From positions 65,516,692 through 65,580,691 of the forward strand of contig OY987299.1 in NCBI GenBank assembly GCA_963920635.1: a stretch of DNA of 64,000 nucleotides. The letters run 5' to 3'. Shown here in pieces: positions 1 to 64,000 of the stretch. Position 1 is the stretch's first letter. Each line of letters opens with the position of its first letter. The translations under genes and the position numbers were made by a program. Below the pieces are notes generated by a model. The model was not told the DNA's origin and did no database searches. It worked only from the letters and a program-made list of their open reading frames with translations. Origin of the DNA: Pseudeuparius sepicola (taxonomy: Eukaryota; Arthropoda; Insecta; Coleoptera; Anthribidae).

Positions 1-1465
1 TACTCTGTTTTCTTTCATAGAGCAGGAGACAAAAATGTGTTAGGTATCAAATTTCTATTTTATTGTTGATTTTTAACTGACAAAAATCCAGCAAAAATTA
101 TCAATAACAACAATGAACACCGCCTTTTGTGATGTGGAAGTAAAAATAAAAGTTAGTGTAAATTTTCTGGCTGGCCAATGTAGTAGGTAGGTATGGGTAA
201 ATTGCAATTTGTTTGAAGGTGGGGCAATAAAGATTGTTGTTTTTTAAGCGGGTAATAAAAAGAGTACCTACTTAGAGGTGTCTGCTTACTAAAATGCGCC
301 GCAGACAATTTTTTTTCGAAGCTAAGGACCAATTCAGTTTAAATGAAGTATAATAAATTGAAAAATCATCATGAGTCAATAGCAAAATTTTCCTAACAGA
401 AATCCTCCTGCTTTTCGGTTCTCTTCGCGACCTTTTATAGCCAACGTTAAGTCAACAATATGATAACAAAACAACAACAATAACAGCAAAAATAACAGCG
501 GCAATGTCAAAAACAAAACAACAAAATGTTCAAAAAGAACGTATCAACAAAACAACACAATAATAACACCAAAGCATACACGAAATATCGGAAATCCGTC
601 GCTGTTAAACCGACAAACCACTTCCTGAGCTAATTCTGGAACGACGAAATTATCATATTTTTTAAAAAGCAATAAAAACTGCATCGCCTATGATGTCCGC
701 TGCCTAGAGAGGGGAGGTACAAGTCACGTACGACCCCGGCGATGCCCCTCTCCGCGTTCCATACGTAGGGGAGTACGCCAGCCGAATAAAATGAAAGAAA
801 ATGTCACTAAATCCCATTTTTTACTGTCATTTTTCACTTTATTGCCGATTTAAAAAAAGAAAACTGTTTAGAGACGTTGTACCGATCAATTGATGGTTTT
901 AGAATTTTGATTTTCGGCCTAGAAATACGATTTTTGAATAAATAAATCAGAATATGAAAAAGGTAAAACCATCAATCTCTTGCTATTACTTTTCTAAATA
1001 CAATGAAAAAAAAATCATCAAAATTGGTTGGAAAATAACGGGAAAAAACGGGTCCAAAAGATTGCTACTTTAATACACTGCGAGTTCCACCTTAAAATAA
1101 ATAAATAGTTTTCCGGGCCTACATTTATGTCCATTTCAAATAATAATTGTTCCAAAATTTTCTTTAAATGGTTTTATGTCTTTTTACTTGTTACTTTATT
1201 TTTAGTATTTCTTTGAAACAATGTAGCTGTCTGCCACCTTTAAACGTAGATAGGTATTTAATTTTTTTTTCGTTTCAAGTGCCTGTGCTTATAAAATGTT
1301 AGTTTGATTTTGTACCTACTACTTATTTTATTTTCAATCATTTCTGCTCTCAAAACATTACCTACCTAATAATACTACTTAATAAACCAGTATAATATAA
1401 TATTATAATTTACGTAATGCTAATAATGATTAGGAAGTGTGTTAAAATGCGAAATTGCAGACAAA

Positions 1466-1590
1466 GTTTACTACGTTTAAACACCCTCCTGTGTTGAGCT
1501 GCAGTAAGGTTTGTTACGAGAGAAAGATTATATCTTTTTAGGCAAACCTTACTGCATGTCAAACAGCCTCTGCGTTGAACCGTAGTAAAC
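1466..1590. repeat. nested inverted repeat, MITE-like hairpin
   Basis: Outer stem: GTTTACTACG at 1466 pairs with CGTAGTAAAC ending at 1590. Inner stem: TGCAGTAAGGTTTGT near 1500 pairs with GCAAACCTTACTGCA near 1541. The short loop is AT-rich. The shape is that of a small palindromic MITE or a foldable transcript; no target duplication was established. Confidence 0.55.
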
Positions 1591-1958
1591 AATCCACAGT
1601 TCACTAATCACTAGCCACCGCAGCGGCCCCCGCCCTTCCACCTGCTTATTTATCGCCGTGATTGTAGTGCAACAGTCGGTGAAGTGGCAATGCTGCACGG
1701 ATGTCACGAAATCCGTAATATTTTGGCGGATGATGCAAGCACCGTTACGTAAGAATGTATATAAGATATACGACGGACTTCACAGAGATAGGAAATTTAA
1801 TTTTTTCATTTCGTGTATGGTTCGATTGTTAATAGCTTAATCGAATCCTCTCCTCAGACTTTCAAAGTCATATTTTTGTTTTGGGGCTAATGTGTTTCCT
1901 TCGTGTGGATGTCACAGAGCCGCACTTTTTACCGGATGTCACAAGATGCCCTGGATAA

Positions 1959-2039
1959 GTATATATATATATATATATTATACAGTTTATATATATATAT
2001 ATATATATTATACAGTTTTATATATATATATATATATAA
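1959..2039. repeat. (TA)n microsatellite
   Basis: Three TA-dinucleotide blocks separated by short TATTATACAGTTT spacers; simple-sequence DNA. Confidence 0.9.
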
Positions 2040-2963
2040 AATAATAGAATAAACTATGGCATAAAAACATAGACTGACAAAAAAAGCTTCAGATTTTTAT
2101 AATAATACCAACAGACCTTAAAAGTACAAGAACAAATAGTTTTATACGTGGTATAATCAGAAGTTTTAAAAATTAGGCAAAATTTGATTAAGTAAATGTT
2201 TGAAAGCAAATGGTCGGCAAACTAATAGATATTATTTCCATTAAGTAAAGAGTAAAATATAAATATTCCTCTCATATTATTTGTCTCTTTCACAGTAAAA
2301 TCTTCAAATTTCAACAATAGTTTCTAATAGCAAAGAGCGTTAGTGTTGTAAAGCAATAGTAATATAAATAATATGTCATTAAAGTAAAGTGGTTTTAGAG
2401 CCGTGTTTCAAATCCTCTTCTTGCAATAATCACCACATTACCTATTGTTTTTCAATAAATATGTTACCTACTGTAATACTGAATATTTTTAAGCATGGCC
2501 CAACTGAAGAGTCTTCCAAACCACCATGCCTCATGAAAAAATACTGTTTACCTACAACCTTTGTGAATTTCCAGTCTCCAGCAAAAACTTCAGCCCTAAA
2601 TGAACAGTTTTGAATAGTAGTTAAAATATATAGACAATAAAAACTTAAAATTGCTGTGTTTTATCTTTATTGTTAGATATTTTTGAATAGACTTTATATA
2701 TCATTCCAAAATTCCAATGAATTATTTTGTAACGAAGTTACTAGTTTCCAGTTTTAATTTTTATTTTACACCCACTTAATTCCTCGCCGCACTATTTTAA
2801 GCGGCCGGCCGTCTGCTGTAGTAGTTTTTATATATTCACACCGATGACTTTTTCTACATAGTAGGCAGACATTCCATTTTAATTGCATTTAATTAAATCC
2901 TGGTTTTGATTACGTTCCGGCTTTCCGCCGCTTAATAATAAATTCTTATGTTACTATAAGGGT

Positions 2964-3795
2964 TGTGGGATACCGAAAAGGGGTAGAACCGGAATATTAG
3001 TTCAAATTACAGCTAGAGCCGCCGTTCTTTTTGGGAATCCGGGTATATTGGACATGCCCGATCCAGAGAGACCACCGCCCGAGACCTGTACGGGGTGCAA
3101 CAGCCCCTAACTGCTCGCATAGCCCCGGCGACCGTTTTGGATGCCAGAGGAGTGGGGACGATCACCCGATCCATCGCCGCGGCCCCGACCAATGGGCGGC
3201 CAGCGCACTCGCCGATGGTGGCGCCGCCACACGATATAAAAAGGCTGCGGTCGCCGAGGAGGCTCTCTTCTCTTGGAGCGCTACCAGCTGCGCTTCTGCC
3301 TGCTTCTTCTTCGGCCTCTTGTGCCGATATATACCGGGTGAGTATTGGTAGGAAAGAAATCCGCAACACTTACGGTTGGAATGGCGAGAATTCCCGGACC
3401 AACCACCTGCTAGAGCACCCCTAATTAAACGAAAATAATAGTTTGAGACTAGTAAATTTTAGAGTGTGCTACCGCACCGAATAGACGCTAATATAAGCTT
3501 TCTTTCTCAACACTTACAGTTGGAATGGCGAGAATTCCCGGATCAACCTCCTGCTAGAGCATTCCTAAACAAAATAAGAATAATAGTTTGCGGCTAGGAA
3601 ATTTTAGAGCGTGCTGCCGCACCGCATAACCGCTAGTAGATTGTTTATCTAGAAGGTAGATTCTGCACTCTTTTTTTCTTTGCTTACAGATCGGTGGACC
3701 TCTCTGGGCCGGCGACGTCTATTTAATTCATTTTAATGTAAAATCATATACGCGAAAAATTGTACAAAATAAACTGTGTTAATTTTGCTTAACAT
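2964..3795 (+). mobile_element. possible solo LTR or LTR fragment
   Basis: The stretch begins with TGTGGGATACCG and is clearly more GC-rich than its surroundings. It contains a TATA box (ATATAAAAAGG near 3234), a strong splice donor (GGGTGAGTATTGG near 3339) and a polyadenylation signal (AATAAA near 3768), followed by TTAACA near 3795. This promoter/donor/poly(A) order is what an LTR with leader looks like. The overlapping reading frames on both strands are GC-rich by-products. No target duplication or paired LTR was found, so the borders and the LTR identity are inferred. Confidence 0.35.
3364..3650 (+). repeat. 144-bp direct tandem duplication
   Basis: Two adjacent copies, at 3364..3507 and 3508..about 3650. 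Both start with CAACACTTAC and share GGAATGGCGAGAATTCCCGG and the later GTGCTNCCGCACCG block, with moderate divergence. The duplication lies inside the possible LTR. Confidence 0.75.
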
Positions 3796-5556
3796 TCTTT
3801 ATTTATACCCTATCCTCGACGAACCACAGATCCCTGGAAAATATTTTCTCTGACGAAAGCTATCCCGGGTATAAAGCAGAGCATACCGCTCTAAAAAACT
3901 GGCGCCTGAGCAACCGTTTAACCGTAGATCCGATTTTCCCTTTCCTTTATAAAGGAGGCTATAAGGAAGCCCACCGGTGAGTAACAAAAAGGGAAAATCG
4001 GACGTGAACGCAAATAGCGCTATAATTTAGTTAAGTATATGGTTACTGTTCACAATAGTCCAGAGTAAGGTCAATAATTTCTGAATTAAAAATGTCAAAG
4101 ATCTGAACTGTGCCTAAAGTATAAAGTTATTTCAATTATAGTATTTTAATTAAAAATATTGATTTATTACTTTTAACCAATTTTTGCACTATTTACTTTA
4201 CATAACTTGAAATTTACACTTAATATTATTTAAATTCTCAAAATGTTTTATGTGTGTAACTAGACTCGTTAGTGACCTGAATTGAGGACCCGGTTGCATT
4301 TTCCTTGCATTGATGCCAACTTAGAAGTAGAAATTACCAAGAGTCCTAGTACAGATTCTTAAAAAAATCACTTTTCCTGTGCCACGAAATGACCATGAAA
4401 ACTAGGAACTTTTTCAAATTTTTGTTTGACAAAAATTCTAAATGTAATGATTCTTTAAATGTTATAACCCAAAATACTCAACAATACCTTACAACACTAG
4501 CTGGAAAAGGATCCAAAGTTTTAAACCTTATATGCTTTTTCCAGTCATTATTCTAAGCTAATTTTGACATTTATTTTTATTGAACAAAAACCTGAAAATG
4601 TGCTGCATTTCAAGCTACAGCCAATACCCACTATTACAGGTGGCTAATTCGTACGTAACAGTTTAATGTTGTGTTTACAGATGTCCATTTTTTGTTTGTG
4701 TTGTTTGTTAACAGAAGGATCTGGATTACAGGTATGTCCAAGTTAATAAGTGACCGAATTACAGAAGTTGTACTGTATCACAATAAAGGCTCAAAATGAA
4801 CACCTAGAGTGGCCTCACTTAGAGAAGTACATGTACGTCATCAACAGCCTGCATGAACCTGGCCTGCCATAGGTGTACCAATCAATTTTGAAGTTCTTCA
4901 TATGCATAAAATGTATAAATATTAAGTGTTCTTAAAATACTTGTTTTGGTCAGAGATTCACCAATACACCACAAACATTACCCAGGATGAAGATCATGAT
5001 GTACATGTACTTCTCTAAGTGAGGACATTAGTACAGTAGTTCACACTTACTTTTGATAACAAACAACACCACGTTCTTCGGAATTTCAGCTGCTGCATAC
5101 TTCAAGTATTTTAATTACCCCATATAAAAAATTCCATTGGGGAAATCACTACCAACATCATAATATAATATCATAATTTCCATGGATTACTAGATTTTTA
5201 TCCTCACGATCAAAATTTTTTTTTTGTACATACAGACATACATAAAAATTGTGAAATTAATTTTTTTCAGATTGGGTGAGCCACTGACATTCAACTCGTT
5301 GAGGTGAAATTTTATAATTGGGGACTCGGGCAAGCTCCTTCCTTAGAAAGTAACTTGGGAGTAACTTTTCACACAACATATAATCTCTGTATCAAGTGAG
5401 GGGAACAAAAACTTATGCATGGTTCGAGTAAAGTGCATTTCATGTAAAATATAATAATCAAAACATTTTATTAGAAAAGTTGTTCAGAACAAAATTATAC
5501 TTAGTACATATTATTATATACTCAATATCTTTGCATTTCATAGACTAAATATTTAC
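3796..5556. other. intergenic or intronic, no gene
   Basis: No coding signal. A CTGGCGCCTGAGC string near 3898 faintly resembles a retroelement primer-binding site but is not next to a clear LTR end. The imperfect hairpin at 4813..5024 is the only structure seen. This stretch should be importin-5 intron. Confidence 0.4.
4813..5024. repeat. inverted repeat with 28-bp arms
   Basis: CCTCACTTAGAGAAGTAC at 4813 is the inverse of GTACTTCTCTAAGTGAGG ending at 5024, with an imperfect extension through ATGTACGTCA/TGATGTACAT. The loop is about 155 bp. It could be a small MITE; no target duplication was confirmed. Confidence 0.55.
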
Positions 5557-5782
5557 CTCATCATAATCTTCATCCAGGTGCTTTTTATGCCTGTCGCTAG
5601 CTCTTTCGAAATGTTCAGTCATTAATTTGTCAATAATTCTCAAAATTTCGGCCAGTGATTCCTGGTCAATATAAGTTGGTCCTAACTTTAGAATGCACCT
5701 GGCCAATGAGTCTAGCATTACCATCAGGACCTCACATTCTGGTTCAGTATCTATAGCTTTAAGAAGTCCAGGGCAGATGAAC
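5557..5782 (-). CDS. IPO5: importin-5 (karyopherin beta-3), internal exon
   Basis: Importin-5 is a HEAT-repeat nuclear import receptor that carries ribosomal proteins, histones and other cargo through the nuclear pore in a Ran-dependent way. This exon encodes 76 residues once the split codon is counted. Read on the minus strand it contains LLKAIDTEPE, MLDSLARCILKLGP and TEHFERAS, and ends in the acidic DEDYDE block, as importin-5 does. The acceptor is TTACAG at 5788..5783 and the donor is GAG/GTAAAT at 5557/5556. The intron phase (AG from the previous exon plus G) recreates an Arg codon and joins cleanly to exon 38272..38491. The reading frame has no disablement. Exons further downstream were not found in 1..5556. 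Identity is from recognition of the family, not a search. Confidence 0.9.
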
Positions 5783-5876
5783 CTGTAACCATAATAATTT
5801 ATATATCAAGGAAATAAAATGCCAATCACCTACAGAGATTACTACGATTTTTTAAGGAATTCCGTGGTAGTTAAGC

Positions 5877-6240
5877 ACTTAATTGTACCATTTAAAGTGA
5901 CAAAAAATTCCCTACGAACAATGTACCAAAAATTGTTCACTTTCAAAATGGAACGGATTGAGCTCGACAAAATTTTGAAACCCTATTTCAAGAAAACAAT
6001 GCCTATTAGGCATTTCTGTCTTAATTTTAAACTTACAATTCATCTGTAACATTTAAATGCGGTAGGCAATAATTCTATTTTTCGAATTTTGGAGTTAACA
6101 GGTGTTTTAGGGCACGGTTTGCCGATTTCAACGCAAACGGTTGATTTTATCGTTATGGAACCAGTGTACCCTTTTGTTGCAAAATGAAAAGATGCACTAA
6201 AATGAGGAACCTGCAAGACCAAAAAGATAACCTGTAACGA
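5877..6240 (+). repeat. diverged partial copy of the 42.8-44.3 kb fold-back family
   Basis: It shares with 43280..43400 and 43728..43860 the blocks GTACCATTTAAAGT, TTTCAAAATGGAA and GTTGGAGTTAACAGGTGTTTT, and then GATTTTATCGTTATG and CCAAAAAGATAACCT. Only one arm is present and no terminal ACAGGGTG is visible. Confidence 0.7.
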
Positions 6241-9200
6241 AATTTATGCCAACTTTCGTTACTACGGTAATAACCTTTTGGCTCTCCCAATATACCGCGG
6301 ATTTTGAACTGCCAACAAATTACCGCCACCGTTATGCAACCAGTCACACACAGTGAGTGAATTATGGATACCTGGAATTCACGAATTTCGCAATAGTTTA
6401 TTCATATACAGCTACGTTGTTTATTTGCCTTTCCGATTTATCATTAAACAAATTCATATAATTAACAATTTACAATTAATGAGGTATGTATCAGAACAAC
6501 GGCCGAAAATAATATGTTGATTGTTTGAAGAAGAAGAAGCCTAACCTTTATGTTCGGGTGGTCTCGACAGTCGAGGTTATAAATGGGAGTGACAGGCAAT
6601 TTTCTTCCCGCTTTTTCTCTACTCTACTAATATTTTTGTGTTTAAATAATTTTTCATGTGGCCACGACGGAGAATCGTCGGCAGTGTTAGATTTTCGATG
6701 GACCAAGTGGTCTTGGAGGCTGAGCAGCGAGGGTTGATGGCTTTTGGTTCTGGCTGCGGCAATACAGCAATTTGGGGTAAGTATTTTTCAAATTTTCATT
6801 GTTGAATATTGGCTTTGCCGTCTTTGTGAAAAATACCTCACCACCCAGGTTAGCTGTGCTGTGTTTATTATTAAATTTTGTGGTGAAAAAGCTCACTGTT
6901 TTGAATCCGTTAGCACATGGTATTAAAACTAATTAAGTTGGAGTATTTACAATATCGTCACAAATTATTCTTTTACACTAGATCTGCTGCATATTAAGTG
7001 CCGTAGCCTTGTCGAGTGTTTTACTAATTACTTTTTTTTTTATATTTCAATTAATGTCTTGAGTAAAGAAGAAACCCAACATTTTTTTCTTATTATCAGC
7101 TGATCGAAATTCACTAATTTTCATGAATACTTAAATTGATTATATGTGTTTTTCTTTAAGTGTCAATGAAATCAAGCATTTAAATTATTGTCCAGTTTAA
7201 AAAAGGAATCAAATTTTCACATATTTGTACTCAGGTCAAGAATAATTTAGTTTTTTTTTTCATTGTTTATTTAGGTAACCATCCATAACTGTAATAGTTT
7301 ATCTTTGTAAAAGCCCCGGCTTATTTTCTGCGTGTTAGAACGGACACTGTGGTTTTATTTTCTCTTTACATGTAACCACACCAAAAGGGGAAGTGACTAC
7401 CCATTGGATCACCACCACAAACCAACCACGATGAGACCATATTGATATCTGCCTCAGCCCACTACGGAACCCACGATCTGCTTCCAGCGAGAGCTAGCTG
7501 AGGAAGTGCTGTAACGGATCTTTTTGTAAATTCCAAGAAACCCGTTACAACGTTTTTATTTCATTCCAGACAGGCATAAACTAAGAATGCACACCTATTA
7601 TAGGATGGTATAGCTTACCTTTTCTTGTTAAATTATTGATATTTCGAATTATAAACAAATTTATTTCGCGAGCGCACCGCCAGCGACCTCTTGTAGTAGG
7701 TAGCGCAACCCGCAGAATATATCGACGTTTTCATTATTTGTTAGAACAGTCAGTGGAATTTATTATGTAGATATTTGCGAACAGATTGAAATAGAAGTAA
7801 GTATGTTAAATTGCTTTAAATATAATAGCATTTGTTTTGTTATTATTTACTGTACAAATAAAGAGAATCATTTGAAATAAACCGTCAATTGACTCATTCT
7901 GATTGGCTGCACTTTTTTATGCACACGGTTGTATGGAATGAATCGAACGACGTAGCGTGCCTCGCGCCTTATCATTTTTCACTCTCGAATTGATCGGTAC
8001 TCTCTAGTGGCAATTGCCTTTTCTGAATTTCTTTTTCGTTTTGCCTTTAGCATTTTGGTCGATAATATTCGCGAAATTGATCGGTAGTACGGGTTAATTG
8101 CTTTTGGTGAAGTATTTTGATTATAGTACCTAGTTGGGGTGACTAATTTTGGTTTTCTTTTTGTTTCACGGCGGAGTGGACGCCGCCATTGCAAACTGAC
8201 GTCGCCACAAGCTGACTAAAATCTCAGATCGGAGTTCTGTTGGCCAGGAATCGAGTAGAGCCTACTATAGGAGGAAAATCGCCTAGGTGAGTGTGGCTTT
8301 TCTTATTTTTTATACCACCTCACCTGCGGCCATTTTCTCTCGAGGTTGCTGTTTTTTTGTATAACTTGTCAGTTATAACCTTTTTTGGTACCTATAAAAA
8401 AAAAGGCAGCTACCTAAGACTTTCGTTCTCCTGACCAGTAGATTTCCTTTTTATTATTATATTTATCTGACGTCATTTTTACCCCTGGTAAAATATTACC
8501 CGATCAAATTCGTAAATAAATTCGTCAATAATTTCGCAATAAATTCGTTAATAATTCTAGAGAGTCCGCTTAACAAAAAAATATTAATATTCAGACATAA
8601 TTTTATTAATAATTTCCAAATTTCAATAAATAATTTCGCATCGAATTTCATAATAACTACAGTTAACGACTGGCAATTTATTGCAAGTTCTAAATTCAGC
8701 TGAATTTGATTTTATATTTTTAATAATTAAGTCATAATATAAGTAGTTCTAGTTTAGGTTGAATTTTGTATACCTATTTTATAAATCACTGTGTATTCTA
8801 CACATTTAATCTCACAAATATTAGCATTCTTGGACTAATTGCTGCTCTTGTTGGTTTGTTATCTATGTATATCATCGACACGGAGACGTGGACACTGTGA
8901 CAGCAAAGAACACCCACCTTCGACTAGTACGCTGTTGAACTAGGCACTGAAACGGTACGGCAACATCTGCACAATACCTGAGATTGGCTCTGCTCTCACT
9001 AGTCACCACATGCGCCTACTGCAAGCCACCCGTTAAGGCCAGTTCCTAGCAGGAAAGTCGTTCCAGCGAACCATCGAATATTCTCCAGTCAAGTGTCACA
9101 GTCGCAAGTATAAACTTTCATTCAAACCTCAAGTGCTAGTAGTTAAAAGAGACTTTCAAAAACACAGGACGTTCGAAATCTTATCGTTTAAAAATTTATT

Positions 9201-9870
9201 AACATTTAACTTCTTTTGTTTGTTATTAAGATTTAACTTTGAACTTTAATTCTACAACAACTAATGTAAATTTTGAATTGTCATAAACTTATAACAATTA
9301 CCTTATAGGTAATAAACATTGTATGATTTTTTTTTGGTGTTTGATTTAGGAGGGGAGAATAGTTTGTCGGGGCAACGAATTCAGGTCACAAAGGAATCCG
9401 AACCCACTTAAATAAGAACGAAAAAGTAGCTATATACCATCAGCAATTTCCAACTAACTTTTTCGGTTATAGTGCACACCATAACAAAGGAGTCTGGGTG
9501 ACGTGTGGCTGTGCAGCTGTCGATTGTCGACTAAGTTGAGGTACCCCTAGAAACAGCGCTGGTCAAAAATTCCAAGGAACTTCTAACGTGTCGAGTGTTC
9601 TAACAAGTTGAGTTTTGTATGAAGAACTTTCTAACGATAAGTTTAGCCAACATTTAATTTAATATCTGTTTTTTTGTAAAAAGCTGAGTAATTTCTTGTG
9701 ACATTGTCAAAAGGAACAGTTTTTAAAATTTTTATTAAATCATGAAATTTTTTCGTCTTGTTTTATTTGGACTCCATCTTCTGCACTCAGTTTCTGGTTA
9801 ATATAAAAAATTATCTGGCGACCAACAATAAGAAGCCCTTTTGTTATAAACCTCAAAAAAGTTAAGAGTA
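6241..9870. other. no gene; possible decayed retroelement DNA
   Basis: No coding region is supported. Two GC-richer islands stand out. One at about 8150..8300 ends in a splice-donor-like CCTAG/GTGAGTG; the other is at about 8870..9110. AGGAGGGGAGA near 9348 looks like a polypurine tract, and TCTGGCGACCAAC near 9816 looks like a primer-binding site, so LTR-element debris is likely. The reading frames here are short and unconvincing. Confidence 0.35.
9364..9822 (+). mobile_element. possible LTR remnant
   Basis: The segment starts TTTGTCGGGGCAACG just after a purine tract and ends just before TTATCTGGCGACC, a sequence like insect Gypsy primer-binding sites. No second LTR or duplication was found. 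Purine tract and primer site flanking one LTR would normally belong to different ends, so the call is tentative. Confidence 0.25.
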
Positions 9871-9876
9871 TAAAAC
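9871..9876. repeat. left 6-bp target-site duplication TAAAAC
   Basis: TAAAAC directly precedes the first base of the giant element and is repeated directly after its last base at 25703..25708. Confidence 0.85.
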
Positions 9877-9899
9877 AGTAGTATTACAAAGAGAGTACG

Positions 9900-10090
9900 G
9901 GACCACTTTGACCTCAGTTGACCCCTTGATTCTGAGAGTCCCCTACGGCCCGAGGTCACGGGAGCAAAGTGGCTACGTCATGCCCGAGGTCACGTGACGT
10001 CACCGGATGACCCCAGTTGACCCCTAGATCCTGATAGGTTAACCTTTGACCTTTGGGCCACGTGTGACCCCCAGTTGACCCCCCCCCCAC
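9900..10090. promoter_or_regulatory. TGACC/AGGTCA motif cluster in left arm tip
   Basis: The tip holds many TGACC(C/T) and AGGTCA half-sites, including three CAGTTGACCCC repeats, two CGAGGTCACG repeats, and an overlapping CACGTG E-box with TGACGTCA. The block lies immediately upstream of the 102-codon gene and is repeated in the other arm (25500..25685). It could serve transcription or be bound by the element's own protein; neither is shown. Confidence 0.45.
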
Positions 10091-10112
10091 TCCAACGGCT
10101 TGGTGGGGTGAG

Positions 10113-10160
10113 GTCTATATATTCGTGCGCAAGAGCAGTTTTCCCGTTATATACACTTAC
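10113..10160 (+). promoter_or_regulatory. probable promoter of left 102-codon gene
   Basis: CTATATATTC at about 10115 is a TATA-like box, and a second TATATA sits at 10149; the ATG is at 10193. The spacing fits a short 5' leader. The arrangement is kept in the right arm despite several substitutions. Confidence 0.45.
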
Positions 10161-10192
10161 AATTTCCCACAGTCTGATTTGCCGAGTTCAAA

Positions 10193-10501
10193 ATGCAGTC
10201 GTTCCTGAATCACCTGAACAAGAATTTGATCGTCAAGAAATTCGAAAGCGTTCAAAATATGGACGTGGATGAAAATTTTCAAATCACGAGCGTGGACAAA
10301 GTGAACACGCAATACGGAGAGAAGGTCTACGTAGAGTTCGAAGAATTTAAGACGGTGCTGCCGCAACGATACACGGCCGAGTTTACGCCCCAACGGATCG
10401 AAGAAATTAATAGGGATATCGGTAACGGAAGGAGGTATTACATGAAGAGTCTTGGACCCGTCGGCCGATCTACAAATATCGAATTTATTGTAGAACCATG
10501 A
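10193..10501 (+). CDS. 102-aa conserved hypothetical protein, left arm copy
   Basis: An intact 102-codon frame with a TATA-like box about 75 bp upstream and AATAAA at 10626. The protein has a short basic/hydrophobic start (MQSFLNHLNKNL), then a region rich in beta-strand-like alternation (YGEKVYVEFEEFKTVLPQRY), a short helix-like segment (RIEEINRDIG) and a C-terminal strand ending in EFIVEP. This resembles small proteins I associate with arthropod mobile and viral DNA, possibly with an OB-like nucleic-acid-binding fold, but I cannot name a family. No signal peptide or membrane segment is seen. The other arm copy differs at four residues, all within positions 14-33, and is otherwise identical. 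The preserved frame in both copies suggests it is or was functional. Confidence 0.7.
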   Translation: MQSFLNHLNKNLIVKKFESVQNMDVDENFQITSVDKVNTQYGEKVYVEFEEFKTVLPQRYTAEFTPQRIEEINRDIGNGRRYYMKSLGPVGRSTNIEFIVEP

Positions 10502-10855
10502 CGAAGCTGGAGTACAGAAGAAAACTGCAACAATATTTGAAGAATTTAGAAGCATTGAAATATGAACTTATGTTATATGAATTTAAAATGAAGATAAAAC
10601 ATATTGACTTACACAATTAATTTTTAATAAACGTTTAAAAATCTTTTGTTGTGTTTTTTTATAAGAATCTTTGTGTTGAAGGGAAAACACCTGAAGCATC
10701 ACATTATAATAAAACTCTCACTCTAAGCAATAATATCACTCTATTCCACTGTTATGTGAATACAGGGTGATTCTTAACTTATACACATAAATTTGGAAAA
10801 TTGTAGGTTATGTCAAGTAATGGCTAATAATGAAAAAAAAAGTCTAATAAAATTG

Positions 10856-11525
10856 TTATCGATAAGGTCTGCGTTTGTGATCTTATGAACCATAATTTTT
10901 AATTTATTTGTGCAAATAAACCCCGAATTGTTCAAGTACACAAAAATATAACTCAGCTGTTGCGTCGCATCGGGTTACTCGCTGCGAACGCGTGACCGCA
11001 TAGTAAATATATAGTAAGAGAAAACACGTGGAATAGTTCACGACAGACGCCTGCTTTGTTTGGTCGAGCACTCAGCGATTTTGCTGAAACCGCATATAGA
11101 ACAATAGGCTACAAATTTCACCCAATTATCTTCTAAATAAAAAAATCTGAAAAAATTGCAGATAGAATAATAAATGGAAAATTTGGGAAAATCAGCATGT
11201 AACGCAAACGATTTAGGCCGGAATCTTCAACTAGACACGTGGAAATCCGAGGTAGACTCCTTGGTATCAGGAAATGTGATACATTATGGTAAATAAGAAA
11301 CCACGTGGAACCGTATATGATGCGATGTACAACGTAAACAATTAGTACGTCAGGGGCTCGGATTTTCTGCTGATGCAGGTATATCGTGATTTCCAAATAT
11401 ATCTTCTGATCGGCTGATCGGAAAAAATCCTCATATAGCGCAATCGATTTTGGGGCCACCCCTTGGGGGGGGTGGACTTAGTCTACCCCGGGGTGGGTGG
11501 GGGGTGGCGGGTGGGCAACTATGTG
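10856..11525. other. about 670-bp segment present only in left arm
   Basis: The arms align up to AATAAAATTG (10846..10855; right-arm junction near 24701) and again from CCAGGAGGAACGG (11526). The left arm alone has the intervening 670 bp, which ends with a G-rich run. The segment has no terminal inverted repeats of its own. Its right edge falls inside a strong hairpin, so a deletion from the right arm is more likely than an insertion into the left. Confidence 0.7.
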
Positions 11526-11576
11526 CCAGGAGGAACGGAGGCCGAAGGCCTCCGTCCGACTGGCATGTAGTTGCCC
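11513..11576. repeat. GC-rich 64-bp hairpin
   Basis: GGGCAACTA at 11513 pairs with TAGTTGCCC ending at 11576, and GGAGGCC pairs with GGCCTCC around a GAA loop; the stem is interrupted by small mismatches. In the right arm only the CCAG...GGAGGCC part and one outer half survive (24648..24702). Confidence 0.75.
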
Positions 11577-12654
11577 GAACAAAATCCACCCTTCCCCCTT
11601 GCACGCGTTTCGCGCATGCGCATTTCCGCACTTTTGATACCTATGAAAATTCGAAAAATTTTGAAAATTTTTTATTCAAAAAATGTAATTTTAAAAAGGT
11701 CCTGATCCTATAATCCCGATAACATTTTGGGAAATTTTCATTTTTTGACGGTAAAATGTACAAGACAAGACTCAGACGAATGTTTTATATACAAGTGCAG
11801 ATAGAATTTTTTCGAGTGACTGATAAAAACATTATTATAATAGTTAATCGGAAGGGCCCAGATAACATAGGAAATTTTGTTTGAACAAAATCTGTAAAAA
11901 AATCCAAGACGTGAAAATGTAGGTAGAATTTTCGAATAAGTTTTGTATACCGGGAAAAATATATGTAAAGGTAAAAATAACGTCAGTTTCACTTGGAAAA
12001 AAATGATGAAAAAATTTCAGTAAAAAAAATACGATGTAGAGGTTGTACCAAAAAAAATTGGAAATAATTATTTATTCCAGTAAAATATACACAAGACCGA
12101 AAAAGGTAATTGCGCGGCTGTCCCATTTTATACACCCTAGCTGTTTCAGTTCATCTCGTTTGGAAAAATTTTAGGGGTTATTACTTTTTTAAATACCGGT
12201 TTCCTCAACCTTATTTGAAAGTAAATATTTTTTAGTTCCCCACAGAAGGAAATAATGACGATATTTTATACCGGTGGATTCAAAAAATATATAAGGTTAG
12301 GAAAAAACCTTGGTAGGCAAACGCGGCTCTGCTGACCAGACAAAAAAAAACCTTAGTCGACAAATAATGGCCTATAAGAAGGGTGCGTGATTCCACGTAT
12401 CAGTTCGAGTGCTCCAAGATGCAAGTAAGTATATACCAGCTGTCCCATTTTAAACAGCTAGATATTTGGAAACCTTTCGTAAAAAAATTCCCAAGGATTA
12501 CATGAGCAAAAGAAAGAAAAAAATGTAAATATACCAGCTGTCCCATTTATAAACCGCTTGATATCTTGGAAACGAAAACTTATATAAAGGAAGTAAAAGC
12601 CATATCTTAATAGGCGGAGGACCGACTGTCATTCAGACAGGTGAAAAATTTTTG

Positions 12655-13125
12655 TGATTTTTTGTAGAAGTTTTTTTGCCAAAATTTTTTTTTGTCAATT
12701 TTTTTTTGCCAAAATTTTTTTTTGGCAGAATTTTTTTTTGCCAAATTTTTTTTTTGCCAAAATTTTTTTTTGGCAAAATTTTTTTTTACCAAAATTTTTT
12801 TTTACCAAAATTTTTTTTTTTGTAAAATTTTTTTTTCCCCAAATTTTTTTTTCGTCAAAATTTTTTTCCCCAAATTTTTTTTTACCAAAATTTTTTTTTG
12901 GCAGAATTTTTTTTTTACCAAAAATTTTTTTACCAAATTTTTATTTTTGCCAAATTTTTTTTTTACCAAAATTTTTTTTGCCAAAAATTTTTTTTTACAA
13001 ATTTTTTTTACAAATTTTTTTTTTGCAAAATTTTTTTTGACATTTTTTTTGCCAAATTTTTTTTTGTCGAATTTTTTTTTGCCAAATTCTTTTTCGACAA
13101 AATTTTTTTTGATACAAATATAATT
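12655..13125. repeat. T-rich minisatellite, left arm
   Basis: About 28 degenerate units of roughly 16 bp, each a run of 7-9 T followed by GCCAAAA, ACCAAAA, GTCAAAA or similar. All frames appear open and translate to FFAKIFF- or KKKFW-type low-complexity peptides, which is a by-product of the repeat. Confidence 0.9.
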
Positions 13126-14714
13126 GCTAACGTTTAATTTGTTTACCCCATTTACGAAAATGATAACAAAATTGGATCAGACAAGATGTTTTTTCGAAGT
13201 ATAGTTTTTAAACACAGGGTGCCACCACCGGTTTTACGATATAGGTTTCAAAATGCGACGCAAGTACATAAAAAAAATACCCTAGAGATAAGAAAACAAA
13301 ATACAACTCACCGAAAGATTCTTGATGATGTATAAAAAGAAATCAGGTTACATCTAATGCCCCAGACAGTAAAATAAACATCCCCGAGCTATCAGATATA
13401 ACCAAACATCATTTTTCTAACGGCACAGTCATTTTCACGGGAAAAACAACCAGTAACCGTTCAAATTCCATAGATAGGTACTGCCGTAATCCAAAATTTC
13501 ACTGAACTACGCGTATCTATTATACTGAAGTAGGTACTGATACACTTCCATCTTTCCAAAGAAAAACAAACACGAAACTCAGACTTTTCATATATTTATT
13601 ACAACGCCTCGATAGAGTCTTTATCTGTGGCCACGACCGAGAATCTACTGAAGCAAGTGCGACGCATAGGACGTGAAAAGTGCCGAGTTGGTTTTATTAA
13701 ACAATAAAACTTATACCTACGTATATATAAAATAAATGAGAAATATGCCAGAGATGTGAAACCTAATTGTGTTGCAAGTTTGAGGGTCCAAAAAAAAATA
13801 TTGGCTTTAATTTTTTAAGGTGAGAAACACATCTAACAGCCAGTTTGGAAATATACAAGGCAAAAAAAGTAGTGATGTGGCTGTCCCATTTTATGTTTTA
13901 TACAGGTTGGGTTATTTTAGAATAGTTGTTCAATAGACCGAGACAACATCATAAACGCTTCCCGTTAGAACAGAATGTGATGAAAAGAAAAATTCCATCT
14001 GGGTCAAGCTACTACATAACCAAAATAAAAAATACTGAACGTTATAAAATTTAAAAAATCATATTTTCAACGGATTTTTATCCTCTGAAAATTGTTCTTG
14101 TGTAAAATTCAGTTTCTCTGGGTCAAGCTAGGTGGTAACTATATAACCAAAAAAAAAAAATACTGAACGTTATAAAATTTAAAAAATCATATTTTCAAGG
14201 GATTTTTGTCCTCTGAAAATTGGTTTTGTGTAAATTGAGTTTCAATAAGTTACTAATTGAGATAATAGGAAAAAAATCTTAAGAATCTCTTATAGAATTC
14301 TGAGACAACGACCCTGAGAGTAAATATCATACAAAAATCTTTGTGCGTTGACTTTCAACTCAATTTAATAATTAGGTTTAATAATGACAATTTTCTCGAT
14401 TATCTAGAATCAAAAATATTGCGAGTGGCAATTTTCTAGATATCATGTGAAGCCTTATTATTGCGTCGTAAGTTAGAGGATCCAAAAATATTGGCTTAAA
14501 TTGTTTAGTAAATGCGATTAAAATATATTTAGTTTATCAACAGTTAATTGTAACAGCTTATAATCTTAGAAGCTAAACTCTTTAAAAAATTTTTTAGACA
14601 AAAAGTTGTAGTTTAATAATGGTCAGTTGGATTCCTTTTGAATCATGTTTGCATATTACCTACAAGGAGTTACAACCTCAAAACATAGAAATCGCTCATT
14701 TTAAACCGATTTAA

Positions 14715-15075
14715 TAAAAATTTCACCAAAACAATACTTTCACTCATATGATACACTTCTGATTAATAAAAAAGGAACCATAGGTAGTAATAATAAGATA
14801 TTCAACGGAATTTTTATCGACTGTTTGCCCATTTTGCTAGCTTTTGGGGGTATTCCTTGATATTTTAGACTGATAAAAATGAATAATAAAAATTAAAAAT
14901 AAAAATTTACCAAAACAATACTTTCACTCATATAATACACTTCTGATTAATAAAAAAGACACCATAGGTAGTAGTAATAAGTTATTCAACGGAATTTTTA
15001 TCGACTGTTTGCCCATTTTGCTAGCTTTTGGGGGTATTCCTTGATATTTTAGACGGATAAAAATGAATAACTAAA
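14715..15075. repeat. roughly 187-bp direct duplication, left arm
   Basis: The block containing CCAAAACAATACTTTCACTC, then GACTGTTTGCCCATTTTGCT and GGGGGTATTCCTTGATATTT occurs twice, starting near 14727 and 14917. Both units are also present inverted in the right arm, so the duplication predates or was copied by arm conversion. Confidence 0.85.
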
Positions 15076-15267
15076 ATACAAAACGCACTGTTGACTTTAC
15101 TTACGTGAATAGTAAGCCTATAATACGTATCGAAAACAGAGAAATATTCAGGTCAAGAAAAAAATGGCCTAATTTACAATAAAAAATATAGCAGACAACA
15201 TAGCGATGACACCGATTGACCCGTTTTGCTGGTAAAAAGTAAACAAAGGTACCTATTGCGATTCTAA

Positions 15268-15576
15268 TCAGGCATTTCCAACGGAGATGCCTTCAATACG
15301 CCCACGTGGGAGAGCCGCCGGTGTTTCGTCACATGCAAATCGCCGCTCGAGATGGAAGCATCTCGGCCTTTCGACGCATTGCGCGCCACTTCGTTTGTTG
15401 AAATCTGGCCGCCGCGCCGCCGTCAACTTGCCCGGAGATGCCTCGCTACGTGGTGCGTCGCATACTCGCCGTCGCGTGGTGTATGGGCGCCAGCTTTTGG
15501 CCAATTTCAAGGGAATCGTTTTTCATATTTTCGACGGATTTTCGTCCTTTTTGCAGACGTTACACTGCTAAATTGA
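15268..15576. other. GC-rich island in left arm (also 20604..20912 inverted)
   Basis: A sharply GC-rich block between AT-rich sequence, preserved in both arms. It carries Arg-rich open frames on both strands (94 and 80 codons) with a CCGTTTTGCTGG repeat on either side. The frames differ between arms by changes that do not obviously favour a protein. I do not call a gene; base composition explains the open frames. It could be an old captured exon or a regulatory island. Confidence 0.4.
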
Positions 15577-15723
15577 TCCGTTTTGCTGGCAAAAAATATT
15601 TCTATCGCCATGACTGAGTCACGACGCTTGACCTTATGCAATTCGCTGCTGGCGCAACTTCCAAACGCTTCCCCAAATATCTTAACATCTCAAATGGGTC
15701 AAGGTTTCGGCTAGTTTAAAATT

Positions 15724-15800
15724 TATAAAAGTGGTGGGGGTAACGTCTTAAAAAGTGTATGGAAAAATATAAAAGTGGTGGGGGTAATGTCTTAAAAGTG
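15724..15800 (+). promoter_or_regulatory. duplicated TATA region upstream of GNAT-like gene
   Basis: TATAAAAGTGGTGGGGGTAA occurs at 15724 and again at 15768, as a 44-bp direct repeat continuing into GTCTTAAAA. TATAAAAG is a strong TATA box. The second copy lies about 70 bp before the likely ATG. Confidence 0.55.
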
Positions 15801-15837
15801 TGTGACCGATGATTTTTCATTCAAACGTCTGTGCAAC

Positions 15838-16344
15838 ATGGAGATCAGATTCTTTTTTGATCGACAAGCAGTAAACAAAATAAGACAAGAAGTCGTGAGA
15901 GATGGTATTGCAAGAAGTATGTTCGATCAGTGGTGCCTAGATAAAAAAATATCGTGCTATATATTATACGTTGATGCTAAACCGGTTTCATTTGTCCTAA
16001 TGTCAAAAATTGATTTCGACCCTTTAAACAAACACTCCAACCCGAAAAATCTCAATTTTGTTTTTACCCATGAAGAATATCGTCGAAGAGGATATGCGTC
16101 AAGACTAGTGAATCATATTAAGAAAATTAATCAATTTACGTCTTTCTGTTCTAATACCAATTCAGAAAAACTTTTTGAAAACTGTTCATGTATTAATTAC
16201 GGAGAAATAAATTATAACACCATGTATAGATCCCCTAATAAAATGTTTGTGTCAATTTTTCTTCTTTTTTTTTCACAAAGCACCTCAAAATCGGGTCCAT
16301 TATTGCCGAAATCCTCCAACATTGATGATTCAGCAAGAAATTAG
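15838..16344 (+). CDS. GNAT-like N-acetyltransferase
   Basis: An intact frame in the unique core of the giant element. I place the start at the ATG at 15838 (MEIRFFFDRQ); a GTG further upstream also opens the frame. The expected acetyl-CoA-binding signature is visible at about residues 79-98: NFVFTHEEYRRRGYASRL, matching the GNAT motif A pattern (R/Q)xxGx(G/A) after a strand. A central YILYVDAKPVSFVLMS segment fits the preceding strands. The C-terminal 35 residues look divergent. GNAT enzymes move an acetyl group from acetyl-CoA to amines; the substrate cannot be inferred. The gene sits just inside the left arm under a duplicated TATA region. It is not a standard Polinton core gene, so cargo is the simplest view. 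The GNAT call rests on motif A only. Confidence 0.6.
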   Translation: MEIRFFFDRQAVNKIRQEVVRDGIARSMFDQWCLDKKISCYILYVDAKPVSFVLMSKIDFDPLNKHSNPKNLNFVFTHEEYRRRGYASRLVNHIKKINQFTSFCSNTNSEKLFENCSCINYGEINYNTMYRSPNKMFVSIFLLFFSQSTSKSGPLLPKSSNIDDSARN

Positions 16345-17091
16345 ACTACACCCTGATGTACGCCTCTGAAATCCGGGTGTCATCAAACATCTGTGCTCCC
16401 ACGATCCAGGTACGAGCGCGGCTGAGATATTTTGCATCGGAACCCTAGACGCAGCGGCGCTCCGTGGCGCCCGGCGTTTTGCTGTGCAAGTCTCGATAAA
16501 AAATTTGGCCGACGAGCGTGGCCGAGAAATTGAAGAACCACGTCGCATTTAACTGACAATCATCATGCGTTCGTTTCCTACTTCGAGGTAGAATACAGAA
16601 CGCAATAAAAAAAAAATCGAAAATGTTTCACACCTTCAACAAAAATTTTTAATCGCAAATTAGACGTACAGTTTCATATGGATATTAGTTATAAATAGGT
16701 TGAATTGTTCTTTTATATATATTTTTAAATTGTAACAAAACTATATGCATTCATTTTCCCACCACCTTTGAGGTAGAATGCAGGGCGCAGGAGGTCTAAT
16801 CCATGTTTGATCAAACATATTAGAGAGATACAAAGAATAGTGTAATTTAAAAATATGGGATATTACCTTATAAGCTTATATTATGAAAGTATGGAATCAC
16901 AAACAACCGTTTCGAGCTGCAGGGAGAGTCGCGAACTTGATGATACAAAATTCATTTTTTCATACAAATCCTAAACAATATAGACTAGAAAAGATTAGAG
17001 TAAAAACTAGATAATGCAAGTTGGGGCCTTCCTTCTTTCGCCACTGGGGTTGAAACCCAATCTTGAGAGAAACAAAACCATATGAAGGGTA
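16345..17091. other. core of giant element, no gene recognised
   Basis: The first 200 bp are GC-rich. Then two related blocks (near 16567 and 16750) share ATTC/CGTTCNTTTYCYAC and GAGGTAGAATNCAG, a weak direct repeat. No coding region is supported. Confidence 0.4.
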
Positions 17092-17293
17092 CACGGGAAA
17101 AACAGGCCAAGTCATTTTTTGTTGAAATTGGGATTACAGTGCCATCTTGTGGTAAATTGTGTGCTCTTTCAAACCAACGTAATAGTCAGGGGAAAAACAG
17201 GCTAGGTCACAATATACGTATTACTTTAAAATACCCATACACGGGAAGAATAGGCTAAGTCAGCGCGGAACAGGGGAACAACAAGCTAAGTCA
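17092..17293 (+). repeat. four GGGAANAANAGGCYAAGTCA-type units
   Basis: Units at 17092, 17187, 17240 and 17271 match CA(C/G)GGGAARAAYARGCYARGTCA closely. On the minus strand each contains TGACNNNGC, the core that CncC/Nrf2-Maf dimers recognise. They lie upstream of the 17.4-19.7 kb part of the core. Binding is inferred only from the motif. Confidence 0.55.
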
Positions 17294-17608
17294 TAATAAA
17301 AATCGCATAAAATCGTCAGCTGTTTTGTTTAAGGTTAGCAGTTAATTATCGTGATCGTGTTTGCGCTGGCGTCTTTGTACAATCATTACATCACAATAAA
17401 ATCATTCTTCTGAAAAGTGAAGTTTGCGATAATTTGTCTAACAATAATCAAGACCAAAACGAGCTATTTTTCATTATATTTAAACAAAATTGCCAAATCC
17501 CACTGGTTTATAAACTTCACTATGAAATGTGCTATTTATTCACGATTAGTAACATATTGTGGCGTCGGGTAGATGAATTGAGATTAAAATGGTGGAAGAA
17601 GATAACAG

Positions 17609-17745
17609 AAAGAAGTTGGGTTAACAAAAGCTGACTCCTATACAAAAGTATGCAATACCTATCATAATGACAAGTCAAGACTTGGTGGGGTGTATTCAAA
17701 ACAGGCTCTGGAAAAACGGCGGCCTTTTTACTACCCCATCATCCA
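17609..17745 (+). pseudogene. DEAD-box RNA helicase fragment
   Basis: In shifting plus-strand frames this stretch encodes a helix end (EVGLTKA), the Q-motif region (TPIQKYAIPIIM), a linker (SQDLVG), and motif I (KTGSGKTAAFLLP), in the exact order and spacing of DEAD-box helicases such as Vasa, Belle/DDX3 or PL10. One extra base near 17632 and another near 17692 break the frame. No DEAD, SAT or later motifs follow, so this is a fragment, probably one exon or a partial retrocopy. It lies in the unique core, so it came in with the element or was inserted into it. A poor match to any preserved function is expected. Confidence 0.75.
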
Positions 17746-19208
17746 CTAGATCGTTTCTGACCAAACACCGCTCTTAAAAACTGAGAAATATCTGAAACGT
17801 TGTTTTTCACAGATATATGTGATACAAACACCGTACAATATATTGGAGAGGAAACAAAATTAATATTATAAAATGTACTATTTAGGCATTGGAAAAGAAA
17901 CAGAACCAAGCCGTAGATAAATATTTAATTATAGCAGCGTAGGTAATAGAAGATTTTAACGATGATTACCACAGTGACTTCCTTCCAAATTTCGATAAGT
18001 GGAACCGTTTATCAATGACTCCACCGTGACTTTCTACCCCTGCGATTTTCGCTACCTAAAGCAAGCACTCTAACAATTTTTCTAGAGAACACATAGCCTA
18101 AAAGTCTGCCTAATATCCTTACAGAGGTATCTTTTAATTAAAAATATTATACTATTTTAGAAGAGTGCCTTTTCTGTAGCTTACACGTTAAAATGTTGTT
18201 AATGAAACTTGTTCAAGATGAAGAATTAGGTAGGTGTAAAAAAAAAATTTCAAAACCTTAGGCCCATTTTGACCCATTTTGACCTTCTAGCCGAGACGCC
18301 GCGATCAACCTCATTCGTACCCCAAAATGTAAATTTTCAACATACACCCCAAAAGTTCAGCTTTTACCTTGGAAATATTTTTCGACTAAAAGAAAACACC
18401 GATACGAAATTTGAGTGCGCCCGGCCTTGGCGTTCTTGTCCTTTCTGGAATTGGTTTTGTGAGCGATGGGAGATACCTCTGTTGTTCGATTTTTAAGCGG
18501 AAAGTAGGTTGAACTTTTTTTTTTGGGAGATATGTTTTTGCGTCTACATTTTTAATTAACTGTGCAACGATATGATTGGACAACCCATGCGCGATTTGTT
18601 TCTTTAAACATTATCACATTCAATTTCGCAAAGACTCTGCGATGTATTAACAATCTAATTCCCCCTAGTCCATCAGCCCAGTCCGGCCCTAAAGAACGTG
18701 TATAACGCCATACAGTCTAGCTAATTTTTTTTGGATTACATTGCATTATATCGTTCATCCCCGTGGCCTCTTGTTTACCACATATTAAATTTAATGACCA
18801 CGCATAACGCCACACAGTCTCGCTCAGATCAATAAACAAGTTTTTTAAAAATTCTAGAGTGGGCAAATCGTTTTTCTCCTACTATATTTTTTGACTGACA
18901 TCGAATTTTTTCCCTTTAAAGAGGTTTGTTGAATGGCCATTAGCCAGTAAGTTTCTTGATTCACAATAGTAGTTCCAGTGGTGTGTTTTTTGTGTATTTT
19001 GGATACTTACAATGCAGCACCCTAAGAAGTTGTCTCTCTCGACAAAGAAACCTACTATCCTTAGCAATATGCTAATAATGCCTGTAAGTATAAATCTTGG
19101 TTTTCTGGTAATCTTCAACAATTTTTTTCATACAAAATTATTTTTTAAACTTTATTTCTGAAAAATACTTTTTTTCTAAATTAAACTTATTATTTTTTTT
19201 CTTTTCAG
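17746..19208. other. core of giant element, non-coding
   Basis: No recognisable gene. A good splice donor (CCT/GTAAGTAT at 19082/19083) and acceptor (TTTTCTTTTCAG ending 19208) suggest an intron of about 126 bp upstream of the next frame, but joining the ATG at 19012 through it gives an out-of-frame product, so the 5' exon is unresolved. Confidence 0.4.
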
Positions 19209-19687
19209 CCAACCATCGACTCTGCACAGTCATACAACAGCCCGATTTGAATAGTGCGTCCTTCGTGTCGCCCTCCCAAGTGCCTTGTTACGACGAGATA
19301 ATGGCATTCTGTCCGAATTCCATTATTTCACCGGTTCATCGGCAAGAGGACGTCGAGCAGTGTGGTGTGGAAAACACGAATAACCCACAATTGAAAGGAA
19401 ATGGTGGTAAAGACATGCGTCAGTTGGGCATGGACAGCGAGGACTCCTTTAGTGACGTGCACATTAGTGTTAGTCAGCAGATGGACAGCGAGGATGAATT
19501 CGAGGAGCTGACTAGTCCTGGGAGTACTTCACTCGGTTCCTATATATTACAGGTCTCAAAAGGGCTGAAACAAAAGGACGCCGAAAATCTAAAATCCTTG
19601 AGAGAGGAGCAACATCGACTGGCGACTATTAGGAGAGAGAAAGAACGACTGAGAAAAAGGGAGCAGGTATCTATAGCCAAAAATTGA
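19209..19687 (+). CDS. acidic/coiled-coil protein, probable 3' exon
   Basis: The frame is open from the splice acceptor at 19208 to the stop at 19687, followed by AATAAA at 19898. There is no good in-frame ATG near its beginning (the first visible start-like codon is TTG at 19247), which together with the acceptor suggests an exon of a spliced gene. The middle is acidic (MDSEDSFSD, MDSEDEFEEL). The end is a highly charged helix with Lys/Arg/Glu heptad-like spacing (LRKREQ, KDAENLKSL), likely a coiled coil or DNA-contacting tail. I do not recognise a family. It resembles the C-terminal half of small chromatin or transposon-associated regulators, but that is only an impression. Confidence 0.5.
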
Positions 19688-20540
19688 GAAAATGGAGAGG
19701 GATAAACGGCTGTCTGCTGGTATTTTAAAAAGATTTAATGTGGTAAAAAAGTAGTTTTTTCTCACATTAAATATTTTTAAAAAATTTTTGAGTCTTTATT
19801 TTCCAACGTTGTTTATAGATACCTATCCTTCTTTTAGTTTTAAATTTAATACGTATTCTTAGCTTTTAAGTATATTTTCTTTTATATTTTTATACACAAT
19901 AAATATGTTTTATGTATATTTTTGGTTTTTTTCTATCCTCCCTTATAAGTGCAAAAACATGTTGAAACTAAAATGTAATAATAATATCCTAGAGACAAGT
20001 ATTTCCTGATTTTGTTCTCCTGAGAAACATGTTACAAACTGAAAATATGTTAAAGTGCACCATAAAAAGATAAAGATAAAATGTGTAAGTATACATTTTT
20101 ATTAAATAAACCAAAATTCCATTTCTGAATTTCTTACAACAGTACCGATTAAAATAATAAGTCGCTGTTCGAGTCCTATACACAAAGAGTGAATTGCCCA
20201 TTTTCTTTAAGACTGTCTCGTTCTGTTGTGTTTGTATAAGTAGGTATTGTTCTCTCAACTTTTTTTCATTCATAAACAGCTCAACTTATATGAAATTTCC
20301 ACTTTTTCTCTGCATCCAGCATATAATACAAATTTTCCAACCCACATTAACTTTCTAAAACTGCATAAAATTCAATGAGGTTATTCATGAAAACAGTCGA
20401 TTCTTATTACAGCATTTTTATCCAGTCACCAGTCACAGTTCGATGTATGAATTTTATTTACAATTCATTGCATGAAGAAAGCATGCATATTATGTTACAC
20501 CTTTTCCCGCGAATGTCTCTACCCACACACATTGTTTATC
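19688..20540. other. core of giant element, AT-rich, no gene
   Basis: Holds the poly(A) signal of the preceding frame and AT-rich DNA up to the right arm. The minus-strand 94-codon frame at 19989..20273 has no recognisable features. Confidence 0.5.
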
Positions 20541-21114
20541 GCATAAGGCCAAGCGTCGTGACTCAGTCATGGCGATAGAAATATTTTTTGCCAGCAAAAC
20601 GGATCAATTTAGCAGTGCAACGTCTGCAAAAAGGACGAAAATCCGTCGAAAATATGAAAAACGATTCCCTTGAAATTGGCCAAAAGCTGGCGCCCATACA
20701 CCACGCGACGGCGAGTATGCGACGCACCACGTAGCGAGGCATCTTCGGGCAAGTTGACGGCGGCGCGGCGGTCAGATTTCAACAAACGAAGTGGCGCGCA
20801 ATGCGTCGAAAGGCCGAGATGCTTCCATCTCGAGCGGCGATTTGCATGTGACGAAACACCGGCGGCTCTCCCACGTGGGCGTATTGAAGGCATCTCCGTT
20901 GGAAATGCCTGATTAGAATCGCAATAGGTACCTTTGTTTACTTTTTACCAGCAAAACGGGTCAATCGGTGTCATCGCTATGTTGTCTGCTATATTTTTTA
21001 TTGTAAATTAGGCCATTTTTTTCTTGACCTGAATATTTCTCTGTTTTCGATACGTATTATAGGCTTACTATTCACGTAAGTAAAGTCAACAGTGCGTTTT
21101 GTATTTTAGTTATT

Positions 21115-21475
21115 CATTTTTATCCGTCTAAAATATCAAGGAATACCCCCAAAAGCTAGCAAAATGGGCAAACAGTCGATAAAAATTCCGTTGAATAACT
21201 TATTACTACTACCTATGGTGCCTTTTTTATTAATCAGAAGTGTATTATATGAGTGAAAGTATTGTTTTGGTGAAATTTTTATTTTTAATTTTTATTATTC
21301 ATTTTTATCAGTCTAAAATATCAAGGAATACCCCCAAAAGCTAGCAAAATGGGCAAACAGTCGATAAAAATTCCGTTGAATATCTTATTATTACTACCTA
21401 TGGTGCCTTTTTTATTAATCAGAAGTGTATCATATGAGTGAAAGTATTGTTTTGGTGAAATTTTTATTAAATCGG
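21115..21475. repeat. roughly 187-bp direct duplication, right arm
   Basis: Inverted counterpart of the left-arm duplication, with both units present and near-identical. Confidence 0.85.
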
Positions 21476-23054
21476 TTTAAAATGAGCGATTTCTATGTTT
21501 TGAGGTTGTAACTCCTTGTAGGTAATATGCAAACATGATTCAAAAGGAATCCAACTGACCATTATTAAACTACAACTTTTTGTCTAAAAATTTTTTTAAA
21601 GAGTTTAGCTTCTAAGATTATAAGCTGTTACAATTAACTGTTGATAAACTAAATATATTTTAATCGCATTTACTAAACAATTTAAGCCAATATTTTTGGA
21701 TCCTCTAACTTACGACGCAATAATAAGGCTTCACATGATATCTAGAAAATTGCCACTCGCAATATTTTTGATTCTAGATAATCGAGAAAATTGTCATTAT
21801 TAAACCTAATTATTAAATTGAGTTGAAAGTCAACGCACAAAGATTTTTGTATGATATTTACTCTCAGGGTCGTTGTCTCAGAATTCTATAAGAGATTCTT
21901 AAGATTTTTTTCCTATTATCTCAATTAGTAACTTATTGAAACTCAATTTACACAAAACCAATTTTCAGAGGACAAAAATCCCTTGAAAATATGATTTTTT
22001 AAATTGTATAACGTTCAGTATTTTTTATTTTGGTTATATAGTTACCACCTAGCTTGACCCAGAGAAACTGAATTTTACACAAGAACAATTTTCAGAGGAT
22101 AAAAATCCGTTGAAAATATGATTTTTTAAATTTTATAACGTTCAGTATTTTTTATTTTGGTTATGTAGTAGCTTGACCCAGATGGAATTTTTCTTTTCAT
22201 CACATTCTGTTCTAACGGGAAGCGTTTATGATGTTGTCTCGGTCTATTGAACAACTATTCTAAAATAACCCAACCTGTATAAAACATAAAATGGGACAGC
22301 CACATCACTACTTTTTTTGCCTTGTATATTTCCAAACTGGCTGTTAGATGTGTTTCTCACCTTAAAAAATTAAAGCCAATATTTTTTTTTGGACCCTCAA
22401 ACTTGCAACACAATTAGGTTTCACATCTCTGGCATATTTCTCATTTATTTTATATATACGTAGGTATAAGTTTTATTGTTTAATAAAACCAACTCGGCAC
22501 TTTTCACGTCCTATGCGTCGCACTTGCTTCAGTAGATTCTCGGTCGTGGCCACAGATAAAGACTCTATCGAGGCGTTGTAATAAATATATGAAAAGTCTG
22601 AGTTTCGTGTTTGTTTTTCTTTGGAAAGATGGAAGTGTATCAGTACCTACTTCAGTATAATAGATACGCGTAGTTCAGTGAAATTTTGGATTACGGCAGT
22701 ACCTATCTATGGAATTTGAACGGTTACTGGTTGTTTTTCCCGTGAAAATGACTGTGCCGTTAGAAAAATGATGTTTGGTTATATCTGATAGCTCGGGGAT
22801 GTTTATTTTACTGTCTGGGGCATTAGATGTAACCTGATTTCTTTTTATACATCATCAAGAATCTTTCGGTGAGTTGTATTTTGTTTTCTTATCTCTAGGG
22901 TATTTTTTTTATGTACTTGCGTCGCATTTTGAAACCTATATCGTAAAACCGGTGGTGGCACCCTGTGTTTAAAAACTATACTTCGAAAAAACATCTTGTC
23001 TGATCCAATTTTGTTATCATTTTCGTAAATGGGGTAAACAAATTAAACGTTAGC

Positions 23055-23575
23055 AATTATATTTGTATCAAAAAAAATTTTGTCGAAAAAGAATTTGGCA
23101 AAAAAAAATTCGACAAAAAAAAATTTGGCAAAAAAAATGTCAAAAAAAATTTTGAAAAAAAAAAATTTGTAAAAAAAATTTGTAAAAAAAAATTTTTGGC
23201 AAAAAAAATTTTGGTAAAAAAAAAATTTGGCAAAAATAAAAATTTGGCAAAAAAAAAATTTGGTAAAAAAATTTTTGGTAAAAAAAAATTCTGCCAAAAA
23301 AAAATTTTGGTAAAAAAAAATTTGGGGAAAAAAATTTTGACGAAAAAAAAATTTGGGGAAAAAAAAATTTTGCAAAAAAAAAATTTTGCAAAAAAAAATT
23401 TTGGTAAAAAAAAATTTTGGTAAAAAAAAATTTTGCCAAAAAAAAATTTTGCCAAAAAAAAATTTTGGCAAAAAAAAATTTTGGCAAAAAAAAATTCTGC
23501 CAAAAAAAAATTTTGGCAAAAAAAAATTGACAAAAAAAAATTTTGGCAAAAAAACTTCTACAAAAAATCACAAAA
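23055..23575. repeat. A-rich minisatellite, right arm
   Basis: Inverse counterpart of the left-arm minisatellite. It is somewhat longer than the left copy, consistent with slippage after the arms were last homogenised. The open frames across it are not genes. Confidence 0.9.
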
Positions 23576-25054
23576 ATTTTTCACCTGTCTGAATGACAGT
23601 CGGTCCTCCGCCTATTAAGATATGGCTTTTACTTCCTTTATATAAGTTTTCGTTTCCAAGATATCAAGCGGTTTATAAATGGGACAGCTGGTATATTTAC
23701 ATTTTTTTCTTTCTTTTGCTCATGTAATCCTTGGGAATTTTTTTACGAAAGGTTTCCAAATATCTAGCTGTTTAAAAATAGGACAGCTGGTATATACTTA
23801 CTTGCATCTTGGAGCACTCGAACTGATACGTGGAATCACGCACCCTTCTTATAGGCCATTATTTGTCGACTAAGGTTTTTTTTTGTCTGGTCAGCAGAGC
23901 CGCGTTTGCCTACCAAGGTTTTTTCCTAACCTTATATATTTTTTGAATCCACCGGTATAAAATATCGTCATTATTTCCTTCTGTGGGGAACTAAAAAATA
24001 TTTACTTTCAAATAAGGTTGAGGAAACCGGTATTTAAAAAAGTAATAACCCCTAAAATTTTTCCAAACGAGATGAACTGAAACAGCTAGGGTGTATAAAA
24101 TGGGACAGCTGCGCAATTACCTTTTTCGGTCTTGTGTATATTTTACTGGAATAAATAATTATTTCCAATTTTTTTTGGTACAACCTCTACATCGTATTTT
24201 TTTTACTGAAATTTTTTCATCATTTTTTTCCAAGTGAAACTGACGTTATTTTTACCTTTACATATATTTTTCCCGGTATACAAAACTTATTCGAAAATTC
24301 TACCTACATTTTCACGTCTTGGATTTTTTTACAGATTTTGTTCAAACAAAATTTCCTATGTTATCTGGGCCCTTCCGATTAACTATTATAATAATGTTTT
24401 TATCAGTCACTCGAAAAAATTCTATCTGCACTTGTATATAAAACATTCGTCTGAGTCTTGTCTTGTACATTTTACCGTCAAAAAATGAAAATTTCCCAAA
24501 ATGTTATCGGGATTATAGGATCAGGACCTTTTTAAAATTACATTTTTTGAATAAAAAATTTTCAAAATTTTTCGAATTTTCATAGGTATCAAAAGTGCGG
24601 AAATGCGCATGCGCGAAACGCGTGCAAGGGGGAAGGGTGGATTTTGTTCGGGCAACTACATGCCAGTCGGACGGAGGCCTTCGGCCTCCGTTCCTCCTGG
24701 CAATTTTATTAGACTTTTTTTTTCATTATTAGCCATTACTTGACATAACCTACAATTTTCCAAATTTATGTGTATAAGTTAAGAATCGCCCTGTATACAC
24801 ATAACAGTGGAATAGAGTGATATTATTGCTTAGAGTGAGAGTTTTATTATAATATGATGCTTCAGGTGTTTTCCCTTCAACACAAAGATTCTTATAAAAA
24901 AACACAACAAAAGATTTTTAAACGTTTATTTAAAATTAATTGTGTAAGTCAATATGTTTTATCTTCATTTTAATTTCATATAACATAAGTTAATATTTCA
25001 ATGCTTCTAAATTCTTCAAATATTGTTGCAGTTTTCTTCTGTACTCCAGCTTCG

Positions 25055-25363
25055 TCATGGTTCTACAATAAATTCGATATTTGTAGATCGGCCGACGGGT
25101 CCAAGACTCTTCATGTAATACCTCCTTCCGTTACCGATGTCCCTATTAATTTCTTCGATCCGTTGGGGCGTAAACTCGGCCGTGTATCGTTGCGGCAGCA
25201 CCGTCTTAAATTCTTCGAACTCGACGTAGACCTTCTCTCCGTATTGCGTGTTCACTTTGTCCACGCCCGTGATTTGAAAATTTTCACCCACCTCCATATT
25301 TTGAACGCTTTCGAATTTCTTGAAGATCAAATTCTTGTTCAGGTGATTCAGGAACGACTGCAT
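25055..25363 (-). CDS. 102-aa conserved hypothetical protein, right arm copy
   Basis: Second intact copy in the inverted arm. It differs from the left copy at residues 14 (V/F), 24 (D/E), 26 (D/G) and 33 (S/G); residues 34-102 are identical, with one silent change (GAT/GAC) seen there. The four replacement changes are clustered. Upstream are TATATATCC and TATATAC boxes in the same places as in the left arm, and downstream AATAAA reads on the minus strand at 24930..24925. The longer plus-strand frame across this region is the antisense shadow. Confidence 0.7.
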   Translation of the reverse strand: MQSFLNHLNKNLIFKKFESVQNMEVGENFQITGVDKVNTQYGEKVYVEFEEFKTVLPQRYTAEFTPQRIEEINRDIGNGRRYYMKSLGPVGRSTNIEFIVEP

Positions 25364-25384
25364 TTTGAACTCGGCAAATTAGAC

Positions 25385-25442
25385 TGTATAAAACTGCAAG
25401 TGTATATAAGGGGAAACTGCTCTTGCGCTCGGATATATAGAC
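25385..25442 (-). promoter_or_regulatory. probable promoter of right 102-codon gene
   Basis: On the minus strand, GGTCTATATATCC is followed by TTATATACACTTGC and the ATG of the 102-codon gene at 25363. Same layout as the left arm. Confidence 0.45.
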
Positions 25443-25499
25443 CTCTCCCCACCAAGCCGTTGGAGTGGGGGTTGCCCCGTCGTTGGAGTGGGGGCTGAC

Positions 25500-25685
25500 C
25501 CCCACCGTTGGAGTGGGGGGGGGGTCAACTGGGGGTCACACCTATCAGGATCTAGGGGTCAACTGGGGTCATCCGGTGACGTCACGTGACCTCGGGCATG
25601 ACGTAGCCACTTTGCTCCCGTGACCTCGGGCCGTAGGGGACTCTCAGGATCAAGGGGTCAACTGAGGTCAAAGTGGTCCCGTACT
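25500..25685. promoter_or_regulatory. TGACC/AGGTCA motif cluster in right arm tip
   Basis: Inverse copy of the left tip block, with the same CACGTG/TGACGTCA overlap and repeated GGTCAACTG units. The CGTTGGAGTGGGGG unit is expanded next to it. Confidence 0.45.
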
Positions 25686-25702
25686 CTCTTTGTATTACTA
25701 CT

Positions 25703-25708
25703 TAAAAC
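25703..25708. repeat. right 6-bp target-site duplication TAAAAC
   Basis: Direct repeat of 9871..9876, immediately after the terminal ATTACTACT of the element. Confidence 0.85.
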
Positions 25709-25987
25709 CCATTGAGCTACCCCGCCCCTCCGCCTCTGCACAATGAGAATAAATTGTTTTACACGAAATTGTTGCATTTCAGCGACTAAAAGACTGCACC
25801 AAGTTTCATTTAAATTGCATAACTTCTGTAGAAGAAACTGTACCTTTATCACCCTGTAACTCTCTTATGGATTTTCTGACCCATGTTTATAGGAAATATT
25901 TTGTTCAAAATGACATTTTCTACCTGTCATATTATGTTGGCACCATAATTTAAAAACTGTATATAGTTCTGTTTTTTTTTTTGCCGA

Positions 25988-26647
25988 AATGTCAAAGAAT
26001 ACTAGAAGCATGACCGAAATGAAAAACCTCATCAATGACCTATAAAGTAACAAAGAGTTCAGTGATGGGGTTTTGGATCTAGTAAAACGTCACATCTCCA
26101 AGACTATAACTGATAAATTGCATGTGTTAGAAACAGCACTGCTTGAATCACAAGAAAGTATTAGATCCCCGAAGGAAGAAAACTTAGCACTAAAAGACAC
26201 TTCAGAACAGTTAAATATGGAGAATAAAACACTGAAAACCAAATGCCCAGTTGAGAATTCACAGGAAAGGAATAATGTAATATATAATAAAAACCGCCCA
26301 ACAAACAATAATACCGAGACAGAAATCTTGGACAATGCTAATGTGTCAGCAAAGGCAAGAAATGATAGTGCACAAGCTGTGACACCTAATATGGAAAATA
26401 TTGCCAGAGATAATGGTTTTCAGTTACCTAAAGAAGAATGAAAAAGAGACCCAAGCTGAGGATAGACACAGCTAAGGAAGATGGTATGGGTGGACTGTTA
26501 CTTGGAGCAGCCAATCTGAAAACTGCATGGTTCTACGTTGGAGAAATAAAAAAACTCAAATGCGAACGTGGAGCATGTACAAGATGTAACAGATTTTTTA
26601 TGTTGAAACTCCTTACCAAGTTTGAATTAATTACTATCATCCTCTGA
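25988..26647 (+). pseudogene. LINE ORF1-like remnant
   Basis: A frame starts with MSKNTRSMTEMKNL at 25988, hits a stop at 26043, then stays open to 26441. It continues in another frame with KTAWFYVGEIKKLKC and a Cys cluster (CERGACTRC). The N-terminal part is a predicted coiled coil (ETALLESQESI, LNMENKTLKTK). A coiled coil followed by a basic region ending near a YVG-type segment resembles ORF1 proteins of CR1/Jockey-group non-LTR retrotransposons. Whether it belongs with the endonuclease/RT remnant at 29.4 kb is uncertain because 2.8 kb of unrelated DNA lies between. Confidence 0.5.
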
Positions 26648-26794
26648 ATAAATGGGGATTTACTCGTGCGTCGTGGGGACCTAATGGATTTTGAAGATTA
26701 GATGGTAGAAAGAAAAAAGGTTATATGATATATACCCATCCACCGGTGGGGGGAGCGTCTACAGGCTTTCACAAATGTAAAAAAAAAATAGTCA

Positions 26795-27190
26795 AATGGA
26801 GATACTCGAGCGCGTCAGATATTGATAGTGTATATGCCCCACCTGTCTCCGATGACGTAGGTATGTTAATCTGCCAGTTTGCTTGGTGGGGGCGGCCGTA
26901 CGAAAGGGTTAAAACTGGGAAGAAAAAAAAATTTACTCGAGCGCGTCAGATATTCAGAAGGGATGTTAAGTGAACCCGAAAGAAGCTCCCATTCAATAGA
27001 CTGACGATTCGGATGTGACGCCAGCTCGTGGCGGCTTTTTGAAAATGCAAAAAAAATCGCCATTTTGAAATACTCGAGCGCATCAGATTTTCATATAGAC
27101 GGTTCAGCTTGATGTCCTGGTCGTGCTGATCCATAATCTGACGATTATTTGGAGGGATTTTCTTAATTTGACGGTTTGAAAATTTTTTTT
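26795..27190. repeat. three tandem-like units with ACTCGAGCGCGTCAGAT
   Basis: The motif ACTCGAGCGCGTCAGAT(A)TT occurs at 26803, 26935 and, with one change, 27072, each preceded by a run of A and ATTT/ATTTTGA. Spacing is 132-137 bp, but the sequence between units diverges strongly. Later CTGACGATTATTTGG and TTGACGGTTTG may be decayed relatives. Confidence 0.6.
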
Positions 27191-27304
27191 TCATGATTTC
27201 TTTTAATGACTATTTGTGTTTTTTTTTAAAAATATGTAGTCTGTTAAAAATTAAAGAATTTTTGTCCATAAACATATGCTCTTGATAATTTATTTTGTAT
27301 ATAC

Positions 27305-27620
27305 TACAGGGTGTTGAACATGGACTTTTCAAATATTGTATTACTTATATTTCTTAAACTAAACAAAATTTGACAAAACGTCTCAAATAACACTTATAGA
27401 TAAAAAGCAGGTCTATACAAATATCAAATAAAAAATGTACATTCGTTACAAAAAAAATTTGAAGGGCACCTCGAAGCAGAGCTTCGTTTGTCGAATATTC
27501 TCTATTTTATGTTAATTTAGTCTTCGTTTGGTCCCATTTAAGACCCCGGAAGCAGATATATTTTTTCTCTTTTCGTTTGCCCACAATAGGCCAGGGACAT
27601 CAAGTTTGAACAACCCTGTA
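27305..27620. mobile_element. small ACAGGGTG-ended MITE
   Basis: TACAGGGTGTTGAACATGGA at 27305 and the inverse of TACAGGGTTGTTCAAACTTG ending at 27620 form imperfect 20-bp terminal repeats. Both ends abut TA. It belongs to the same end type as the larger fold-back elements further on. Confidence 0.5.
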
Positions 27621-29420
27621 CATATAATACCACGAGTGCTGTGATCAGCTGTGATGGCGTGATGGCTGGCGTGTGGGGACGGTGCGAGAGAAAGAGTGAA
27701 AGTGAGAGAGAGGTGCGGAGTGGAGAATACATGCTTCACTGCAGCTAGCTGCACGCGCTAAATTTTATCGACGATTTTTGTCACTTTGGATTGTGGAAAT
27801 CGGCAATTATATTTTTCCCGTTATCCTTGAATTATTTTCTTCAAAATAAAAAAATATTCGACCGCGTTCGAGAAAGTCGAGGTAATGTTTTTTTTTGCAA
27901 GTTTGTGACCGTTCCGCCTCCTTATGTCACGCTCAAGGGCATTCGAGGGCGACGCGTGTAGTGGAGCACGCATTGCAGGTGAGTTTTTCAAGAAAGTTAT
28001 CTTGAAGTTGCTCACTCATTGCATGAATATTTCTTGGAATATTTCTACGTTTTCACAGCACCTTTACCCCAAAAAATAGACCTGTGTAGTTCAAGTTAGT
28101 TGATTGTGTTTAGTATTTTGGTAGTGTAATTCACATGAGTCCATGCACATAATAAGTCTATACCAGACGGAGGATCTCTGTTTTTTGTAATATCTTTATC
28201 ATTCTCAAATAATTTTGATTTAGATTAATCTTGTAATTTTTTATAACATAAAAATAAAGGGAAAAGATCAAAGAGAGCAGCTTACTTTTATAGCTGATTT
28301 TTGCCAATTATAGTTATAATCTCGTCATTATTAACTTTGGAGTCCACTTAGTTTATATTTCAAGCTTTTTACTTATTGTTAATTTATTTTCGGCTCGCAA
28401 CTAGTCAAATCAAAGTTGTGATTAATTGAATATAAAGGGGGGTATATTTGTGAATATACTTAAGGGTTAATAATATCTATGGGATATAATTTAACTTATA
28501 TTTTTGGATTTATATAACTTTTTATAAATATTATGTCATAATTATTGCTATCTCAATTTCTTTTGTATTTAAGCAGTTACAATGTCCCTGACTGTATACA
28601 TAGAAGGTTTTAGCACCGCCTAATTCGCTTGAATTTTTTCATGCACTATCTTCACATGCAAACACCAGTTGATTGACATGTCCGAAAATATTCCAACAAT
28701 CTGCAGACCACCAGCTAATACCAGGGCAGCTGACTTGGCCAAACTTGAGATTCTGTGCTAGCAACATCAATGCTACTACCGCAGCTGTTAAATGGTTAAG
28801 CTTGGTCGCAGTTCTAGAATCAACTTGGAACTTCATCGGAAACTTAAATGAACTCAGTCGAAGACTACACGTCACATCTGAAGAAGACGAATACTTATGT
28901 AAGGTGTTTCCTTTTTGAAACGTTCCAAGTATAAGATCAAAACATGTAGAACATCGCATATTTGTTTCCTTGAGACCTTGACAAGTTTCGTGTCAGTGTT
29001 AAGCACTTCGGACACTATTTACCTTCTCGTAGCCATTTAAATTTCAACTTTAACTTCATCATTTATCCTAACAACTTTTGGTATAACCTAAGGTTTTTTT
29101 TGTATTTAATTTCACAATCTAGCATTGTTGACAAATTTCAGTCACTCATTTTTTAAAAACAATTCTCACTGTGTTTAATAAACAATGTTCAGCCGGGCCG
29201 TAGTTGTCATTATAAAGATTAGCTTAAATGAAAAGAGCAAGCTGCATTTATAGTCGAAAAACTACAGTCATTACGCGGCTTTCAAGATTGGGGCCCCTTT
29301 TAGATTTCTTGAGCTCTTGAATGATGAAAACTTCTGACCTGCTGGGGTGTGCATCAGGAGATTTAATTTATGGAACCGAAGAGGCAATTTTGTTAGAAGA
29401 CCAGCGGAAATACATTTTTT
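27621..29420. other. no gene recognised
   Basis: Mixed AT-rich DNA. A splice-donor-like GCAG/GTGAGT lies near 27977. The opposing frames around 28.65-28.95 kb have no family features. Probably old repeats within the importin-5 intron. Confidence 0.4.
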
Positions 29421-30730
29421 TGATATATTATATCAGAATGTTAGGGGCTAAAAACCAAACAGAATGATATTTGTGAGACAATAATTAACAACAGTTGAGA
29501 TGCAGTATGTGTCACAGAAACGTGGCACAATGAGTCTTTTTCTGATGAAGAAATCTGTGACGAGAGATATCAAGTTTTCAGATGCGATAAAGACTACTAT
29601 AATGTGACTGTCAATCGTGGCGGCTGAGTCATGTATTGTATAAAGAGGAAATATAGGCCAGTGTGTATTGCTCGATGTCGGACAGATGCTTTGAAGTTTT
29701 AGTTTGATGTGTTTATATATCATGCAATTCAAGTCTATCTGTATATGGAAAAAATTGTAGTTGACCAGATTTCTACACCGAAAAAGATCGCGATATACAA
29801 CAACAAAACATATATGTTATACAACAACAAAACAACAATGATTTTTTTAGTTCTGTGTTTCTTGATGATTCAAATGATTGTGATGGGCTACTGTGATAAG
29901 TTAATGGAACAAAAATTAAGACCAAAATTTTTCTTTAAATTGGCAACAACTGATGAAATAAAAAATATCTGAAACAAAACCAAATGCTATAGGGTCGGAT
30001 ATTATTTCGTTGGCAATGATTAATTATTGTTGTACACTGATTTTATCATACTTGATGCATATTGTAAATATATTCATGGAAAATAACTATTTCCCTATTT
30101 CCTGGAAGACATCAATAATAAAACCACTAGCTAAGATTAATTCTCCAAAGAACTGCAGTGATCTACGACCAGTAAATCTTTTACCAGTTGTATCTAAATT
30201 GCTTGAGAAGATCATGTATAAACAAACTTTTGGATTTTTGCATTTCACACCAAGTTATTCCTGACCATCAGTGAGGTTTCAGAAAAGGCTATTCCACTGC
30301 CTTTGCCTTATGTAGTGTTCTGGATTCTGTCGTGGCGGATATTGATAATTTCTATGTTACCGCTGTTGGATTTTTCCAAGGTGTTTGATACCATCAGTCA
30401 CAGGGTGTTGTGTGCCAAACTGGGACGCTATAGGTTTTTCGAAAATTCAGTTAATTTCGTGAGGTCTTATTTGACAGGCAGGTTTCAAAAGGTTACAGTT
30501 GGAGTCGAAACATCAACTCCACTGGCTGTCAAATCTGGAGTTCACAGGGATCCATTTTGGGACCACTGCTTTTCTCAATATATATTGCTGACCTGCTTTC
30601 GGGCATAAAAACTTGTATGTATGAAGCTTACGCTGATGACAATTGACTTTAAACTTCCTTCTTATTATCCGAGTATAAAGAAGCAGAGGCGCAATGAACG
30701 AGTTACAGTCAATTTTTTTCATTTAAAAAT
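29421..30730 (+). pseudogene. CR1/Jockey-type LINE ORF2 remnant: endonuclease and RT
   Basis: Plus-strand frames, broken by many stops and shifts, show in order: an endonuclease start (ILYQNVRG near 29427), an ETW motif (TETWHNES near 29515) typical of AP endonucleases, and reverse transcriptase segments: FPISWKTSIIKPLAK, DLRPVNLLPVVSKLLEK, GFRKGYST, a DFSKVFDTISH palm strand, GSILGPLLFS and the catalytic YADD at about 30633. The order is exactly that of LINE ORF2. The copy is dead. It is interrupted about 90 bp after YADD by a 1.37 kb stretch; its continuation resumes at 32105. Confidence 0.8.
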
Positions 30731-32104
30731 TCTTTTGCATATAAATACTAATTAACGTTCTGGACTCGGGACTGAGGTCTGGCTAGTGCCGCTAGCGGGG
30801 TGTGGGGGTGGGGTAGTGGCATGAGCCAAAATAAAGTTCTATGCAGTGTTGCCGATCACAGGAATTTTTCCCTAGATATGGAGCTTTTTAATGCCTAATA
30901 TGTAAACGGAAACAAATCTGGAGACAAATCGATTTCGGCAAGTTGACGCTATTTTCATCACTAATCTTACTCGTACTTACGTAACGTCATTCTGGTGACT
31001 AAAATTATTAAGTAGGTATTATTTTATACCTAATAAAATATACAGTGATTAAGGCATAATTGCATTTAGTAGAAAGTAAAATATTTAAAGTTGCTTCAAT
31101 ATTAAAGTATAATATGATTTATTACTGCTTTCTCTTTGAATCACTTTTTTTATTACCTAGTAAAGTCATATCAGCAAATATGAAAATCTGTAATTAATTA
31201 GTTTAATATATAAAAAATAGAAAATCAATAGTCATCTGACAAGAAAATGTGGTAAAATATGTTAGCTGCGTCATTAAAAAGGCAGCGCGCGGCGCTCGCT
31301 TGAGTACTCCGCTATATTTGGAACGCCCGGCTAACAGATTTAGCCACAGTTTTGCACCAGCTGACAGTTATTTCTATGATTTCCATATCGAAATTTATTA
31401 TATAAATCATTTTCAGCTTTGCTGAAATCATCGGATTTTTTAAACTTTCTTGCATGTTCACATGCGCAGCTGACAAGTTTTTCCCCTCACCGCAGGCAGC
31501 TGACACTTTTTTTTCATGGAAACATCATTAAAAAGTAATCCTCAAATTTCCAGCTTTGCTAAAATGACCCAAAAAATAGTATATTATACACCTAGGTTGA
31601 GAAGTGAGCCATTATTTACCGAGCACTTTTATACCCTGAGGTGCGTAGCGCCGAAGGATATAATATGCGAGGTAAATAATGGCCTTCTCAACCGAAGTGA
31701 ATATAGAATTTTTTTTACTACTAACATTGAAATATTGCCATATTTTAGCCATTTCTCGCTTTTTTCAAATACTTCAAAATATCAAGTAGCCTGGGAGTTC
31801 AGTTGTCAAGCTGATAAAATGACACTAATTTTTAAATGTCACATAGAACATTTTTCATTATTTACCTAGGTATTTTTTATTATCATTATTTACCTAGGTA
31901 GAGAAATATTACTTCTCATTAGAGGAATGAGGTAAATAATGGTGATTTCTCAGGTTAGTAAAAAAAATTTTTTTACTACTTTCGCAGTCCCTTAGTGCCC
32001 TTTTGCCACGGGGGTGCGCCAGCTGACACGTGATTCTTTAATAAGCTTTGAAACATCAACCTGAGGTGAAAAGATGGACTTTGGTGAAATGACCTGGTCA
32101 AATT
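30731..32104. mobile_element. 1.37 kb insertion splitting the LINE
   Basis: It separates the YADD-containing part of the RT from the thumb region. It contains repeated pieces of GAGGTAAATAATGG / CCATTATTTACC in both orientations (31606, 31674, 31857, 31892, 31929), and CAGCTGACA repeats near 31360, 31470 and 31498. No coding region and no clear terminal repeats were found, so the class is unknown. Confidence 0.45.
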
Positions 32105-32600
32105 TGACGCCAGCCCCTGACTAATAATTTAAATCTAAATCTAAATGCCAGCAAATCTGTTGTCATCTTTCTTGGTGGTAAAAAAGTTCTTGAAATTGAG
32201 GGAAATATCAATAGTGGTCTGAAATTTTCCGAGCATGTAGGCGCTCTAGTGAAAAAATCATTTGGTACTCTAAAATTGCTGTACGCAAATAAAAACATAC
32301 TTTCTATAAAACTAAGGTCAAGTTTGATCATATTTCTTATTATGGGTGGTTCAAACTTTCTACAGGGTAATGACTATGCAAGAAATAGAAATTAAAAATA
32401 AATCATCTCTATATTCGGCCATCCCACTCTGAATCTGTCAGGATTCACTTTCATTTTCTATCCAAGGTTTCATGAATTTGGTAACCGTAAGAGTTCTCAT
32501 TGGACCTTCATGATGACCAACCATTATTACTTTAATGATCCTTCATTTTTGAAACTTCATTCTTTTTTCTTATTCTCAATCCTGGCCCAAATTGTTTACG
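32105..32600 (+). pseudogene. LINE RT C-terminal continuation
   Basis: The plus strand encodes NLNLNASKSVVIFLGG and then LKFSEHVGALVKKSFGTLKLL and NILSIKLRSSL, the thumb and connection sequence that follows YADD in CR1-like reverse transcriptases. Beyond 32345 the frame degenerates. This piece fits directly after the fragment ending near 30730. The next element begins at 32628. Confidence 0.7.
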
Positions 32601-32627
32601 CTTAATGGCCACTTAGTGGCTATGTTT

Positions 32628-33738
32628 ATACAGGGTGGTTCAAACTTCATCAGCAATACTGCTAGAAAATTTCAAAAAAGGAGATTTATTCCTATAAACA
32701 TGTATCGAAACCCTAACGGTTTTCGATATACAGGGCGTCAAAATACATTTTTTTAAATTTTCTTTTATTTTTCCTTAAGGAAAACAGCTGAGGCAAACAT
32801 ATTTGGTACAGTTTAGACATTCATTAAATACTATAAATTAAAAATAATTCAGCCTATGTTGGAGAGACGGGGGTCAACCATAATATTTTTTAATAAAAAT
32901 ATTGTTCACCACTGGAAAACTAATCTTTTTGCTTTCACTAAATTTTCCAATAAATTCTAAGAAAAAAACTATTGACTTTTTTTCGAAAAATGTACCGTTT
33001 TTGAAAAATTCATTTCTGTGCGAATTATTTTTTTAGCTGAAGAAAATCAAAGTAGGTCTAGGCTCTCGAAATTTTGCACACCTACTGAGTTTTTAATTCC
33101 GGACAACTTTTCTTAATAACATTTGGTCCTAAAACATACAAAAAGGTTTCCAGATTCGAAAAAGCATGTGTCCTGGGAATTTAAAAAAAACCTAATTTTT
33201 TGCACCAGCTATAGGTAGGTCTTACGGCAAAATGTTAAGGAAAATTGTTCGGAATTAAAAACTTTGTAAGTGCGCAAAGTTTTGAAAGCTTAGACCTACT
33301 TTCATTTTCTTCTGCTAAAAAAATTAAAACGCACAAAAGTGAATTTTTCAAAAATGGTACATTTAAAAAAGTCAAGAATAGTTTTTCTTATAATTGATTG
33401 GAAACTTAGTAAACGTAAAAAAATTACTGTTCCAGTGGCGTGCCATTTTTTTATTAAAAAATATGATGGTTGACCCCTGTCTCTCCGGCACTGCTGGGAG
33501 TAGATGGGCTGAATTATTTTTAATTTATAGTATTTAATGAGTATCTAAATTATACCAAATATGTTTGCCTTAACTGTCTTCCTTTAGGAAAAATAAAAGA
33601 AAACTCAAAGAAAAATTGAACTTTGTATATCGAAAACCGCTAGGATTTCGATACATGTTTATATAAAAAAACTAATTTTCTTGAAATTTTCTAGCAGATT
33701 TTAAAGTATTGCTGATAAAGTTTGGACCACCCAGTATA
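32628..33738. mobile_element. fold-back element, ACAGGGTG ends (1.1 kb)
   Basis: TATACAGGGTGGTTCAAACTT at the left is matched by the inverse of AAGTTTGGACCACCCAGTATA at the right. Inversion continues through most of the length, including TTTTCGATATACA/TGTATATCGAAAA and GGGGTCAACCAT/ATGGTTGACCCC, so it is almost one long palindrome centred near 33.2 kb. The TA at both outer edges suggests a TA target. No coding frame. Confidence 0.8.
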
Positions 33739-34014
33739 GTTTTGGTTTATTATTCCATTTTTAACTATAGGTTTTCTTATTTTTAAAAGTTGACATTTGC
33801 ATTCTTCTCTTATAATAATATCATCCTCAATGATCAATCCAAGAAACTTAATTATCATCTTCAAAAATTGACATTTCATCTTTATTTCCAAACCATAATC
33901 TCTTGCAATTTCCAACACCAGATTGAGACATCTACCCCTTCCTTTTCATTCTTACTTAAAATTACTATGTCATCCATGCAATATATTACTGTTGTATGGG
34001 TGTCCGGTAAGTAT

Positions 34015-34420
34015 GGGGGTAAACTCACGGTAGCAGGTAGGGGACGTCAGAATATTTCGATTGAGCTTAACAACTATGGGTCAAATTTCAATAGGTTCTG
34101 AGATATAGGGCTATGTAACATTTGAAAGAGATAGGTGAAAATTTGTGTTTCAAATGTTGGAGTTACCAGGACACATTTTGCCAATTTCAATGCAAATGAT
34201 TGATTTTATCATTATGAAACAAGAGTACACTTTTGCTGCCAAATGAAAAGTTGCACTAAAATGATGGATCTGCAAGACCAAAAAGATAACCTCAAAAAAG
34301 TTATGAGTAAAAGCAAGATGCAAAAACAGCACAAGTGGCGCGCTCCGTGAGATACATAGAAATTGATAACTTCAGCTTATTTTCATTTCCCGAAAACACA
34401 GCAGAGCCAAATTTCAGCTC
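34015..34420 (+). repeat. partial copy of the 42.8-44.3 kb fold-back family
   Basis: Shares CATTTTGCCAATTTCAATGC, GATTTTATCATTATGAAAC, GACCAAAAAGATAACCTCAA and AGTGGCGCGCTCCGTGAGAT with that element. It sits inside the Gypsy RT remnant between the finger motifs and the catalytic box. Confidence 0.75.
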
Positions 34421-34867
34421 AGCAGCTTGATTATTGAGAGAGATTGCTATAATTCAATTAAAAAAAAAAAGAATTACAACGTCCTGTTTAACTATTGAGA
34501 TTTGACCAATAGTTGTAAAGCTTAATTATTTGACATCCCCTACTTGCTTCTGCAAGACAAACATATCTCTGAAATACTACTGGACTTAGGAAATTGAACA
34601 GAATTCTACTGTTCAGTGTCTTAGACATCAATCAATTATAACTGAAATCTATCTTTCACAATCACTTTATTCAACATTCCAAAATCTATGCATATTATTG
34701 TTGCTGCATCTTTCATAACTCTAGGACTGGCAGAATCAGATGAACTCTCTCTTATTCTGTCTTCCTTAAGTCTCTCTTCAATCTGACACTTGACTTCTCT
34801 ATTCTTTGGTGCAGATAATCTTCTTGGAGTAATTGGTTCTTCATTCTTCGAAATTAGCTTCATTTCT

Positions 34868-35922
34868 ATACAGTGTGTCCCATTTGGAATAGACCCACCC
34901 CGTAAAATTTTTATTTTTTATCAGATTTGAGCCGTTTTTTTCTAAAGATAGGTCACACAAAACTCTACTTTGGTGCAAAATTTCTAACCTTAATTTCCAA
35001 GGCCTACTAAGATTTTTTTTCTAGTAAAAAATGACGAAAATCATTTAGCGATTTTTTTATTTAAAATATGACACAACAGCGTTAATCAGGACACCCAAAA
35101 CCCCCACATACCAAATTTGAGCAAAAAATATACAGGGAGTTCCATTCTACAGGGTTCCAAAGATGAGCAAAATGGTAATTTTAAAGGCATCTGGCGAGTC
35201 AAGTGTGTCGTGGAATGAACTCAAAACAGTTGAATGATCAACAGGACTACTCAATGTGTTGGTGTGCAAAGATTCCATACAAAAATGTACAGGGTATTTT
35301 TCTCTGGGCCATTTCAAAATGCTGAATTTTTATTAAACTTTACACTTGTCAAGAGTGCTCTGGAATTGTTGAAAAACATTAATAAACACAAAAGTAATTT
35401 ATTTCTTTACAAAATGCCAACCACCTTTCCCAATAAAGTCACACTCTAAGATGATACCTACATTTTCTGCATGTTTCCTGTTATATAACTCGTATGGACT
35501 TACTGACAGGCAGGCTGCTGTATTTTTAGTCTTAGTTCGTTTAGAGTAGCTAAACCAACAGTTTGAGTAGTCCTGTTGGCAATTCAACTGTTTTGAGTAA
35601 ATTATTATTTTGCTCAACTTTGACAACCCGCAGAATGGAACTCCCTGTATATTTTTTGTTCAAATTTGGTATGTGGGGATTTTGGGGTGTCCTGATTAAA
35701 GCTGTAATGTCAGATTTTACATAAAAAAATCGCTAAATGATTTTTGTAATTTGTTTAGTAGAAACAAATTCTTAGTAGGCCTTGAAAATTTAAACTAAGA
35801 TCTGAAATTTTGCACCAAAGTAGTTTTGTGTGACCTATCTTTAGAAAAAAAAAAAACAGCTAGAATCTGATGAAAAATAAAAATTTTACGGGGGGTGTCT
35901 ATTCCAAATGCGACACACTGTA
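34868..35922. mobile_element. fold-back element, TACAGTGTG ends (1.05 kb)
   Basis: TACAGTGTGTCCCATTTGGA at the left and its near-inverse at the right (TCCAAATGCGACACACTGTA) start long inverted arms that run to CTCAAAACAGTTGAATGATC / GGCAATTCAACTGTTTTGAG. The loop is about 300 bp. It splits the Gypsy protease from its RT. TA-like flanks. No transposase frame. Confidence 0.8.
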
Positions 35923-36665
35923 TGTACTCTTAACTAACCTTGTTCGATTTGTAATTCTGTATCAATGCTTTTACGTTGTCTTTACAGTCTTTAGTTTCTA
36001 TCTGTTCTACGTCTAACATATCACTTCTTTTACTATCAACTTTTATTTCCATAAGAAAGTTACTATTTTCTTTTTTGATTAGGAACATTTCACCATTTCT
36101 TATGTAAATGTCATAAGATTTTGTCATCAATTCCTATATAATTCAGCACCACAAAATGAGCCTAACTTAACTGAATTATCTGTATCAAGACCTTCCAAAA
36201 ATACTTGTTGATTTAGTAGCATATACTTGAAAAAAATTCCATACGCATCGCTTCTCATTCTACTTATGTCACTCCCGGTATCTAAAAGTGCTGGTATTGT
36301 TGTACCCTCAATATTCAAAGTGACATATTTTTTTGGGATCACATATGGCATTTTAAACTTGTTGATCCACTTGGTGCGGGTGTAGTAGTTTGACGCTCCG
36401 TCTTCTTAGGACAGTTCAATGAAATAGCTACTACAGCTGAACATTTGGCCCCCGTGCTTTTATCAGGACACTCACTAGATTTATGCTCCTTGTTTCTACA
36501 ATTATAGCAATTCTCTGGATTTCCTCCAGTATGTTTGATACCTTCATTTCTCCTAATGGTATTTGTCTTACGACGTTTTAATGGCATTATTTCATTTCGA
36601 TTCATTCGTTGCACCCCGTATAAACGCACCATTGCTAAGAATGTTGCCCTACTATCTGCAACCAC

Positions 36666-38271
36666 CTATATGAGCTTAGGTATAATATATTGCCTACTTG
36701 ATGTAGAGATTGTTAATTCCAACCCCAAACTGATGAACAGTATAAAAAGGTATGTGGCAGTTGCAAAAGTGTTCAAATTTCACTCATCAATTGACGATTT
36801 GTATTGTGAAAACAATTACATTGTTGTAAACACTGTGTAAATTACACAATATTCACTTCATTCAGATTTCGTGATCGATTAGCACAACAGTGCTAACTTA
36901 ATGTACCATCAGTCTTTATTTTCTTCAGTTTCATTCTAGTCTGGCTATCCGTGGTAGGAGTTTGGCAGAACTGACAGTTGATGCATGAACCTTTTGATTT
37001 TTCAGTTATTTCTATTTCAAATTTTTTATCCATAATATAACATTCAGGAAACGGAAGTCGCCCATATTGTGCGAAAATCTATAAGTAGTACCGGCAACAA
37101 GAATCGTGGCACTTCCCTATCGAACACTCGTTCTGTCTCGAAGATTTCCACGTGAACACTCTTTTTCAAAGTCTAACTTTCTGCCTTACGGACGGCTTAA
37201 GTGGTTCTTTATATCGTGTGTATTTTATTTTCGCTGTACTAATTTAGGTTTTGTTATTTTTTTTTACATATTATGGTGCGAGCACGTGTCTTGAGGTGTG
37301 GGTGGACAATTTCCATGCATTTTCCGAGCTCCAGCAGCAACCTGCTACGAGTGGGCTACGGATGGGATCCAGTGAGCAGTCTGGGTGAGTTAGCTGCTTA
37401 ATTTTATTAATATTCTTATTAATAAACGTCATTTGACGACTTTTACCTTCCTCCTATTTCCCCTAGTTTCCGAGATCCCCATACTCATCATCAAATAAAA
37501 CTCACCCTGTGTAAAAAAAATATATTTTTAAGAATTTAAACACCATGCATCTCAAAAATTGGCTACATGCATAAAAAAACTTACATCACAAAATAGTCTT
37601 ATTTGTATCTTATCGCCTGGCGATGTCTCCCAGAATAAAATCGAATCTGTATAAATCGAACTAATTATAGCAAGAGGAAATTTTTATTTCATGTCAAATG
37701 TAAGGGATGCTTACTGTAGTATTATGACAATGTTAATGTCAATGTGTTATGTAATAGTTCAAATTGCATGGTTCAAAAGCTTAATTTTCCCCTTTGCTCC
37801 TTGTAGGTACAATAATGATTTTGTTAATATGTATATGAGCTACCCAGCCAACACATTAATGGCTCTTTTGTGGCACAAGTAAGCCGTATTTGGGTCCTTT
37901 ACGAAATATGTACAGAAAATGAAAATTCAGGCCAGACGATAATAACACATTAATGGCCCGTTAATGGTTGCACTGTAAATAGCCATTAAAAGTAACTTTG
38001 CGCATATTATGTGAAGGACCTTTAATAAGCCCTGAAATGGCGGGCCTTCAATACCAAACCATTTAAGGTAAGATTGTGGCTTCCACAATTGCCCTTTGAT
38101 GGGCCAATGAAGAACAAAAAAAAATTGCTGGGGCATGTGTACATAACCATTTGAGGACCAACTCCAACTGTTTGCTGGGTAACTTGCCCAACAAAAGTAG
38201 ATATTGGTATTTTGTATTAATACTCAATACTATTTGAAATGACTATTAAATACCTTACAAAAATCACCTAC
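36666..38271. other. no gene; repeat fragments
   Basis: Upstream end of the Gypsy remnant, then unassigned DNA. 37455..37510 carries CTAGTTTCCGAGATCCCCAT and ACTCACCCTGT, a broken end of the 39.2-40.6 kb family. The stretch 37850..38190 has several TTAATGGC / GCCATTAA pieces in both orientations, a decayed palindrome. The importin-5 donor site lies at the right edge. Confidence 0.45.
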
Positions 38272-38491
38272 CTCCACATGTCACCAACAAATGCAGGTCC
38301 TTTACATTGGGCACTCTCTAACAGCCAGGGCAGTGATTCAGCTGCCGCATTTCTCACTCCATCATGGAAATAAAACTTCAGCATGGGAACCATCAGTTTC
38401 ACAACCTCTTCTGCATAGGGTGCAAATGCTTCTTTCAGTTCACGGGCATAACAAACTAACATCATGCAAGCTGCTGATTTGTCATCTAAAC
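38272..38491 (-). CDS. IPO5: importin-5 (karyopherin beta-3), internal exon
   Basis: This exon of 220 nt precedes the 5557..5782 exon in the same transcript. On the minus strand it encodes [20 protein letters not shown], then [19 protein letters not shown] and [17 protein letters not shown], ending GDMW plus two bases. These are HEAT-repeat helices of importin-5 and the match to the family is close along the full exon. The acceptor is TTTCTTTTAG ending at 38492; the donor is GTAGGTG from 38271. Entry phase 1 and exit phase 2 are consistent with the next exon. No stops or shifts, so it should be a functional exon. The preceding exon was not seen in 38492..64000. Confidence 0.92.
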
Positions 38492-39159
38492 CTAAAAGAA
38501 ATAGTATTTAGAAAATATTTTAGAATATAATTGCAAAAGTGGAGATAGTGTTGGTATAAAGAGAATTTGTAGCATGTCGGACGAATTAAACATATTTTAT
38601 TTTAAAGCAATAGCAAGATAAACAAACCTAAAATGATCAGTTGCCCCTAAGACTACAAATAATTTACTAGGATCATTTTTCCAGTTCTTTCAGGTGTGCC
38701 ACAGGATGCGCCCCTAGCACCTAAAGTTTTTAACATTTTTATCAAATCACCGTTAATTCGAATTGTTTCAACTTTTTAAATATTTTATTTGTAGATAGCA
38801 TTTCCAGTCCCGGTATTTATTACCGGGATTGTCCGGGGATTTTACCCAAAAAGTGTGGTCCCTGGATTTCCTCTTGGTCCCAAAACCTTAAAAGTCCCAA
38901 ATTTTTTTTATTATGTCATGAACACGCCGACACTGAATGGCCAACCAACTGACTGGATGGACTCATGACGCGACGAAATGTTTAGAACGGTACTTCCCCT
39001 GAAAACGAACTAGGTAAGGGTCATAGGGGATTCACTGGCATTTGGCGTTCGTCTTTAGTATTACCATGATTCTAGGCCATGAAACTCAAGACACTGTGGC
39101 CTGTGACCTTACTCCTTAGTGTAATACAGTACCGTGTGGTGTGATTAACCGTATCCGTA

Positions 39160-40633
39160 TATACAGGGTGAGTTTTTTTTTTCGATGCCCACTATGCGGA
39201 TCTCGGAAACTAGCGGAGCTAGAACAAAGGTTAAATGGGGAAAGAATTGCAGTTTTGAATGCCCAATCTAATGCCCCTTTTGGATTTTTAAAAAAGTTCA
39301 TGGCTCACTAGGTATTTTGAAAAGAGTGATTTTTTGCTATTTCATCAGATCTCTGCAGCTCCGTTATTTCTGATTAGACAGAAAAACTGTAGACAAAAAT
39401 TGTGGATAATTTTGGGCTTAATAAGATAATCTAATCCAATTTTTTATGCTGTTTGTAATTTTTGAGATATGACATAAACTTGTGTTTTTTTTTATGTAAA
39501 TCATAGTTGGCTGTGACCTTATCAAATCGGCCATTTTTTGAGCTTTCCAAAAATATAATACTCGGCATAGTTATTATAAAAAATAAAATAGCTATGGCTA
39601 ATTTTCTGATTTTTTTAAATTTTCACAGTCAGCCATGGAATATTTTCATAATTACGTTATATTTTATAATAAGACATACTTCAAACTTTCAATTATTTTA
39701 TTTTTAGCTGGTAACAAAATGTAACAAAATAAAAAAAAATTATCATGATGGAGCTCCACCACATAATTATTTGCCCGTAAGAAATTACCTAGATCAACTC
39801 TATCCAAATAGTTGGATAGGGAGAAATAGACCTATTTCCTGGCAGTTCCGATCCCCCGATTTGTCTGTTTTGGATTTCTTTTTGTGGGGAACAGTACAAA
39901 ATAAAGTATGAGACAATTGTTGAATTAAGAGCAGCTGTTTTAGAAGCAACTGAAAGGCAACAAATTCCGTTTTAAAAAGATGCAATATTTGCATAAATAA
40001 TAATGGTGGATGGTTTTTTATTTTAAAATAATAATAATTTGAATTTGAGTTTTTTATTTTTTGTTTTATTTTGTTACATTTTGTTGCCAGCAAAAACAAA
40101 ATATTAGGAAGTTTTAAGTATGTCTAATTATAAAATAGAACGTAATTATGGAAATATTCCATGGCTGACTATGTGAAAATTAAAAAAAAATCAGAAAATT
40201 AGTCATAGCTCTTTTTTGTATAATAACTATGCCGAGTATTATATGTTTGCAAAGTTCAAAAAATGACCGATTTTATAATACCACAGCCAACTATCATTTA
40301 CATTTAAAAAAACACAAGTTTATGTCATATCTCAAAAATCACAAACATAAAAAATTGGATGAGATTATCTTATTAAGCCCAAAATTATCTACAATTTTTG
40401 TCTCTACAGTTTTTCTGTATAATCAAAAATAACGGAGCTACAGAGATCAGACGAAATAGCAAAAAAACACTCTTTTCAAAATATCTAGTGAGCCATGAAC
40501 TTTTTTAAAAATCCAAAAGGGGCATTAGATTGAGCATTCAAAACTGCAATTCTTTCCCCATTTAACCTTTGTTCTATCTCTGCTAGTTTCCGAGATCCCC
40601 ATAGTGGGCATCGAAAAAAACTCACCCTGTATA
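39160..40633. mobile_element. fold-back element enclosing transposase remnant (1.47 kb)
   Basis: ATACAGGGTGAGTTTTTTTT at the left and its inverse ending CTCACCCTGTATA at 40633 begin inverted arms of about 560 bp. The arms include CGATGCCCACTATG / CATAGTGGGCATCG and CCAAAAGGGGCATTAGATTG. The centre (39744..39975) encodes the end of a mariner-type transposase. TA-type borders fit the Tc1/mariner superfamily. A broken end of the same family lies at 37455..37510. Confidence 0.85.
39744..39975 (+). pseudogene. mariner-superfamily transposase C-terminal fragment
   Basis: The plus-strand frame reads HDGAPPHNYLPVRNYL, then LYPNSWIGRNRPISW, then FRSPDLSVLDFFLWG. This is the second catalytic Asp region (DGAPPH) through the third catalytic region (SPDLxxLDFFLWG) of the insect mariner-related transposases. 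The frame stops near 39909 and continues one base shifted as YETIVELRAAVLEATE. The N-terminal helix-turn-helix and first catalytic Asp are missing. It lies between the two arms of the fold-back element, so it is the element's own relic and indicates its superfamily. Confidence 0.8.
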
Positions 40634-41196
40634 ATTCTTTAATTAATACATAAAATTGTGGAATTATTACAATTTGTAGGTTTTAAATTGGAATAAGAAT
40701 ACTTACTACCTAGTGATACAATTAAATTAGTTGGAGTTGGAGCTACTTTACTTTAAGAAAAACTGTTGTAATGAAACATCATTAAACATCAATATTTTTC
40801 GGGACTAGTACTGGGACTTAATATTTGGTCCCAGGATTTGGGAACGATTTCAAAATTTATTCTAAAATTTATTTGATGTATTCTAAGATTTATTTTATTT
40901 TATTTCCTCAAATCTCAAGGATCGCCAGAATTTCAGAACTTCATTAGTTTTTTCATATCAACTTTTTCTTTTAGGGCCTTTGTTTTGAAAATTTATAGCG
41001 TTAAAATTTATAAAAAAAGAATAACAATAATATTTCAATCAATTTTTTCTAATCTTTATTTCATTCAGTTTTCAATTTAAGCGAAAACTTCCTCTTAACT
41101 GTTTTTGCTGGCATGGCTAGTTTGATTTTTAAATATTGAAATATTGCCTCCATGAATTATTGTTTCACAATTCCTTCATGAATTTCTTCATAAAAG

Positions 41197-41806
41197 CATT
41201 TTGTTTTATACTGACCACAGGACCTGCTCTGCCATTCGGTCAATCGGTAACAAAACAAAAATAAAATAATACCCATTCTATAAGGTGTTAGGAGAAAAGT
41301 AAGTGAATCCACTGAACAGATTCTTTGGACTAAAATAATGTGACTTTTCTTTTGCCATTTTTCATTTAGATGTCTGTACCCCAAAATACAGGATGTTAAA
41401 AAAAAGACACGAAAAAATGAAGTTTATAAGTTTTTATTTTTTTTTCAAAAAATCAAAAATTTATCAGTCAGAATTTTTGTCTAAAAATTTGCACATAGAG
41501 GTAAAATAAAATTCCAAGCAACTGTTTCAAATAACTTTTTTCGATAAAAGCACAAATAAAGCATATTTTGGCTATTTATTTAATAACATGTCATTTTTGA
41601 CAGGTATGTCAAATGACGTCATAACGTTTAATGATCTCATTTCAAATCTTTTTGGAAGCAGAGATGATTGCCCCAGAGTAGTTTCATCTTAGCCCAAAAA
41701 TTAAAAAAATTCCCATATGGTTCCAACTTTTTGGCGAGCACTGTACACATATATAAGGGCGGCGTAAATGGCAGAGCAGGTCCTGTGATCAGTATAAAAC
41801 AAAATG
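41197..41806. repeat. inverted repeat, 40-bp arms
   Basis: CATTTTGTTTTATACTGACC followed by ACAGGACCTGCTCTGCCATT is matched in inverse by the stretch ending at 41806 with only one or two mismatches. The 530-bp interior has no coding signal. Possibly a MITE with subterminal repeats. Confidence 0.7.
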
Positions 41807-42124
41807 AACATCTGTACCACAACAGATTTTCTTAACAATTAAACTTTTTATTTTCCTGCACATTTGATCGACAATTTTGCATCCGCCATATGATGTCGAC
41901 AATTGTGCGTCCATCTGTATATACAAGTATTTCTGCGTCGCTATATATGTATATTATTTATACTGGCTGCCGTTTTCTGCATCCACCATGTTGCCAAATT
42001 TCGACTGCACTATTTGCATAATTTATTAGGTATATGGGCAAATATAAAAATAACGTTTGCTCGCCCGTGGCGGACGCAGAGTTGCAAGGAGAAACTAAAG
42101 GAAACTTGAACAAGCAAAATGGCA

Positions 42125-42774
42125 TATACAGTGTGTCCACGTTACGAAGTTCCCACTGTTATATTTTATTGTGTATTGTTGTGTATTTAAGATTTTTGGT
42201 TAATTGTAGTCATGGCTTGCTACGCTTAACTTTTAGGTGCAAAAATCAAAGCAACAATATTAGCGATTTTTTTAGGAACAAATTAATATCAGATATTCTG
42301 TTTTACTCTTGTAAGCGGAGAATAAATTAGGGAACAATTTCACACCATTATCTCCATTTAGTAAAACAAAATTTTTTTGAGACAAACAAAAAGTAGTACT
42401 AAGGAGTTTTAAACCACTACAAATATTATTTCCTAAAACTGAAGCGACTGCCATTTAACAAAAATCTCAAATCCCAAATGCGCCTTATGGCTGTATGATA
42501 CAATGCATTTTTTTGTACAATTTTTTTTATAAGATTTTGAAAGAAAGTGATTTTGATGGTAACATGTTACAAAAAGTCATTAAAATAATCAAAATACATT
42601 ACGCATTATTAAAATCAAAATTACTTTTTTTTAGAATGCTTTCAAATATTTTGTGCAAAAAATGTCATACAGCCTGAAGATACGTTTTTGGAAGACCTAT
42701 CTAACAAAAAAAGTTTCCTAATATCGATTCACAAAAAATGGAAGGGCGGAACTCCTTCACTTGGACACACTGTA
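42125..42774. mobile_element. short-TIR element, TACAGTGTGTCC ends
   Basis: ATACAGTGTGTCCACGTTAC near 42126 pairs with the inverse of TTGGACACACTGTATA ending at 42776. The end type resembles the 34868..35922 element, but the interior is not palindromic. No transposase frame. Confidence 0.5.
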
Positions 42775-42828
42775 TATCGTGCAAGTGTACTTTTTTATTT
42801 CTTACCAGCAACACACAGTAGTGTACCT

Positions 42829-44276
42829 ATACAGGGTGAGGTAATGGGACAGAGAACAGCTGCATATATTTTGGGCCAAAATATGACGATTGAGGCTAAT
42901 ATGCCTTAAAGAAATGTTGTTTGTTTAAGAGGTACAGGGCGTTGAAATTTGTTTTTTGAAATTGCATTTTGGCTACATCTCCTAAAATAATCAAGCTGTT
43001 GAACTGAAATTTGGCACTGCTATGTTTTTGGGGATGGAGAATACGCTGAAAATGTCAGTTTCTACGTATCTCACAGAGGGCGCCACTTGCGCTGTTTTTA
43101 GAATGTGCTTTTACTCCTAACTTTTTTGAGGTTATCTTTTTGGTGTTACAGGTCCATCATTTTAGTGCATCTTTTCATTCTCTAACAAAAAGGTATTCTT
43201 GTGTTTCATAATGATAAAATCAACCCTTTGCATTGAATTTGGCAAAATGTGCCCCAAAACACCTGTTGAAATGAAACAGATCAACTGTACCATTTAAAGT
43301 CAGAAAAAATCACTATTAACATAGTACCAAAAATGTTTTGTTTTCAAAATGGAATAGTTTCAAACTCGGCAAAATTTTGACACTTTATTTCAAGAAAAAG
43401 AATGGTACGAAAAAGGTTGTGGGGAAACTCAAAGTGGTCCATTGTTAAATTATATTAATTCAATAATAATAATTTATTAATATTATATTGACTTTACAAC
43501 TTCATTTTATTTGTGAACCATATAAAAATAAGGTCTGATGATGGGTTAAAGCCGAAACTAGTTACCTACTTTATACAATTTTATATACTAGATTATATTA
43601 TTGTGGTTCAAGACTTTGAATTATATCTTCATAAAAAGAATGGTGTTTTGACCAATGCCCATTTGACGTTATGATCTTCATTTTGAATGTACAGTTGATC
43701 TGTAAGATTTGAAAGCAGTAGCTGAAAATGTTGGAGTTAACAGGTGTTTTGGGGCACATTTTGCCAATTTCAATGCAAACAGTTGATTTTATCGTTATGA
43801 AACAAGAGTACCTTTTTGTTGCAGAAATGATGGACCTGCAACACCAAAAAGATAACCTCAAAAAAGTTAGGAGTAAAAGTACGGTTCAAAAACAGCGCAA
43901 GTGGCGCCCTCTGTGAGATACGTAGAAACTGACACTAAATGATGGACCTGCAACACCAAAAAGATAACTTTAAAAAAGTTAGGAGTAAAAGCACGGTTCA
44001 AAAACAGCGCAAGTGGCGCTTTCTGTGAGATACGTAGAAACTGACATTTTCAGCTTATTCTCCATCCACAAAATATATCAGTGCTAAATTTCAATTCAGC
44101 AGCTTGACTCTTTTGGGAGATGTAGCCAAACTGCAATTTCAAAAAACAAATTTCAACAACCTGTATCTCTTAAACAAACAACATTTCTATAGGGCATATT
44201 AGCCTCAATCGTAATATTTTGGTGCAAAATATATGCAGTTGCTCTATATCCCATTATTTATGACTCACCCCGTATA
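42829..44276. mobile_element. fold-back element, ACAGGGTGAG ends (1.45 kb)
   Basis: TATACAGGGTGAGGTAATGG at the left corresponds to the inverse of the right end, CCCATTATTTATGACTCACCCCGTATA (44250..44276). Inverted arms share the blocks around TTGGGCCAAAATAT and AGTGGCGCC(C/T)TCTGTGAGATACGTAGAAAC. The right arm contains a local direct duplication of about 110 bp (43823..43930 and 43937..44046). Diverged single-arm copies lie at 5877 and 34015. Confidence 0.85.
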
Positions 44277-45914
44277 CCTACTTATTTCATTCTTGCCACA
44301 TTTATTAGATACATGAACATGACACAGATGTGAAAGCAGTGTGTACGGCGTTCAGAAGTCCAGTGGAATTTAGTACCTACTAGAAGTGTATAGAAATTTC
44401 GAATAAATCTCGGTAAAGTAAAATTAAGTAGGTAGGTACTAGGTAACTAGGAACATAGTTACATTAACTTGTTTGAACTTCAAAAGATACTGAACGATAC
44501 TTCAGGAAGATTTTATTATGGCGGTAAGTTTTAATGTAAGTATATAAAATAATGAATCAACTACGATAAAATTTTCACGAGATTTTTGTCTGGTGACCTC
44601 AAAATCTCATTGTAAATCTCGCGGAGTTACAGCACTCGCCACTGCGTGGTTCATGTGGCAACTTTTCCACCCTCGTTATGTAACTTTACAACTCTCGTTA
44701 TGTAATATATTATTTCTTTTTCAGTATAAAGATCAAGCATTCGCATAGTGTTGTTGTCATTTTAATATCTCCTATGTGACAATATTTCCAAATATAAGGA
44801 TTATTAGCGCGTTATATTGATCTAAGCCGCGGTGGTGTCGCTCGTACCTGCGCTGACTTTTTAGACTGCATGTTTTTCTGCCTTCGATCGACCTTCGTTC
44901 GAGGCAGGCGCATGCATTTGTCTTTAAAGAAAAACACCGCTATGGCCAAGAGCGCTGGACAAATGTGGATTCACAGTATTGCTCCTTAATAGCTTTATCC
45001 GTGTGATTTACTAATTGTCCTACACTCACAGGGATTACTATGGTTTTCTAGGGTTTTTCCGTAGTACTTGAGCAAATGCTATCCTAGTTCCATCTGGAAA
45101 AAAGTCAGCCCTAGCCGCAAATGGCAACGAAGACAAAATAATAGTAATTGCCCCCCTCCCCCGCACAAGCATGTAGTTGCTTCTGGGGTACTCCTAGTTT
45201 GGAGTATTGTGAGGGTGAGAATTATTATTATTATTATTAAAGCTAGGATTTTCTAGGGTGACAGTGCCGTAATATAATGGCCGGAAATAAGTCTAGCGAC
45301 TAGTCTCCATTTCGTTACGGATCGGTCCAAATATTCTTTGATAGGTTTCTATTTATTTTTATTCATTTATTTGTTATTTTTAGTTTTATAATGACCCATT
45401 TCGAGTGGCTGCTAGGCTTTACATACCGCATTCTTTCAAATTGCAGTGCAACGTTTGGTTACGATCGTTATATTATGGCACCGTTATCTTAGGAAACCGA
45501 AGCTTAATCCAAACAGGAATTATGGTAAATAACTCACAAAATAAGTAATTTTTTAGGATTCAGTGACTATGGCAGCATAGGTGCTAAAAACAGTAAATAT
45601 GGTGAATTTTTTATTGTCAACAAAACAGGTAAAAACTATTTTGATTCAATGGCTATGGGGAGCGGTACCTACAACTCTTGAATGCCATCTAAGTAATTGA
45701 TTATTAGGCCATCTACTTGATTATTAGGCCAGTCGAATTAGGTCCAAAAAAAAAACAGTTTTGAGGAATCAACTTCCAGTAAGCTGGAAATGAAATCGTT
45801 TTAATACCTTCATTTAGTCCTAATTGTGTGTCATCTACAACCATTGTTACAATAATTGTTATCAAGTAGTAAAATTCAAACTCTTTTATTTGTAATTTTT
45901 TTATTTTTTACATA
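44277..45914. other. no gene recognised
   Basis: Mixed-composition DNA without coding signal. A GC-richer patch lies at about 44820..44960 and another at 45060..45250, neither with known motifs. A TAGGTAGGTA-type simple repeat is near 44430. Confidence 0.45.
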
Positions 45915-46405
45915 CAGTGCGGCTCGTTTGGAATAGAGACACCTCTGTGAAACTTTTATTTTTTATCCGAATTTAGCCGGTTTTTTATTCTAAGGGTAGG
46001 TCACAAAAAACTCTATTTTGGCACGAAGTTTCAGGTTAATCTCAATTTTCAAGGCCTACTACGAATTTTTTTCTAGTAAAAGTTAGCGATTTTTTTATTT
46101 AAAATCTGAGACCACAGCGTTAATCAGAACACCCCAAAACCCCCATATACTAAATTTTAATAAAACTATATAGGGAGTTCCATTCTGCAGGTTGTCAAAG
46201 TTGAGCAAAATGGGAATTTCAAAGGCATCTGGCAAGTCAAGTGTGCCACGGAATCCTCTCAAAATAGTTGATTGTCAACAGGGCGGCTCAAAGTGTAGGT
46301 GTCCAAAGATCCAATACAAAAATATACAGGGTAGTTTTCTCTGGGCCATTTCCAAAAAATCCAATATTTTTCAATGGAGATTCCAAATGCCAGACAATTT
46401 AAGAT
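45915..46405 (+). repeat. single arm of the 34868..35922 family
   Basis: Starts TACAGTGCGGCTCGTTTGGA and follows the left arm of that element through GGGAGTTCCATTCTGCAGG and TGGCAAGTCAAGTGTG, then ends without the opposite arm. Moderately diverged. Confidence 0.75.
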
Positions 46406-46456
46406 AATAAAAAAAATTTTCATGTAAATGAAAAGGGATTTTCCGAATATTCTAAC

Positions 46457-46472
46457 GGGGGGGGGGGGGGGG
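46457..46472. repeat. poly-G run (16 bases)
   Basis: Long uninterrupted G run in AT-rich DNA; length is prone to sequencing or polymerase slippage. Confidence 0.9.
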
Positions 46473-47053
46473 CAGGCATTGAAACCACCCTTATTTTCAT
46501 CAGCTAACTAGCCACATTCAGCCCTCAAAATGCCAGATAAAAAAAAATGACCACTCAACAGTACCCTATCTCACGTTCTTTTATTCCTCGGACATCTGAC
46601 ACTTGGTAGGAGATAATCCCTGATAATCATGGGACGGGTAGAACAATACTCGTAATTCAAAACTCGCTGCCAAGAATAGGAAAATTCCAAAATAGTTTAA
46701 CCAAACCACACTCGAACAAATAAATCAATTTACTACCTGGGAAACGATGCCTCGATTATTTTGTCACAAAAACTCGAAATTTATTTAAAACCAAGGTGAG
46801 TACTCCATCTAAGAACCACAGCCGCAAACGTCAGCATTTAAAGTAGAAGATAATGTGATACAATTCGGAGATTCCAAACAGTGCTACAAAATTAGTAGGG
46901 CAGATGGCACTACCGAAGCCAAAATTTGAACGTAACAACCCCCCCCCCCTAAGTCAAAATGATTATTCCCGGTATTAATTGGTGTCAGAAGGGCCTGATT
47001 TCAGGTCCTTCACGTTCCATGTGCCCTTTGAATTACCCAAGGAATCCTCGAGT

Positions 47054-47960
47054 TCATATGTCCAGGGAGATATTCATTTCTTTATGTAAAAAGGGCCTAA
47101 GAATCTCGGCGCCAATTTGCTGGTGAAATGCTTGCTGGCATTCGATAAAGCATAGTTTTTCGCTATACCAGCTGTCCTGGCAGATATTCGATGTACCGCT
47201 TCCTAAGGTTGCACGTGTCCGTGCTCTTCTTACCCGCAATGTCCAGCCCTTTCTTAACATCTTCATTGATTGCCTGGATTTATTCATGAAATCTACGTCT
47301 TCTTCCTTGTCTGGGTCTTTCAAATTCTCATATTCTTTGTCGGACAATATCATGGTTTTTCCAAAATTGACAAAATCTGAAACTCTCATGTCAGGACGTC
47401 CTCAGGGCACAAGCCAGTAAATGCAAATTCTCATCCCATTTTCGATGGTTATGATTAACGTACATACCCAACATCGTTTTAAGGGTTCGGTTTACCCACT
47501 CTGTGGGATTTTCGCAAGGATGGTAAGCCACATTAAACTTCATGGTGCACTGACACCGATTCAGAAGCTTCCTGAAAATATCACTATGAAATAGAGGTCC
47601 GTTATCGTATAGCACCGTACATGGTACTCCAAAAACAAGAAATACCTCCTGCTCGACTCTAAGCACAATAGTCTGAGAGGACGACTTCCTCAGGGCATAC
47701 ACCAATGAAAACTTGCTTAAATAGTCCGTTACAACCAGAATAAACAAGTTGCTCCTAGTAGACTGCAGGAGGGGACCCATGAAATCCATAGAAATGGTTT
47801 CCCTAGGGCAATTTGGTTTCGAATGACTAACCATCATATTTTTTTGACCTTGAAGAATCTGCTTTGAAGGCAGCACAAGTGGCACAAAGTCTCACATAAC
47901 CCGCAACGTCGCTCCGCATTTTGGGCCAGAAGTAATGTTCAGCTAATCTAAAAAAAATTG
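47054..47960 (-). pseudogene. Gypsy integrase remnant
   Basis: Read on the minus strand from 47960: AEHYFWPKMRSDVAGYV and a Cys pair (CATC) of the H2C2 zinc domain, then the catalytic core with ETISMDFMGPLL (first Asp), VLYDNGPLFHSD (second Asp) and ENPTEWVNRTLK (Glu), the D,D-35-E triad of retroviral-type integrases. The C-terminal part continues from 47389 with MRVSDFVNFG and KFLG-like material, separated by a stop. The His pair of the zinc domain is lost to the LINE junction at about 47950. Not functional. Confidence 0.8.
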
Positions 47961-47986
47961 TAAACACCCATATTTACAAGAATAAA

Positions 47987-48985
47987 ATGGCGGGGAATAA
48001 AGGAATTCAGTGTGGTCAGTGCTCTAAAAGTATACCAAAATCTCACTATAAAGTACAATGTGCATCATGTAATAAGTGGTTTGACCAAGTATGTGCCAAA
48101 TTAACTGAAATTGAGTTGAGATTGCTGGCTGCACAGAGGAAAGCTTGGAAATGTGAAAAATGTATTAGCGTGGATAATTTTGAAGTTAGTAATAATCCCG
48201 CCAAAAGCAATAAAAACAGTAAAAGTGATAATATGAAGTTGATCGCAGAACCAGATGTTTCTGTGATTGACCCAAACCACAAAACAGACCAAGCTGACCT
48301 TGAAGCTCTGAAATGTCTAATTCTGGAACTGAGGACAGATACGAAAGAACTGAAAACAACAATGAATTTTATATCAGAAAAATATGAAGAGGAACGACAA
48401 AAGAATAAACTATTATTGGAAGTTATGGATGAACTAAAAAGGGAAAATGGTAATTTGAAAACTGAACTGTTTTATGTCAGGAACTTTGTTAACGAAGTAG
48501 AGGCGGAAAGAAAGAAAAACAACCTGATAATAAGTGGGATTGTCGAAGATAGCAGAGATACTGTAGATAGGATGAAGAAAAAAGTTATAAAAGTTTTTAA
48601 GTACCTAGATCACAGTTTTACAGAACATAGTATTGTTAAAATTCGTAAAATGGAAATAAAGGAGAAACCTGCTTTAGCGGTTGTGACCTTGCAAAATGAA
48701 GAAATTAAAATGGAAATTTTAAAGAAGAAAAAGGAAAGGGGCTACATTACTACAAATGAATGCGAATTAACTGGCAATAACGTCAAATTATACATAAATG
48801 AAGATCTCCCAGTGGCAACTTTCAAACTATTTCAGGAAGCAAGAAAGTTGAAAAGAAATGGTTATCAATATATATGGCACAAAGGTGGACGTGTATTTAT
48901 AAGAAGAGAACAACAGGATAGTGCAGTTAGACTGAAAAATATCGAACATTTGAAGGAAATTTTCTCTGGAATAAACAATGAATAA
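47987..48985 (+). CDS. LINE ORF1 protein: PHD-type zinc finger and coiled coil
   Basis: An intact 332-codon frame. Residues 8-58 carry a PHD-like Cys/His arrangement: CGQCSKSIP, VQCASCNKWFDQVC and WKCEKC. Residues about 100-180 form a coiled coil (LEALKCLILELRTD, LLEVMDELKRENGNLKTELF). Residues 180-330 contain ERKKNNLIISGIVED and a segment with RVFIRREQ, as in the RNA-binding C-terminal domain of L1-like or CR1-like ORF1 proteins. The role is RNA binding and packaging of the LINE transcript as a ribonucleoprotein; PHD fingers in LINE ORF1 are known in several arthropod CR1/Jockey-group elements. ORF2 follows about 110 bp later. Intactness suggests a young copy. Confidence 0.85.
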   Translation: MAGNKGIQCGQCSKSIPKSHYKVQCASCNKWFDQVCAKLTEIELRLLAAQRKAWKCEKCISVDNFEVSNNPAKSNKNSKSDNMKLIAEPDVSVIDPNHKTDQADLEALKCLILELRTDTKELKTTMNFISEKYEEERQKNKLLLEVMDELKRENGNLKTELFYVRNFVNEVEAERKKNNLIISGIVEDSRDTVDRMKKKVIKVFKYLDHSFTEHSIVKIRKMEIKEKPALAVVTLQNEEIKMEILKKKKERGYITTNECELTGNNVKLYINEDLPVATFKLFQEARKLKRNGYQYIWHKGGRVFIRREQQDSAVRLKNIEHLKEIFSGINNE

Positions 48986-49049
48986 GTGTAATCCATAATT
49001 TTTTATGCTAATATATAATTGGGTAAGGAAATTGTAAACATTCGCTGAA

Positions 49050-50228
49050 TTAAACAGTTTATTAGATGAATATAAGGTTGGAAAGGAGATTGTTTGTGAT
49101 AGTTTGTCTCAGATATCTTGTTTTGATAATTCTCAGAGTGATTTAAATGTGATCCACGTAAATATAAGAAGTATTTATAAAAATTTTGAAAACTTTTTGG
49201 TATTTCTAGAGGCTACAGGCAAACATTTTGATGTTATTGTTATGTCAGAAACACATATTATTTATAATCTTACTGATTTTAATATTCCGGGCTACTTAGC
49301 TTTCTGGAATGAGAGTACTTTCAATACATTTGACGGATGCATGGTGTAAGTGAGTCGGCAGTTTTTTCAGGATTGTTCTATTGTGGAAGCAAATGGTTTA
49401 AAGTGCTTAAAAGTGTCAATATGTAAAAATAAAACAATGTTTGATATTCTAGCCACATACAGGTCTCCTTCTAATGATGCGGAGGACTTTATAACAAATT
49501 TAAATGATATTCTTAATCAAAATATAAAAGATCAAAAACGTATTTATATTGTGGCAGGTGATATAAATATCAACCTGCTTGATACCAACTCGGTATTGGT
49601 TAATGATTATTTCACTACTCTTTACAGTTATGGGTTTTCTAGTATGATTAACAAACCAACTCGAAAACAGGGTAACAGTGCGACGTGCATTGAACATTTT
49701 TTTGTTAAGTCTAAACATAAATTGTGTACTAATATTAATACTGTAATACTGATGATTTCAGTGATCACAATCCAATTATGATAAACTTTAAACTGAATAA
49801 TGATATCACAGAAGGAAACCCTACTAACTGACTTATTTATAAAATAAACGACAATGCTTTAACAGAAAGTCTGTCCACAGAAGAATGGGAAGAGATCCTG
49901 AGGGAAGTTGAGGTTGACTCATGTACGGCTGCGTTTGTTAGGAAGTTAAAGGGCCATATAGAGCGATGTACTGAGGCTCATAATATTACCAGTAAGAAGG
50001 TCAGGCTGAGACCGTGGATCTCCAACGGACTTTTAGTCTCTATACGGCAAAGAAATAATTTAAAAAAGTATTGTACCTTACATCCACATGACACTCAAGC
50101 TTTGACGGAATATAAGAAATATAGAAATAACTTGACAAAATTAATAAAAAAATCGAAATACTTACACTACAGAACGAAAATTAATCAAAATAGAACTGAT
50201 TCAAATCGGACAATTGCCAACTGCTATA
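49050..50228 (+). pseudogene. LINE ORF2 endonuclease part, truncated
   Basis: Begins NLDEYKVGKEIV-like sequence, then the AP-endonuclease landmarks LNVIHVNIRSIYKN, FDVIVMSETHI and IYIVAGDININLL. A stop (TAA) at 49347 and a further break near 49781 interrupt the frame; sequence then continues in the linker (EEWEEILREVEVD, KKVRLRPWISNGLL) to about 50228, where it ends abruptly before any reverse transcriptase motif. The endonuclease nicks target DNA in the intact family. This copy cannot retrotranspose. Confidence 0.8.
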
Positions 50229-50790
50229 TTTCAAGGGTGAAGATCTAACCCTGGCCACCATCTTCTCATACCAATTATCAGATGTCACATTATTTGCCGG
50301 TTCGGGTACCTCCACAGAATCCACTACAGGCACTCAGCGAATAAGCATATCAGGCACCACGTTGTCCTTGCCTTTCCTATGCACTACAGTGAACATGTAC
50401 TGCTGTATACACAGTGCCCAACTGGCCAATCGGCACAATTGGAGAAGCCCACGGACTCTTGCTGGTATCAACGATGCCTTGGTCAAGCATATTTATTAGC
50501 TCTTTATCGATGTGCGCCTGAATGACTGGGGACACCCTGTAGTACCTCTGCTTGATTGAAGGTGAGCAGGTCTTAATGACATGCTCCACCTTGTACGTGT
50601 GACCAAAGGAGGTTCCAAAAGAAGTCTTTCCATCAGCAACAAATTCATCCAACACCCGCTGCTGGTCAGGCTTAAAAATCGTCACCCTATCTCCACTATC
50701 TGTTGTCAAGCTATCTATCTGTGAGTGGTTGTGTTCGTCTGATCCACTGCAAAAATGCCATTCCCGATGTTTCAGACTATCCCCATCCAA
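50229..50790 (-). pseudogene. Gypsy RT start joined to RNase H tail (RT core deleted)
   Basis: On the minus strand the fingers start of Gypsy RT is clear (LINMLDQGIVDTSKSPWASP) and then, without the DD-containing palm, the sequence continues in another frame with LASWALCIQQYMFTVVHRKG and KDNVVPDMLIR, the end of RNase H. The junction lies near 50440. The palm, thumb, connection and most of RNase H, roughly 300 codons, are gone. The piece then reaches the LINE at 50228. Confidence 0.8.
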
Positions 50791-50860
50791 AAATCTTTAT
50801 CAAGGATAATGTATGGGGAAGATCTGGCAGAACCAGAATATCCAAAAGCTTCACGTGGTC

Positions 50861-52985
50861 TTACAGTTGAACTGGCACAGTCACACCACTAGTGGCCACA
50901 CAATGTCGACCATCTGCCAAAATACCCAACGTCTTTTGTGATGTATGCAAGGGGATTCCGACACGCCGAATAGAGTTCCAACCAGGAGTGAAAATGTCAA
51001 GGATGCAGTCTAAAACTGGGAATAGTTTCGCCAAGTCTCCACCAATGGCAGCACCGCCATCTCGGCTTTCTAACGGCGCTGCTGGGCATTTCCCAAGCAG
51101 GTCGGGCAAGTCCTCTCGGTAAACCCTTCCTTGTTGTACTTAAAGCAGCGTCTTTTCGCAGTACAAGTGCAACCTGTGCCCAATGGCCCAAGAGTCCACA
51201 TTTGAAGCAAACCACTTCATGGTCTTGTTCACTGGGAGGGCAATAGGAGAATGGCCGAGACCAGGACGTGGACGGTGTCGATAAATCCACGGTATCTACA
51301 GCGTCTTCCAGACTTATATAGGCAAGGTATGGTTCCAATGACTGACCCTTACGAGGGGGTGGTACATATTCTCTCGATTGCAATCGAAATTTGATCCTCT
51401 TGCAGTGACCGCAACTGGGCTACTGAAGAAACTTCCGACAGCTACAAGCTGCTTCCTATACACTGGGGCGATATTACGTAACAGGATGGAGAGTCTTGTG
51501 TACTCGGAGATAGAACATTGGAGAATATTTGGCCATAATGGCCAAATACATTCTAATAATTTCATCCGGCCCTTGCGTTCGCCTTTTAATCTCTTCAAGG
51601 AGCTTTTCGGCATAGCACGTCGGCTGATATTCTTCCTTGAGTAGACGTACCAATTCCTCCCAAGATGACGTGTAGGCTCGGCAGTCGTGATAAAATCCCT
51701 GGCCTCAAAAAGATTGATGCCCGAGTCATACAGAATTTCATTAGACCTTTTCGAAAAAAGCTACCACCGATAGACCACGCTTATCACGAGAAAACATTAA
51801 ATTCCATTTATGGGGCAAGATCGGCTTGATGTATAAACTGCTCGCCACTGCAGCTTGATGAGCGGGAGGGGGAGGCTGAACGAGGGAGGGCCACAGAGCA
51901 TCTTCCTTATCCTCCACTCCACCAGCTCACATTAGTTGGTCCAGGAAAGTCAAAGCGAGGTCTACGAGTTCGGAGCATACTCTCCTCTCCTCCGGAGTTT
52001 TACCCTCCATGTTATCTATCCTGCCCAGAATGTGAGCAAGCTTCGTTTGCAGCTTTATAAACTGTCCACAAATACAAATACAAATATTTATTCGTGTCAA
52101 GTAATACAAAGTTTTTACACATGTCAAAGTTAAGCTATAGCTAGATTAAAAGTCACTTAAATAAGTACAAATAATTACAGCCCAATACCACGGCACATAT
52201 ACTCGTACACACATGAGAAGCTTAAGGGATCAATTATATCATTATTTGAAATTGCATAAACTCTGCTATGTCGTGTTGTATTCATGGAAATCCCTTTGCA
52301 GACTATAATGATCTTGGTTGCAATATGCGTATATTAGACACTCAAGGATATAGCGACATGGTATGGTAATTATCTTAAGAAGGATGAAGGTATTCCTAAC
52401 ATCCTTGTTTATGGATACTCTAGTTAGCCAATGTCTGACACTGACATAAGGACATGACAGAAATATAGTAGATACAGGGGACAGATTTTGCAAAAAATAA
52501 AGTTGGCCAGCTGTTTTTTGGTTGATTTTAATAATAGAAAATTAGTAGTCAATGACTGGGCTACTTTAATTTTTGGCGCCATCTGTTGCCTGTATGCAAT
52601 ATTGCTCTCGTATCCTTATGACTCTGTCACACATTGGCTAACTAGGGATTTCATAAACAAGGCTAACATCCTCCAATCCAGACACAACTTGAACCGCTCT
52701 TCTCTGTATTGCAAAAATTCTTTCGGATTGTGTGGAGTGGCCCTAGACCAGGATCCCGTAACAGGCAACAGACTGAAAAACACCATGAATGGCCTGCAAC
52801 AGCATGTCTGGTGACACCACGTCTCGCTGGCTAGAGCCAGCAAAACCTTCCAAAGCTGCCCCAACTTCCGACAACTTTGCCTCAACTGCTGCCACATCCT
52901 CCTTGAACGTGAACGGATAGTCGGGATAATGGAGACTCTTGTTACTCCTCTCCATTCGCCGAGCCATTGTGAGGCATGACCTCAT
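50861..52985 (-). pseudogene. Gypsy gag and protease remnant
   Basis: Minus-strand frames from 52985: an N-terminal gag segment (CLTMARRMERSNKS...), then frames at 51613..51314 with gag-like content, a zinc knuckle start (EVVCFKCGLLGHW at about 51215), and a protease-like piece ending LGILADGRHCV and SGVTVPVQL as in insect Gypsy proteases; the DTG catalytic triplet is not recognisable. Frames are shifted several times. An insertion near 52065..52600 separates gag N- and C-parts. Confidence 0.6.
52065..52680. repeat. insertion with inverted repeat inside gag
   Basis: CTTGTTTATGGATACTCTAG TTAGCCAATGTCTGACA at about 52404..52440 is the inverse of the stretch at about 52626..52662. A CAAATACAAATATTTATTCG block at 52072 resembles a non-LTR tail. 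This material separates two parts of the Gypsy gag region. Class uncertain. Confidence 0.45.
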
Positions 52986-53373
52986 CTCTTCAGCTCAGAT
53001 GTCAACTCATCCTTGCCCAAACGTTTGACATCCCTCTTTCACTTCATAACGGCAGGAGGTGCAGATCCAAGTCGGTAACTCAGTTTAGGATAAACTTCAC
53101 TAGACCACCACAACTGTAATCACCATCATCACCAACAAACACAAAGTATTAGCACAAACACTCCTGAGCAATAATTTACCACTTCCAAATGTACCAACTT
53201 ATTAAGCGTAAAAAAGAAATCAGGAGGGAAAAAAATACCCAAAACCTCTCCTTGAACAGACAACGAGAGGAACTAATCTCTATCTATTCGCAATCTAATA
53301 CTTTTCTTTGTTATTCTCGCTTACAAATTTGAATAACCCAGTGTAAATCAAACAATGCCCGTTTGGCACAAGG

Positions 53374-53392
53374 GCCCCACGTTGGGTGCCAG
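53374..53392 (-). other. Gypsy primer-binding site
   Basis: The minus strand reads TGGCACCCAACGTGGGGCC, the tRNA-complementary type common in insect Gypsy elements, directly after the LTR end (ACAATTTC). It fixes the 5' end and orientation of the element. Confidence 0.75.
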
Positions 53393-53521
53393 AAATTGTC
53401 GCTTTAAGAAATGTTACCTACCCTTCGACTATTGTTAAAAAAACAACAAATAAAATAAAATAAAATATTGTTGGTGGGGAAGGCGGTAGCCACCAGCTTC
53501 CAGTGGAGACGGACATGGAAT

Positions 53522-53830
53522 AATAATGATAATAATTTATTGATCACAGTTATCAAAAAAAAAGGATATATGACGACAAGTCAATAGTCAATGCACGAGT
53601 AGATCAATTATGTACTAAATCTGTGAAATCAAAATGCATATATTCATCTATGGTGTAAAAGGCATTTTCTAAGAGCACTGATTTTATCAATTTAACATAT
53701 ATTTTAAACTCTTTATTCTTTATAGAACTCGGTAATTTGTTATAAAGAATTGTACCGCAATAGTAAGTGTTGGATTCAAAGAGAGTTAGCCTGACATTTC
53801 CAATTAACAAATAAATAATAATAATGAAAT
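53522..53830 (-). pseudogene. LINE ORF2 C-terminal tail, 5'-truncated
   Basis: The minus-strand frame includes TYYCGTILYNKLPSSIKN and KLIKSVLLENAFYTIDEYM, the conserved end of CR1/Jockey-like ORF2 proteins (LYNKLP..IK). It is followed by an ATTATTATT-type tail at 53522..53540. Both features fit a 5'-truncated LINE insertion, here inside the Gypsy LTR region. Confidence 0.7.
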
Positions 53831-54561
53831 GTCAAACAGGCACCACTTAGTTTATTTCCCATTCCCCCATGCTACACTCTGGGATACAAACTAAGAAAAA
53901 TCCCAATATTAGGGTATACCTAATAATAATAAAAAAGTCAACTAAAAGAAATAGGTAGGTACAACTTGGTTTATTAAAATTTGATTAAAAAAAAAAAAAC
54001 TCGTTGACTCAGTGATATATTATGTAGGTAAGTATAAAGCAAGACAATAAAATCAATGGGTTTTTATAAGAAGCGAGGCTGTGGCAAAAAATAATAAATT
54101 TCAAACTTGGTACTGACGTGTGCACGTACAGCTTACATATTATATTATAAGCAAAGTAAAAGCCAAGCAAAAATATTTGGATGCGATTAATTTAAACGAG
54201 CTTTAAAAGCTATAAAAAGGGCATAAGCACATAACAATATATCAAATAAATAGGCTAAAGCACCAGCTCAGAAAGTCAGAAATAAACATCCATATACAAA
54301 AAAATCGGCACAGTAATTTTGTTGCATTTTTTTTCATTCGTCTGGTAGAGGATATAGGCCAACGGAATTGGACGTCAAAAACCCTTTTAGCGATTGCAAA
54401 AAGTACAGCAACCTAACCTGGTGGAAAAAGCGGGTTTTCACATTGCAAAAAAGAATTCTTTGCAAAAAGAATGTTCACAAGCAAAGTCGCCCAAGGCTTG
54501 GCGCTCAGGAGGGGGAATGAAAATGCATAATTTTCGAGTTTTTCCTGTTTTTTGCGTTTTA
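53831..54561. other. no gene; AT-rich DNA
   Basis: AT-rich with TAGGTA simple sequence. GGAGGGGGAATG at about 54508 is a polypurine-like stretch just before the BEL-related segment. Confidence 0.45.
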
Positions 54562-54975
54562 CACGAAAACTACGCATTATATAAGAAAAATACCTCAGTC
54601 AAAAAATTTAGCGCAGAAAATATTGTATCGACTTATGTTACTTCCCTCTTCCATTAGTTCTTTTTTTCGCCATTAGAGCACACGAAAACATTTGAATATT
54701 CATTTACTTTTTGTTTCTTCGCATTTAAATCCATGCGCACCTCTTTTTTTCCCCTTTCAAATTTAGTGACAATACGAAAAATTTATCCTAGTTTTTCATG
54801 GCAACTCAAAAAATACCACATCGACCGTTATGAATATTGTGCGGAATTGAAAACAAAAAAGTCAAGCTTTTGCCACCCACCGATGGAGCCTTGACAATGC
54901 ATACACAGAGAGTGTACCTTCAGTGCCAAACCTGGCTAGGTAAGACCCTGTATTCTTGTGAATATGGATGCAATT
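54562..54975 (+). repeat. 414-bp segment shared with BEL/Pao leader (copy 1)
   Basis: Starts CACGAAAACTACGC and ends TATGGATGCAATT; nearly identical to 59689..60103. It contains a TATATAAG box near 54578. Probably part of the LTR of the BEL/Pao family at 59-64 kb. Confidence 0.8.
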
Positions 54976-55099
54976 AGCAAGATGAAATACTGGTTCCATT
55001 TTTTTCCGATGAAGCTAATTCCTGAAACCTACGTTGCACCTGTCATCTTGGAAGCACAGAAAATTTGAGCACTGGAAAATGCTCTTGCAAATGAAGGTG

Positions 55100-55455
55100 C
55101 TTAAAATGCAATTTTGTACTTTCTGTAAAGGTATCTACTAAAGGTTTCAATTGCGAAGAAGAAGATGAGAATTCATCAGAACTGAACTCTAATAATAATT
55201 TGCACGACAATATGGGAGAAACTGGCACAGAAATAATAGAGATTTTCCCGATATTGATTTGTATGTAAATGAAAACAGTAATGCTGGAGAAGAAATATCT
55301 GCCGAGAATGTAAATTATATAAGTGTATTCTTCGACAATGCTTGAGAAAACGATTCAACACAGTATGCAGAGTTTTATTCGGGTAGCAGTGATGATGAAG
55401 AAAGATATTGAAAAAAGCAAGAAGAGGAAGTCGTTAATTTAGAATCTTTTTAAAT
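55100..55455 (+). pseudogene. acidic reading-frame remnant, unknown
   Basis: In the plus strand a broken frame gives SSELNSNNNLHDNMGE, EIIEIFPDIDLYVNENS, AGEEISAENVNYI and, after a stop, YAEFYSGSSDDEERY. The composition is strongly acidic and non-random. It resembles the acidic tail seen at one end of some transposase or transcription-factor genes, but no family is recognised. Confidence 0.3.
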
Positions 55456-55474
55456 TACTATTCCAAAACAAAAA

Positions 55475-57457
55475 TATACAGGGTTAACTATCACTTAGTA
55501 CAAAAAATTTTACCATGTGCGCAGGGTGGCTTAAGGAAACATAGAAAAATATTTTTAGATTTTTTACGATCTTTAAAAAAAAGGGTAAAAACCCCAATTT
55601 TCCCTGTAAATCTCCGCCTCATCCAATATGGCTTCGGAACGTACTGTCAGCTGGAAGTGATTTTCCGCGGTGTTGCCGTTGTTTTAGGAAGGATGAAAAT
55701 ACCTTTTTACTCAAACAAATTTAAAAAATACATAAATAACAATCGATTTGAATCTGTACAGCCACAGCACTGCTAGATTTACCCGAGGTTCGGCTGGATT
55801 CAGCTTACCTTAGTTTGAAATTTGAAAACAGAAAACAGGATATGAATCCCGAATCCCGAGGCTCGTCTCGAGCTCGGTCCCGAGGCTAGGTAATCCTGAA
55901 TCCCTAGGAGTTTTTTGTTTTTGCATTTTCACAAGGAATTACAAAACTACGTACACATTTCTCGCCTCATGAAACCAAGAAAATTTCGTAGGGATGACGG
56001 ACTGACAGACGTAAAAACTGGACACAAACGCACAAAACAGTAGAGGTTGGAGTGGTGCATAATAATTATCGATATCGATGTCAGATTAGTTGATTGCGTC
56101 TCCAAAAAAATAATTTTCAAAAGAAAACTTATTGAAAATCTATCCAAACTAAACAAAAAGAATTCTGTGATTTCTTAATGCTGGCGTTATTGGACTGAAC
56201 ACTTTGCAATACAAAGACTGAACGTCGATGTATATCGAATCAATACATAGCTTTGTTCGATGTCGCATCTCTACGCCTGCGTCACACTTCAGACTAGTTG
56301 TTGCGCTGGTCTGGTTGCCTGCAAGACAAGGCAAGGCCAGATAATGCGTGGGTGAATCATCGTATTATGGATGATGTTTACTTGACTTTTCCCTGCGTCC
56401 CTATGAATTTTCGGCGATATTGTCCTGTATTTGTGTATTTTGGTGTTTTAAAGCTATTTTGCAATTAACTGAACGCCAAGCTTTTTACTAGTGCACTAGG
56501 ACCACAACATTACAGATTAAAAGGGCTAAAATTAATTTAATTTTGAAAGTAGGTATGTAAAATAGTGAAACATGTTTTTAGGCTTGCGGCCAACATTTTC
56601 CCACTGAGGGTGAGGATATTGATGAAAAAAAGAAGTACCTTAGGATTATGTATTTGTGGAATCGACCAGGCAAACTTAAAAGGCTAAGTTGCGAAGCACC
56701 CTCGCTTGGTCAAAGTAATGTTTTTATTTGATAGTTCTTATTTGTTAGTAAATGGATTATATGGTTTTAGATACAGTAACATGTACGGTATACTGCCATC
56801 AGATTGACCAACTTATTTGGCCTGGCCCAGAATAAGTAGAAGAGAAGATCCTGAAGTAAAAATGCAAACATTTTTAAGTTAATTAACTGAGTGAATTTGT
56901 GCATCAAGGTTAACGGCGGCCTCTTTGAACAACTACTGTAGTGCTTTGCATGTGCAATGTGTGGTGTGCAGTTGTGTTTTTTGGTTACCCTTCAGCGTTT
57001 TCGTGGCGGAGGGGATTCTCCTCCATGGTCGTCAGACTGAGTACCTCGCTTCAAACAAAAGAAATGGAGGAGGGAAATAAGGTCCCCAACAGATTTAGAA
57101 AATGTTAATATTCAATCCTGGAAATGTCAGTAAGGTAGGTGTTTCATAGGGATTCTACATGTTCCTTAGAAAGTAATAGTTTCCAACAGGAAATCGAAAT
57201 TTTGAGGTGAATCCTCGGATAAATTGAGGGACGTGGCAACGCTGTGCTATTTCACTACCTGTCACTACCATTGACATATGCGAAATTTTAAGACACGTCA
57301 TGCGGGCGTCCATAGGCGGCATTTTCTACAATTTGAAAAAAAATAATTTTCGGCTTAAGACAAATGTTAGAAAATTTTTGAAACTTTATTGAGGCAAGTC
57401 TAATTTTTCTTTTTCTGCCATAAATTTTTTTGTACTAAGTGATAGTTAACCCTGTAT
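55475..57457. mobile_element. DNA element with 33-bp TIRs (1.98 kb)
   Basis: TATACAGGGTTAACTATCAC at the left and its exact inverse at the right (GTGATAGTTAACCCTGTATA), extending through TTAGTACAAAAAA, define the ends. Both ends abut TA. The interior is not palindromic and encodes no recognisable transposase. The interior includes a CGAATCCCGAGGCTCG-type repeat near 55850 and unassigned DNA. Non-autonomous, possibly Tc1/mariner-related from its ends. Confidence 0.75.
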
Positions 57458-58100
57458 AAAATTGTTATTATCATTTGGAAAAAAATTAAATTTGTAATTA
57501 CAGTGTTGTAATATTATTACATAAAACACATCCATATTTTGAGATTCGGCAAATCGAATTTAATCATTTTAGTTTCAATTCCAGTAATATCAAGTAAGAA
57601 AAACGAATAATCTGATATCCTTCTGAAAATTGACACGGAGGCACAATAATACAAGACAAATACATTTTTTTCAATAACATCTGCTATTTCCAAGGCAAAC
57701 CGCATTTTTCCCAATATTTGATTTTAAATGTCAAATTTGACAGGGTTGTGACGTTATGACCCTCATTAGGCGAAACAATGTACCCAAAACATACACCAAC
57801 ATATTTATTCCAAAATCAGATTTTCAAAAAGTCTGATATATTTTTTTTCATTTGGTGCAAACTACTGTATATAGCACTGTATATATTACAGTGGCGGCCC
57901 GTGGGCAAGGCGAATAAGAGATAAAGCTTATCTAATGGGAACCCCCCCCCCCCGCCGCAAAAAGGGAAATAGGAACATGTGCGCCTGTAGCTTCTAGGCT
58001 CTGCAAGGTTCTCTCGAGGGATCCTATAACAAAAATAAGCAGCGTACGTACTGGGTCTGATGAGTTTACCTCATCCCCCCGGGGTACCCTGTTACATCTG
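57458..58100. other. no gene recognised
   Basis: AT-rich DNA followed by TACAGTGGCGGCCCGTGG at 57889, which resembles an hAT-type transposon end, and a poly-C run at 57942..57953. Confidence 0.4.
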
Positions 58101-58189
58101 CTGGCTACACATTTTCCAGGCTCGACATTGGGACAGGGAGAGGCGGAGGCCAGCAACATGGAGATAAATGACTATGTCCTTGCTACAAG

Positions 58190-59084
58190 GGTAGTCAACT
58201 ATGAAAGGGTCAGATGGGCCATTGAGTCCTTCTCCCCGTATAAGGCGCCTGGGCTGGATGGGATCTTCCTGGCTCTCCTTCAGAGAGACGGGGGGGGGGG
58301 GGGGGGGGCACTCACCTGGCGTGTTCAGAGCATCCATCGCCAGAGGGAACGTCCCTCGTCGCTGGCTGCAGATTAGAGTGATATTTATACCGAAGCCTGG
58401 ACGCAGTGACTACACTGAAGCCAAGGCCTATAGACCCATCAGTCTCACTAGCTTCTTGATGAAGACGCTGGAGAGACTGGAGGACAGACATTTTAGAGAG
58501 CAACTTGCCCTCAAGGCACCACTGAGTTCCAGGCAGCACGCCTACCAAATGGGCAGGTCCGTGCACTCGGCCCTTCACCAGCTTGTCACAAGGCTGGATG
58601 GGGGGCAGGAGGGCGGACTGGTGTCGGTGGGGGTCTTTTTGGACATAGAGGGTGCCTTTGACAACATGGCAGTGGACTCCCCCTCCTATGGTGCATGGTG
58701 GATGAACTGCTGCGAATCTTAGAGGAGCAGGGTGTCTATATACAGGAGTACGCGGACGATGTTGTGATCCTGGTGCAGGGCACAGAGATTGAGCTTTTAG
58801 AAAAGCTCCTAAATGGAGCTCTCATGAAGTTCTCTCAGTGGTGCGCCTCTAATGGATTAAGTGCCAGCCCTAATAAGGTTGAGCTGGTATTATTTACCGG
58901 GAAGAGAGAAGTGGTCCCCAGCCCTCTTGTAGAGCTTCAAGAGACCCAACTAGAAATAAAGAAGGTCAACTATCTGGGAGAGTGGCTAGACTCCAGACTG
59001 ACCTACGAGGAACACATACTCACAAGGACCAAAAAGGCATGCAACGCGCTGTGGGCATGCCGCAGAGCCGTGGGAACTTCGTAG
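58190..59084 (+). pseudogene. R1/Jockey-group LINE RT remnant
   Basis: The plus strand shows SFSPYKAPGLDGIF, then in another frame GNVPRRWLQIRVIFIPKPGR, AKAYRPISLTSFLMKTLER, the palm strand GVFLDIEGAFDNM, and, after an internal loss, QEYADDVVILVQG with the catalytic YADD, followed by NKVELVLFTGK and VNYLGEWLDS. The order is that of non-LTR reverse transcriptase and the spelling is closest to R1/I/Jockey-type elements. The sequence between the first palm Asp and YADD is about 60 codons too short. A 19-base G run at 58290 shifts the frame. GC content is well above the surroundings. Confidence 0.85.
58290..58308. repeat. poly-G run (19 bases)
   Basis: Uninterrupted G run inside the RT remnant; its length changes the reading frame and is unreliable. 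Confidence 0.9.
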
Positions 59085-59490
59085 GGACTGAGTCCGAAGA
59101 TCATTCTTTGGATCTACACGGCAATAATAGCCACGTTCCTTTTGCCACTTTTCTTAAGAATTCTTACTTTATCTCAGTTGGTGGTAGTTCCTTTTACAAA
59201 TGAGAACGTGAGCTAAAGTGAGATTTTTATCTCCCCCTTTGTTGAATCTTAAATGCAAAATGTTTCTTTTTATCTAATTATGCATATTTTGATTATGCGT
59301 TTTTTAATTTTCCTTATTTTCAAATTCAAAGTTTTTGTTCACTCCTTTAAGCATAGATGTCCCACGACTCGCGGCAAAAACCTACCTTTCTTTGAAGGTC
59401 AAAGAGACCAGACAGAAACGAACAGACTTCGAGACCGCGCGCGGCCACATTCGCATGTCCAAAATTAATTATTTTCGGATTTTCCGCAAA

Positions 59491-60300
59491 ATTCGCGATT
59501 GCAGTGACTTTTGGCAGGCCTGCCCATCAAGGACTGAAGAAGACACCAGGTGAGTCGCTAATCATGGTTTTTTCTACTTGCATTTCACATAATAAATTTA
59601 CTTAATCATTTTGCTCCTCATAAATTTTGCATTTTCTTCAATAATTAAATTCGCACCGCAACCTACGTATAATTAGACTTATTCTATCCACGAAAACTAC
59701 GCATTATATAAGAAAAATATCTCAGTCAAAAAAATTAGCGCAGAAAATATTGTATCGACTTATGTTACTTCCCTCTTCCATTAGTCCTTTTTTCCGCCAT
59801 TAGAGCACACGAAAACATTTGAATATTCATTTACTTTTTGTTTCTTCGCATTTAAATCCATGCGCGCCTCTTTTTTTTCCCCTTTCAAATTTAATGACAA
59901 TACGAAAAATGTATCCTACTTTTTCATGGCAACTCAAAAAATACCACATCGACCGTTATGAATATTGTGCGGAATTGAAAACAAAAAAGTCAAGCTTTTG
60001 CCACCCACCAATGGAGCCTTGACAATGCATACACAGAGAGTGTACCTTCAGTGCCAAACCTGGCTAGGTAACACCCTGTATTCTTGTGAATATGGATGCA
60101 ATTCGCGATTGCAGTGACTTTTGGCAGGCCTGCCCATCAAGGACTGAAGAAGACACCAGGTGAGTCGCTAATCGTGGTTTTTTTCTACTTGCATTTCACA
60201 TAATAAATTTACTTAATCATTTTGCTCCCCATAAATTTCGCATTTTCTTCAATAATTAAATTCGCACCGCAACCTATGTATAATTAGACTTATTCTATCC
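59491..60300 (+). repeat. A-B-A arrangement in the BEL/Pao leader
   Basis: Block A (ATTCGCGATTGCAGTGACTT to TTATTCTATCC, about 199 bp) occurs at 59491..59688 and 60101..60300. Between them lies block B (59689..60103), which also occurs alone at 54562..54975. Each A block contains a splice-donor-like CACCAG/GTGAGTCG. The arrangement is probably LTR/leader DNA of the following BEL/Pao element rearranged by recombination between copies. Confidence 0.75.
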
Positions 60301-60690
60301 AGTTATTATACATTTTTTGGACCTTCAGAGACCGGATTTGCATTTCAAAAATTAAATTATAAACTTGCATTTAATTTCCACCAGTTAAATTCTGAGTATT
60401 CCTCCCACAAAAAACACGTATTGTTTTTTACCGCATTCTTATCAGTGTTTGCCCGCATTAGTTTTTGTAAGCTAAAACTGGGTAAATTTATTCACTTTTA
60501 TTCAGCTTTACCTTTACCTTGGTTTTATTTTATTATTTTTTCTGCCTTAGTTTTAATTATAAATCGCGAATAAAATAAAAAAACTTTACACATAGGTAGA
60601 TCGCACACTTGTTTTGATTTTGCTGGATTCTTTGAAGTTATACTTGCAGTTTCGTTTAATTTACGCTATTGCTTATATTTCTAGATAATT

Positions 60691-61514
60691 ATGGCATCAA
60701 AAATTAAACAATATAAAGCTGTAAGAGATGTTCTCATAGCTCGCTTAAAAGAAATTCAAACCCTTAGTCAGAATCCGTCCATAGATACAGACACAACTAA
60801 AAAATTAGAATTTAAATTAAGAGGTGAGCAGTTGCAAACCATTTTTGATCGCTTTATGGAAACGCAAAACAATATAATAACAACTGTAGCTTCACTTTCA
60901 CAAGAACAAGATCTTACTACAGAAGATCAGATTCGTTCAGGTTTTGAGCAATTATATTTCTCTGTCAGAGCCGCTTATGATGAATTCTTTCATGGACAGC
61001 CCGTACCCGTCAACAACACTACATCCAAAAATACTATTGATCCAAATGCCAAACTTCGCAAGATGAATTTGCCAACCTTTGATGGAAATCTTAAATCATG
61101 GCCACGTTTCATTAGCTTATTTGACACTTTATTCACAACAATCTCAAACTATCAAAAGTTCAAAAATTTGAATATCTTTCTTCATCAGTAGTTGGTGAAC
61201 CTCTCGCTTTAATTGAAGGCATACCGTTGCTAGAGAAAAACTGTGATACTGTGTATAAAGCTTTAACTGACAGATATCAAAACAAACGATTACTTGCTAC
61301 TTCAAACTGGCAAGAACTCTTAAATTTTCCTAAACTTTCTTCAAATTCGCCTCAACATTTAAGAAATCTGATTGACACTTTTACACTTAATATTTCTGGG
61401 CTAAAAACTTTACATTTTCCTACAAGTTACTGGGATTTTATTTTATTCGATTTAATGCTGCAAAAACTTGATGACGGCACAGCAATGCGTTTTGAACTAG
61501 AACAGAAATTTTGA
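60691..61514 (+). pseudogene. BEL/Pao gag (DUF1759-type)
   Basis: Starts at ATG 60691 (MASKIKQYKAVRDVL). The first 115 residues are helical, then the gag signature LRKMNLPTFDGNLKSWPRF appears at about residue 123. A shift near 61158 ends the first frame with a stop at 61189; the continuation (SVVGEPLALIEGIPL, DRYQNKRLLATSNWQEL, LDDGTAMRFELEQKF) lies in the next frame. Gag forms the particle shell in the functional family. One frameshift and one stop make this copy defective. Confidence 0.85.
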
Positions 61515-62142
61515 AATTCCGTCATATTATGATCAACTAGTAAAATTTGTCGATAACCAAAGTAAAGCTTTAGTGACTCATACATTCACTAAAAGTGATA
61601 CTAATACTGGATTAAAAAAGAATTCCTCAAAGGTAGGTACATCAACTGGACAGAAGTTTAAAAAATCTACCGGCATTTCTTCTTTTGTGGTTGAAACCGG
61701 CCAACACTCGAAATGTGTCCTTTGTAAAAGTCTGCATTCGATTTATGCTTGCCCATCTTTAATAAATAAATCCCCATCAGAAAGCTATAATCTAGTGAAA
61801 CAGAATCGCTTATGTGTGAATTGCTTAAGTAATAGGCACTGTACTAAATTTTGCAATTCTGAATCCACTTGCAGATTTTGCAAACAGAGACACCATTCAC
61901 TGCTGCATTTTGATGCCTCCAGTCAATCCGCTTTGAGTTCTGTGAGCTCTCCACCCAATATATTACCACATAATACTAATCCTAATGCCCCACCTCAATC
62001 GCCTTCTACTTCTGCACAATCTCCACTCAATTTGCATATTTTTACAACCAATTCACATATTAAAGTTTTACTTCCTACCGCCTCGATAGAAATTCTGGAA
62101 GTATGGCCAGTCTTATCACAGAAAGAGTTTTCCATCGTTTGA
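61515..62142 (+). pseudogene. BEL/Pao gag zinc knuckles and protease junction
   Basis: After a Ser/Thr/Lys-rich linker, the frame at 61573 carries CVLCKSLHSIYACPS and then CVNCLSNRHCTKFC and CRFCKQRHHSLLHF, the three Cys/His knuckles typical of BEL/Pao Gag. They bind RNA. A Pro/Ser-rich linker (NPNAPPQSPSTSAQSPLN) follows and leads to HIKVLLPTASIEI, where the retropepsin begins; the DTG-equivalent is not evident and the frame changes near 62103. Confidence 0.8.
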
Positions 62143-63002
62143 GTTTACAGCGATTCCCACTTTCTATCCCTATTGATGGTTTAGGTCAAATCAGTTATGT
62201 ATCTTCAAAAGGCATAACAAATTGCACCATTCGTTCTAAAAATCAACCTTCAGAAAGCTTGGAGGTTGAGGCTATCATAGTACCCAAAATATGTCATAAT
62301 CTTCCTTCTTCGTCTTTTAAAAATAATTGGCAGCATTTGAGGAACATACAGCTAGCAGACGTTAACTTTAATATATCTTCTAGCATTGATATGCTTCTTG
62401 GATTAGATGTTGTTCCTTTAATCCTTTGTTCTGATCGTGTTGTCGGAGAGCGACATGAGCCAATTGCCATAGAAACCATGTTTGGTTATGTCCTGTCAGG
62501 TAAGACAGACTGTTCACTTTCCGCTCCGCTTTCTGTTCTCTCCATTTTCACCGACTCCTATTTAGCTCTCGACTCTATGCTCCGTAAATTTTGAGAACTA
62601 GAAGACATTCCTAAAATTCTCTCCCACACTTCCTTTGAGGAAGATCACTGTGAAAACCATTTTATAAAATCGCACTTTCGAGATGCAACTGAAAGATTCA
62701 ACGTTGCCCTTCCTTTCAAAGACACTGAACCACAATTTTGTGGTTCCAGACCAATAGCTCTACGCAGATTTTTCTCGTTAGAACGAAGGTTATGTCAAAA
62801 CTAAGTTATATGAGGCTTACTGCGAATTTATGAGAAATTACCTCGATTCTAACCACATGGAATTGGTCTCCAAAACTTTTAGTGACACTTCATTAGAAAA
62901 ATGCTATTATATTCCCCATCTCCCTGTATTTAAACCCGATAGTTCCACAACCAAGGTCATAGTTGTGTTCGATTGTTCCACAAAAAAATGGAGAATTTTC
63001 TT
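62103..63002 (+). pseudogene. BEL/Pao protease end and RT start
   Basis: Begins with MASLITERVFHRLSL and continues SKGITNCTIRSK, IDMLLGLDVVPLIL and IETMFGYVLSG, the conserved segment between protease and RT in BEL/Pao Pol. A stop falls at 62592 just before ELEDIPKILSHTSFEE. A shift near 62775 and another in an A-run near 62985 precede KVIVVFDCST and the RT. Three disablements in 900 bp. Confidence 0.75.
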
Positions 63003-64000
63003 TAAATAATCATCTCTTGCCAGGGCCAAAACTACAGCAGGATATATGCAAAATTCTTTTAAAATTCAGAGTGCACCAAGTAGTTTTCACTTCTGACATT
63101 AAACAGATGTATCGTCAGGTGAACGTTGTTCCACAGCACCAAGATTATCAAAGAATAATCTGGAGATTTTCTGCAAAAGAACCTGTACAAGATTTTCGCT
63201 TAAAAGTGGTTACTTTTGGCATGGTTTGCTCTCCATTTTTGGCCTTACGTTCATTGGTTCAACTTGCCAATGACGAACAATCCAATTTTCCCACTGCTTC
63301 TAAAATTGTTCTCAATGATATCTACGTTGATGACATCGTATCGGGGGGTGATTCTTTATCTGAAGTTCTGAACGCAAAAAATGAACTTGTTTCGCTTTTC
63401 AAAAAAGGGCAATTTGAACTGCGTAAATGGTCAAGTAATTCTGCTGAGTTTTTGGAAACCATTCCTGAGAATCTTCAGGAAACATCGCTTTCTTTTGATA
63501 AAGATTTTAACTTCGTTGTTAAAATTTTAGGACTTCGTTGGTGTCCCAATCAAGACTCCTTCTCCTATAATATCCCACCGCTTGAAAGAGAATGTACAAA
63601 ACGGACCATTCTTTCTGAGATTTCAAGGGTTTTTGACCCTCTTGGATTTTTGTCCCCATTAACTTTCTTTTGCAAACACCTCATGCAACTTCTATGGGCT
63701 AGAGGTGTAACATGGGATGAAAATCTACCTAATGACCTACTGCAACGCTGGCAGATGTACAGGTCGGAATTTCCTCTTCTTTCTACGCTTAACATAAAAC
63801 GTCATATTCTTTGTGAAAAATTCCAGTCACTGGAACTTCATGCTTTTGGTGATGCTAGTGAGCTTGGTTATGCAGCCGTGATCTATTTTCGTTGTAAGGA
63901 TTTGCATGGAAATGTAAAAATTTCGCTTGTTTGTGCCAAATCAAAAGTGGCTCCTCTAAAAAAGAAATCCTTGCCTCGTTTAGAACTGTGCGCTGCAGTG
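63003..64000 (+). CDS. BEL/Pao reverse transcriptase and RNase H region, partial
   Basis: An uninterrupted frame of about 330 codons up to the window end. Order: LNNHLLPGPKLQQDI, palm strand FTSDIKQMYRQVNV (first Asp), GMVCSPFLALRSL, catalytic YVDDIVSGG at about 63330, LGLRWCPNQDSFSY, ISRVFDPLGFLSPLTFFCK and ELHAFGDASELGYAAVIY (RNase H start), ending LPRLELCAAV. These are the standard motifs of BEL/Pao Pol. The frame is continuous here, but upstream shifts separate it from gag, so this copy would not make full Pol. It copies element RNA into DNA in functional members. Confidence 0.9.

Follow-up and report, generated by a model that had tools for sequence, protein, structure and literature searches.

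What kind of mobile element combines Polinton-like ends, inverted arms of more than 5 kb and a middle without any recognizable Polinton gene? The question is raised by a palindromic insertion of 15,826 bp (9877-25702) in the window, the whole stretch of 64,000 nt of Pseudeuparius sepicola DNA that we analysed (GCA_963920635.1, contig OY987299.1; all coordinates are window positions). It is bounded by two TAAAAC target-site duplications (9871..9876 and 25703..25708) that are identical over 6 bp but not over 7; it starts, as the initial annotation had stated, with AGTAGT and ends with ACTACT, which is the (AGT)2//(ACT)2 motif of vertebrate Mavericks (PMC8097293). The giant arms proposed to surround a core of ~4.9 kb were borne out by measurement, with a left arm of 5,766 bp (9877-15642), a right arm of 5,165 bp (20538-25702) and a core of 4,895 bp between them (15643..20537, + strand).

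Each arm consists of an outer terminal repeat (9877..10854 on the + strand, with the AGTAGT tip, and 24702..25702 on the - strand, with the ACTACT tip) and an inner part (11524..15642, +, and its inverted copy 20538..24701, -). The inner parts contain a 16-bp tandem array, T-rich and of 28 units in the left arm (12671..13110, +) and of 31 units in the right arm (23070..23554, -). Between the outer and inner left parts lies a segment of ~669 bp (10855..11523; longest frame 108 aa) that is missing from the right arm. We rejected a nested insertion for this piece because its junction shows a 2-bp microhomology (TG) and no duplication; it corresponds instead to a deletion in the right arm. Divergence between the two arms is unevenly distributed: 2 differences in 163 positions at the tips, 25 in 100 in a short G-rich repeat that aligns poorly (10040-10139), 19 in 713 (2.7%) in the gene region, 2 in 119 (1.7%) at 14131-14250, 2.2% in the tandem array, and 0-0.6% in four inner arm sections.

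The gene region holds orf102, a terminal gene of 102 codons present in both arms and directed inward in each (10193..10501, +, and 25055..25363, -; 98 of 102 residues identical). The core encodes a GNAT acetyltransferase-like frame of 168 codons (15838..16344, +), matching PF00583 with an E-value of 3.4e-7 when taken with its upstream extension; a short degenerate frame without Pfam match (17628..17756, +), which presumably resembles a DEAD-box helicase fragment; and an unassigned frame of 146 codons (19247..19687, +), which is altered in some of the copies described below. Pfam searches of six core frames returned GNAT acetyltransferase families alone, and five of the six right-arm frames gave nothing above the curated cut-off, the weak HC2 matches in that arm (E 1.7e-5 and 3.2e-5) coming from a lysine-rich reading of the tandem array. 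The reported lack of a visible Polinton core gene thus holds for these frames, among which Pfam found no DNA polymerase B, retroviral-like integrase or transposase; likewise, the general Pfam listings for these two regions include no capsid protein or protease. The GNAT frame has no relative in a protein search or in a scan of viral contigs.

The genome holds at least ten copies of this palindromic element. We read 11 further paired copies (A-K) from the same 769-Mb assembly, which makes 12 with the window copy (W). All 11 have inverted-repeat arms, ten carry the (AGT)2//(ACT)2 motif at both ends, and nine are flanked by their own perfect 6-bp duplications, each of a different sequence; copy J shows no duplication and copy E lacks its left tip. 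Chance is excluded by the inverted repeats in all 11 together with the perfect duplications in nine. Matched arms sum to ~3.7-7.6 kb in nine of these copies and are shorter in H and J (1,465 and 655 nt), to be compared with 46-1,447 bp (mean 402) for the terminal repeats of intact Mavericks in PMC8097293, a range that covers vertebrate elements only. The remark that the arms are unusually long applies to these nine copies as well. An empty site was found for copy C: within a repeat beside copy J, an uninterrupted stretch of 294 nt matches, at 99.0%, the two flanks joined through a single CACTGC, with 30 nt ending in the duplication and 264 nt following it. The outcomes that would have spoken against the initial reading were thus absent: other copies exist, their duplications are of 6 bp, and the tips are not those of an unrelated superfamily. 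Copies D, E, F and G match the core at 98-99%, whereas A, B, C, H, I, J and K give no match to it. Its GNAT frame is unbroken in W and G, has an altered end in D, is stopped in E and is absent in F; given these last three copies, it looks like a passenger, which it probably is, and the idea of a cargo-carrying element holds only weakly.

Since 40 of 841 candidates were scored in the first tip sample, it came mostly from C1. The scored copies of orf102 are spread over C1 to C11: 150 were scored, in 105 places, and all are unbroken and at least 99% identical. Among them, neighbouring copies less than 40 kb apart form 45 pairs, every one inward-facing, delimiting elements with a median length of 14.2 kb. 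Estimated lengths of 39 of these pairs fall within 12.7-24.6 kb, the range of intact vertebrate Mavericks (PMC8097293); five measure 7.4-12.3 kb and one 32.9 kb. Compared with a relative, orf102 differs at 30, 23 and 60 first, second and third codon positions over 94 codons, and it looks to be under constraint. A protein search with the single sequence gave no match, and one with orf102 plus a relative retrieved two proteins; scans of viral contigs with orf102 and with P0001 yielded no relative. As the structure model, built from an alignment of two rows, is of low confidence (pLDDT 54.3), we claim no fold. The product is probably a small replication or DNA-binding protein.

The same ends also delimit longer, gene-bearing elements. 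Of 60 unpaired orf102 copies, 18 have a packaging ATPase of the Pox_A32 type 6.9-10.5 kb further inward, always on the opposite strand; two of these elements, with both ends located, are ~16 kb long, and one tip-sharing ATPase element runs on C5 from 22845463 to about 22861880. Four tip matches have such an ATPase 5.4-5.5 kb inward, on the same strand. The first 524 bp of the outer left terminal repeat match the ends of the longer ATPase-bearing elements. None of the 40 rows scored for the inner arm falls within the 18 ATPase elements, so that a view of the palindrome as their doubled end is supported for the outer part only. Polymerase B was not found within 18 kb of any of the 150 orf102 rows or 40 tip rows, with 87 of 1,839 PolB candidates scored. 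It does occur in a related family, whose tip is identical to that of the palindromes at 22 of 29 nt, which has 6-bp duplications of its own (CATTTT and TATGTG) and in which four pairs of inward-facing orf102 relatives enclose PolB. The full elements expected to share the tips were therefore found in part, as ATPase-bearing elements with these very tips and PolB-bearing ones with related tips. Neither ATPase nor PolB lies inside any of the 45 orf102 pairs, among the rows compared. These rows were 106 of 149 for the ATPase (the weaker ones omitted, many with 243-residue frames), 86 for PolB (those omitted being mostly second fragments of genes already represented) and 40 of 150 for the related terminal gene, and since they are incomplete the counts of proximity to ATPase or PolB are lower bounds. 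A piece of a PolB frame of 1,125 aa matches PF03175 with 103.6 bits, and the whole frame did not list that family. Upstream of one PolB gene, the terminal gene lies ~0.6 kb beyond a 5.5-kb stretch. An inverted PolB pair on C5, whose arms reach 4,482 nt or more and each contain PolB, was set aside as a candidate palindromic relative, having neither a 6-bp duplication nor an AGT tip.

We conclude with good, though not full, confidence that this is a multi-copy family of giant palindromes with Polinton ends, which have no core gene found inside them and are likely, for that reason, to be replicated and integrated in trans by the longer Polintons that share their tips. The description as a non-autonomous Polinton derivative is supported by the end motif, the duplications, the size, the ATPase elements with the same tips and orf102, and the PolB-bearing relatives, and the element is likely a parasite of the longer Polintons whose ends it shares. 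Replication would begin by protein priming at the (AGT)2 tips, with a polymerase supplied from elsewhere. Strand displacement would free a single strand able to fold on itself as one stem several kilobases long, along which repair or copying would move changes from arm to arm, and a Polinton integrase acting in trans would insert the duplex at a cut staggered by 6 bp. The palindrome itself probably goes back to the duplication of one end through a snap-back error in replication, an origin also proposed for the symmetric defective genomes of adenoviruses.

The arms themselves carry traces of exchange. Because copies K and H have private deletions, each present in both arms of its own copy, the copies as read from the assembly show that sequence passes between arms. 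Private substitutions occur 11 times in both arms and 64 times in one arm only. Arms are not always corrected: a one-sided arm deletion is shared by D and G, for which reason we rejected an obligatory rebuilding of the arms in every round, and one-sided changes are found in W, B and F. The nearest relative of an arm is its own partner in 15 of 24, 14 of 22, 8 of 16 and 8 of 12 cases for four segments, and same-side and opposite-side distances are nearly equal, which could result from inversion of the middle through recombination between the arms. As the route of transfer, we infer the folding back of the displaced strand. The same family might instead keep its arms alike after insertion, by chromosomal gene conversion and inversion, as happens in the palindromes of sex chromosomes. 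This possibility has to be taken seriously, even if we lean against it: both-arm changes are confined to some copies (K and H), one-sided ones persist in W, B and F, and the divergence of the window arms is patchy, 2.7% in the gene region and 0-0.6% in most inner sections. K and H themselves have intact duplications, which fits either view.

Long inverted arms with internal tandem repeats, together with frames that give no transposase match, would suit an element of the fold-back kind (FB, Galileo/P or Tetris type) from a different, possibly undescribed superfamily, with no more than a resemblance to Polintons. Fold-back elements have other duplication lengths and another transposase class; the 6-bp duplications and (AGT)2 ends of the palindromes, the longer elements sharing tips, orf102 and packaging ATPase, and the related family with PolB between homologous ends make this very improbable, and the undescribed fold-back superfamily suggested at the outset is not favoured. 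Somewhat less improbable, but still unlikely, is that the family, rather than being a current parasite of other Polintons, is a remnant that no longer spreads and in which a duplicated end took the place of the genes. This would agree with the 45 pairs, which hold no core gene among the rows compared; however, the identity and integrity of orf102 across its 105 places and the low average substitution distances between copies (0.4-1.0%) point to recent copying. Chimeric fold-back reads also give near-identical inverted arms, but an assembly artefact from palindromic long reads has a negligible chance of explaining perfect 6-bp duplications in 10 of the 12 copies, copy-specific one-sided arm differences and the empty site of copy C.

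The preferred reading, a Polinton-ended family mobilised in trans, places these palindromes among several known systems. With Polintons they share duplication length, ends, size range and, in the same genome, elements in which the same or related ends enclose PolB or a packaging ATPase; unlike them, they have no core gene found inside. Compared with fold-back elements they have similarly long arms and internal repeats but Polinton relatives. Like MITEs and other non-autonomous DNA transposons, they combine many copies with the ends, and without the genes, of a gene-bearing family, but MITEs are a few hundred bp long, whereas these elements have a median length of 14.2 kb and keep an unbroken gene in each end. 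The snap-back genomes of adenoviruses, which have protein-primed linear DNA, likewise carry one end twice, as mirror images flanking other DNA; they arise as by-products when the virus grows, whereas the palindromes form a heritable multi-copy family. A bolder version, tentative and in our opinion rather doubtful, would make them self-doubling Polinton satellites, that is, heritable snap-back genomes copied by a helper polymerase and folding in each round into one multi-kilobase hairpin through which the arms can be re-matched, with a size of ~14 kb set by a length that the helper's capsid packages, and a two-arm gene serving replication or helper recognition.

Polintons have been linked to many eukaryotic DNA viruses (PMC6431247). 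In the openly available literature searched, we found no mention by phrase of a non-autonomous Polinton or Maverick, and titles and abstract openings described no palindromic Polintons. Young palindromes devoid of core genes, living alongside relatives that have genes between identical ends, offer a test case for the mobilisation in trans of protein-primed elements, and the family lets one test both the correction of long terminal repeats through a folded single strand and packaging length as a limit on element size.

The element at window positions 9877-25702 has TAAAAC on either flank, the identity spanning exactly 6 bp, and runs from AGTAGT to ACTACT. Its left arm (9877-15642) and right arm (20538-25702) enclose a core of 4,895 bp. 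The measurable points of the initial annotation, namely the TAAAAC flanks, the AGTAGT start, the long inverted arms and a core of ~4.9 kb, agree with our measurements, as does its remark that no Polinton core gene was visible: Pfam found none in the core (six frames) or in the right arm (five of six frames). Divergence between the arms is uneven along their length, with 2 mismatches in 163 positions at the tip, 19/713 in the gene region and 2/931, 0/206, 0/1,010 and 8/1,392 in four inner sections, and is higher in repeat stretches. The right arm lacks approximately 669 bp that the left one has; because the junction shows 2-bp microhomology without any duplication, this difference is a deletion in the right arm. 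Elsewhere in the window, several frames at 47391-62594 resemble retrotransposon pieces, presumably, by their look, of gag, integrase and reverse transcriptase.

The first 524 bp of the element were searched against the assembly (769 Mb, 16 contigs; 40 matches scored among 841 candidates), and 11 further paired copies (A-K), every one on contig C1, were read. All 11 have the inverted-repeat structure and nine have a perfect 6-bp duplication, the nine sequences all being distinct; copy E lacks its first 10 bp and copy J has no target duplication. The collection of copies that the initial annotation called for yielded both 6-bp duplications and one empty site. Putting the two flanks of copy C together around a single CACTGC gives a sequence that aligns at 99.0% over 294 contiguous nt with a repeat beside copy J (30 nt up to and including the duplication and 264 nt beyond); another 154 nt align further left, past a 52-nt interruption. 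This match is the empty site for copy C, and it came to light because both C and J sit in copies of one repeat (L013/L014 and L028 flanks). In nine copies the matched arms sum to between ~3.7 kb (D, F and G) and ~7.6 kb (copy B); they are short in H (1,465 nt) and J (655 nt). Copy K comes close to being a single uninterrupted palindrome: ~175 bp separate its two 7,230-nt arms. Its centre, the only one read through, is rich in GCGTTAACG-like repeats, and no long frame was found there. The window core is matched at 98-99% in D, E, F and G and unmatched in A, B, C, H, I, J and K. Its acetyltransferase-like (GNAT) frame, unbroken in the window copy and G, ends differently in D, is interrupted by a stop in E and is missing from F, the behaviour of a passenger. 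One pair 22.8 kb apart (C1:51614208-51637023), both tips of which match only from query position 88 and both inner-arm matches of which are on the minus strand, probably represents a copy that was rearranged or nested.

A 102-codon gene, orf102, lies in each arm ~316 bp from the tip, 3' of a TATA-like stretch and directed inward; of the 22 arms of the further copies, 21 have it at full length. A genome search with this gene (150 scored among 3,080 candidates) found all 150 scored copies to be stop-free and at least 99% identical, spread over C1 to C11. They occupy 105 places, 45 as neighbouring pairs and 60 as singles; neighbours less than 40 kb apart face inward in 45/45 cases, implying a median element length of 14.2 kb (39/45 within 12.7-24.6 kb). 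A relative of orf102 in a second family shares 47-50% identity with it, with 30, 23 and 60 differences at the successive codon positions over 94 codons, a pattern that looks as expected under purifying selection. The orf102 protein has no Pfam match above cut-off (best E 0.011), and a protein search with the relative added gave two database matches, P0001 (E 7.5e-21) and P0002 (E 5.7e-11). A putative small DNA-binding role is our guess, the structure model being too weak for use.

The genome holds at least 149 matches to Pox_A32-type packaging ATPases (PF04665; 150 of 1,173 candidates scored) and at least 152 to PolB (PF03175; 87 of 1,839 candidates scored). We compared the positions of 150 orf102, 40 tip, 106 of 149 ATPase, 86 PolB and 40 of 150 relative matches. 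Among these, an ATPase lies 6.9-10.5 kb inward of 18 of the 60 unpaired orf102 genes, at 8.8-10.5 kb in 17 of these cases and on the opposite strand in 18/18, and four tip matches (90-93% identity) have one 5.4-5.5 kb inward on the same strand. Longer elements thus exist that combine these ends with a Polinton-type gene; those with both ends known measure ~16 kb (C5:22845463 to ~22861880 and C1 ~133534010 to 133550180). None of the ATPase or PolB matches compared lies inside the 45 orf102 pairs. Of the fuller elements expected to share these tips, the ATPase-bearing ones were recovered and PolB-bearing ones were not: with 87 of 1,839 PolB candidates scored, no compared PolB match lies up to 18 kb inward of any of 150 orf102 genes or 40 tips. 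With the inner arm as query (window 13121-14130; 40 scored among 1,003 candidates), we obtained at least ten pairs facing inward plus one neighbour pair of another kind; none of these best 40 matches is inside the 18 ATPase elements, and the sharing established therefore concerns the outer terminal region only.

PolB accompanies the second, related family. Copy G sits nested within the end of another element, one that bears the orf102 relative, its insertion point being just upstream of that element's small terminal gene (L021:1-500, L022:6935-7434). A search with the relative (150 of 2,378 candidates scored) gave inward pairs ~8-23 kb apart; in many of the matches, stops interrupt the 109-110 matched residues, probably as the query extends beyond the gene's usual end (one frame read has 95 codons). 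The 40 relative matches compared include fourteen neighbour relations with ten PolB genes, and in four pairs a PolB gene lies inside. One PolB-bearing element has ends AGTAGAGATACTAAGAGAGC and is flanked by the duplication CATTTT; its terminal repeat, at least 497 bp long, holds the small gene, and its PolB piece matches PF03175 at 103.6 bits. A second pair has the same tip, the duplication TATGTG and no PolB match inside. This tip is identical to the window tip at 22/29 positions (17/23 beyond the first six), and 0/20,000 shuffles were as good. The two related elements read at their ends, L052/L053 and L054/L055, have in their outer flanks a ~220-bp inverted repeat (97% and 90% identical) that adjoins the right end and lies ~400 bp off the left one, the two flank pairs being mutually unmatched. 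Flanked by inverted stretches, a Tc1/mariner-like transposase frame (L051:1680-2564; PF01498 and PF13358, both just under cut-off) lies upstream of a PolB gene and on the inner side of the related terminal gene. Different again is the palindrome at C5:31295471-31310982 (L049:5471 to L050:4482), whose arms, at least 4,482 nt long and 99.98% identical, each hold a 1,237-codon frame that contains PolB, and which has neither AGT tips nor a 6-bp duplication; more inverted PolB pairs occur at C7:27.33-27.34, C3:42.02-42.03, C3:44.26, C11:39.47-39.48 and C2:74.76-74.78 Mb.

Sequence passes from arm to arm in the palindromic copies, and the signal of this exchange is real but partial. Two changes missing from the other copies read are present in both arms of a copy, the loss of arm positions 1764-2147 in K and of ~693 bp from position 971 in H; the window right-arm deletion begins 8 bp from that of H, yet is one-sided with other ends. 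Private substitutions occur in both arms of a copy in 11 cases and in a single arm in 64. Mean distances are 0.2-0.5% within and 0.4-1.0% between copies, and across four segments the nearest relative of an arm is its own partner in 15/24, 14/22, 8/16 and 8/12 cases, same-side and opposite-side mean distances being nearly equal. Left-right mixing would also result from inversion of the middle. D and G have a one-sided arm deletion in common; arm correction is therefore not obligatory. In their ends, 6-bp duplications and size, the palindromes are like Mavericks; in the vertebrate elements the terminal repeats measure 46-1,447 bp (mean 402), and the role expected of the end repeats is in jumping-back during protein-primed replication (PMC8097293). 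No machinery of their own is apparent in the palindromes, so polymerase and integrase would be supplied from elsewhere. A displaced single strand of such an element would fold back as a stem several kilobases long, and correction along this stem would account for the exchange between arms. The main rival to correction along a folded stem is chromosomal gene conversion, which would explain the same exchange.

Polintons and fold-back elements are both known. A phrase search for non-autonomous Polinton/Maverick gave no match in the literature collection used, and none of the titles and abstract beginnings listed concerned palindromic Polintons.
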